A DNA stretch of 64,000 nucleotides. Origin: Diphasiastrum complanatum. Lineage: Eukaryota > Streptophyta > Lycopodiopsida > Lycopodiales > Lycopodiaceae. The notes beneath the pieces are model-generated. The model did not search any database. It was given only the letters and a program-made list of their open reading frames with translations, and was not told where the DNA came from. The position numbers and the translations under genes are program-made. Where the stretch lies: the NCBI GenBank assembly GCA_029204225.1, contig CM055101.1, forward strand, positions 62,076,955-62,140,954, read 5' to 3'. Shown here one piece after another: positions 1-64,000 of the stretch (position 1 is the stretch's first letter; each line of letters opens with the position of its first letter).

Positions 1-145
1 CATCATACACAAGTGCATTCCTCTCTGATGTGCATCATTTGCTAGTTTCAAACCCCATCAAAAACTCAGCTAAAATGAAACAAATTGTATGAACATGATG
101 TGTACTTCTTTGAGCATTTCAAAGGACATAGTTAACAGTTCTTAC

Positions 146-2036
146 TTCCTTTGAAGAGACGATAATCACGCGCTCATCTGAATCAGAAACAGCATCTTCA
201 ATCTTGATCTTGGCACGAGTTTCTTCTCGCAGCTGACGAATCAGATTGCCTCCTCGTCCAATGATGCTCCCAATCTTATCATCAGGGCCACAGAATGCGG
301 ATAATAAACTCTTCTTCAGGCATGTCGTTTTGACTTCCATGAGTGCCACCCAAAGAAGGTGCCAGGTGAAAATCCTGTGAATTATAAGGCCAACTTCCTG
401 TTCCGGCACTCATATTTCCCAAGGGAGAGACTGACGAAGTAAGGCCAATCAAAGAGCTCCCAACATTTCCTGAAGAAAGAAAAGAATTGCCTTGAGGCAG
501 AAATGCTACTGCCGGAAGTATGCCACTGCCTCCTGCGGACCTATTGCCAGCAAGGGTCCCTCTGTGTGGTCGATCCTTGGAAGGATTCTCATACAGTTTA
601 GAGCCAACTGCACGTAAAGCTTTCTTAACAAATGCCCACTCTCCCGATATCTATGTACAGTACAAAGCATGCAGGCACTTGAGAGTATGAGCAATCCGTA
701 TAGCCTTCCAAGGTTCTCATGATGCTTAAATAATCAAAATAACCACATCAAAAGTTTTTAAAGTGACACAGTCATATTGCTTTCAGGAACCAGTTCTGTG
801 ACAGAGGGAAACGACTCAAGAGTCATGATACTTTTCAAGCGAACTTGTGAACGATGAGATAACAATGATAGAAAGATTTGTGATTCATCATGAAGTCGAT
901 AACCACATGCCAATTATTCTAGAAGAGAGATTACAATGAAAATAGTGGGATTTGAACAAAGAGCTCATTCTACCAATTCACAGCTTATTAAATGGGACAA
1001 AAGCCAAGACTTAACCAAGGCACTAGACCTGTCTTGGAATTGTAAAAGAACTTCCAAAGAAGAACAACCAAAAGTCACAAGCTAGACAAAGTCGGGCACC
1101 TAGACAAACCCAATGGAACATGCTAGCAGAAACAGAAGTTCGTTTCATTAAAAAAAACTAGCAACAGTCTATACTTCTTATCTCAGAAAACAAAAGCAGC
1201 AAACCAGAAAATCACTACAAGTATGACGCAATCTTCCAACCTGGCTCCTATCAAAATCTCAAACTTCATCAGCAAACATGAAAAAACCGTGTCAGACCTC
1301 CAAGCTTTAATATTTGAAGAATGCACGACATTAAGCATGTAAATAGAATTATCTTCAATCAAACCTGAACGAGCTCATCTGAAGGGAGAGCACACCCAGG
1401 CAACTGTTCCTTAGGAAGAATTCTTATTTGAGCTCCTGTTTCAGTCCTCATTTGCTCGATAACTTTACCTCCTTTTCCCAACAAGCATCCTATTTGACTG
1501 TGAGGAACAAGTAGCCTCGCAGTGACAGTGCGAGATCCTTCCTCCTCATCATCAGAAAAACTACTGTCTCCTTCCACAATGCTTGCAAGTACTTTTAAGA
1601 GTGCATCTTGAGCAGGCGGAAGAGCCTCTTCTGTGAGATCTCCATCTACGTCTTTCAGGGTTTCCTTATCACTTGTGGCTTCATTATTTTCTCTGTCTCC
1701 TCGTGATTTGCCTTCACGGCCCCTGTCCTTGCCTGCAGTAGCAATGCTAATAACTCGCTCTTCCACACCTGGAATGCCATCTTCAATTTTGATCTTTGCA
1801 CCCGTTTCTTGCCTTAAAGCCTTAATGATGCTCCCTCCCTTCCCAATGACACTCCCAACCTTTGAGGCAGGGCAGAGAATACGATACACAATGTCATCTG
1901 AGAAATTTCTGGAAGATTCCGAAAAGCCATCTGAACCCACTTGATTCCGCCTTTTCTGACGCCCATTGCGTTCAGTGGATTCTGACCCATACTGAGAATG
2001 TGAACGTTTTCCAGAACCACCATTTATACCGTCCAT
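146..2036 (-). CDS. Multi-KH-domain RNA-binding protein (HEN4/RCF3-like), 3' end outside the window
   Basis: This encodes a probably nuclear RNA-binding protein of the plant multi-KH family (HEN4, RCF3/SHINY1 and At4g18375 kin), which acts in pre-mRNA processing. Two coding exons are visible. The first runs from 2036 to 1365; its ATG opens a basic N-terminus (GKRSHSQYGSES, then KRR), followed by KH1 (ILCPASKVGSVIGKGG) and KH2 (LLVPHSQIGCLLGKGG). The second runs from 650 to 146 with KH3 (DDKIGSIIGRGG). The intron 651-1364 has GT...AG borders and joins VQ to ISGEWAFVKKAL in phase 0. A GT donor at 145-141 shows that more exons, perhaps KH4-5, lie beyond the window. Oddity: the second exon is 505 nt and reads EEEFIIRIL in one frame but the rest of KH3 in another, as if one base were extra near 286-291. 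This could be an assembly error or a real lesion. The start is chosen because a 5' UTR intron appears to end at 2045. Confidence 0.87.
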
Positions 2037-3362
2037 GACCAAATTCTGGATGAAATGCACAAAACCGTGACAAAGAAATTTCACAATCAGAATGAAGAGA
2101 TAGCAAACAAGGTGGAAAAGTTTTAGTTCAAGGGGTGGCCTTTGAACCATAAACTGGAAATGCAAACCGTGTACATAATCACTTGTCAATAGCTCCAGAG
2201 TTGCCTAAACATCAAGGGTGAAATCTGAACATATTAACACTGCTTTACACTGACAGAGGAAATGGAGGGCAAATATTTACTGCTTGATACCTCAATGGCC
2301 TTACTGCTTTCAACCTGGCATAAAAGAATCGGAGAATCGAATAGTTCAAAGCAACTTCATCGTTGACATCAGACAATATTACTTTTAACTCATTTCCTAT
2401 CGAGATGGAAAACTGAAGGCGGTCGTATCACGTGTGTATATTGAGAAGATTTGTGTTCACGCTTCTAAATTTATGTATAATATCTAATAGAACAAATGTA
2501 AAATACAAACCTCAACTTGCGACAGTCACAGTCAAAGAACACTTACATAGTAGTCAAATGGTTAAGCGACAAAACTAAATAGTAGACAATAAACTGTCTC
2601 GGAAAAAGATCAAAAAAATAATGACAGAAACACCGTCATCAGCTACTACTAAAGACGAAAAGTGAGCAAATGTGACAAGTACTTCCAAAGTCTTATGTGA
2701 ACTGCAAAACATAATATAACTGATGTAACCGCAGAATCTGATCAGCCAGATAGATGTTTTCAAAGTTCAGTGAGACTTTGTCTTTCCGGAAATATAAAAT
2801 TCCATATCACCCCTGTCAAAACTATCGCATGCTATACAGTATAGAAAACACGCAAGCCTAGATGCCAAATTACATAAAAGAAGATACGATGAGTAGATAG
2901 TGTAACTCCGATAGTATCCAGCAGGAGGTGATACTAGTGAAGCAGACAAACCTTTCTAGAAGAAACAAGTTATGATTATAAAGCGGAAAAAAGAGGTTAC
3001 CAACAAAAAAGAACTTGAGGCCCAGTGGAAAAGTAATGTCTGTACTTCTACAAACAGAGCTCGGGAGTCATGATAAGAGGTGTGGAAAAAAATAACATGA
3101 GGCGAACAAGTAAAACAGCTAGTCTTACAAAAGACAAACGTTGTGTAGAAAATAATTATAGGTCAATAGAAAAAGAACGTACCTAAACATGACTTACAGA
3201 AGCCTGACTTATTCAATTCTACAATATCGATTCCTACAATTGTGAAGGTGCTCCAACATCAAGAGACACCTCATAAAATAACGGGCAAAAAGAAACAAAC
3301 GGTTAAATAAAATGCCGAAATCTTGACAGAAAGAACTTGGCAAAATGGTAGCGTCAACTCAC

Positions 3363-3560
3363 CGAATGCTCTCACAAGCGTTGCAAAAATGTGCCAAGGC
3401 AATCTCCACTCGAGCAAGATCCACAGATGCGCAGCGCAATGGAGGCGAGAAGAAATTATGGATCGTTGGCGATGGCAGACGAGAGCATAATAATAAGCCG
3501 CTAGGGCGGAAGAACAAGAACTGATGATACGACGACGACGACGACGACGAAGAATTTAGG
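3363..3560 (-). other. Probable 5' UTR exon of the KH gene
   Basis: Read on the minus strand, this stretch ends in CATTCG followed by a strong GTGAGT donor at 3362-3357. It lies directly upstream of the KH coding exon, whose acceptor is best placed at 2046-2047, giving a leader intron of about 1.3 kb. The exon holds a run of GAC triplets (3529-3551). The transcription start is not visible, so the upper limit is a guess. The intron (2046-3362) shows no gene of its own. Confidence 0.5.
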
Positions 3561-3596
3561 GCTACTGTACGTGGTGAATCTAACCCACCCTTAACC

Positions 3597-3610
3597 AGGG
3601 TTAGGGTTAG
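3597..3610 (-). promoter_or_regulatory. Telo-box-like promoter element (tandem AACCCTA)
   Basis: On the minus strand the sequence reads CTAACCCTAACCCT, two tandem copies of the plant telo-box core, placed just upstream of the inferred 5' UTR exon of the KH gene. Telo-boxes are a known class of promoter elements in plant genes for translation and growth. The position supports a role here, but no transcription start is mapped. Confidence 0.4.
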
Positions 3611-3830
3611 AAGTTCGAACCCACCCTTATTTAGGCTAACCCCCTCTCTCATGCCCTAAGGTCCTCTTTGCCATGTGACCCCCTCACCTGACCGTACGCA
3701 AACCAAGAGCCCCCATCTTACCATAGAGCTCACTCTGATTTTAAGCTCAAGTTTGGTAAACATCATCAAAAAAGTTCAAGATTTGCCACGTGTTTACAAT
3801 TAGTGTTGAGTGGTTTCCAGCCACATTTGC

Positions 3831-6800
3831 TGTTGATGGCTAGCATAGTGGGCAGCCATAATATATATCAAACCCTTAAGCACCATTTGGCACAATAGAA
3901 TTATCTAAGATTTTGCTGTGAAAAGGGTAATGGGCAAATCATTTTACGTGCGACCCATTACCTATGAGGTAAGATACTTCCATGGGTCGAATTGTCTCCA
4001 AGGTTGAATTTAGCCTTCTCAATCTATTGTGATCTAACTAGAGAAAGCATGGGATTTGTGAACCATATGAGCTAGAATTGGACATCACTACCAACTCATC
4101 TACAATTGAAGAAGAGGGGGGATGTTCATCCAAACTTGGCGTCACAGAAATAATACAGTGGAAAAATAAATAAAAAGAGAAATAAAACTCCATGGCATGT
4201 GTTTTGTAAGTCCACGTATGATTCATTGTCAATAAACTTCCACCATGGCATGTGTTTTGTAAGTCTATGAGTAGAAGTTTAAAATAATAAAATAACTCAA
4301 ACTTAGGATTAGAACTTAAACTTAAAAAACTTAAGCTTAGAAATATTTGTCTCGAGTTATCTTAAGTTTCAAAGTTAGAAACTTTTAAAAGTTTTAAGTC
4401 CTAAGTTAGAAGTCCTAGAATGGCTAGTTTTAAACTATAAGTTAGTCGATACTTATGAAAGACCCTCCTTGCTATAAAAGGAGAGGTATTTGTCATGTAC
4501 ACAACACTTTTAAATTAAGCTATATTATTATGCTTCTCTATTTTGGAGATTATCATTTTATTTCTTTGTGTTCTCATTGGAAGGTGAATAGCTTGAAGGA
4601 AGGTGCTCGAGCCTCCTCTTGCCTCCTTTCATTGGATTTATTGTGGCATGTTCTTTATTTGCTAGTTGCTTAGTTAGCCGCAATCTATTCTTTCTCTCTC
4701 TCTTTTGGGTATTAACATAGGATCTAATTTAGTTAGTATTTTATTTTCATTCCGAGCACCAGTTGGGAAAGCCTTGGTGCTCCCGTCCTGGTTGTTTATT
4801 TTTCGTTTGAAAGCTTTTGGTAGATTCCTAAAAAGTGGACGATCCTCTCTAACACTATACTACATCCGTGAGTAGATCTAGCCATCGCGTAACTATAAAT
4901 ACTTCCAACATTGGTGCCATTGTCATTTTTTACGATTTTTTCTACCTAGCTTTCCTTTTTTTACATTTTTTTTTGCTTCCGTGCTTGTGTGTATGTTTGC
5001 TGGATTTTTATCTTCACACTACAGCACGAGTCTTCTCTCCAGGTCCTCAACGAGCTGCGGAGCATCCTATCAAGTCGGGGGGAAGCAACAAAAGTGTCAA
5101 CTTGGGCATTTTCTTTGAAAGAAGTGACCGAAGTAACATTTTTTTCGACCAAACAGGTATATCTGTCTGCAGCCATAACAAACACTGATCTTCCGTTTTA
5201 GCACCGCCACAAATTTTGACCCTACTCAGATTCTCTGAAAACACCCTGATATACTGTTAAAATCCATTGTTTTCCAACCAAATCTTGGTCTTAGAATTCG
5301 CCAGCTTCACTGAGATTAGATCTATCAAAGATCGGTCCTCCAGCAGCTCCGAGAATTCTCTCTTTGAGATTTTGCTTGTTTTTTGTCAGAAAATCACTTT
5401 TTTCACTATTTCCCTTGTCTGTCAGTAAAACCTCAGTATCAGAAATCGCCAGTCATACCACGAAATCGCCCATAGTGAGCAGGATTTCTCTGTACCCTCT
5501 ACGAATTCTATCCCTAAGAAAATTCTTAAAAAAATATCAAAAATCAGTATTTTGACAAAAAGCATCCCCTGTCAGAATTCACAAGTACTACGGTTGGATT
5601 TATTTGATTGTCTACGATTTTTGTACCGGTTACGAACTACAGCACAAAAGTCCAGTTTTTGCTCAAACTTCTTCATTTTGCAAAAAAAACTACCTTTTTT
5701 GACTTTTTGGCCAAGTACAGTATTGCCCTGATCATCCGTATTGTTACTCTACTCTTCATACTGCATCATGTCTCAAGATTGTGTTGAATTTTCGAAACTG
5801 GCTCCTCCACGACTAGAACGCAGAATTCCACGTATAGATGCGCCAAAGTACGATGAAAAATCTGACCTAGTCCGATTTCTCCAAGACTTTAATAATGCAT
5901 GCCGTTTCTATGGAGATACCTCTAAAACTGAAAAACTCTGCCTATCCCCCATGGTACTCTATGGAACAGCCAAAGAGTGGTATCTCAACCTCGAAGCTCC
6001 TGATCTTGCTTCTTGGACCACCCTCAAGGACACCCTCATCAAGGATTTCTAACCATCCAAACTGACTCAGAGCCCATTCATCCAAATCACTCATATCAAG
6101 ATGCGTCGCGAAGAGTCTGTTCGAAGCTACATTGAACGTTTTAAACGTCTCAAAGTAGAATGTATTGACGAAAATATCACCAAATGCATGGCCATAAAAC
6201 TGTTCTTGGTTGGATTGCCTAAAAACATCCGTCGCGAACTAAAACTAGTTGACCTTTATGATCAACTTAAAAATGTCATGACTTATGCTATCCGTGAAAA
6301 AGACGAAGGTTCTGACGACGACTTTAACCATGGTGAAAAAAAATCTAAGAATCACGATCGTCTTAATCACCCGAAGTCTAAAAATGCTGCCCAATCTTCT
6401 AAACTTCTACAGCAAATGGAAACCTGGCAGAAAGCTCAACAAACTCATATGGATAAACTCATTGTTGATTTCCAAACCGCCATAAAAAAAATTGTTGAAA
6501 AACCTTTTCTAGCAAGAGAGAATGTTTGGTGTCCGATATGTTCACAGCATCACACTACTAATGAATGTCCTCAACTAAGCAATCATTTTCTATCAGCACC
6601 TAGACCCATGTATTGAACATACCGCCCCTACCCTCTACAACAGCCCATTCCACGACCAGGGGTATACCAACCACGACCAACTGCACCAAATCAATACCAA
6701 CCACATCAACAGTTTGTCGTTAACCAACCCGCTCCACAATAAGTTGTCCACTATCTTGATCCCAATACCATCGATCCAGCAACTTATTATGTGGATGACA

Positions 6801-9800
6801 CTACTCAATCAAGATACACCAGCGAGACAGTTGTGTATTATATGTATGATCCTAATGCTCAAGTGGTTGACCCCAATGCCCAGACCTATGATCCTAACCA
6901 AGTTGTGTTTGCCACGCATCAAATTCCTATAACACATGGATGTTTTATCTGCGCAAGTAAACATCCTAGTATTCGTTGCCTAGATAAACTTCACTTTCCA
7001 CCAGCTTGTGAAAATTACGGCATTGAACATCACGTGGAGGATTGTCCTTCCCGATCTAAACCAGTTGCTCTTGTTTGTTTAGTACAAGTAGAAACATTGT
7101 CAATCGAAACTCATCTAGCATGGGTCTTGACTCGTGCGCAAACCCAACGCCAAGCCTCTCAACTTGCACTCAACAAAACCCAGAAGCATGTTGTCCCTCC
7201 AAGTGAAGACTCCACACCTATTGTCTATCCTCACCCATCTGAAGAAATTCGATTGCATCATCAGTATCGTCAGCAAATCCGCAATGCAGACCAACAATCT
7301 TCCACCTCCCATAAAGTACCTCACAAGTCTTTTGAAACCAAAACCTTTGAAGGCACTGAAGTCTGGAGAATTTATTGCAAGCTAATGTGACTCTCCCTTT
7401 CCATGTTCTTTGGAAGCATGCTGGAAAATGGAAACACCAACTCCAATCCACTGACACCACCACCCTTGACGAGTTGCCCGAAATGCCATTACACCTCACA
7501 AATCCACTCAGTGAAAGGGACAATATTAAAATTCCAGCTACCCATCGCCAACCTTGTGAAGTCCTATCTGTACTGGATGGTGGCTCAGGTGTAAACATCA
7601 TTTCCACCTCCCTCATGAAAGAATGAAATTTGAGAGACAAACTTACAAAACTCACTTGTCGGCTTAGGATGACTGATCAAAGTGTGGTTCGACCTACTGG
7701 TTTCCTCCCAAAAGTACTAATCAAACTAGGAGGTCTGAAATTTTCTATAGACCTAGTCATGCTCGATATCCCTAGTAATGCCTATTTCTATGAGTTACTA
7801 CTTGGTCGTCCATGGCTCACTAATGCAAGAGTCATTCATAACTGGAGCAAAGGCCGAGTCACCTTTGGGAACAGAGACAGCTCTGTTACCATCAATTCAT
7901 CTGGCAAACTCAAACCTGCACGGTTTCAAGACGAGGGATCCTCTACTGCTAATTCAGTGTTTGAGCCATACCAATCCACCCACGAAAAAAGTCATTATGT
8001 TGACTCTACTAATATCATAAAGTGGAGTCATAGTTTAGCCACCATTGATTTTGTGAATGTCGATTATTGTGCTCAACATCAGGATGATTGTACCTATACT
8101 CCTCCGACCGATAACAAACAATTACCTGATCTAGACACCCCTATCATTAATATCAATTTTATTGATATTCTTCCGCACAATGATGAGTTGTTAAATGTTG
8201 CATGGCTACTTACTGATGAATCAGAAGATTTATTTGTAGATGACAAGAATGTCTTACGAATTCAGAATTGCCCACACGATTTGGACATTTTTGACATTCA
8301 GATCTTCAACTACATGGAGGCCCTTCGACTCAAGGCCTTTCCGCAGCAGTCATCCAAACTGGAACCTGTTGCCAAAGTTATGGTCGAAAAACATAATACC
8401 AAGTTATACCAGGTCAAACAACCAAACTATCCATGGGACCTCTGTGAGGAGGAAAGAATTTTTAAAATTTTGTAAATCGACGACGAAATCCTCCATGATG
8501 TTCTCATCCACACACCTCACATCCTTTGAAGCCACAAACTCGTGGCCATACCATGAAATAAAAGAAGAAGAAGCCCTTTCAAATTTAGCCACCTAGAGAC
8601 CTTACCACTGCTAGGGAAGTTCCTGAGATCGCATCCGCTCATACACCAATCCCTAAACCTCCCAAACAACCACCAAGATAGTTGAAAGGCAAGGCCTCTC
8701 TCGAATCACCAGCCCATGATGTGTCGGCATATTTTAAGGACTGTACGATTGAGGATGTAACCATCCAATTACCCCAAGCTCAACATGAGTCAAACAGTAA
8801 TTCACCCTAAAAAGGCCCTACCCAAACCATCACTCTCTCCTTGAGTGAGCCAAATGAAAGTAAAGAATACATTGTTCACATTGGGGCTCATCTCAATTGG
8901 AAACAACGTAGAAGGCTTGAAAAGCTTTTGCACAAATATCGACATGTCTTTGTTTGGTCCTATAAAGACATGAAAGGAGTCTCACCCCAGGTGGTTGTGC
9001 ATCGTATTACCCTTAAACCAGGTGCGAGACCAACTGCTAGCCGTCCTTCCAGATGCAACCCGATATACAAGGCCAAAATCAAAGAAGAACTACAACACTT
9101 GTTAGATGTAGGATTCATCTATGAAATCGAACACATTGATTGGGTTTCTCCAATCGTCATCGTTTCTAAGAAAAATGAAAAACTTCGCATCTGTGTTGAT
9201 TTTAAGAAACTTAATGTCGTTACAGAACGTGATCATTTTCCATTACCTTTCGAAAAATCCATCTTAGAAAATCTATCATGCGATGAGGCTTACTCCTTCT
9301 TAGATGGCTTTAGTGGATACAATATGATCCAAATTGCTGAAAAAGATTAACATAAGACTGCTTTTGCCACTGAATGGAGAACCTTCTGTTGGAAAGTCAT
9401 GTCTTTTGGTCTCTGTAATGCTCCTAGCACCTTCCAACGTGTTATGCAAGCTATCTTTTTTCAGCAGATGGGCGATAGCCTATTTACTTAATTGATTTAG
9501 GTGCACATTCAAAAGAAACACGACATCTGTCTGTGCTTGAGAAAATTTTATCCAATGTCAACGCTTCGACATCTCCTTGAACCCTGAAAATGCCAGATTT
9601 GGGTAACCCACAATATTGTGTTAGGACATATCATTTCAAAAAATGGCATCACAACTGACCCATAAAAAATCCCGATCATTCAAAATCTACCGAAACCACG
9701 TACCATCCACGAAATGTATTCTTTCCTTGGCCACGCCAACTACTATCGGTGCTGTATTTTCGACTTCACTAATAAAGCACAATTAATCTACAAAGTAGCT

Positions 9801-10818
9801 GTTGTCCCCAAATGGACTGATGAACAACGCGTCGCATTCAATCAATTCAAATAAGCCCTTACCAATGCACTTATCATCCGGGCTCCTGATTATTCCAAAG
9901 AATTCCATGTGCATACCGATGCATCCAAGTATGCCATTGGAGCAGTGCTCACCCAACCAGGAGAATTAAAAAAGGATTATCCAATCCGATTCTCAATAGA
10001 CAATTGATACCTGCTAAAGTCAACTATACTACTACAGAGCGTGAAGCTTTGGCAATGGTATATGCGGTTCAGAAGTTTCGTCATTATCTATTGGGAGAAG
10101 TTTTTGCCTTCTTCACTAATCATCAAGCACTCATATATCTCATCAACAAGACTTGCACGACTGGTCGTATTACTCGATGGATCCTATTACTGCGAGAATT
10201 TGGGTTTAGGATCATGGTTCGGAAGGAAGTTTAACATTTTTTAGCAGACCATCTATCTTGAATCCCTAACCTACCAAAGCCAAATCAAGGCGTCAACAAT
10301 GATTTACCCGATGCCATCTTATTTCAAGTTGACTCTACACTCGTTTGGGCCAAGGAAATCACAGAATATTTAACTTCAAGGTAGATGGATCCATCCTTAT
10401 CTAAACCTGAGCAATGTGCGTTGGTCCTCAAAACCAAACCCTATACGTTAATTGAATGCCAACTTTACAAGCAAGGGTTAGATGAAATTATTCGACGTCG
10501 TCTTACTGAAGGTAAAATACCCTCTATGATTTCCCTCACTCATGAAGGTATTGAAATAGGTCATTTATCTTCTAAAATGACTGTTAAAAAAATTCTCTTG
10601 GCCGATTTTCGGTGGCCAACTCTCTTTAAGGATATGCACACTTATACAAAGGCCTGTGATGTATGCCAATGCACAAAACGATTTCAAAAGACCAACTACA
10701 TGCCTTTACACCCTGTCACCACTGATTAAGCTTTCTAGATATGGAAAATTGATTATGTTGGACCCATTAGTCCCGCTACTCGACACACTCAATCTCGTTA
10801 TATCATAGTAGCTACGGA
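3831..10818 (+). mobile_element. Ty3/gypsy retroelement copy G1, broken, lacking its 3' end
   Basis: This is a fossil gypsy element of Athila/Tat appearance. Parts in order: a 5' LTR of about 0.7-1.1 kb (left edge uncertain, best guess near 3,831; TATA-like CTATAAAAG at 4,472; right edge 4,910), an Asp-tRNA-type primer site, a leader without genes (4,925-5,740), a gag region (5,741-6,616), a cysteine-rich knuckle region (about 6,940-7,060), a protease region with a DGGSGVNI-type site (about 7,575), reverse transcriptase (about 8,990-9,480), RNase H (about 9,900-10,230), the integrase zinc-binding part with paired CxxC (about 10,560-10,690) and the start of the integrase core. It then abuts a copia copy. 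It is heavily broken, with roughly a dozen or more lesions, and is clearly old. No 3' LTR is seen. Confidence 0.85.
4911..4924 (+). other. Primer-binding site of gypsy copy G1 (Asp-tRNA type)
   Basis: TTGGTGCCATTGTC follows an LTR end of the form ...CCAACA and resembles the TGGCGCCGTTGCC primer site used by Athila/Tat elements. It fixes the right edge of the 5' LTR at 4,910. Confidence 0.65.
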
Positions 10819-12539
10819 CTAACACATCAAAAGAGAATCACAAACACCTAGATCCTCATCATTAGTAGTAAATTTGATTTGCTTGCTACCTACATCTCTT
10901 TGCTTCTTCAAACATTCAATAGCAAAATGCCCTTTGTTACCACAATAGAAGCATTTTAACTTGGATCTATCTTTCTTTTTGCCAAAAGAGAAATTCTCAC
11001 CTTGATCTTTCTCTTTAGACCACTTTCTTTTGCCTTTTCCCTTGAATTTGCCTTTGAAGAACATGGCCTCCTCTTCACAATGAGATGTTGATGTAGATCC
11101 ACCTCTTGGTTGAAGCCTATATTCTTCATTGACCAAAATCTCTTGCAAATCCACAATGCTTGGCAAGGTTCTTTGAATAGCAAAGCTTTGAACAAGATTA
11201 GCATGATCATCAAGTAAGCCATTAAGTATAGCTTGCAAAAGTTTTACCTTCTTAATGCTCTCATCAATGCATGCTAGCTCATTATTAAATGCTTTAACTC
11301 TCAACACAAAAGCACAAGCACTCTCTTCCTTCTTTTGCACACTTTGAAATATTTGCCTTCTAAGAGTAGGTACTCTTGATGTAGACTTGGATTCATAAAG
11401 CTTATTTGAAGCTTCCCAAGCCTCGTTAGATGAATTGCACTTGCCAACTTCCTTGAGAAGCTCATTGGTAACATTCATCTTTATCATGTGCAGAGCTCTT
11501 TTAGCTCTCTTGTCATACCTCATTTGATCTTGTTGTGCCAAGGGCCTTTCTTCCACTTCTTTTTTCTAGAAAGGTGTTGCAATGGAATTGATAGTGTGAT
11601 TAAAGTTGCCAATTGAGCTAGCATTTGTTGTACATTCAAAAATGCATTTCCTAATTTTTTTATTCTCAAGGAGAAACCCCATTCTCACCTTCCAAGTAGA
11701 ATAGTTGTTTGAGGTAAGCCTATCATTGCTTTTCAACATAAAGCTTCCATTTGTAGCCATATTGCAATAACCTTGTCCTCTCTTTCAACATGTTCCAATG
11801 TACAAAGCACTCTCTTGAATGTCAACAAATGAACTCAAGAAAAAATCACAAAGATATGGAACCTAGCAAAATCAACACATAGAATGGAAGATACTTGATC
11901 AATGTGAAGGATTTCAGATCATTCAAGATCCAATCCATGTCCCAAATCTTTGGTTACAATAAGGAGCAAACCAACAATCCTGCCAATGTAGAAAATCCAG
12001 CATCTACATACAAAATGAGATGCAAACTCTAAGAGATATTGATCAAACATGAACCAAAATATAAAATATGTTTGTTGTCCGTACAATTACAGTACCCTAC
12101 TGTATTTCACACGTGTGGAACCGAAAATAGCAATAAATGATCATTCTACACACAAGATTGCAAGATAACACCAAGATAGTGCACCAATGAGTAATAGAAC
12201 CATGTATAATGATGAAATGAGAGAGAGAGAAGAGTGAAGATGTGTCTCTCCACGAGTTACATCCTTTTATAGAGTTTTATTTGGCCACTTGGCTTTCCCT
12301 CCAAAATGTAAACCCTACTATTTTTGGGTCTAGATTCAATGTACCCAAAGTTCAAATTTGAATCTCTCTCAAACTCGACTACCAGCTTTCCCACACTTTC
12401 CAAAAGTGTTTATTGAATGTATTTTAAACTAATATAACTTCAAAAAGTTTATCTCTAAGTCTAAAATGAGTTTTGGCCTCTTATTAACAATTAACCAAAA
12501 TATGAATAAACTAGACTAAACTAGTTGAAATCTCTCACA
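10819..12539 (-). mobile_element. Ty1/copia copy A: 5' LTR and gag region, broken
   Basis: Minus-strand copia fossil. The 5' LTR is 11,903-12,539 (637 bp; plus-strand borders TGTGAAGGATTT and CTCTCACA). The gag region lies at 10,819-11,760, beginning MATNGSFMLKSNDRL and ending with a CCHC knuckle KCFYCGNKGHFAIEC near 10,960-10,915. Nothing downstream of gag is present; the copy ends against gypsy copy G1. The LTR holds the palindrome CACACGTGTG at 12,108. It is broken in a few places. Confidence 0.8.
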
Positions 12540-13629
12540 ATCAACACATGGTCTACTTACAATATCATGAACTTTTACACCTCCTAAACTTGAAATACAC
12601 TCTTGGGAAGTCCAGCAACCTTAAAAACAAGAGATCCAAACAAGTTCATGGTTTTGACAAAAGTACAAAAAATTGAATCATCCAAATTTTTTATGAAAAT
12701 GTTACAAAGTTGATATAGAATCTTGTAGTCTTCAATGAGACATATCTAATGCAATTAAAGTCGTTTAAATCCATTAAGTGATGTGTGAAATCCGACTAAT
12801 TCATGTTTATGAACCTATATTGAGTTTTGATTTACAAAAAATCAATTCTACACATGAAAAATGCTTGAATTTTTTAGTAGAAATCAATCTAGCATGCTCT
12901 AGAATTGGTAACTCCTCCAAATCCTTGCTAGAGTTGGCTGATCTTTCAATAATCTGTAATAATAGCTTTGATACCATGTGAAGAAATATCAGATCACTAA
13001 TATCCAATATTTATCTTTGATCTTTGGTTATGAATGACAACACATCTAGCACTATTAACAATGTAACATCTACTACACATAGAAGATGCAAAATCAACAA
13101 GATCTTTATCAAACATCAAATATATGATAAAATGAAGTTTATGTCTATACAATAATAGTAAGATACTGTATTTCACACGTGTGAATCCAATACACAACAC
13201 ACAATTGCATTCTACACACAAAATTGCAAGATATCAAACTATAGTGCACCAATGAATATAAAACCCCAAAGAGAACTCATGTATAAGCATGAATGAGATG
13301 AGAGAGAGAGAACGTTTTTTTTCCCACGCTTGTACACTATTTATAACAGGTCTATGCCCTATTTGGATGTCCTTCTCCAATCTTATCAACAATAGGAAAC
13401 TTCTAGATCTTCCAAACCCTACACAAAAATAGACTAGATTCAATGTACCAAATATGCAGATTTGAATCTTCCCAAACTTGACCTACTACATTTCTCACAC
13501 TTTCTAAGAGTGGTAATTCAAATGAAGTTAGACTAAAAATAACTTCATAAAGTTTATCTCTAAGTATGAAATGCATGTTGGCCTAAATTGCCAAATGAAC
13601 TAGATCAAAGTAGTTGACAATTTCTCACA
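12540..13629 (-). mobile_element. Copia LTR (12,978-13,629) with primer site and leader, same family as copy A
   Basis: A 652-bp LTR with ends TGTGAAGAAATAT and AATTTCTCACA, oriented to the minus strand. It is followed at 12,976-12,965 by TGGTATCAAAGC, an initiator-Met primer site, and by about 425 bp of leader (12,540-12,964) before the neighbouring LTR of copy A begins. The two LTRs are recognisably related but well diverged, so they represent two insertions rather than one young pair. The palindrome TTCACACGTGTGAA lies at 13,172. Confidence 0.75.
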
Positions 13630-14280
13630 TGCAGTATGCAGATCACATCAATCAATCACCATAGCCACTCCTCACAAGTTTGTTTCTGGGCGTTTTTGCA
13701 GTTCTTCTCTCAATTGAAGTCCCAGTCTTGTCGATGCTCTTGCCTTGACGAGAACAAGAGAACCTTCAATCGGTAGGTCACACAAATTTTGGCTAACAGT
13801 CTTCAAGAAAATGGACTCGTCAACACATTGGTGGTAGGAACAGATTGGACAGATGGTTTTGTGATGGTAGGGAAACAGATGAAGGCTTGGTGGAAGGGTG
13901 AAGGAATTGATAGTTCTACAGTTGCAGCCTTGGACCCTTGCAATGTCGAGCTTTGACCACCACTTGCTGGCCACCACTTGTTGGGTGAGGAGCTCGCTTT
14001 ATTCTATAGGTTCACGGTTGTCTTCATCTTTTATTTTTCTGCAGCTCTTTCTTCCTTTGATCCATTACTTTTGGATCTTTTCGGGCTTCATAGGAGGGGA
14101 TTCGACTATCATTGCTCCAGAGAGTTTCTTTTGATCAAGATCGATCTGACTTACCTGTTGCTTAAGTTTCTTCTTTTCCTCCTCAGCTTCTTTGCTTTAT
14201 TTCTTTTTGCTGCTTTGCCTGTTTTCGTAGATCTTCTTTTATGGTTGACTAACCAGTGTAGGTAGTAGTTAGTCTACGCA
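13630..14280. other. No gene recognised
   Basis: Open frames here are short and show no family resemblance. The stretch may include the worn 5' LTR of the next copia copy, but I could not find paired LTR ends or a clear primer site. Confidence 0.4.
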
Positions 14281-14499
14281 AGACATTCACAATGATCTTT
14301 GAGCTACTTCGGTAAGACTATCAGTGATCTAAAAAGATTGGAAATTTCTCAGATGAATAGTGGAACGGTGGAAAATAGAGAGATGGAGAGTAGAATGGTG
14401 GTGGTGACTTCGGTAGATGGTGTGGGCGATAGGCATGATGGCTTCAATCAACAGCATACAATCCAAGATCTGTATAGTTCTGGATTTGTCAGGATCTAA

Positions 14500-17290
14500 C
14501 TTTCTAGCATGAAAAGTCAAGACCTCACTGATACTAAAGAATGAAGGTTTATTTCCCTGAGTTGACGGCACAGAGAAAATGCCTACAACAACAGGCAAAG
14601 TGCTATGCAAGTGGAGGGAGAAAAATGACAAGGCAGAGTAGCCTTGCTATCATCATCCATCGAGGATAGTTTCACACTTGACCTGGCTACACTCTCCAAA
14701 GCAAAAAAGATGTGGAATACACTGCTCACAAGATTTCAAACGAAATCATGTAGTCAAATAATGATGCTGGAAGATCAACTGACTAACCTGTAGTGGGACG
14801 ACAAAAATCTCGCTTCTTTTGTAAGGAAGATAAAAGATCTATTTCTTTCTCTACACAATTCTGGAGCAAAAAATGTAGTGTCAATAGAGAAGCAGCTCAC
14901 TTTGTTGAGAGCCTTACCTAGATCTTTCCAGACAACCAAAACCCTGCTTGCAAAGGATCCTACAATGACTATCAAAAAGGCAATTGTCGATATTCGAGAG
15001 GAAGTCGAGGCTAGAGAGCACCTTGATCACAAGGATGCTTCTGACCAATCTCTCTACAACAACAAAGAAAAGACAAAGAAACAATTCAAGCCTAAGAGGG
15101 GGTCGAATCAAAGGCAAAGGCAGGATCGTGATCAGCAAGCAGAGGGAACCAGTAAAGGCAAGTGGAAGAACAAAGGGAGGTCAAAACAGCAAGGTGGAGA
15201 CAAGAAGACCTGCGTGAGGTGCATACACGAAGGACATACAGTTGATTGTGCTGGCTCAATCCAAAAATTGAGTGTATCCACTACCACAAGAAGGGTCATG
15301 CAGCCATGGACTGTCGCCTGAACCCAAGAAACAAATCAGCACAGAACAAATAGGAGAACAATAATAGTTCGCCCTATGTCGAGGAGCCAGAGAGCTCAAA
15401 AATGGGCGAAGAGAAATCTAACAAAATAATTCGACCACCTACATTTATGCACATGTGTGTGTAGTGTCAACACCTGACACACAGGAGGTGATCCTAGATT
15501 CAAGAGTTACCTCACACTTCGTAACATAAAGACAAATTATGTTTGATTTTCGAAGTGCTAATCCATCAAAATTCATTGTTCTTGGAGATGGATCCAAACA
15601 TCAAGTGAACGGTATTGGTTCACTGTGGCTCAACACGAATGGCAGAGACACTCGAAGATGTTATGTTCGTGCCTACACTATAACAAGACTTGCTTTTTGT
15701 GGCAAGAATAGCTGATGCAAGGATGCGTGTGACGTTCTCGGACGAAGCATGCAACATTGTTGATGCTAGTACCAGTACCTTGATCACTCAAGGTAGAAGA
15801 AAAGGTAATCTATATCACCTGAAGGTACACATGTCTGCAGATCAAGTGCATCAGACTCATGATGTTTCACCAGACACTTTGTGGCACAGGAGACTATGCC
15901 ATATGAACTCAATGGAACTTTACCAAGCAAGCCATCATGGATCAATTACAGGGGCCAGCATCTCGAATGCAAACAATTCGACCACCCATGATGCCATGAA
16001 GGGTAAGATGTCACGCACTCCATTTATCAAGGACTCCCATAGAACGACCAAGATTCTGGAGTTAGTGCATTTTGACATCTGTGGGCCTTTCAATGTGATC
16101 TCAGTAGGAGGCTCGAAATATTACATTACCTTCATTGATGATTATAGTAAAATTGCCAGAGTGTATTTTTTTCAGAATAAATCAGAAGCATTTGACAAAT
16201 TCACAGAGTATGTGAATTGGACAGAGAGATGCATTAGCAACAAAGTGAAGCTAATCAGGACAGATCGAGGTGGCAAATACATCTCGAATCGCTTTATTGA
16301 CTTCTACAATGATCATGGTATCATTCACAGAAGGACTGCAACTTACACAACGGTGTTGCAGAAAGAAAGAATAGAACTCTAATGGAAGCTGTCAGATGCA
16401 TGATGGCCTACTCGAAAGCTCCAAGAGTACTATGGACTGAAGCAGTAGCTACAGCTGCATACGTTCAAAACATGACAAGGAAGTATGGTGTCCCTCACAC
16501 GACACCACACAAATTATGGTGGGGTAGAAAGCCCAATTTGGCTCACAAGAGAATCTTTGGCTATGCAGCTTATGCACATATACCTGATAAGCTTCGAAAG
16601 AAGCTTGATGAGAAAGCTGAATAGGGATATCTGGTAGGATATGACAACAATTCGTCATACTAGAGAGTCTACATGCCAGACACGAACACTATGAAGACAG
16701 TCAGGGATGTCAGATTTGATGAGAGCAGAACAATGGCCAACAATGATCCTGTCAGCTATAAAGTTCTTGAAAGATAGTACTATGATCTGCCAACTGCGAC
16801 AGAGGGAGAAGAAGATGAATACGAAAATGAAAATTTTCGAGTCGCTTCGCATTCAAGTGACAAATCAGAAGATGAAAGATTCGAGAGGCAGCCTTCTGCT
16901 ACAGTACCTGTAAACCAAGATGGTTCCGGACCTAGCAGAGCAGACAAAGACAAAGACGTTGCAGTTCTGGGTGGATCTTCTAGAAGGTCGACAAGACAAC
17001 GAAGAGTGCCAACAAGATATGTGTCAGGCAGCTCTGCTTCTACATCAGAAGAGCTCTGTGGATTCAGCGACGAACCACATACATTTGAGGAGGCGGACAA
17101 ATGGATCCAAGCCATGAATCCTCGAGGAGATGGAATCCATAAGGAAGAACCAGGTATGGATGTTGCAGCCATTACCAGATAAGCGAAAGGCTGTAAAATA
17201 CAAATGGGTTTACAAGCTAAAGTATGGACCAGATTGTTGGCTGATTCTGACGAATCCCCAAGATAATCGGACAGAGCAACTCAAGAGCAC
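14500..17290 (+). mobile_element. Ty1/copia copy D, broken, lacking most of RT and RNase H
   Basis: Plus-strand copia fossil. Parts: gag (about 14,520-15,330, with the MWNTLLTRFQ helix region and a worn knuckle VRCIHEGHTVDC), protease region (about 15,470-15,680), GAG-pre-integrase (LWHRRLCHMN, near 15,880), integrase core (about 16,060-16,620), the linker to RT with a charged stretch, and the very start of RT (KWVYKLKYGPD, near 17,200-17,235). It ends where gypsy copy G2 begins. Broken in several places. Confidence 0.82.
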
Positions 17291-17329
17291 CTCTCACCTT
17301 AGACCGAGGAGGTCTATGAGAAGATGAGA

Positions 17330-20300
17330 CGAATGAAGACTGAGAGCCGAGTATGAGAGCCGAGAAATGCTAGTTAGTAATAACAAGCCGTAACTGTGTA
17401 AGCCTCATGGTGAATCCTGAAATATGGAATGACCATGTAGGAACTAGTATTTCTAGGCAAACGTAATAAATGCAAGTAGACCCCTCTTAAAGAAAGTAGA
17501 GTGAGCCACCTTTTGATGATGACCTCTAGTGGAGAGCAATATTCCACTTGTAGTTTGTGAAATGTGAAAATTCCACTAGGAGACTCCCTCTTTGTGAAGA
17601 GGAGCTTTTTGTGTATTGTATCAACTCCATGCTGAAATGAGAAGAGCCTCCATGAGTTAGATGCATCCATTGAGCTCGTTAATCATGATGGTTTTCTTGA
17701 GTGCTGCCCCTATGATCATGTCCTTCCATTCATATTGTGTGTGGTTGTGGATCTAGAGTGGATTAGTTTTCTTGCTTTCCTAGGATTAGATTTCATGTTT
17801 TCTTGTGGATTAATGTAGGAGCCAACATTCAAGTAAACTAAATAGGCTAGAAATGTGGCATAAATCTTGCATATTCTCTAACATTCTAGTTCTTGATGTT
17901 CTTGGGATGTCCAAGAATCAAAAGACTGGTTGGTCTCTTGATTCTTCGACTTCTAACATGTTGTAGATTAGTTTTTGTTTCTTGTTTTGTCAATTTATGC
18001 AAGTAAAGTAGTGTAGGATCTTATTTTAGTTCATTTTGCAGCAAAGTAGAAGTAGAATTTCATTGTTTGTTCAACGGATCTGCACACTAATTTTATGGTT
18101 GAACGTTTTGGCATGTATGAGTGGTTGTTTATGCATGTGCATTAGTTCAAGAGTGACTTCCCTAGATTGTCCTCTGACAGGCAGGACATTTACTACATCG
18201 ATATCAGTCCCTTCTGCCTGGTTTTGGCATTGAACTAAGAAGCTAACATTCAAGAAATGCCAACAAGCCTCTAAACATGCAGAAAATAGTTCTTGTAAAC
18301 AAGAAACAAGGAAGAACTAGTAAACAGATTCTATAGGCTCTGAAGATGTCAACATTTGGCATCGTTGTTGCTTGAACTCCATTCCTCATAAACCCACACC
18401 TGCTGCAATAGTGTTTTTGAACAGATCCATCACAAATCTGATCTGCAGTCTACCTTGCATACGAACTACCCTACCTGCAAAACGACCTGCAAGAAACAAC
18501 AATCACAGGCAATTAGAGTTGCTTGCAAATCCGTCTGAAAACCAACTTGCTTGCACCTGAACCTGCAAACCAACCAACAAGCCACAACAATTGCAAACAC
18601 AAGCGTTCAAACTTGCTTTAGTATCAAACTGCAACCAAAGAGCCCACACCCATCAACTACACTCCTTCAGCCACCCAGTCACGTTCCATTTCTTTCATAT
18701 CTCAGCCGACGCTTTTCTTCAAAACTCAATCGACACTTCCCTTCATATCTCAGCCGACGCTTTCCTTCAAAACTCAACCGACACTTCCCTTCATATCTCA
18801 GCCGACGCTTTCTTTCATATCTCAGCCGACGCTTTCCTTCATATCTCAACCAACGTTCCATTTCCTTCATATCTCAGCCGACGCTTTTCTTCAAAACTCA
18901 ACCAACACTTCCCTTCATATCTCAGCCGACGCTTTCCTTTAAAACTCAACCGACACTTCCCCTCATATCTCAGCCGACGCTTTCCTTCATATCTCAACCG
19001 ACGCTTCCCTTCAAATCTCAACCGACGTTTTTTTTTCAAATCTCAACCGACGTTTTTTTTCAAATCTCAACTGACGCTTTTTTTGAAATCTCAACTGACG
19101 TTTTTTTCAAATCTTGACTGACGGGTTTGCGTCAGATCTCGACCGACGGATTTTTGATCAAATCTCAACTGACGGGTTCCATCAGATCTCGACCGAGGGT
19201 TTGCGTCAGATCTCAACCGGCGGGTTTGCGTCAGATCTCGACCGATGGATTCACGTCAGATCTCGACCGACGGGTTCGCGTCAGATCTCGACCGACGAGT
19301 TTTTGATCAGATCTCGACAAACGGGTTCGCATCCGATCTCGACCGACGGGATTTTGATCAGATCTCTACCGACAGATTCGCGTTAGATCTCGACCGACGA
19401 GTTCGCGTCAAATCTCAACCGACGGGTTCGCGTCAGATCTCGACTGACGGGTTTTCAATTAGATCTCGACTGACGGGTTTGCCTCAGATCTCGACCGACG
19501 AGTTTTCGATCAGATCTTGACCGATGGGTTTGCGTCAGATTTCGACCGACGGGTTTGCATCAGATCTCGACCGATGGGTTTATGATCAAATCTCGACCGA
19601 CGGGTTCGCGTCAGATCTCGACCGATGATTTTGGGTCCAATCTCGACCGAAGGGATTCCTCACCATCTCAACTGACCAACTCCATGCCAGACCACAGAAC
19701 TTTCAAATGACACCTCTTATTGGCATTTCGATTGAACCACCATCTCCCCAAAGCCTTAGAGATTGAAGAAAAAAAAAGAAGAAGGCATGAACACCAAAAA
19801 AATTTCAAAACAATAAAACTCATACCAATAAAAAGCCCTTTTTATACTGAGTCTCCACCTTCACTTCCTTCAACACCCAAAAAAATCCAAAAACACCAAA
19901 AACCCTAAAAAAATCCAAAACCACCAAAAATTCTAAAAAATCCAAAAACACCATAAACACATACCCAACACAAAAATGACACAACAGGTTCCAATAGCCG
20001 ACAATATAGATCCTGAAATCCCAGAAGATTATCCATATGAGATCAGGTCCCTTGTAGCCGAACAAATCAAACATCATAGGTTCTATTGAATGTGGGCCGA
20101 AATATGGTGCTGAACCCTCACAAGCCAGAATGTGGAGTCTCTGCTACCCACAATGCTCATTATGAGAGACGTACACCCAACCTAGATCTACCAAAGTTTG
20201 ACGGTAGTTCGGACCCTCAAAGATTTTTGCAAATCTTTGAGAATGCATGTGATGTATATGGCGAAACATCCCCCGATGCTATGGTCGAACTATTTTTTAT

Positions 20301-23300
20301 GACCATGATCGCTAAAGCACGTGACTGGTTTTTCAACCTTGATCATGAAGAGAAGATAGACTGGTCAATTTTGAAAGAGTTCTTTATCAAGCGTTTTAAG
20401 CCCTTTCGCTTGATCGAGAGTCCTTTTGTCAAATTGAGTAACATCAAGATGGCAAAGGATGAACGTGTACGAGACTATATCGAGCGTTTCAAACGCCTCA
20501 AAAGTCAAGTACAAGAACATCCCTCCGAACAGATGCTCATCATTTGGTTCTTAGTCGGCCTTCCAAAATGGATTAGATGCGAGCTTATATCCAATGATGA
20601 ATATATGAGCCTAAAGCTAGCTATGTCTGATGCCATCAAGGAAGAAGATGAAGGATTAGATGTTGACGAATCCAGGAAAAGACGAGCACCACGTGCTCCT
20701 CTCCATGAGTCAAAGCCGATCGAGAATATCCGAGATTAGCTTTGGAAATCCCAGTTAGAGTTGTTTAATAAGCAACATCAACTGTAGATGGAGAAACTCA
20801 CCAATGAGTTTCAAGCTACCCTGAAGTCTATCCAAAGCAGTATGCCTGGTCGGTCAAACCCTGCACAGGTACCTTATAGACGAAAACTAATATGGTGCCC
20901 ACACTGTCGGGCTACACATCCTGTTGATGCTTGTCCTTCATATCCGCCTATCCAAGCACATACAGTCCAACAATATGAAGCACAACCATCACATTCTCGA
21001 CATTCCTTCACTTATCCCAAATATCCACCAGAAAGTCCAAACCCACTAACCATACAAGATGGCTACACCGTTATACAAGGGCCACTGCACACCAGATGTT
21101 TCATCTGTGGTGAAACCGGCCACTTCATGGTTGATTGTCCAGTTAAGACCCAGTACCATGCTGAGTGTCCAGACTGTATCAGAAAACACAGTTTCAAAGA
21201 CTGTCCAAAATAACCAACTAAGATCCTACCTACCCGTCATGTCAGTTATGAATCACAATAGGATCTTCACGACAACAAGACGAGCACTATAGCACCCTCC
21301 CACTCAACCTGCTGCTCAATTGAGAAGTTTCTTGTAAACTTCTACATCACCATCCAATACACCAGCCCCATAATGCAAAAAAGACAATATGAAATCAGTC
21401 ATTTTTGAAAGAAAGTGAAACCGATATTCCGTCATATGCTACAATGTCCAACCAAGAGCAACCTCCAGAGGGAATTGACGGTTTTTCTCCCCTTCTACAA
21501 CCTCAAATCTATTTGTCTTTCCACATGCTGATAAGATTTCCAATGTGCCAATACACAATATTTCTCGGATTCGGAAATTCAGATAGAGATTCGGTTCTGA
21601 ATCTCTTGTTCACAGAGGTCCTCAGGACATAGTACCTCAATAATACCTGCATCTCAAGCTATATCTTACAACATCTACTATCAACGATGATAGATTCAAG
21701 TGTTGCTACCTGCCTTGTTTTTGGACAAGGGCTTTTGAGAGTTTTTCATTACTCTACAAGATCAATGCAACATGAAATTGTCCAGTCACCTTATACAGAG
21801 TTTCGGATTTTTGCGCATCCACCAAATCTGCAAAGTATAGATCACATCATAGTTGCTTCATGAATCTCATTGTCATATTTATCTCCGAGTCAACTACAGC
21901 AAGATCAAAACAAATTTAGTCAACGAGTTTCAACTACGTGTTCCACATGTCAATCCAATCCTGAGCATGAACAGTTACCAGCAACAACATCCCCACCAAC
22001 AGATTTTTCTTTTGGGGGGGGGAGAGAGTGGATTTGCTTGGGTCCACATGAGCAGTTACGCTGCCAGTTGCAAAACTCTTCGTATTTCATGTCTTCAGAT
22101 GTTCGAGTTCGCGAACATGTTCGTCAGTCGAGGGGCCTTAGGATATTAAAATCTTACGTACACAGATTGATGGAGGTGCAGGTGTTGATATTGTGTACTT
22201 TGAGAGATGAACCAGCACAACAAAATCCCTCATAGATTGCTTGTGAGAAAATGATTCGAATTAATTTGGTAACTCATGCGGACCCAAAGTGTATATCCGT
22301 CACTATGAAACATCATAAATTTGATGAGCTTTCTGTGAAGTCGAATACCCGATAAAGATATATATATGCAGCTAACAATATAGAGATTATTTTTCAGATC
22401 AGAAGGTGCTTTATACTCAACTTGTAGCCATAGTAGGCTTGGAGCCACCCCTCAAATTCCAGTTCCGATCATGCCACAGTTCTTTCCTCCACACTGAGAT
22501 GACACAAATATGGATACAAGGATTCGGGCATGGACCAGGGTGGAGCCCCCAAAGTCGTAGAAAAACAGTCAGTTCCACAAGCAACGAAGCAGGTCCATCT
22601 TCATCAAGGATCACACCATTGTTCAGATGACCAATCAACGTCAAGAACCAGATCCAGAGTTTTTTAGCACAACATCCTCATGAGTCCTCGCGTGGTGGTT
22701 GGGTCATCAAGTTCAAGACCTCTGAAATCGAGGCCGACAAAGAATTGGATAAAATACTCGCATTGGGAGAGCAGCCAGCTTGGAGAATTACAAATTTTGA
22801 AAAAACTCTGGAATCCATTAGGAGTTATGTGGCTAGCCCTTGTCAATTGTGCGTAGATCCATACTACGTACCAATGCCGCGCAGAAATAAGTGGAAGGAT
22901 TTGGGATTGGCCATGGACAAAATCACCATCCATATGCCGTACTGGCCAATCATCCACCAACCGTATAACTAGGAGATCTCAGTGGACTTCCATCGAGCCC
23001 TACAAGCATGGTAGTGGGAGTATATTCACTCTCCTGATCCAATAGTGAGGCAATCGGCGCTGTTTGCAAAAGATCTCACTCTATTGACGTCCGTGGCAAT
23101 GCGATGGGATGATTGTTTTCCCACTTTGGCATTCGATCCGAATAAGGTAAGCTATTTTCATTGTGGATCTTAGTGTTAATGGAGTATGTTAATGCCTAAT
23201 GTTAATGGATGTTAGAGTTAGATCTGGATCTTCCATTAATGCTAAAATCTGAAATATGCTATCGCTCTCATGGAAACGAATCTACGCATGACAACTAACT

Positions 23301-23395
23301 TCATCTCCTTGATGCTAGATTGATTAGATCTTGGGTTGAGGATAGGCAAGGAAAGAAACCCAACAATTTCTTGCTTGTATATTACCAATTTCATT
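17330..23395 (+). mobile_element. Ty3/gypsy copy G2 (Tat-like), broken
   Basis: Plus-strand gypsy fossil. The 5' LTR ends at 18,354 (GATGTCAACA); its left edge is near 17,330 but not fixed. TTGGCATCGTTGTTGC at 18,356-18,371 resembles an Asp-tRNA primer site. The leader holds a 1-kb minisatellite. The gag region is 19,977-20,740 with a CCHC knuckle CFICGETGHFMVDC (about 21,098-21,140). A later part (about 22,640-23,150) matches the C-terminal region of the extra ORF of copy G3, and 23,150-23,395 matches the LTR of G3. The 21,300-22,600 stretch shows no recognisable domain. It is broken in many places, with much of pol absent. Confidence 0.78.
18690..19665. repeat. Minisatellite in the leader of gypsy copy G2
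   Basis: Two adjoining arrays. 18,690-19,120 is built of units of about 24 bp alternating between a CATATCTCAGCCGACGC type and an AAAACTCAACCGACAC type. 19,120-19,665 is built of units of about 25-28 bp around GTCAGATCTCGACCGACGGG. The shared core TCTCRACCGACG links the two arrays. They give open frames on both strands that are products of the repeat, not genes. Confidence 0.9.
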
Positions 23396-23809
23396 ACATT
23401 CCGTTGAGCTCGTTATAAGCTAGAGATAGGACATCTGAAAGGTCGATGACGGTTGTGCGACAGTGCTTGATGTGCTTTGTGAGGGCTTCTGTTGGTGGCT
23501 CTAGTGAAGCCATTGACTTGTACTCTGGTGCGTATTGTACATGTGCTTGTTGTGAAGGTGAAGGGAGAAACAAGAGTGGAATGAAGAGAAGACGATCTTG
23601 CATGTGATCTAGCTCCAATTGGAAGCATTGATCCTAAGGAAAATTAATAATGGCATAGAGGCGAGAATATTTGTATTCATCTCCGAAGAAAGTTGATAGA
23701 TGCAATGAATTTTTGAATTTGGGAGGGAGGGAGCCAGGAATGACACAGAAAAATAATAGAAAGCTAGTCTAATTAAATATTGAAAAATAAGAGGCAAATT
23801 GCATCTAGA
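23396..23809. other. No gene recognised
   Basis: A 74-codon minus-strand open frame (23,394-23,618) shows no family signature. The stretch lies between G2 LTR-like sequence and a coiled-coil fossil, and is probably part of a gypsy element. Confidence 0.35.
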
Positions 23810-24692
<883 letters not shown>

Positions 24693-24700
<8 letters not shown>

Positions 24701-25684
24701 TACTCCTTGGTGCATGAAACCACGTCTATCAGATTCAGATCGACTTCAATAGTTCGAAGTCTTCCCTACTTGATCATAACTTCAAAGTCACTAGATCGAG
24801 ACTATCGATTCCATAGCCTTCCATAGATTAGATAGACTTGTAAAATTATAATGTGCGGAAGTGTGTTCAGAGCGTAATTTAGAGCATTCAAATCAACACA
24901 GTATTATCAGTCATAAGTACATTTTAATCTACGAATGAATGAATCTGCATGGCATGGAAGAAAGATCAAACAAAATAAATATGCATTGAATACAGTACGC
25001 GAGATGACCTAGATTACTAGAACGAACAATCAGCGACTCAACAATACTTTCATCATGACCGGACATAATCAAATATATTTCGAATGCGACTGTTGTAAAG
25101 TACAAATTAAGTATTCTTTTAATTAGTTAGCCATATGTATATAATCCAGAACTTATTAGTTGCTCGGTGAGCTCCACAAACACTGAATTAGCTAAATCAT
25201 CAACCTAGTTGATCAATCAAACATCTAGAGTGCAATTGTTTTGTTCTTTATCTCTGTTATTATGAGTATTGTCTTAGAAAAAATGCGACTATGTCTGCAT
25301 TCAGACTGTATTTTGCCTACACAACTGAATACTCATTGTTCCATGATCTAGGTAGTGTATGCTATGGTTGAATGTTTGTTTTATTCATATTCAGATCGAC
25401 ATGCTTGCAAATAAACTTATTCGTATGACTGATAGCATATGTCGATTTGTCGCTCTAATTTTTGCACCTAACACGCTTCCGCAAAGCTAAATCTAAAATC
25501 CAATTGATTCATGCATGGCTATGGAATCGATTGTGTCCATCTAGTAACTTTGAAGCTGCGATAAGGTAGGGCAGACTTTTGTCGAAGTCGATCTGAATAC
25601 GATATACATAGTTGCATGCACCGAGGATTTCGTGCGTCCGATTTTCCGTTGCGCCACGATGTACGATGTTGCGATATCCCAACA
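24693..25684. repeat. Imperfect inverted repeat of two LTR-like halves
   Basis: The left arm (from 24,693) and right arm (to 25,684) are reverse complements with scattered differences. Examples are GAAGTCGATCTGAAT against its complement at about 24,740, ATGGAATCGATTGTG against CGATTCCAT at about 24,807, and TATCAGTCAT near both inner ends. The right arm ends CCCAACA followed by a primer site, so each half is best read as an LTR, the left one facing the minus strand. Confidence 0.6.
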
Positions 25685-27659
25685 TGGTCTCAGAGCTATA
25701 ATCTCACTCTTTGATTTCCAAGACGGACTTAGAGCTTACATTATCAGAATAATTGTTCTGATAAAAGGTAGATACATGCTAAAATTGCTTCCAAACATAC
25801 AATCTACTATATGCATACACTCATCTTGAATTTCCAGATGGATTCACAATCACAGTCAGCTCTAATGGTAGACAAACTCGATGGTTCGAATTACCACCTA
25901 TGGAAATTTAAGATGAGGGTAGTACTGATTGACAAAATTTCTAGCAAGTTCACACGTGTGGGGGATGATCCTTACATGTGAATGATCTTATTAAGCTTTA
26001 TGATTAGCACACAAACTGATTCTAGATTGAATAACAAGATCTAGTACATAATTTAATGGCTTAGTCACAATCTAGCATGCTAAGAATCAAAGAATGATAG
26101 CTTTGATCACAAGAGAAAAAAAGTACAAGAATTTAGTGTACGAGCATAAGCCTCAACACGAGTTAGAGAGAGAAAGAGAGAGCATTATTCAAGCAAATGA
26201 TAGTGTAGATCCAAAATGGCATGGAATAGCTTCAAAGCTTGGTTCTTTTTCAAATATTATGAGAATGGCTACACATATTTATGGAGTTTGAGGTAGCTCG
26301 AGGTAGAACCACATTCATCCACCTTCCATCCACTTCTATGAGTGAAAACTAGAGTATTAGTGACATTTGTCACATCTCATGCATGCATTTCTATCTACTT
26401 TTACCAAGTGTCTTTTTTTTTTAACTAGAATTGTACAAATCATCATGCATGTGTCCATTTCACTTTGTGCATGCCTTGCATGTCACTATGGATCACTTAC
26501 AACCATTGCATGTGATATGCCACGAGTTTCTACAAGCATATTAATGACATTTCTAAGTCTATAATCTATATGCAAGTTGTATACTACCAACTAGACTTGA
26601 GAAACCCATATAGCTCGAGTTCCTTCTAGGCCAAATTTGACATTTACATTATGAAACAACAAACTTGCATAGAGAAAACTTTGTAGCAAGCCTAAAGTCA
26701 AGATCGATGATTTTTCATTTTCAACACTCCTCCTAAAAACAATCTATATGTTGACTTGAACATGGATCTTGGTATTATTCCAAGATTGGCTCTATGCTTG
26801 ATGAAGGAATTTTTGCTCAAAGGTTTGGTGAGCAGATGTGCAATACAAGATGATGTGTCGATGTGCTCCAAGTAGATTTCCCCTCCAATGAGCTTCTCTC
26901 TCATGAAGTGATGTGCAACCTCGATGTGTTTGCTCCTTGCATGAAATATTGGATTGTTGGCAAGGGCTTGTGCTGAAATATTGTCACACATGATCATAGG
27001 TAGATCATCTTCTTTGATTATCTTTAGTGCCATTAGCAACCTCTTGATCCAAAGCACTTCTTTTGTTGTAGTAGTGAGTGCCCTATATTCAGCTTCACAA
27101 GATGAGAGTGATACAGTGTCTTGCTTTTTGGAAAGCCAAGATATCAAGTTTCCTCCAAGATATATGACATATGCACTTGTAGATTTTCGATCTGCTTTAT
27201 CACTTGCAAAATCTGAGTCAGAATAGCCAACTATAGAAAGATCTTCACTTTTATATAACAAACCATAGTCATAAGTTGAAGATATGTACCTAAGTACCCT
27301 TTTGGCCATTTTCCAATTATGAATAGTAGGATTTTGCATAGCTTGGCTCAACTTATGAACACTAAAACTTATATCAGGCCTAGTTATAGTGAGCCAAATT
27401 AAGGAGCCTATAAGACTCCTAAAAAGAGTGATGTCCACGAAAGATCTTTCCTCACTTTTGTTAGGGTCTTTTACAATTTGCTCCATAGGAGTTTCAATAC
27501 ACAATCTAGCATATTGAACTTTTTTAACATTAAAAGAGCATACTTGGATTGACATACAAAAGCTTTCTCATTATGGAAGTCAATCTCTAATCCTAATACG
27601 TAATGAATTTTTCCAAGATCTTGCATCTTGAATTCTTTTCCAAGTGCAATTTTGGTTTC

Positions 27660-27920
27660 CTCGACTAACTTGATACAAATTCCTCTCTGGTATTTTGAGC
27701 TCTATTTGAGCTCGGTAATGTTGTTCAATGCAATGTATTTTTTTTTCTACTGAACGTTTGCCTGATTATTTGTTGTTTGCAGGTTTAGGGTCGTGTTGAT
27801 ACGATGCCAGTGCGGGACCGAGGCCTTTGGGCCGAGGTTGAGCTTACCGACGGGGATGTGGGCACACACCATGGCTCAGGCACCCGCAGATGGAGATGCT
27901 TGCATTGCGGTGGTCACTTC
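27660..27920 (+). other. Foreign GC-richer segment inside RT of copia copy B
   Basis: The copia reading is interrupted by about 260 bp of unlike composition. On the plus strand it shows a pyrimidine tract and TTTGCAG acceptor-like border (near 27,781) followed by an ATG at 27,804 and a frame giving MPVRDRGLWAEVEL, then RRWRCLHCGG. W-x-C-x2-C is how many BED-type zinc fingers of hAT transposases begin. The frame then runs into copia antisense sequence. It may be a captured exon end; the family call is weak. Confidence 0.4.
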
Positions 27921-28779
27921 ATAGTTACTAGGATTAAATCCTAGTGAATCAAGAAAGGTGTTCAGTCAAGAATACCATGATCTTGGAGCTTGCTTTAGTC
28001 CATAGAAACTTTTAAAGAACAAGCAAACTTTGGTCTTGTCTTGGATGAACCCAATAGGTTGATCCATATAAATCTCTTCTTCTAGATATCCATTTAAAAA
28101 TGCATTAGAGACATCTAGTTGAGAAACTTGTCATTTGAAAAAGCAAGCAAAAGAAATTATGATTCTAATTGATACCATCTTGATAATACTTTGCAATTGG
28201 AGCAAAAGTCTCCTCATAATCAAGTCCATAAACTTGAGCAAAACCCTTTTCACAAAGTCTTGTCTTGTACTTGTTTGATTCTCATGGAAAATAACATCTC
28301 TACTCTCAATTGTATTTGAGGTAGAGGGAACATAGATTCTATAAGCTTTTTTGTTGGATGAACATCCAACCATGATCCTTTAACTGAATTAGAATCATCT
28401 CTTTTCCTTGTTTCCAAGGGTACATGAACAAAACAAGCACATCCAAAAACTCTAAGGTGGTCAACCTTAGGTTTCTTCTTAAACAAGACTTCATATGGTG
28501 ATCTTCCTGCAAGTGCATTGTGAGGTAATCTATTACACAATTAATTGCTTCTCCCCAATATTCAATTGGCAAAGAAGCTTTAACTCGGATTGCTTTAGCA
28601 CATTCACATAGAGATCAATTTTTTCTTTCAGCAACTCCATTTTGAGATGGAGAATAAGACAAGAAAACTCTCTCTTAATCCCTGCACCCTCATAGTAATC
28701 ATAGAACTTGTTGGAGATGTATTCACCTCCTCCATCACATCTTAAAGCTTTAACTTTGAAAGAAAACTGTTTCTCAACA

Positions 28780-29684
<905 letters not shown>

Positions 29685-31859
29685 CAACATAAGCTTTGAA
29701 GACTAGGAAGTGATCAAATACCATAGCTTTTGAAGAAAGTAGATACAACCAAGTATATCTTGTAAAATCATCAATGAAGGTGACAAAACAAGTTGCACCA
29801 CTAATACTTTTAGAGGAAGAAAAATGAACATCCAAGTGAATTAGTTCCAAAGGATGAGAAGTCTTAATAAAAGGCCTTTGATATGGCTTTTTATGTGATT
29901 TTGCAATAGCACAAGCCTCACAAGGCTTGATATCCTTGGAAAGTGATGTTGGAAGGCCAATAGCCTTATCATTCTTGATCATAGAAAACATAGACTTAAA
30001 GTTAGGATGCCCCAATCTTCTATGCCATAACTCCTCCTTAGACAAAAGAGCACCTTCACAAAAGTTTTCATTCTCATAAGAATTCAACTTGAAGATTCCA
30101 CCATATCTAGATCCATTAGTTAGGATCTCATCATTTTTCTTGATAAAGCAAGTATGGAATTGAATTTTACATCACAACCACTATCAAGCAACTTTCCAAC
30201 ACTAATCAAGTTCTTTGTAAGCTTATGAACAAAAAGAACATTGGAAAGTGATAGAACTTTAGAAGAAGCAAGTTTCAATGGAATGTTGCCAATTCCTTCA
30301 ATAGAGCATTTATGATAATTTGCAGTATAAATAGATCTTTTAAGTCCTTTATAAGGTACAATAGAGTCAAAAGACTCTTTTGAACAACACATATGTGAAG
30401 AGGCTCCACTATCTATGTACCAAGCTCCATCTTTCTTGAAGAGTGATGAAGAAAAGCTTGACACCATGAGTGATCCTTCTCCATCACTTGCAATAAAATC
30501 TTCTTCTTTCTCATTAGAGAGATTTGCTTGTGTGAGTTGATTTTTCTTTTCGAAGCAATTAGAGGCATAGTGCCCCTTATTTCCACAAAAGAAACACTTG
30601 ACTTTCTTCTTCTTGGTCTTTGAAGTAGAATGATGAGATGAGTCATCATCTTCACCATCTTTGTCTCTTTCCTTGGCTTTGTCTTTGTTGAAAGCTTGAG
30701 AAAACTGGTTCTTGCTCCTTCCTTTGTGCTTGTCCTTGACAAAGAGAGCTTTATCACTTCCAATATGCTCGAGTTTGTTCATCCTAGACAATTTGTAACT
30801 TTGCCTAGCTTCTTCAGAGATGAGAATTCCTTGAAGAGTTTCCAAATTGGGCAACTCCTCCTTAATGGCAAAGGATTGAACAAGATTATCATAGTCATCT
30901 TTTAAGCCATTTAGAATGACTTGTACTAGCTCACCTTGATTGATTGTGACACCAGCACAAGCAAGATCCCTATGAAGATCTTTTACTCCTAGAACATAAT
31001 TTGATGCACTCTCCTCACTTCTTTGAAAATATTGGAAAATCTGATTTCTAAGAGTGAGTATTCTAGAAGTGTTCTTAGCTTCGTAGATGGACTTAAGTGC
31101 ATCCCAAGCATCTTTAGTAGTGGTGCAAGATCCTATTTCTCTCAAAATCTCATTAAAGACATTCATTTTAATGAAATGTAGAGCCATTCTAGCTCTCTTC
31201 TTGTACTTTGATATTTCAAGCTATGCTTGAGGCTCCTCCTCAATACCAAGTACTATGTCCATAACATCCTGGAGCATTAAAATAGACTCCATTCTTACCT
31301 TCCATATTGAGTAATTAGAGGTACTTGGTCTTTCACCTGCTTCTAGGAGATATCCTCCCACATATACCATATTGTGAAGACTTCTTGTTATTGGACAATT
31401 ATATGTTTGAGCTTGTTCCAATCAGACTTAATATTGCTACTCTCTCTCACTATAGGTATTTTCAAGGATGTACTACCTTCCTATGTGAAAAACTTGCAAC
31501 TGTTGAGATAGATCTCAAATATTCCACAAAATAGGATAATCTAGATCAGTCTCTCAAAATAGATTGAGGCATATAGACAAGTTTGAATTCTACTTTTGGC
31601 ATGTGTTAAATGCTCCAAAAGAAAACACTAATGATTCACAGAAGGCTCAAAGGTGTTCAATAACATCTTTGTCTTGATCTTCAATTTCTTGTGTTGGATA
31701 CTCAAAACAATGGATTAAGAATCAAGCAAGATTGAATCAAATCAAAAAGTGGTCACTCGGATTTTGGACCTCTCCCTACCCTCTTTAAGAGCTTCTAACT
31801 CTTGATAGACACATTAAATTGATTTGGGATCAATTTCTATGGAAAGTACTTCTTCATCT

Positions 31860-32190
31860 CAGCCTATCCAAGCACATGCCATCTAGTGATATGAAGAACA
31901 ACCGTCATAATCTGGACATTCATCACATTACCACGAATATCCACCAGAAAGTCCAGAACCACTAGCCATACAAGATGGCTATGCAATTACACAAGGGCCA
32001 TTGAACAACAGATGTTTCATATGTGGTGAAACTGGCCACTTCATGGTTAATTGTCCAATCAAGACCAAGTACCACATGGAGTGTCCCGACTGTGTCCAAA
32101 AACACAGTTTCAAAGACTGTCCAAAACAACCCAACAAGATCCTACCTACCCGACACGTCGGTTACGACTACCGATAGGATCCTTGCACAA
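31860..32190 (+). mobile_element. Fragment of gypsy gag (knuckle region) in the leader of copia copy B
   Basis: About 330 bp closely match 20,947-21,270 of gypsy copy G2, including the knuckle CFICGETGHFMV (read here as CFICGETGHFMVNC's relative) and the following HSFKDCPK motif. It lies in opposite orientation to copy B, between its gag and its primer site. No target duplication is evident. Confidence 0.75.
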
Positions 32191-32528
32191 GCTATAACAC
32201 CACTATCTTTGGACCAAATAGCAAGGAATTAAAGGGCACTGAAAATATCTGATTCTCACATGTGCGGAATACCAAAATTTTGTACAATGTCAATTTTGAC
32301 CTGAAAATTCAGTCCTCTTTGAAAAGTGATTAACTGTTTTTTTGCTTGAATTTGCTCACAAATTTTTGAACAATCGGAGATAATAAAATGGGAAGATTAG
32401 TTTGGCTCTGATACCATGACAAAATTTCCAGCAAGTTCACACGTGTGGGGAATGATCCTTACATGTGAATGACCTTATTAAGCTTTATGATTAGCACACA
32501 AATTGATTCTAGATTGAATAACAAGATC

Positions 32529-33749
32529 TGAAGAAACGAAATGTTTCCAACTACAAAGCCTTGCTAGCTTTCAGCCCTCAGCCCGACGAAGACATTCCCG
32601 ATTTTGAAGATTTGGAGACATGAAGCACAAAAGGTTTCGCGAACACAAAAGTCAAAGGAGACGAAGACGAACGATTTGCGAACACGAAAGATCCACGAAC
32701 GAGAGAAAGGCATACAAAATATGTTTTGCCTTCACGCTCCAAAGAGTACCAGCTAAGATCATGCAAGTACCCAGAAGTACAGATTCTGAAGAAACGAAAT
32801 GTTTCCAACTACAAACCCTTGCTAGCTTTCAGCCCTCAGCCCGACGAAGACATTCCCGATTTTGAAGATCTGAAGGCATGAAGCACAAAAGGTTTTGCGA
32901 ACACAAAAGTCAAAGGAGACGAAGATGAACGATTTGCGAACACAAAAGATCCACGAACGAGAGAAAGGCATATGAAATCTGTTTTGCCCTCACGCTCCAA
33001 AGAGTACCAGCTAAGATCATGCAAGTACCCAGAAGTACATATATCTGATCTGATGGTATGATGTCAACAGATACAGTTTAGGTTGTGGCTAATCTGCCAC
33101 TCTTGTAACTCCTTGACTAGTTGCTTAATCACTCTAATCTTAGATTTACATAGAGCGACCATCTTACTGGATGATACTTGACATATAGATCAACAGAATA
33201 CACATACAGTGTAATGTAATAGTCTGATGCTGGTAACCAATCAAGACGAAAAATATAGAATACTTGTCCGCCTGCATGCGAAGACAATTCTGTCTAGGAT
33301 CAGAAGACCCAACTGTCCGCTAGTAAAGCGAGACGATTACTCGAGAGATAACCGCGTTTCTCTCATGCCAATGCACTGCGTGGGTATGCACGTAGTGCTC
33401 AAAGAATCAGAGAAAAGAAATCAATAGACGATATTGTAGCCTTCGCACACATATCAATTTGTCTTGTGTCTGATCTCAAATGCAAATGTTTCTGCTGTTA
33501 GTCTGAGTTTTTTCTTGTCCATTTTGAATTTCGCACTTTGGTTGAAACTATGTTGAATGCTGTATTAATTTTATGAACGTAGATCAGTAGTGAATGACTA
33601 CAATCTGGAGGACTGTAGGAGTGATTCAGTTGGCCGTGTCCAGCGATCGCATCTGAACTCCATCCGAGTTGAAGAGAGTCGTGACTGATTCGCCTTCGTC
33701 AAACTTTTGTGAATGCGACGAATTCATCAGTCATCACACATCCCCAACA
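32529..33749. mobile_element. Solo LTR inserted in the 5' LTR of copia copy B
   Basis: A 1,221-bp unit with borders TGAAGAAACG and CCCCAACA, flanked by perfect 5-bp target copies AGATC (32,524-32,528 and 33,750-33,754). The empty site is preserved in the other LTR of copy B at about 26,037 (AACAAGATCTAGTAC), which proves both edges. It holds a 258-bp tandem duplication. Its family and strand are uncertain; TGTTGGGG at the right edge, read on the minus strand, looks like an LTR start. Confidence 0.9.
32530..33045. repeat. 258-bp tandem duplication inside a solo LTR
   Basis: Two head-to-tail copies begin GAAGAAACGAAATG at 32,530 and 32,788. They differ at roughly fifteen sites or fewer, so the duplication is fairly recent or was present in the parent LTR. 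Confidence 0.92.
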
Positions 33750-35547
33750 AGATCTAGTACATAATTTAATGGCTTAGTCACAATCTAGCATGCTAAGAAT
33801 CAAAGAATGATAGCTTTGATCACAAGAGAAAAAAAGTACAAGAATTTAGTGTACGAGCATAAGCCTCAACATGAGTTAGAGAGAGAAAGAGAGAGCATTA
33901 TTCAAGCAAATGATAGTGTAGATCCAAAATGGCATGGAATAGCTTCAAAGCTTGGTTCTTTTTCAAATATTATGAGAATGGCTACACATATTTATGGAGT
34001 TTGAGGTAGCTCGAGGTAGAACCACATTCATCCACCTTCCATCCACTTCTATGAGTGAAAACTAGAGTATTAGTGACATTTGTCACATCTCATGCATGCA
34101 TTTCTATCTACTTTTACCAAGTGTCTTTTTTTTTTAACTAGAATTGTACAAATCATCATGCATGTGTCCATTTCACTTTGTGCATGCCTTGCATGTCACT
34201 ATGGATCACTTACAACCATTGCATGTGATATGCCACGAGTTTCTACAAGCATATTAATGACATTTCTAAGTCTATAATCTATATGCAAGTTGTATACTAC
34301 CAACTAGACTTGAGAAACCCATATAGCTCGAGTTCCTTCTAGGCCAAATTTGACATTTACATTATGAAACAACAAACTTGCATAGAGAAAACTTTGTAGT
34401 AAGCCTAAAGTCAAGATAGATGATTTCTCATTTTCAACATTGATGGCCAAGGAGCTTTGAAAAATAGTCACTAGAACCGAACTACTACCCAGTGTCGATG
34501 AGCAAGCCATTTCTAAGTGAAAGCTCGAGGATAGCAAGGCCTTCGTCTTGATCACACTTAACATCTCTGACACACAAATTGGCCACATCAGACAAGCCCA
34601 ATCTTCGAAAGAGGATTGGGATATATTAAACACACTATACGAAGTGAGTAATGTTACTTCAAAGCTGCATTTGAGGAGAAAATTCTTGTCACTCAAAATG
34701 ACAAAAAGTGATTCTATTCAAAATCATATTAATCAATATAAGACTCTGTTAGAGCAGATGGCGGCATTAGGTTCAACGATCAAAGACTCTGACGTTGTAA
34801 TGACCTTATTGTCTAGTCTACCATCCTCATATGAAAACTAGGTGATGATTATTTCCACACACTCAAAAATTACATTGTCCATAGTCATAATCATGCCACT
34901 GCAAGAGGAGACAAGAAGGAATGGAGCATCCTCGTCCTCCATCAACGACTCGCAAGATTATTAACAAAGAAGAACACAAGGAGGCAACATAAGAAGAAAG
35001 TTGTCCGACAATCTGACGCAGCCACAGAAGACCCATAATCGATAACCTGCTCCAAACAAAAAAAGACTCTTCTGTAGGTACTGTAAGAGGATGAACACCA
35101 CACATGATGTACCAGCTAAAGAACATCCACTATGCATACAATGAAGTATCATACCTGAGAAACTGTAGTTAGATCAAAGTTCTATGGTCAAAACTATGCC
35201 AAAACTAGTTGAAGAGGGAGTGTGAAAAATTGTCAACTAGTTTGGTTTTTTATTTTGCAAATTTGGAGGCCAAAAAAAAATCTCAACTTAGAGATAGTTT
35301 CATATTTGTTAATAAGGGCCTAAATTTTTGCACCTAACACGCTTCCACAAAGGTAAATCTAAAACCCAATTAATTTATGCATGGCTATGGAATCGATTGT
35401 GTCGATCCAGTGAATTGGAAGTTGTGATCAAGTAGGGCAGACTTCGATCTGTCAAAGTCGGTACGAATATGACATAGGTAGTTGCATGCACCGAGGATTC
35501 CAAGCATCCGCTCTTCCGTTGTGCCACGATGTCGTGATATCCCAACA

Positions 35548-36060
35548 GTAGGGTGGCACATAGCCAGGGAGAGTCAGCAAATGCTAGGAGCCAAGAGGAG
35601 CAGGGGATGCTTTGGTGTTCGACTTGTCTAGCAGGATGGTGACCATGATGGAAGACATCAGGTGAGCATAGTATGTGGATGACAAGTCCATTGGGGTGGC
35701 ACTCAGGGAATGATCTCTATCCTAAGCATAGACCTCCTTTCCAAGGTTCTTAAGTAGTTTCCATAATTGATATAGAGAATAGTGTCCACATTGGACATTT
35801 CACTATTTCTTAAATCAATTTTACACGTGAGATGTAACTAGGACATGAAAATCCAAATAGAATGTCATTGTTATGGTTCCTCCATACTTCAAACTTTGAT
35901 ATCTCTGTAAAATAAAAGTAACCAAACAATAAATGATAGTTATCATCCAATGCTTACATGTCTCCTCCATTTTTGTCCTTCCTTGATATGTATCCTCCAT
36001 GAAAATCAATGAATGAGCCTCCATCTCCATCTTGTCATAAGATATCATCAACCCTTTATG
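35548..36060. other. No gene recognised
   Basis: Sequence between the 3' LTR of copy C and the LTR of gypsy copy G3. It may include the outer part of the G3 LTR, whose far edge I could not place. Confidence 0.35.
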
Positions 36061-39000
36061 AATTGATCATGAATGAGTGTGTAGTGGGTTTCTTTCCTTG
36101 CCTAACCTGAATCTAAGTCTAGTCAATCTAGCATCAAAGAGACGGAAGTTAGTTGTCACACATAGGTTCGTTCCCATGAGAGCAATAATATAGTTCAAAT
36201 TTCAACATGAATGGAGGACCTAACACTAACATCCATTAACACTAAGAATTAACACTACATCCATTAACCCTACTTCCATTAACCCTAAATCTACAACAAT
36301 GATAGAAACTTACTCTTCTCTCTCTCCATTTCTCTCTCACAAAATGCATAAGAAATAGCAATCCCAATAATGATCAAATCCAACAATTAGCAAATACCAA
36401 AGAAAGCATGAGAAATGGAGGAAAAGAGAGGAAAAGCAATGACATTCATTAATCCATTTCTAAAGGGAACCAATCTGCTTTATTGAAATGAGAAAATGAA
36501 CATGAGGAGCCACTCGAGTTGGTCCCTTTTTATAGTAGAGAAGATGACCCTGGCCTCTGAATCCTATTGGTCTAGTCTTGCCTCTCTTTTTATTCAAATT
36601 TAAGAAAGTGTGAGAACCATCAAAATTGGAAGAAAACCCAACTTTATTCACTAACTTGACAATTAGGCCCTACGACATTAAAAGTCCCGCAAAAAGGCCT
36701 AAAGTCCTTTATTAACTTTTAACTAATCAATCAAATAACTATGTGATCATCGGGTTGGACTTACACACACAAGGTGCTAAATCCCTCTCACTTATTAACT
36801 AGGGTTAGGATTGCCTTGGGATCCGCAAACCCTCCAACAGTATCCCCCACCAAAACTGGTGGCGGTCCCACGACACCTGCAATATGCAGTTATTGGAAAC
36901 TTTTATTGGCTTCGCGCCGAATCTTAATTAAATGATACTGCACCTTCTCCATAAAGTCAAGGCGTGCAGTATTGAAATCCAAATTATGCGGCAGAAAACA
37001 ACGGTGGGCTCCGACAATCCACTTGGAAGTTGTCCATGAGGTGAAGCGGGATTCCCAAGAGCCTCCCATCATAACCGCACAGAAATATAGTCGAGCAATC
37101 GGCAGCTGATCTTTGATTTGCTCTGAGGCCATTGGCTTATTTGGATCAAATGCCAGGGTAGGAAAGCAATCATCCCATTTGGTTGCCACTGATGCCAACA
37201 GAGTTAGATCTTTTGTAAACATTGCCGATTGTCGCATTGTTGGATCCGGAGAGTGGACATACTCTCTCTGATATGCTTGTAAGGCCGATGAAAATCCACT
37301 GAAATATTCTAGCTGTAAGACTGGTGGATGATTGGCCAATTGGACGTATGGATGGTGATTTTATCCATAGCCAATCCCAAATCTTTCCATTTTTGTCTTT
37401 GTGACATTGGCACGTAATAAGGATCTACCCGCAACTGGCGAGGGCTGGCGACGTAACTCCTAATTGATTCCGGAGTTTTCTAAAAAACCGTGATTCTCCA
37501 TGCCGGCTGCTCTCCCAGTGCAGGTATTTTGTCCAATTCTTTGCCGACCTCGATCTCGGAGGTTTTAAATTTGAGAACCCATCCACCACGCGAGGACTCA
37601 TGTGGATGATGCTTTAAGAAGGTCTGGATCTGGTCCTCGATGCTAATGGGCCTTTTGAATAAATGGTCTGTCCTTGATGAGGATGGACCCGCTTGTACTA
37701 CCGGTATAGTTGGCGATTGATCTGCTAGATCTGGAGCTCCCCCCTGGTCCATGCTCGAATCAACCCATGTGTCCATCTGTACAGCTTCTTGGCGTGAAGG
37801 GGAGAATTGCGGCATGACCGAGACGAAGATTTGTGGTCCGGCTTCCAACACTTGAGCGGTGGCTTTTTCATAGGCGTTGATGGTCTCTTTTGCCTTTTCC
37901 AACTCGATTGAAGCTGCTCCTTTGAACCTATCAAAGCGGCCTTGGAATCCCTGAAGGGCAGTTATCAAAGCGGCCTTGGAATCCCTGAAGGGCCTTGGAA
38001 TCTACCTGATCCTGTGCAATTGTCAGGGCATTTTGTAGGGAGCTGATGTAGGTTTCCAAGCGATCAACTTGTTGCTGGGCCAATGTCTTTTCACTTTCAG
38101 CCTTTTCTTCATGTTGCTTGGCTATCTTCACCTCTCGATCCAGCTGGACAATTTTCTGGCTGATCAGAGTGTTTTCGGATCCTAAAACAGAGATCCTCTG
38201 TTCCATTTCTTTTCTTTTTTTATCCAGCATAGACCGGATCACTTGCCCAAGGCTTGAAACTAATCGGGGAGCATCACCAGAATCGACAGTCATGGAGGTG
38301 ACAACAACAGGAGATCCTGATGGTACTGTCCGTGGTAGGCGTGGAATAGGTGCCAAAGTCTCTTCTTCTTAAAAATATCCTCATCTTCAAACCCTTCAGG
38401 CACTATGGCGTCGAACTGCTTTGGTGACTTGACAGTTGTGTCGACCCGAAGTGTGGCTGGGCTACCTTGTGTGGGTGGTTGCTGACTGGCATCTTTGACA
38501 CCAACATTAGTGTCATGGATATGCCCGAATCCTCTTCCAGGGGATTGGGATTCAAAGGGTGCTGGGCTCTGGGGCATTTCAAAGATTTTGGTGGCCCCAA
38601 GGGGGTCGGAATCATCAAACATATCCATGAAGAACTGTGTGTTGGGTGAGGTTGCTTCGGTGTGCGGGGGTGAGGCGGCCTGGGCAGCTGTGATGGGAAT
38701 GGTAGGCTCAATGGTCACAGCCTGTCCTTGTATGGAAGCAGAGGTGAGGGAAGCATCAGAGACAAGGGGAATGGGAAGTTCAGTGCGAACAGCAGCAGGG
38801 GGTGGAAACGCAGTTGACGAGATATGCCTAGTACGACGTTGTGACGCGGAAGAACTTGAGGCCTGGTGAGATGACTCGGCTGGTGCTTCTTCGTAAACCG
38901 AAAGCACATAATCCAGGTGAAAGCCATGGATTCTATTTTCTAAGTGAGAAGCGGCTAAGAGGGACAATAGAGAGCCAGTGGCAAACTGCTACTTTGTATT

Positions 39001-41183
39001 GGCCTTAATAGCTCGCTTGAGCTCACCAGAAACAGTCTTGAACTAGTTATATGGTTCAAGAGGGGCTTTGGCCAACTTGATGTGGGACTCCACTATCCTG
39101 TGAAGGATTTGAGATGTGATGCGGTCTTTCATGAGGTTGCCAACCATCAGAAAATGATTCAACAATTGGGAAGCGGCGTGGATGGAAGGCTCAGTGATGG
39201 CTTCCAGAAGGTAACCATCATTAGTCCAATGCAGATCGTTGGTGAGGTCAATGTATGGCTTGATGGCCTGTTTGGCGTGCTTGTAATTGGGTGAGGCGTG
39301 CGTACCGGATGAGATTCCTATAGCTGTAAGTGTGGCCTCAGTGACGCACACCTTGTGTGTGGCTCCTTGGAAGGTAATGTAAAACTTGGATTTCTCTTTC
39401 TTCCACGTACTGAAGGCAAGAGTGATGAAATCCATATTGATGCATCCCGAAAAGGCTCTCTCATGAATACCCATTGTTGTAAGTAGAGGCTCCGCAAGGG
39501 TCATCCACTGAGTGACCATGCTTGTGCTAGGAAGAATCATGATGTCCGTTGCAGATGGGACATCACGATGGATAGTATAGCGTGGAGACTGGGAAGTATC
39601 GATAGAAGACATGATGATCAGAAAGGAATTATAACCGCGTGAGAATGTATCAGAAGACAATGCAGGAAATTTGGAAGGCTTTGGTCGCAAGAAAAATTCA
39701 CAAGAGCTTTGCTAGCACAAGTGAGGAATGAATCGAATTCAGCCAACTTATAGGTGAATTTGGTGGGTCCATTACACTGAATAGTAGTTGGGCTGATCAG
39801 TTCTAAACAAAAATTTGCAGGCATGTACAGTACTGTAAAAATAGGTTATAAAAATCTCGGCGAAGGTTTCTAGGGAACTGAACCTATCAGGCGGACGTTT
39901 TTCAGGACTGGCGAAGGATGAACCTTCGCCCAGGAGGGTCCTTCGCCCAGGTATTGTCATAAATGCTTTTTTCCACTATCTAAACCTATGGACAACGTAA
40001 TTTTGACATTTTAAGATCATCTAGCAGGTCGGCGAAGGTTCATAATGATGTTACGATGCTCGGCGAAGGTTCCCAAAATGGCATATCATTGAACATTCGT
40101 CTAACTCAAAAATTGAATTTTCTCTTGTAAACCTTCGCCTACCTCAATTTAGATAAATCAGGGGTGGATGTACGGTCTGAGAGCTCAGCGAAGGTTTTTG
40201 ATACTGTATTGGTCAAATCGACCCAAAACAGTGGTCTTCTAAGTCATTTTCCATAAAAATATTGTGCTTTTGTTTTCTTATGTTGATGACTTCTTGACTT
40301 TTGCTCACCAGTCTTTCCTTATTATTTTTTTTCTACTGTCTTTTTCCAAAAAAAAAGTCAGCAAATTAAATACTGAAAACAAAAAACTGAAAACAAATAA
40401 AATGAAAAAATATATTGAGATCAAGCTTGCTGAACTGGCGGAGCAGGCTACTGAAACTTGCATAATCGGCCGCCATTTACCGGAGTATCAAATCGTTTCC
40501 CATCCAAGTGCTCAAGAATTACTGCGCCATAGTTCAGGATTTCCTTCACTTTATACGGGCCTTCCCCAGTAAACTTCAACTTACCCTTGATCAGCTTGGT
40601 TTTGTACATCAATGCAAGATCTCCTACTTCAGATATTTCTTATGCAATTGCCGATCGTGCCATGCCTTGCGACGGGCTTTCTCTGCTGCTAAGGCATGAA
40701 CTGCCATCAATCGGATTTCACATAATTTGTGCAACGCAGCATGGTGAAGTTGTAAAGACTGATCATCATTTAATCGTTCCGTTGCTGCTATGCGTAAAGA
40801 TGGGATTAAAAATTCAATTGGCATAACAACATCTTGACCATAAACCAGTTGAAAAGGTGTTTGATTTGTACTATTTTTGTAAGCAGTTCTGAATGCCCAT
40901 AATGCTGCATATAAATTATGTTCCCATTCAGACCGACTCGCTTCTACTGTCTTTGTCATAATGGTGCAGAGAATCTTATTGGAAGATTCAGCTTGGCCAT
41001 TCCCTCTGGGATAATGGGGAGTACTAAATTTGTGTATAACAAAAAAATCTTCCAGTAAACACTAAGTAGTAATGATTCCGAAGCGATAATGCCTCGTTGT
41101 ACCGCCCTGTAGCAGGTTTCACCAGCCAAAAATTGTCCCGAATTTGGCCCTACGGTACCCAAATGGTGAATGTAGCCCATCAC
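36061..41183 (-). mobile_element. Ty3/gypsy copy G3 (Tat-like): integrase, extra ORF and 3' LTR; broken, 5' half absent
   Basis: Minus-strand gypsy fossil. From right to left: end of the integrase core (41,183-40,960), integrase C-terminal region (LWAFRTAYKNSTNQTPF at about 40,880; KFTGEGPY near 40,575), a spacer (39,700-40,400) rich in CGAAGGTT, an extra ORF region (39,690-36,890), a purine tract (GGTGGGGGA, 36,850-36,842) and a 3' LTR starting TGTTGGAGGG at 36,840 with a TATA-like ACTATAAAAAG at about 36,530. The extra ORF has an N-terminal domain (about 39,640-39,050), a Pro/Ser linker, coiled coils (about 38,240-37,860) and a C-terminal domain (37,620-36,890) that recurs in copy G2. Extra ORFs beyond integrase are known in Tat elements. 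Broken in several places. Confidence 0.75.
39850..40195. repeat. Cluster of CGAAGGTT / AACCTTCG motifs in the G3 spacer
   Basis: About eight copies of an 8-bp motif, often extended to TCGGCGAAGGTT or CCTTCGCCCAGG, occur in both orientations within 350 bp between integrase and the extra ORF. Spacing is irregular, so it is not a simple tandem repeat. Confidence 0.65.
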
Positions 41184-41389
41184 TAGGTCACCTGCACTCC
41201 GTTCGATAGAATGGTGATGAAAACTCCCCGAAACACATTTCTCCCTGCTCTGTGACGTTGCTCTAAGGAGCCAGTTTCAGGGGTCATTTTGGCCCAAGGA
41301 TGGCCAAAAAAGGTGCCTTCTAGCCATAGTTAGTCCCTTTGCCATTTGCCCTAGCAAAATGAACTGTATTTTCATTCTGAAAATTTTTA

Positions 41390-41740
41390 ATGAAGAAACA
41401 GCATTTTATGCCCTTCGGGTCCCTTTTGGCCCCAATGAAATTTTGTAATAAAGTTAATGCTAAGTCTGCCTTTCAATACTTCAAGGGCCCTCTTCAATTG
41501 AATCCAATGGTGGCCTTTGATCGAATGGATCACGTTGCTCCCCGAAAAGGATTCAAACCAAGCACTGCTGATTGCAATGTTTATTCAAGGTCAGTGCAAC
41601 AATCCTTCATTATCATCACCTTGTACGTTGATGATACGTTGCTCTTCAGCAACAATACCAAAATGATCAAGGATGCAAAACATATGTTGTTCTCAGAATT
41701 CGACATGACTAATCTGGACGAAGCTCACTTCTAGGTGAAT
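41390..41740 (+). mobile_element. Copia reverse transcriptase fragment
   Basis: About 41,525-41,735 gives GFKPSTADCNVYSR followed by a YVDD catalytic box and DMTNLDEAHF, a copia RT signature. The preceding 130 bp are less clear. It is isolated and old. Upstream, 41,184-41,389, shows nothing recognisable. Confidence 0.7.
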
Positions 41741-41986
41741 CTATGTATAGGGAACTTAGGGCTATGCATGGCTATGTGCCCGAGATGCTTTTGGCTCTAT
41801 ATATTGGGTCCAAACTCGCCCTACTCCTCATTATGGTTGTGGATTCATTGCTAGGCTCTCACTCTACATGGCATGCTTCTTGTTCCTTGGCTTGGGGGTG
41901 AAGCTTCTAGAGTTTGATTGGATGCTTCTACTTGGTTGGGTGGTTTCTCCAGTGTGTTATCCATTGTGTTTGTGATTTGTAAGCAG

Positions 41987-42492
41987 GATCTAGATTAGTA
42001 ACAAGGTCACTCTCACATGATGTTCACTGGAACATAACAACCCTGGAAGCCCTCCATACTGCCTATGAGGACTTTCAAGTCCAATTCTTTGAGGACTCCA
42101 CGCTTTGCACAGTGCACGCTAAGAGAGTTACCCTCATGCTTCAGGACATGCATCTTGTCATGAGGTTGAGGAGTACATACGATCAGGTCTTTAAGAGTGG
42201 CTTCACCTCTAGGCCACCACCTACACAGAGAGGTCCTGTTCCTCAACGAAGAAGGAGGAAGCAGACCAAGCCCACTAGGCCTGCCAAGCAAAGGGTGGTA
42301 CTCAATGAATCACCATCCCCCCCTCACATCTCTCGTCCTTTGGTTGGACCATCACACCAGTCTGTAGTGCCTTCTTTTCCTTCCACCACCCCTAACTATT
42401 CAAGTAGTTCCTCTTCCATTCCCTCCATTCCATCCCACAATAATGAGGATATGAACTCGACTTTAGATAAAATAATATCGGATCTAGATTAA
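41987..42492 (+). CDS. CENH3/H3-like histone-fold exon with a basic, Ser/Pro-rich tail
   Basis: An acceptor-like TTTGTAAGCAG ends at 41,986 and an open frame runs to a stop at 42,490-42,492. Residues about 3-55 follow the C-terminal half of histone H3: RLV (alpha-1), a loop with Trp (HDVHWN), LEALHTAYEDFQVQFFED (alpha-2), LCTVHAKRVTLM (loop 2) and a RLR (alpha-3). By my alignment about half the positions match plant H3 or CENH3. Trp in loop 1, EDF and RVTLM are CENH3-like; the family's canonical H3 has AEAYL and RVTIM. Then come PQRRRRKQTKPTRPAKQR, a possible nuclear localisation or DNA-binding patch, and a Ser/Pro-rich tail. Missing: the N-terminal tail, alpha-N and most of alpha-1, and a start codon, so an upstream exon or truncation is implied. 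The Ulp1-like reading follows at once but in another frame. Confidence 0.65.
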
Positions 42493-43630
42493 GTTTAATA
42501 GATGATTTTTATAAGGATCTTTGTGTAAGATTTTCTATTCATCCCAAAGATTCATTTTTGGATTATGAGAAAAATATATTTTTTGATGAGGATGTTGCCA
42601 AAGAAATTGATAAGCTAGGAGGTCAATTTTCTTTTGTCTAAGTTCAATTAATTATGTAAATCACATAGATAAAGACTTTTGTGATGCCCTAAAGGAGAAG
42701 ACCTCAGATATATCAGATCCAGTTGTGGAGGCTGGTTTGATATATTTTGTAAATAGATGTAAATCCGACGATAGTAAGGACATTGGAGTTGTGTTGTCCT
42801 TTTTTGCACACAAGCTTCATAGTCCAATTAAGACGACGAAGTATCTTCTCCATACAACCTCAGAGACCAAAGTCTTTATTATTCCATACTGCCAAAAGTA
42901 AGTGATTACATAGAATATATTCTAGTAATATTTTAATAGGTATTGTAATTCCTTTAGTTTAACTAATTATCTCTTGTTTGCAGTAAGCATTGGAGTATGC
43001 ATATAATCTCCCTTAGGGAAGATTCAGATGGGATCATTAATCCCATCTATTTGAAGATGAACTCCTTAAAGTCTACCCATGCCGAAATGGACATGATGTA
43101 CAGCAGAATGTTGCCATTTTTGCCAAGGCCAGATGGGGCCACTGTAAATAGCCACCTAGAGATTGTTGATGCAGAAGTAAGTATTTCTCATCAACTATCT
43201 GATAGGTAATATGATCTGTTTTTTTCAGAGTGCACTACTAACCTATTATATGTTTTGTGATTGAAGTCAGCTCAGCAAGATGATGGACATAGCTGTGGAT
43301 GGTTCTCCATCTGCAATGTACAGGACTTCTTAGAGTGGTACATCATGCAATCCAAGGCTCCAGATATAGAAAGGTAAATAGACTAGTAAATGGCCTAACT
43401 AAGTTATTTTCGATTTGGTTTCTGATAAGTCAATTGACTCGGTTCTTTTGGATTTGCAATATAAATGTCGAGCATTTTCAATGAATGAGATATATGAGTT
43501 TTGTCAAAAGATGTTGGTGAACTTATTATCTCATGCAACACCCAGTCCAGCTGCGGAAACGGGAGGCCAATCAAGTCCACAACTAACACTAGTGCAGGGT
43601 GGAGATAATCCATATTACTTTGAGCTGTAA
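42493..43630 (+). CDS. Ulp1-like cysteine protease (peptidase C48), intron-containing
   Basis: C48 proteases cleave SUMO and other ubiquitin-like modifiers. Reading starts at SLIDDFYKDLCVRF (about 42,493), passes a short intron or frame change near 42,622-42,668, then continues to 42,897; intron 42,898-42,983 (GTAAGT...TTTGCAG); exon 42,984-43,176 with the catalytic His in NKHWSMHII; intron 43,177-43,266; exon 43,267-43,373 with the oxyanion Gln and nucleophile Cys in QQDDGHSCGWF, spaced as in yeast Ulp1. The two later introns keep the frame exactly. Oddity: the usual Asp (in DSL) is Asn here (KMNSLKSTH), so activity is doubtful. A final open stretch to 43,630 (ending NPYYFEL) probably forms the C-terminus, but its join is unclear. 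It could be a host gene, or one carried by a DNA transposon, since plant MULEs of the Kaonashi type carry Ulp1 domains. Confidence 0.72.
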
Positions 43631-43808
43631 ATAATAGATTAAATAGAGATATACATTTTTGATATAATGCCCTGTGGATAATATGGGCATATAGAAAGAT
43701 AGAGACAATGAGAAAAAAGCATCCATTGTTAAATACATGACACACATGTACATTCTCATAAAATGAAAAAATATATTGATATTTATGAGAGCTTTTACAA
43801 ATCTTGTA

Positions 43809-44446
43809 TCATGATTGCTCTATTATCTGAACAATTCCGTCCAAATCTTTGCATTTGATTTTCTCTTCATGTCTTTTACGTATCTGCACAAACATACATT
43901 AATTAGATTACAGTTAGTGATCCGAATATTGACAAAAAGGATAATGAATACAAATTAATATACAAACTCATGGATTTCACATACCAATTTTCCATCCAAT
44001 ATAAAGCTGAAATATTGGGGGATATCTTGTTGTAAAAGTGTCAGTTCCATTCTAATGTAGAATAAGGTCTAGTCTTGCTCAACCTCAATAGTAGTAAGTA
44101 AATCCCCATTTGCCATGATATCAATGCATATACGATCAGTGTGTCCAATGCTGTCTAGATCTTGATCTAATGGGGCCCAAATACCATTGTGTTCTTTCCA
44201 TCTCTGATAATGAAACACCATACTAAGCAGTTGCTTTTCTATACTGTATCTAAATGATATGGATGAATGTTTGATTCTACAAGAAATATCTGCAGTGGAT
44301 CTTATATCCCAACCTTTGTCCATGAATTTGAATAAAAAATCATCTGATAGATTTTTGCAAACAGACAATGTGGGAGTTTGATGCACTTCCATGTTTGAAA
44401 AAGAGCTGACAAACAATGACATTGGAACAAACCAGCTTAAGTGCAC
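43809..44446 (-). pseudogene. Unrecognised gene with a ubiquitin-like pattern, convergent with the Ulp1-like gene
   Basis: Minus strand. A long exon (44,446 to 43,985) and a last exon (43,883-43,809) are joined by intron 43,984-43,884 (GTATGT...TTTGTGCAG) in phase 0, ending IIEQS-stop. The C-terminal 70 residues follow a beta-grasp pattern like ubiquitin: RICIDIMANGDLLTTIEVE, then an IR..L helix, DIPQYFSFILDGKLI, and a closing strand IVQII. One in-frame TAG lies at about 44,069-44,071 inside this domain, so the copy is broken or the stop is a sequence error. The N-terminal part (about 125 residues, with WDIRSTADISC and HYQRWKEHNG) is not recognised. It overlaps neither neighbour and ends about 180 bp from the Ulp1-like gene. 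Fold assignment is by eye and tentative. Confidence 0.42.
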
Positions 44447-44454
44447 ATTTCTTG

Positions 44455-46835
44455 ATCTAGTACTAGTTTTGAGTGACTTTTATGTACATTTCAAGAATGG
44501 AGTTTGTTCCATCTTGAAAAATGATAACTGCATAGCTAGTGGCATTAAGGAAGGTAGACTTTTCAAGTAGGATGCTAATGTTGCAAATGAAAGTGTGAAC
44601 TTGGCTAGGGAGGAGCTAACTCAAGTGGAGCTTTGGCATAAGAGATTAGGCCATCCTAATCTTCAATCTATGGAGTCAATGGCAAGCAAGGAACTAGCTC
44701 TCGGCCTACCAAGAGCTTTCAAGAAGTGTGGAAAGATGTGTGAGGCATGTGGCCTTGCAAAGTCACACAAATCTTCTTACAAGAGATCTTCATCAAGATC
44801 TCTCTCTCCCTTGGATCTCATACATTCTGATGTACATAGTTTTCACATGCAAGTAATGGAGGTGCCTTGATGTATGTAACTTTTATAGATGATTGTACTA
44901 GATCAACATGGATTGAGTTACTATCAAAGAAAAGTCTTGTTTATGAAGCTTTCATTAAGTTCAAGTCTCTAGTAGAGAAACAACTTAGTACTTCCATCAA
45001 AGCACTAAGATGTGATAATGGAGGAGAGTACACCTCCAATAAAATGAAAGACTTTTGTGAGATCAATGGCATTAGATTGCAATACACTTGTTCCTGCACC
45101 CCCCCAACAAAATGGGGTGGCCGAGAGGAAAAATAGGAGTCTATGTGAGTGTGCAAAGTCTTTAAGACTCGATGCATCACTTCCCATCTCATTTTGGGGA
45201 GAAGCTATAACATGTGCTAATTACTTGCGTAATAGATTTCCTAGTAGTGCTATAGATGGGATCTCATCTTATCAAGCCTTGTTTGATAAGAAACTCAATG
45301 TAAAAGATTTTAAGATCTTTGGATGTATTTGTTATGTTCACATCCCTTTGGAGACAAGAAGGAAGGAAAATGCTACCTCCTTCAAAGGGATCTTTGTTGG
45401 CTATGGAGAAAATAGCAAGGGCTATAGGATATATGAACCTATATCCAAGAAAGTAAAGGTAATCAAGGATGTACTTTTTGATGAGTCACAATTTGCTAAG
45501 AGCTTATCAAATGGATATAACCCATTGTGCATTGAAGATCTTGACAAACCCGAGGATGGAGACATGGATCCAAGTCAAAAGGGGCCGAGAAGATCATCAA
45601 GAAGCAAGGCCGAGCCCTCAAGGCTCACCTATGTGGACAAGGGAAAGCAAAAGGAAGACTCTACACCTTCTACCTCTTACTCCTTCTTAGCTACATTGCT
45701 TGAAGAACCATCATCTTTTGAAGAAGGATATAAATCTAAAGTTTGGAGAGATGCAATGCAAGTAGAGTATGATGCATTAGAAGAAAATCATACTTGGAAT
45801 CTTGTAGTTCTTCCAAGAGGGAAGAAACCACTTGCATGTAAGTGGATTTATAGAATAAAGTACAATCAAGATGGATCTATTAGTAAGTACAAAGCTAGGC
45901 TTGTTGCTAAGGGATTTCTTCAAATAAAAGGGTTGGATTATGAAGAAACATTTGCACCTGTAGCTAAGCTTGTAGCTATTAGATTAATCATTTGCATTGC
46001 TTCTTTGTTCAAGTGAGATCTCTACCAAATGGATGTGACAAATGCCTTCTTGAATGGCTTCTTAGAAGAGGAAATCTACATGATGCAACCCGAGGGCTTC
46101 ATCGAGGTTGGTGAGGAGCAAAAGGTGTGCTACTTAAGGAAGAGCCCATATGGCTTGAAGCAAGCACCTAGAGCTTGGTACTCTAGGTTGCATGATTTTC
46201 TCTATTCCCTTGGCTTTGTACTAAGTGCTTGTGAACCTTCTTTATATTTCAAATGTAATGAAGGAATGATCATCATTTTGGTACTTTATGTTGATGACAT
46301 CATTTTGACAGGAAATGACGATGAAGGCATAAGCAAAGTAAAAGTTGATTTATCTAGTGAGTTCAAGATGGTAGATCTAGGCTTCCTAAAATTTATACTT
46401 GGGATAGAAGTGTCTAGAAGTAGCAATTGTACTTTCATAAGTCAATCTAAGTATTCTACTTCCATTCTTGAAAGATTTGGTATGAAAGATTGTAAGGGGA
46501 TTGACACCCCTATGGACCATGTTGTGAAAGCAAGTAATGAAGGTGATGAAGCATCCTTTGAGGACATCACCCTCTTTAGGAAGTTTAGAGGCTCTCTAAT
46601 CTCTTTGACCATCACTAGACTTGACTTAAGTTTTTGTGTAAGCAAATTGAGTCAAAGTATGCAAGCTCCTTTAGTTCATCATTGGAAAAGTGCCAAGAGA
46701 GTACTTAGATATGTTTCTAGTACTAGATTTTTTGGCATACTTTATGAAGGATCTAACTTGCACTTGAGAGCCTACTCGGATTCGGATTTTGCAGGTGACA
46801 AGATGGATAGGAAATTCATTTCAAAACATACAGAG
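44455..46835 (+). mobile_element. Ty1/copia copy E: GAG-pre-integrase to RNase H, broken
   Basis: Plus-strand copia fossil closely related to copy B. Parts: end of protease region and GAG-pre-integrase (LWHKRLGHPN, near 44,630), integrase core (about 44,800-45,250), RT (about 45,740-46,500; YVDD box near 46,287) and the start of RNase H (YSDSDFAGDKMDRK, near 46,770), after which it stops. Only a few lesions, so it is relatively young, but both LTRs are absent. Confidence 0.85.
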
Positions 46836-46895
46836 AGTTACAATTCAGGCCTTAGCATAGGGTACTAGGGCAGAGATTTGTGCCATACTAGCCCC

Positions 46896-49306
46896 TGTCA
46901 ACAATCAGAAATGCAACATCAAGCATTCACCATAAACAATCACCATGTAGGGAGATGGAAGAAGAACATGCAATATCACTCTATCACACCGCAACATACT
47001 GAATGTAAAATGTACATATAAACCCTAAACCTTGATAGAGAGGGAGAACCTAGGAGTAGACTACTAGACTAGCCAACGACTAGTTACAGCTGGTAATAAA
47101 GTACATCGTAAACAGCAACTAAGAAGTGTAACAATGAGGTTTATCATTGATTTCTAACACTCTCCCTCAATGATAAAATTACATTATTCTATTCTTATTA
47201 GAGTACAAAACTTTTCAGATTTACATCTACCTAATGACTTAGTAAAAATATCTGCCATGTGATCTTCAGATTTACAGAAAACAAGATCAATGGCTCCATC
47301 AAGAATTTTCTCTCGAACAAAATGATAATGTATTTCGATGTGCTTGGTTCGAGCATGTAAAACTGGATTTTTGGCAAGGTGAATGTAGCTTTGATTGTCG
47401 CAAGATATAGTAGTTGCATCCACCTGTGGTTGACCTAAATCCACAAGCAATCTTCGTAACCATACCGCTTCTTGTGCAACATTGCTGAGTGCTCGATATT
47501 CAGCTTCCATCGAGGATAAGGCTACTGTAGGTTGCCTTTTGCTGTTCCATGAAACTGCAGCTGTATCATAACTGAATGTATGACCACTAGTAGACCTTCT
47601 GTCATCAATATTACCTGCCCAATCAGCATCTGTATATCCTATCAATATTGGCACTTCAGGCTGATCATACTTCAAACCAAAATTCAATGTCCCTCGAATG
47701 TATCGGAGAATACGTTTAGCAGACTTCCAGTGTGTTTGACTAGGATCTTGCATAAGTTGACCAACAACACCAACAACATAAGAAATATCAGGTCGTGTGT
47801 GTGTCAAATAAATCAAACTACCCACCAGCTGTCTATACAAATAAGCATCCACTTTCTCAGATTCATCATATGTAGTAAGCTTCATGTTGACATCCATAGA
47901 TACACTCAAAGGCTTACAATCCTGCATATTGAACTTATAAAACAAATCTCGTGCATATTTGCTTTGTGTAAGAAAGACCACATTTTCCTTTTGCCATACT
48001 TCAATGCCAAGACAATAGTGCATCAATCCTAGATCACTCATGTCAAAAGCATTGAAAAGATCTGATTTGATTTCATCAATTAAGCTCTCATTACTTCTTG
48101 TAATAATCAAATCATCCACGTACAACACAATGAACACTATATCTGAATCTTGCCTTAGAATGTAAAGATTAGGATCAGCATCACTCATTACCATTCCCCT
48201 TCGCTTAAAGTGTTCATCAATGCAAGAGTACCACGCCCGTGGTGCTTGTTTCAATCCATAAATAGCTTCGTTGAGCTTACAAACAAGGTGCTCTCTCCTT
48301 GGTTCAATAAATCCTTGAGGTTGTACTACGTACACCTCTTCATCCAGCACTCCATTAAGAAAAGCAGAGGTAATATCCATTTGCTGGATCTTCCAACTCC
48401 TTAGCTCGTGCGCTTGGATCCGATATCGGATTGGAGCGCAGATGTACAACTGCTCGGGTTTCTCTTCAGCTAGCGTGCTTGGATCCGATATTGGTACGAA
48501 TATAAAAAGAGAGAATATAAGAACTTTCAGAGGGAATATTCAAGATTTCCTACTTCGGCGCGACGGCTACGCCGACTCCTCTTTGCTTAGATTTCGAAAC
48601 GAGTGATCATTCAAATAGACAGATATCAGTAATGTGAAATGTATGAAGCCTCAAAGCTCTAAATGGCAGTACTGGACACTATCTGGTATGATTTGCAGTA
48701 TCCCAAACAAACAAATGAGAGATTTCTTGGCACAACTCTTTGACAAATGATACTTTTCACAAAGACTAAAAAAAATATTGTAAATTTTTTCTCACCCAAT
48801 AGATTTTCAATCTGTCTGATGCTGCCCTGGCCTTTCCGATGCCTCCAGGACTGTGTCTTCATTTCCCACTAATAACTGTGAGCTCCAAAACCTACAAAAT
48901 ACATCAAGAAGAATTTCTTCCAGCCATTTTTGTCTCTCCAAGCTTTCACCTCCTGTAAAGGACTTTCTCACTTCGTTGCGGAGCCTGTGACAAGCTGTAT
49001 CCATTGATCAGGCCATGCAGGACTATCGTAGCTCTGATACCATGTCAACAATCAGAAATGCAACATCAAGCATTCACCATAAACAATCACCAAGTAGGGA
49101 GACGGAAGAAGAAAATGCAATATTACTCTATCACACCGCAACATACTGAATGTAAAATGTACATATAAACCCTGAACCCTGATAGAGAGGGAGAACCTAG
49201 GAGTAGACTACTAGACTAGCCAACGACTAGTTACAGCTAGTAATAAAGTACATCGTAAACAGTAACTAAGAAGTGTAACAATGAAGATTATCATTGATTT
49301 CTAACA
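46896..49306 (-). mobile_element. Short Ty1/copia copy F with both LTRs and target duplication
   Basis: Minus-strand element of 2,411 bp. Both LTRs are 264 bp (46,896-47,159 and 49,043-49,306), flanked by perfect 5-bp target copies GCCCC (46,891-46,895 and 49,307-49,311). Primer site TGGTATCAGAGC at 49,042-49,031; purine tract GAGGGAGAG next to the left LTR. The only recognisable coding part is RT-RNase H (48,449-47,184), one open frame of about 420 residues with QQMDITSAFLNG, YVDD and HARTKHIEIHYHFVREK. The LTRs differ at ten sites (3.8%), suggesting an age of a few million years at usual plant rates. A shortened, non-autonomous copy. Confidence 0.92.
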
Positions 49307-49311
49307 GCCCC

Positions 49312-49965
49312 TTGGACTCTACATAGCATTATCATAGTCCAAACACTATGAGGCTTGGGCAAATCCATGCCATTCAAGATTCCAAGAACTAAACCCTAAT
49401 TAGAGGTCTAGCATACTCAATGCTACCACAATTTGTTTACCTAGCACTCCTATATCTTATAGCATCATTTTACTTTATAAACACCTTAGAACCGTAATTA
49501 GCATTCCGCATCATGTTTTCATTGAAATACTAATCAAATCAAATCAATAAAACATCTCTTTTGCATCATGAGGGCATTACCATCTCATATAATTATGGGT
49601 ATCGTTATCAACACAACCTCTTGTAAAGAACCCTAAACAAAAGTTTATGTAAGCAAACATTAATGGTGTTTAAGTTTTGCATTGCTTTGTACCTATATAC
49701 GTGGTGAAGAGATCTCTTGAAAACTACCCATCCTCCAACAAGTAGGCATCACACTTCCTTATATACTAGTTATTCAACACAACAATGGTAGGTTCTAATT
49801 GGATGTTTCATATTTGGTAGGAATCCTTTTAACAAGAGACATGTCAAATCCTACGTTAACATACCTTCAAAACGAGTCCACCTCTTTGTTGTGACATTGC
49901 CCAACAACAACCACCAAATTTGCTTCCTAATAAGCTTTGAATACTTGTCTATCAATGTTCATCAT
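49312..49965. other. No gene recognised
   Basis: AT-rich sequence between two LTR elements, with only short open frames and no repeat structure visible to me. Confidence 0.45.
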
Positions 49966-51960
49966 TGTGAAAAAAGTACAAAAAGACCAAGAGTGGATCC
50001 TAATCTGATCCTCAAGAGGGATTGGTTGTCAGATTACTTGATCTATCAATCTACTTCAGATTAAGATCAATCTAGATCAATTCTAGACACAAAATCCTAA
50101 CAAGAACAATCATTAATTGAAGGTAAGTGTACTTTCTGGTTTCACACGTGTGAAACACTGTCTGAGTACGGACTCCAACCTGAAAATCAAGTACACATTG
50201 ATAGAACCAATCAAAACAAATGTAGACAAATGGAGAGAATCACTCAAAATTGCTTCCAAAGCCAAGATTGGTGTCTCACACTGATTATGGCCAAATGTGG
50301 CTCTATATATACAATAAGTAGGAGCTCGTGGTACTGATCATCCCTTTGATCCCACATGTGTGAAGGTGCTTTGTCATATGATGATTCATCATGCAAAACT
50401 GACACTTGGACAAAACCTTCTATTTTGAGCACTTTTGGTCCATTTTCCTTCTATATGGAGATCTACTTGAAAATCTTCTAGAAGTCAAAATTTGTCTACT
50501 TCAACTTATTCCACACATGTGAGCTGTCCTCTACACATGGGATGTGACACCTAATCAAAAGATGTAGCTCATGCAAGCAATAGACTGATGCCATGTGTCA
50601 TATGTCTAGAAAACTAGTTTTTGGCCTTTTTAGCCACTAGAACTTGAATTAAATCATATGTACAACCTATATGATTATGGTACATGACAAGTACACCATT
50701 TTCACACATGGGAACAAGCTCCACACATGTGTGTTTATCTATATACAAGATTTTTGGCCTCTACCAAGCTTATTTTTGCATTTTTCACACTCCTCCTCAA
50801 AAATCTAGCTTGGTAAATCTAGGTTGATGGAAAACATGATGATCTTGAACTTGACTCCATGGGCTGAATTGGTCTTTGCTGGTTCAAAAGGTGTGAAGAT
50901 CAGCCAATGAGATTGATGTTAATCTGAAATCACCATATCCATGATTGTGCTTCTTTGATGTTGACATCTATGATGAACTTGAGAGCTTTGCACCATCCTA
51001 GCACCTCCAAAATTGATTCCTTCCAATTTTCATGTAGATGCTTGACCTTGAGGCTTGCTCCTTCTTCATGTGCATGTTCCTTCATGAGAAAATAAAGATT
51101 TATTCTTTACTTATTAGGATCACAAAGATCTAACATCATGTTACCATGATCTAGAGAATTAGACTTATCCAAATTGGCAAGACTATGCATGCTATAATAA
51201 CAAAGTGTTTGCATCATATCTTCATGCCTGTTTACCATGCTAATCTCAGATCCAATGAGGCTAAATACTTCATTATGGAGATAAGTGTCTTTAGAAGATG
51301 ATTCACTTACTCTCATAAAGAGTTTACAATTTGCCTCAATACAAATTTTCAAACTATGAGTGAACAAATCACGTTTGCTCTTACATGACTCAAGAGCATA
51401 CATTTGATGAAATAACCATTTGCTTTCTAATTGATTTAAAATCAATTTTAACCTTTTAAGAACATCATATATGTTCTCAAGAGAGACTTCATACTCAACT
51501 AGTATGGCTTTACTCCAATTTTGAGATGCAATGATCTCACTAAAGCAAATTGATTTATCAAATGACATAGGAGAAGTAAGTATGAGATGTATACCACATG
51601 AGGTATGCTCCTCTTTCCCTTGAAATGTGAGCCACATGGACTCAACTATGTTTCTTGAGATTCTTTTTGGAATCACAACTTGAGAAGGTCTCTCCTCCTC
51701 AATCCTTGACATACTTGAACCTTGAGAAGGACTCTCCTCCTCAATCCTTGGCACACTTGAACCTTGAGATGACTCCTCAAGATCCTCTTCATGATGCTCC
51801 TTTTTGATGGAAATCCGAGACCTCCATGTCTCATAATGATCACAACAATCATGACCATTCAATATGCACTTCCTAGATGCATCAACCACAAGATTGGTGG
51901 TTCCTTTGATATATCACATTTTAAAATCAAATTCCTATAGATGAGTCTTGCCCATCAGGC
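49966..51960 (-). mobile_element. Copia-type LTR element K: 3' LTR plus an unrecognised ORF
   Basis: Minus-strand fossil. The 3' LTR is 49,966-50,789 (824 bp; ends TGTGAAAAAAG and TTTTTCACA), preceded on its strand by a purine tract TGAGGAGGAG (50,799-50,790). In the place of pol lies a 260-codon open frame (51,889-51,107) that I do not recognise. It is Ser/Glu-rich near the start with two tandem SQGSS..RIEEE repeats, then helical with several Cys. The frame stays open somewhat upstream of its first Met (KGTTNLVVDASRK). No second LTR, gag or RT was found, so the right edge is a guess. The LTR carries a cluster of CACACGTGTG / CACATGTG palindromes. Confidence 0.6.
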
Positions 51961-53080
<1,120 letters not shown>

Positions 53081-54430
53081 GGCCCCATTCCACTTCTAGA
53101 TCCTACACTAGGCTCTCCCATAAAATTTTATGGATGTAGAGAGAATCATAGAATTGTCGAGTGCCCTAAAAAACCACAAGACAACTTCATACCACTTTGC
53201 CAAGATTGTGGATATGGACACCCATATTTAGCATGTTCATTGAGAAAGGATAAGCAAGGAGAGGCTTCTTCTCCACTGCACTTGATGAGTGTGCTTGGAA
53301 TGCCTAAAACATCTATAGTACCAGTGTTTATCCAGACAATAGTACAAGAATGTCTAGACACGGAGCCAACAAAATCCAATACTGTAGGACTTGCTAGTGG
53401 CTCGTTGGATTTCTTATGTGTTGGTGAATACCCCAATCTGATAGTTGAGTAAGGTAATTTTAGATGCATGGAGTGGGTAAAAGAGAAAAAAAAAGTCTTA
53501 GATCAAGCCAAAGAGACAGTTCCAGAGCACGACGAAGATCAGCGTGGAGGTGAAAAGGGTCGAAGGTCCAATGCTTCCCCCCCGATGAATTTCATGGTTG
53601 AGCTACTATGGAAGAATAAATAAAATAATGCAATTTGGATAGTGGTCGATCATCTTACTTGTTTATTTTGATAAAAACCACCTTGAAGGCTTATGATTTA
53701 GCCCAGATTTTTGTTGAGCATCTATTTAGACTTTATAGATTATCGAGTGACATTGTAAGTGATCATGATTCGAAGTTCACTGGTCACTTTTGGTGGGCCA
53801 TATTTGCTAAACTAGAGAAGACATTGATCTTGAGTTCTTTTGATCATCCCGAGTCGGATGGCTAGATGAAAAGAACCAATCAAACGACGGAACGAATGCT
53901 TTGAGCATATGTTTCCCGATGGCAATCACATTGGGAGAAGTATTTGCCCTTGATCAGAAGCATTCAATGACTGATTATAGCTCCTTAATGCTTACGTACG
54001 ATTATGAACCTAGATTACCCATTTTAGCTAAAATTCGAACAATCAAGTTCTAGAAGGTAGTGGATTTCCTGCAGATATGCAAGAAATGCTACAAATAGCA
54101 CATCAGAATGTCCAATGTGCCCAAAATAGAGACATACATTATGATAGTCTGAAAAGATCACGTCAAAATTTTCAAGAGAGGATATTTACGAATTCTGAAT
54201 AATTCAAGTGTAATGCTTACAGGCAAGCAATACAATTTTTTTTGTTAGGTATAGGAGAACATATAAAATCATAAAGAGGATAGGATCCTTGGCTTACCAA
54301 TTGGACCTCTTGAAAGGAACGCAAGTACACATGGTATTTCAGGTAAGTTGAAAGTCTACGTGAAGGGGAACATCTTAGTTTTGGAGATCGATTGGACCTG
54401 TCAGAAGAATCATCAAGTGTGACTCAATCT
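53081..54430 (+). mobile_element. Ty3/gypsy copy G4: gag knuckle and integrase remnants
   Basis: Plus-strand gypsy fossil. A cysteine-rich gag part (about 53,115-53,240: CRENHRIVEC and CQDCGYGHPYLAC) is followed within 400 bp by integrase core (KTTLKAYDLAQIF and DIVSDHDSKFTGHFW, about 53,660-53,870) and a worn integrase C-terminal part to about 54,430 (GSLAYQLDL near 54,285). The core of pol is absent. Broken in many places and old. Confidence 0.75.
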
Positions 54431-54870
54431 GAATCTGAAAAGATCTTAGATACAAGAACTAAATGATTGCAAAATCATATAGTTGTTGAGCATCTAATTT
54501 GATGAAGAGGTCATATAGAAGATAATAAGTGCCAAGAGCAATAAGTGATATAGTTTGAATGTGTGTTGTATTCTCTAAATCACTCAATCTTATCTTTGTG
54601 GTAATGATATGATCAGTTCTATTGTATTCATGGCTATCTCAGATGCCTCCTGAATTAGTACCATGGCTGTCACAAACACCTTCTGATCTGATCAAAATAC
54701 TTATATTATTAAGTGCAAGATTTCTAGAATTTTTTTTGTCGTTGGCTATGTTAGAATATCGATTCTATTTTATTGTTGAACTACTTTTTGTAGTTTGACC
54801 CAAACTCACGATTTCGACATTTTACCAACAACTTGGACTTGCACAGATCTTTTCATTGGATTTGAAAGTG
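54431..54870. other. No gene recognised
   Basis: AT-rich stretch between gypsy copy G4 and copia copy I; may be retroelement flank. Confidence 0.35.
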
Positions 54871-54879
54871 TTTTTGAAA

Positions 54880-55660
54880 AATGTACATAATGTAAAATTC
54901 AATTATGGTATTTGTACCATAGAAAAGGATGGTAGTTTGATAGCAAAAGAGACAAACATGGTAGACTTTACAAGCCATATGCTTGGTTTCACACAATGAA
55001 AATGTTAGTCACCGTTTATTTCTGGTGGAGTTGTGTCATAAGAGATTGGCACATCTCAACTTTAGGTGCATGGATGATTTGGTAAAAATAATCTATTGTG
55101 AATGGTTTACCTTCTAATTTTTCTAGAATAGTGAAGGTTTGTCAAGCACGTGCATTATCTAAGTCACATAAGCAATTTTTTTTCAAGATCTATATCAAAA
55201 TTCAAAAGGCCTCTTAATTTGTTCCACTCAGATGTTCGATTTTCTAGCACAACACTATATGTTTGTAACATTTATTGATGACTATACTAGATGTAAATGA
55301 CTATTCTTCCTCAAGAGCAATACACAAGTGATCTTCAAATTCAAATCTATGGTGGAGAACCAATTCAACAAGAAGACCAAGACATTGAGATTCGATAATA
55401 GAGGCAAGTATATTGCCAAAGATTTTATTGCATTTTGTGAAGCACATGGGATCATAAGGCAACTTTCTTTCCCAACGACAACTCAACAAAATGGAGTTGC
55501 TAGAAGGATCAAAATAAAAATTTGTGAGTATAATAATGCTCTTATATTGGATGCATCTCTTCCGTTGACATTTTTGGGTGAGGCAATGATTTTTCTAACT
55601 ATATTTAGAGTAGGTTTCCAAGCACTTCACTTGATCATAAGTCACCTATTTAAAGCTCTT
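54880..55660 (+). mobile_element. Ty1/copia copy I: GAG-pre-integrase and integrase remnant
   Basis: Plus-strand fossil with worn GAG-pre-integrase (54,880-55,240) and integrase core (KTKTLRFDNRGKYIAKDF and TTQQNGVARR, 55,370-55,510). It passes into LTR-like sequence that forms the left arm of the inverted repeat at 55,660. Old and heavily broken. Confidence 0.7.
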
Positions 55661-57410
55661 ATATAATACTTCGTGATAGTGATAGTGATAGTGATAGTGA
55701 TAGTGAGAGACAGAGTAATAGCAAGAATCGAAGAGTGATGACCTCTTGAGCAAAATCTTATCTGTAATCTTGATGCGTTGTCATTTTGTAATATTTTTCT
55801 ATCAACAAAGTGACTAACTAGTTCTAATCCATGTATGTCAGAATAATCCTTGCACATCCAACATCATGAATGTTGTTGTTGAAGAAGTATGATGTGTTCT
55901 AAAACTTTAAATGCATGAATCTTATTTTTTCCTATGCTTCTTCTTGAAAAGTTAACTATAAATCATTAGCTACAATTCAACGGTTGTCATAGACACCTCA
56001 AATGAATTGTAAGCATGATTTTCATGGACGTTTCTCGATGATATTGTTAAATTATTTGATTGTACTGATACTAAGTTACAAGATATCAGAAATTTTTGAA
56101 CCTAAAAAGTCAATTGCATCTTTTCACACACAACATCATAAGGAGTAAAATCTAAATGAAATATGTCTTTTGTTGACGTAGGATCCTCTTTAGATCTATC
56201 CTTTAAGGGTACATAAGCATAGCATGTGCATCCAAAACTTCAAAATCTTTCACATTGAGCTTCTCACCATAAAGAACCTTGTATACATTCATACTTTTGA
56301 GCTATTTTTCTAATCTACTTTGTAATAATCAAATGATGGATTATGTACACTAACAATATTAACTACTCTACAATTAACTTGTGATCAAGACCTTAATATG
56401 TCGCTAATGATGGAAGTCATTATAACCACAATTTGAAGCATAGCACAATCTACAACTACTAGTTGATCAATCAAGGCTCTAAGACTGTTAATATGGTCAC
56501 ACATAAAAGTATTGTCATTCATTTTAAAAGAGAAATTTAATTTTTTTTTGTTGAACAATAGTGTCTAATAAAGAGAATTAAGAACTTCTTAGGCTTTTTT
56601 GTGTTGACTTGCATAATGTCACATGAGAGATACGAGAATCCATGAGATGTAGGGTAGTTGTGGAAAGTGTCTTGCATCTTTGATTTTACACTTAGTAAGT
56701 GAATTGGCATCATCAGTTGGTGGTTTTGGAATAGATCCATCTATCACTCCCCATAAATCTAGTGCAATAAGTATCATCTTAATCTTGAATTTCCACATGT
56801 AGACATTCTCACCATTGAGCCTGTCAATGATTCTAAGATTTGTGGATGATTTCATTTTGTCTTGCAATTGAGATGAAAGTATTCATGACTTGGAATCATA
56901 GAAAGGAAAGCAAGAATAGATGTTGTAAAACCTTACGGCTCTAATACCATGCTGGAAATTAGTGTGAAAAGATGCATATGACATTCAAAGTTCAAGTTGC
57001 CTTCAAGATCTTGTAACTCAGTATTAGTACAATCCAATACATTTATAGTATCATTGACAAGCATCTATGACAACCATGTTTACAATTCATCTGAGGTGTC
57101 TGCGACAATCATATAATCGTAGTTAATGATCTATAATTAGCTTTGCAAGAAGAAGTAGAAGCAGAATCGAGGTTCATGCATTTAAAAGTTTTAGACACAT
57201 CCGAAGTTCATCACCAACAACATTCATGATGTTAGGACCTACAAGGATTATTCTGACGTACATGGATCAAAACTAGTTAGTCGCTTTGTTGATAGAAGAA
57301 GCTTACAAGATGACAATGGATTAGGATTAGACAAGTGTGCTCAAGAGGGCATCACTCATTTGTTCTTGTTATCACTCTATCTTACACTATCACTATCACG
57401 AAGTACTCCT
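55660..57410. repeat. Long inverted repeat formed by two opposed copia LTRs
   Basis: The left arm (55,660-56,130) and right arm (56,950-57,410) are reverse complements at roughly 75-80% by eye. They begin with TTCGTGATAGTGATAG on the left and end with CTATCACTATCACGAA on the right. The left arm also holds a short GTGATA microsatellite (about 55,675-55,706). The spacer carries minus-strand copia sequence (copy J). Confidence 0.75.
56140..57410 (-). mobile_element. Ty1/copia copy J: 5' LTR, gag start and integrase remnant
   Basis: Minus-strand fossil. The LTR lies at 56,950-57,410; a primer site TGGTATTAGAGC at 56,949-56,938; gag start at about 56,870-56,620 (RIIDRLNGENVYMWKFKIKM); further left, 56,330-56,145 resembles the end of integrase (YGEKLNVKDFEVL). 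Broken and old. Same family as copy I. Confidence 0.7.
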
Positions 57411-59395
57411 TCAAGAGTTTTATAATGTCTATACATTTGTTCTACATTCATACTTTTGCATTATGCTTTTGATCAATTGTGGCCTTGACTATATACGTGA
57501 TGTATGACAAGTGCAAGATCCATTTAATTCCAATAAAACCATGCTACTATATACTTGGTTGAGCATAGATGTCATCTTTACATGTTGGAAAGGTCACTAG
57601 GCAAAGTGCAAGGATGGTAAGGATGATCAATATTATTCATTTATTCTTGAAGGGCCAAAAATCATGATCATTATAAGTTTTACTATGGTTCTAGAACATC
57701 TTGTGTCTCAATGGACTTCAAGATTCGTGATATGAAGTTAAATGAGATCATAAGATTTTTTTTGCCTCATAATGGCCTTGGTTTTTTTTTTTTTAACCGA
57801 CTACTTACAGTTGGTGAAATTAATATGGATGCAAAAGGAATTCTACCAAAGAAGAGTGAAACTTGCTACCGCATGAAAGTTGCAGTTTGACTTTTCATTA
57901 TTTCCCCAAGAACCTTATTCTTTGTAGAAGTTTGATGATATGTAGTAAAATGTAGAGCAAACCTTTTACTAATGTGCATTGTGTATATTTACATTAAGAG
58001 CCTTTGTCAATCTACTTGACAACTTCTATTAATATTCTAGATCACCTAAAAACAGGTCAACTTCCATGACATATATCTAAGAATATAGGCGTGCCAACTC
58101 ATTAATGTCAAGGCTTCTAGGTATAGACCGATAATATATATACATATTGAATGATAATCACCCTAAGAAGCTCTTGGAGATAAGTGATGCAAAGGTGCGT
58201 CATGGTATATTACTAGTTTAATTTGGCCTCCTGGCATGGGGTAATGGAAGTGAGATGATGAGATATGATACTTAACTAGTTACTTGATAATTTTGCACAA
58301 TGTGCTACTACTGTGTATGTGTGTTTTTGCAACTATATTTGATAGCATGCGTTTTCACCATGCAACATATTTACACCTTACATCTACTAATGAGCCAAGC
58401 TAAGTTTGGAGCTCACGACTTAAGTATTTCTTTTCCACAGCAATATGCATTTGAGTGACCTTGTTTCAGTATGCATGACATTCATATTTTACATCCATCT
58501 AAGCCAATGGAGCAAGAGGCTCATCGGTAGTCCTTTTTATGATTGTAAGTTGAGTCTTCAAGATGGTAGTACTGAGTCTTATTGAACTCAACCAGAGTTG
58601 GAAAATCTATAGTGTTTGTAATTCACATCTATTTGTAGCTTTGCCGCGATAGTGTTAAGCTATTGTGATGATATGCTAAAAAGCTGAGATGTCACACCTA
58701 GGTGAATTTGAGCATTAAAAAAGGTTTTCTTTTAAAATTTATCTTTCCTTTTGCGAATGCAACTTTTGTTTCTTTGTTTTTCAATGATTTGAATGTCCTC
58801 CATACGACAAAGTTATAGTGACATATCAATCACATGTATTTGTTCATTTAAACTTGATATAACCGATTAATGTGGTAAAGGCACAAGTACTTCGCATGGA
58901 AACTTCCATAGACCACTAGGAATCGACCCTCTTTTCTCTCAAATGTCCTCATTTGTAATCTAATTGGATTGGAACTTCTACACAACTGCGATGATAGCAA
59001 AGTAGACCAACTCACAATTGTCTATGACTAAGGAGTCTACTTGAGCAAGGAATCACACCCACAAATGCTTAGGCAAAAAATCAATGTTTCTTGCACATTT
59101 CTTTGGCTTTGATACATAGGTTATTTAGCCTTAGTATGCATAAATAGGTGAGGTAACCCTCATTTGCTAGCTTCTAATATTGTCTTTTAAACATAAAGAG
59201 GTACACTATCAATTGATTAAAATTTCTAACAAAAACCAATGCACTTCTTTGCAAGTCCGAGGCTTTAAGACCGTCTTCCCATGTGCCCCATTGATCCATG
59301 AAAATTGACGTTATGGTCAGTTGTTGCTATTTATTGGTTAAAATTGGACGCATTAAATGCCATAATCTGCCTTACTATTTCTAGTAAGACAACTT
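57411..59395. other. No gene recognised
   Basis: About 2 kb of AT-rich DNA (57.4-59.4 kb) with only short open frames on both strands. I found no domain, LTR pair or tandem repeat. Confidence 0.5.
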
Positions 59396-59401
59396 TGAAG
59401 G

Positions 59402-60130
59402 GTGCAGGCGTTTCTACCTTTCAAAAGTGAAAGGTGCAGGCGTTTCGCGATAGAGAGAGAGAGGCTTCAGCGGGCAGCGCCATCGCTCCTCTCAGCCAAA
59501 GAGTGGGAGCTTGGAGAATTGCGGGCTATTCTTGTTACCAATCTTCCTGCAGCGTTTGTAGCGATGGTTAAGGAGCAGAATTGACTCGCTTTTCATCCGC
59601 CTCTTCCTGGGTCGTGCAATTGTCTATTGTAGTTTCTGTGCTCTTTTTGTGTTTGAGTACGTTAAGTACTGGATGGATGCCTTAGCTGATAAAGAAAGCA
59701 GCAAGTGGATTTGCAGTCTGAGAGATCATGGTGTGAAGAATGATACCTTTTGAGTGGTTTTTATTCTTCGTTGTATCATTTGGTTTGATTTTCAGTGATA
59801 TTGTTTCCGTTTGGCTTGATTTTCATGTATATTGTAATAATTTGGCAGAGATTGTGTTTTCATTTGGCCTGATTTTCATTAATAATGTAATCGCTTGGTT
59901 TGATTCCATTCGTAATGTTTGGAAGAAGTCTGTGCTTCTTGGTATCTGCAACGACGCCACGCTTCACACTTTCTGAATTATTATGGAAGCGAACAGTGGA
60001 TCAATTTCAGTCACTGAGGCTTCAAATGAGAATGTCTTCTCAATAAGCAAGGCAAAAACGGTGCTGACTCTGCTGCTTTGTCTCCCCGAGAGAAAGTGCA
60101 ACCTAGGATACAAACTGTTTTCTCTTTGTG
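59402..60130 (+). other. Anonymous stretch with gene-like composition
   Basis: GC rises here. A 60-codon frame (59,402-59,584) reads LQRAAPSLLSAKEWELGELR and then a hydrophobic end. Further on lie three degenerate copies of a TTTGGYTTGATTTTCA unit (about 59,778-59,890) and a 52-codon frame from 59,982 (MEANSGSISVTEASNENVF). I do not recognise any of it; it could be leader or first-exon sequence of a host gene. Confidence 0.25.
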
Positions 60131-60403
60131 ACTCCTAAACCTTGCATATTACAGTTATCGCATTCCCAGTACAATGCTACAGTCTAGACAACATTTGAGA
60201 GTTGTGAGTGAGTTTTCAGCAAATTTTTTCTTCAGATGGACAATATATGGCCATTTCTCGGTTGACCAACCTTCTAAAAATCTTGTACACCTCTTCTCAG
60301 TCAATCTCCAGAATGCCCTCTCTCTATCTCTCGCTCTCTCTGTCCGCCCCCTCTCAATTTCTCTCTCTCTCTCTCTTGAAGGGCACCATCTGACCATAAC
60401 GTC

Positions 60404-60433
60404 AGATAACGGGCCCTGGAGGGCCCGTTATCT
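60404..60433. repeat. Perfect 13-bp hairpin, AGATAACGGGCCC with a 4-bp loop
   Basis: AGATAACGGGCCC (60,404-60,416), loop TGGA, then its exact reverse complement (60,421-60,433). It follows a CT-rich tract (60,348-60,376). Confidence 0.9.
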
Positions 60434-60764
60434 AATACATTAATCGCAAGAAACGAGTGGTTGCCTCGGTGAATGGGTTTGCAAGAATGCAACAAATTGG
60501 ATGTTTGAGAGAACGGATCACCCATTCAGCTATGGAATACATGAAGCTTAGGTGACAGGTGACATGGAAAGCCCCTCCAAGACCCAGCCAAAGGCCAAGA
60601 GGGAGGCCTTGGCCCTATACTCTCTACTAAACCTACCTTTTAAAGGCTCAACAAATGCACTCTTCTCCAATTCATAATTTGCATTTGGGCTGATAGTGGA
60701 CAACTGACACATTTTCATTGGCTATGAATACAAACGTTCAGAGCCATAGACCCTGTAGCAGACA

Positions 60765-60817
60765 GCCTTCAACGCACCTCGCCGTAGTCGCCGTAGGGCG
60801 GCTCGGTGCGTGAAGGC
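60765..60817. repeat. GC-rich hairpin upstream of the lumen-protein gene
   Basis: GCCTTCAACGCACC (60,765-60,778) pairs with GGTGCGTGAAGGC (60,805-60,817), with one bulged A. GCCG and CGGC can pair inside. GC content is far above the flanks. It lies 135 bp upstream of the ATG at 60,952. Confidence 0.75.
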
Positions 60818-60951
60818 CACATGCTACACACACCCTAGCGGGCGTGCTCGCTACTAGTCCATACCTAGTCCATATTCAAGCAACAAGATAAGGTGAAGAG
60901 AAAAAAGAAAAGAGAGAGAGAGTGAGAGAGAGAGAGAGAGAGAGAGGAGAT

Positions 60952-61447
60952 ATGGTGACACTGCAAGCGTTTTCTCCTGCCTTGCCTTCGATGGCTCATC
61001 ACTCCATCTCCTCCTCCTGCTCATCTTCTATCAATCCAGGTTTGCTATAAACGCTCCTTGCAAGGATCGTGTGAAGAATTTTTAATCTTCTACCCTCCTC
61101 CTTCCAGTATTCAGCATCCATATGTCTGAGCTCAGCCTCCCATTCTGAATGCGCTATTTGACACGTACATAGAGTGATGCTTGCTTCCTTGTTTGTTATT
61201 GTTTTGATCGTCTTCATAGCTTTAAACTCAATTCAATATTTTCTGCATTTTGAAGGATGTATGGAGAAGTTTAGCTGCTCTAGCCAAAGGTCTGGGCGCT
61301 CCTGTTCAACTGCTCCTTTGTGTACCACCACAACGATTGTGTGTCGGTTTGGAAGGAGGACCGTGGAAGAAGAATCTTGCAGCTCAAGAAGAGATATTGT
61401 GAAAGGCGTGGTTGGTGTGGTTATTACAGGTGGATCCATCCTATCAA
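60952..61447 (+). CDS. First exons of a plastid-targeted, probably thylakoid-lumen protein
   Basis: A GA-rich leader (60,911-60,947) is followed by an ATG at 60,952. Exon 1 (60,952-61,039, phase 1) joins exon 2 (from 61,256) across a 216-bp GT...AG intron, giving MVTLQAFSPALPSMAHHSIS, Ser-rich and poor in acidic residues as in chloroplast transit peptides. Exon 2 then reads SSRRDIVKGVVGVVITGG: twin Arg followed by a short hydrophobic stretch, the signature of a Tat-type thylakoid transfer signal. Together these predict a bipartite lumen-targeting presequence, as in PsbP-like or lumenal FKBP proteins. The mature protein is not seen. The exon-2 donor is probably at 61,447 (GTATAA) or 61,429 (GTGGAT), and later exons were not found in the next 700 bp, so the gene may be truncated by the rearranged DNA downstream. 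Confidence 0.6.
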
Positions 61448-62097
61448 GTATAAACTTCATTTACTTGTATCAGTTATCCAGGTTTTCATTTTGAATTGTG
61501 GCTCTTCTTGCCTTAATGTCAGCATAGTGAGAGTCGTCAAAGATTGTCGCTGCATTTTCGTGTTCATTCGGAAGTGCATCAAATCGAGCAAAGATTGGCA
61601 CTCCTCAGGAATTTAAGGACTGCAGCAAAATTCGGCGGACTTCATGAATTTTTAATTAAGAAACTCTTAATCATGAGACCGTTAAACAAATTTACAGCTC
61701 ATCAATACTTTTGAAAGTGACATACTGGCAGACCATGAATCTTGAACTCCATAAAAATATTCAAACGCAGATTATGGCCCTTAAAAATTCAATAAAGAAG
61801 CCGGAGGAGGATATTACAGTGAATAAGAAAACCAATATGTGTTTGCATGAAAATTTTTTAACCACCAAGTAAAATGCTTTGCCAATCCTTTACTCTTGAT
61901 AATGGAACTTTTTGGTGAACCATGGGGGGCTGACAGTCATTCAATTATGGCTTGGCCTATCTGCCTCACCAAAATTTTGCGGCCCTTTTACCAGGTGGGA
62001 GGATCATCAAATAATCTAGTCTTCAATACGTAATTATATTGGGTAGTAGGTACGGCCTTGCCATGAGAACAAACTTTTCTACGAGCTTTATCATCAG
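61448..62097. other. No gene recognised
   Basis: This would hold the next intron or exons of the lumen-protein gene, but no frame here is convincing. Confidence 0.35.
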
Positions 62098-62476
62098 ATG
62101 ATTCATCTCCACTTCAGATACTGAAGTGTTCTTGGCTTTCGGGAATCCAATCTGTATTGTCCTCAAATGTTTACACTGCAAAGGAGCCTGTATCTAGACT
62201 TTACCGATCAAGTTACTACTAAGACTAGTCGCATAACTAGGAATCGCTTTCAAAAAGTCAGGCTTGACTAGCCTAAGAAGATTGAAGAGCTCTTCAAAAC
62301 TGTTTTGAAACACAGTACCTGACAACAAGACTCGACGCATTGTTCTAATGCCCTTCGATTTATACTACTGCATAGTCTTGGTAGATATTTGCTTGTCTTC
62401 AGATCCATCTCTCAGTAGGAGCCAGAACACATTCCGAGGGGACCATGATATCTTCTGAGACAACCCTAAACCTTCT

Positions 62477-62522
<46 letters not shown>

Positions 62523-63166
62523 GTGAGTGTGTGTGAGAGCGAGAGTGATAGTGAGACTCACACATATATATATTGGGAAGATCAACATCTTAAGAAGGAC
62601 CAGTTGTGACTCCACTTCCAGGATTGCATAAGAACATGCAAACAAAAATTTTCTGAAGCTTTCTTTAGAATTGCAGTTTTACTTCTCCATGAAAAAAGTA
62701 CACTCATCTGTATTCCTTTCACATATTTGCTTGAATCAAGAAGTTCTTTTTTCCTCAAAAGTGTATTACATCCAGCACTAACTGGATTGAGAAACAGTGG
62801 GACGAGGATCCTCATTACATATACTGTCAAAAGGGATGCTGCTGGATTGAGAAGAGAGCTCATTATGCTTCAAAGGTCCACATCTCTCTCTCCATATTGA
62901 GATCTTGGCTTGGAACTCGGAGGATTTAGCTTGGAACTCAGAATTCGGTCGACCTCACAAGAAAAAGGTGGACAATTTTTCAAATGCAGATTATGAAGGT
63001 GCAAACTCAAGGTGCTTGTTGCCATTTCTGGTGAAAACGCTTCAGACTTATGGAAGAGCTCGAACTTTCTTCCTGACTAACTAAAGGCTTGTACTTTTCA
63101 TCATCATCGGAATCTTGCTCAACAGTATATTTGATATCCTTCTTTTGGCTGTTTGTTAGCTCACGC
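62098..63166 (-). pseudogene. SNF2-family ATPase fragment, CLASSY/DRD1-like
   Basis: On the minus strand, 62,340-62,220 reads RRVLLSGTVFQNSFEELFNL followed by LLRLVKPDFLKAIP. The LSGT..QN..EE..NL signature is that of SNF2 chromatin-remodelling ATPases, closest in style to the plant CLSY/DRD1 group of RNA-directed DNA methylation. In-frame stops lie on both sides (a TAG near 62,370 and another near 62,206), so this is a relic. Further upstream, 63,166-63,010 begins after a TTTAG acceptor-like site and reads QPRELTNSQKKDIKYTVEQD, then an acidic/Ser-rich stretch, plausibly an earlier exon of the same gene. Helicase motifs I-III were not found between them; a GA microsatellite (62,478-62,518) and a duplicated 66-bp segment lie there. 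Confidence 0.6.
62478..62518. repeat. (GA)n microsatellite
   Basis: About 40 bp of GA dinucleotides, running into a GT-rich stretch. Confidence 0.95.
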
Positions 63167-63169
63167 GGT

Positions 63170-63549
63170 TGCCTAAACCAAACAAAAGGTCAACATTTTT
63201 GCGTGTTTTGAGGTGCTTGTGTGGTGTGCATCCTCGATTTCATAGCTTGAGGAACGCAACTGCAACAAAACTACTGCTCCCAATTTTAAACTCCAAGGCT
63301 CTCCAAGTTCATATCTGGTCTTTGCACATTCTCACTTCATCTCCAAGTTCTTCTTGAATAGGCCTAATCAAAAAGTGAATGGTCACCAGAACTGTGTCAT
63401 TCACTACAGGGACCCACAAGAACTACACACTACTATGTCTTATATCAGCATCTTAGGAAGGACCAATTGTGACTCCACTTCCAGAATTGCATAAGAACAT
63501 GCAAACAAAAACAACTGGTCTTCACACAGTCTAGCTTCATCTCAACATT

Positions 63550-63603
<54 letters not shown>

Positions 63604-64000
63604 CTATGTATCTCTCTCTCTCTCTCTCTCTCTCTCTGATTTTCAGCTCATTACAAATATTACATATGTTAAACACATACATACATTATGTTAAGAGTAC
63701 AATGATCGCGTTTCACAAAACCAGGCGCATGTTCCGCAAAAAAGCATACTGTATATTAATTTAAGAGATGTATAAAAAAAAACATTACGCATCCCGCCAC
63801 ATACGGCTAGGTCTGTTTGTAAACTACTATCTAACTATATGCCGTCTCATTTATTGCCGAAAATTACATAGAAAGAGTCCGCCACATATGGTTGGACCTT
63901 ATTTAGGCTTTACATTACTAGGGCGCCGAAGAGCCCACAAACTTGTCGTCCCGGTCAGGTGCATTATTTTGTCGCTCTGCCTCCTGGCTGGCCTGACGAT
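63170..64000. other. No gene recognised; microsatellites at 63,553-63,638
   Basis: The stretch holds (CT)n, (CTAT)n and again (CT)n between 63,553 and 63,638, and one copy of a 66-bp repeat (63,447-63,512) whose partner is at 62,586-62,651. The last 250 bp are richer in GC but show no frame. Confidence 0.6.

Follow-up and report, generated by a model that had tools for sequence, protein, structure and literature searches.

We find that a 64,000-nt stretch of forward-strand DNA from Diphasiastrum complanatum (contig CM055101.1, hereafter the window) contains an H3-type histone-fold segment that is joined to, or inserted into, an Ulp1-type gene, and that the locus is not simply an extended histone. 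Tentatively, we favor a reading in which a single chimeric gene, now decayed, gave rise to this locus; it would have connected an H3-type histone-fold segment through a basic, Ser/Pro-rich linker with an Ulp1/C48 (SUMO-type) cysteine protease. Such a gene was probably created through gene capture by a DNA transposon of a type in which Ulp1 is frequent in plants. On one strand, and in this order, we see the histone-fold segment, a coding-like tail and the protease boxes, and at least two frame changes interrupt this copy.

The histone part lies in an open frame at positions 41983–42492 of the + strand (169 codons from stop to stop). An apparent 3′ splice site (TTTGTAAGCAG), read from the sequence, precedes position 41987, and we infer that a single exon (41987–42492, + strand) carries both the histone-fold segment and its tail. 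The first-pass annotation had placed the start of the frame at 41987; this position corresponds to the apparent exon start and not to a codon phase, and the frame read from it is not the open one. The open frame matches the Pfam core-histone profile PF00125 (E-value 1.3e-11, 45.3 bits, cut-off 26.4) over profile positions 65–122 of 122, the second half of the profile. The runner-up among the other histone-fold families in Pfam, CENP-T_C, reaches 17.1 bits and stays below its cut-off of 28.1, and NCBIfam returned no match. A phmmer search of the PDB retrieved 173 distinct sequences at E-values up to 1; the top relative among the best 60 of these is Schizosaccharomyces pombe CENP-A (cnp1, 1.2e-10), with H3s coming next. 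We also scored the sequence with a small HMM made from seven H3/CENH3 rows, five of them taken from alignments, and obtained 70.1 bits for the real sequence versus a maximum of 10.5 bits in 2,000 shuffles. The H3/CENH3-like histone-fold match proposed in the first-pass annotation is thus borne out by the Pfam and PDB searches and clearly separated from shuffled sequence, and we conclude that a genuine H3-family histone-fold segment is present at 41992–42174 (+ strand).

The segment is identical to an H3 reference at 23 of 61 positions, and 12 of these 23 identities cluster within 18 residues (FFEDSTLCTVHAKRVTLM; Fisher p 0.004). It comprises only the end of α1, loop 1, α2, loop 2, and α3 and does not represent a complete H3 fold (αN, α1, α2, α3). 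A tblastn search of the window at E-values up to 10 did not recover the upstream part of the histone (αN and most of α1), and an upstream exon may be missing. A second copy of the histone segment, or of the four Ulp1 pieces described below, was likewise sought in the window by tblastn, and this search yielded only short, weak matches (best E-value 0.013). No relatives of the histone ORF were found in bacterial and archaeal genome contigs or in viral contigs, and one Ulp1 piece likewise had none in the bacterial and archaeal contigs. The structure prediction suggested by the first-pass annotation did not lend support to the fold: a single-sequence AlphaFold model, calculated without an alignment and hence a weak test, is poor (mean pLDDT 54.7, pTM 0.32), and no clean histone fold can be recognized in it. 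The same model places a helix at the end of the tail, with low confidence.

Comparison with plant CENH3/CENP-A and with H3 (PF00125) reveals a common signature in α2, loop 2, and α3 (FED..LC..HAKRVT.M..D). In contrast to these proteins, the locus lacks the N-terminal tail, αN and most of α1, as judged by tblastn of the window, and adds ∼105 coding-like residues followed by the Ulp1-like gene. The first-pass annotation had preferred CENH3 over canonical H3. The loop 1 Trp (codon 42028–42030) is shared with the CENP-A rows and aligns with their loop 1 Trp, and together with the RVTLM motif it leans toward CENH3, which we take as a leaning and not as a result. Loop 1 is longer in CENH3/CENP-A than in H3. 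In our alignments, loop 1 of the segment has the length found in H3 and is devoid of the extra residues present in the CENH3/CENP-A rows other than cnp1. Full-length BLAST gives 57.4 bits for Arabidopsis CENH3 versus 47.4 bits for H3. When only the cores are compared, the scores are 60.5 bits for H3.Y, 57.0 for cnp1, 53.1 for H3, 52.4 for Arabidopsis CENH3, 51.2 for a CENP-A chimera, 50.8 for H3.3, and 49.3 for rice CENH3, an order that, by these sequence scores, is mixed between H3 and CENH3. In a tree of 11 rows, our query forms an end branch 2.55 long and is placed in no supported set.

The histone-fold segment is followed by a basic, Ser/Pro-rich tail or linker (42172–42489, + strand), which has 106 codons without a stop when the Ser common to the histone part is counted. 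It contains an Arg/Lys patch (RRRRKQTKPTRPAKQR, 42247–42294), after which the sequence is rich in Ser and Pro. Dinucleotide shuffling of the tail gave an equally open frame in 37 of 5,000 cases; for pieces of the same length drawn from shuffled local DNA the figure was 1 of 3,000, and none of 5,000 shuffles left the whole frame open. The ∼105 further residues noticed in the first-pass annotation, with their basic, Ser/Pro-rich character and Arg/Lys patch, thus look coding-like. In a simulation that allows substitutions only, drift from H3 to 40–50% identity introduces ∼4–5 stops into 168 codons, whereas none is observed. The fraction of positives among the changed positions is 0.34 when compared with H3, a value reached by 11–18% of neutral simulations, and 0.14 and 0.17 when compared with the Arabidopsis and rice CENH3 cores, where the neutral mean is 0.25–0.27. 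By these estimates, the amino acid changes are not clearly conservative with respect to H3, and they fall below the neutral mean with respect to the CENH3 cores.

Directly downstream of the tail, on the same strand and after one frame change, we located a decayed Ulp1/C48-like gene. Because of this neighbor, the "extension" of the histone is most likely the linker of an H3-fold/Ulp1 chimera. The earlier description, a C-terminally extended histone amid retroelement debris, holds for the histone fold and the tail, but had missed the protease gene. Upstream of the C48 domain lies a coding-like stretch in another frame (42495–42638, + strand; LIDDFYKDLCVRF..., LIDDFYKDL...), which belongs to no Pfam family of its own. 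It is followed by an Ulp1/C48-like exon part ending in ...KVFIIPYCQ (42641–42897), a putative intron with the consensus ends GTAAGT...TTTGCAG (42898–42983, read from the sequence), and an exon that contains the His box KHWSMHIISL (42984–43204; His at 42988–42990). The Gln/Cys box SAQQDDGHSCGWF is found at 43267–43374 (Cys at 43294–43296), and an open frame extending to a stop (43403–43630) is a possible C-terminal remainder and the weakest part of the gene, all on the + strand. Since a consensus intron lies inside it, the protease part is not a processed copy.

We stitched the last three C48-like pieces (those at 42641–42897, 42984–43204, and 43267–43374) into a partly spliced model with an X at one join, and this model matches Pfam Peptidase_C48 with 25.8 bits (E-value 1.1e-5, cut-off 20.7). 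A rougher stitching of the Ulp1 pieces gives 19.5 bits, under the cut-off, and a hand-scrambled control (n = 1) has no Pfam match. The His-box piece alone reaches 17.4 bits, below the C48 cut-off, the Cys-box piece alone gives no match, and addition of the C-terminal remainder does not raise the score (25.4 versus 25.8 bits). Two weak alignments with SENP2 (E-values 0.087 and 0.57) both cover the His box, and the one with an E-value of 0.57 also covers the Gln/Cys box. The His, Gln, and Cys boxes of the catalytic center are present, and in the weak SENP2 alignment the residue at the Asp position is not an Asp. The C48 match is weak. At least two frame changes break the gene, one within 42471–42494 and one within 42614–42640. 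The putative exons before the Cys box amount to 478 bases, and the join is one base out of phase.

We read these parts as one gene because they share strand and order, are in direct contact, and have overlapping open frames. The open frames of the histone tail and of the Ulp1 part overlap at 42471–42489, so that a single small indel would part them, and both may derive from a single ancestral reading frame. The same junction suggests another history. A perfect 12-bp direct repeat (GGATCTAGATTA) flanks the histone segment exactly, with copy 1 at 41986–41997 and copy 2 at 42480–42491 (+ strand), where the frame change between tail and Ulp1 part is located. Any repeated 12-mer occurred in this 700-bp stretch in 44 of 2,000 shuffles, and the G+C content declines around the second repeat copy (0.46 to 0.26). 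The perfect flanking repeat suggests an insertion: a 482-bp diverged H3/CENH3-like coding piece with its tail may have landed within an exon of another gene, one (of a transposon) that carried Ulp1. Repair of a break, for instance, could have placed it there and produced the target-site-like duplication of 12 bp, in which case histone and protease would never have formed one working protein. With the segment removed, the 3′ splice site would run straight into the Ulp1 frame, as an insertion would predict. However, we see by eye neither poly-A nor inverted ends at the segment, and the frame is open across its whole length in the direction of the Ulp1 part. The first repeat copy also encodes the SRL of SRLV, a sequence that by eye agrees with the RLV motif of H3/CENH3 as well. 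We regard an insertion as the main rival reading, somewhat less likely than a chimeric gene.

Rather unlikely, in our view, is that an ordinary gene for CENH3 or an H3 variant left the histone part as a fragment, which decayed beside an unrelated Ulp1-like relic, with tail and adjacency being accidental. The position of the locus among transposon pieces, the not clearly conservative pattern of changes and the finding that CENH3 duplicates are common in plants (according to the excerpted text of PMC8603533) are consistent with such a history. They are opposed by the long open tail at the point where H3 proteins end, which few shuffles of the tail reproduce, by the absence of stops in 168 codons at ∼40–50% identity and by the direct, same-strand contact with the Ulp1 part. 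A mere chance resemblance to histones, for which only the poor single-sequence AlphaFold model might be quoted, is extremely improbable, and we rejected it on the strength of the shuffle control and of the Pfam and PDB searches.

The locus now lies between LTR-retrotransposon pieces. A copia reverse-transcriptase fragment upstream ends at 41731, and a copia pol region downstream starts near 44,556 with a gag-pre-integrase domain. We considered that the patch could be an insert in one copia element and ruled this out, as the upstream reverse transcriptase and the downstream gag-pre-integrase start are not collinear. A six-frame scan of ∼36,000–51,000, with stops masked, detected no transposase family at E-values up to 0.01 (elsewhere in the window, coverage consisted of 10 chosen stretches), and no inverted repeat of at least 25 nt is found within 36,000–50,000. 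Because transposase and inverted repeats were not found nearby, we infer the origin in a DNA transposon from the known habit of Ulp1 in plants. KI-MULEs are non-TIR elements.

Several other features of the window are recorded here in their own right. Two 267-nt direct repeats, 96% identical and 2,147 nt apart (46893–47159 and 49040–49306), surround a copia reverse transcriptase on the opposite strand, and two 300-nt direct repeats of identical sequence, separated by 7,713 nt (26033–26332 and 33746–34045), are likely the LTRs of a young retrotransposon. The gene lies outside an inverted repeat with 409-nt arms (22587–22995 and 37286–37694), which are 79% complementary and separated by 14,290 nt. 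Among retroelement pieces, an open frame of 222 codons on the − strand (39043–39711) has no Pfam match at E-values up to 1. Neighboring tandem arrays with units of ∼24 and ∼25 nt (18633–19072 and 19172–19652) are open in at least one frame, and an ORF in this region (19173–19517) has no Pfam match. An ORF at 1362–2204 (− strand) with two KH-domain matches (KH_1, E-value 1.3e-28) probably represents one exon of a host gene for an RNA-binding protein.

Ulp1 domains have been described in MULEs (Kaonashi/KIU) and in CACTA elements (excerpts of PMC13317346, PMC6117577, and PMC2528002), which treat it as a domain captured repeatedly; the excerpt of PMC13317346 calls its function in plant transposons unknown. 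Like the Kaonashi (KI/KIU) MULEs and the CACTA elements in these excerpts, our locus combines an Ulp1/C48 domain containing introns with a transposon-rich setting. It differs from them in that no transposase or inverted ends were found nearby and in its histone fold, the word "histone" occurring 0 times in the available text of PMC13317346 and PMC2528002. Human SENP6, yeast Ulp2, and plant ULP1d belong to the same broad protease family and act on CENP-A/CENH3 loading or on CCAN proteins (PMC12903445, in part). As far as the text available from PMC12903445 goes, these enzymes reach the kinetochore via other proteins, and a histone fold within the protease is not mentioned. Among the matches listed, none describes a histone fold joined to an Ulp1 protease, as judged from the titles and the starts of abstracts of open-access papers.

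If one chimeric gene did exist, its intact ancestor might have acted as a chromatin-addressed deSUMOylase. Its histone-fold segment, together with the Arg/Lys patch, would anchor the protein to chromatin, perhaps through an H4 partner and perhaps at centromeres, the linker would provide reach for the protease, and the protease would strip SUMO-like modifiers off nearby chromatin or kinetochore proteins. We base this idea on the SUMO dependence of CENH3 loading in plants, where SUMO cycling by ULP1d acts on αKNL2 and on CENH3 loading (PMC12903445, in part). A bolder proposal, which we consider unlikely, is that a transposon-borne or host family combines a CENH3-like fold, a basic linker, and a SUMO-type protease into a nucleosome-addressed deSUMOylase, with our locus being a dead member. 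If this were true, a selfish element could direct such an enzyme at chromatin that is centromeric or silent. Should the locus reflect an insertion only, it would represent ordinary gene-fragment shuffling. In an element that joins a histone fold to Ulp1, chromatin targeting would be one possible reason for the capture of Ulp1.
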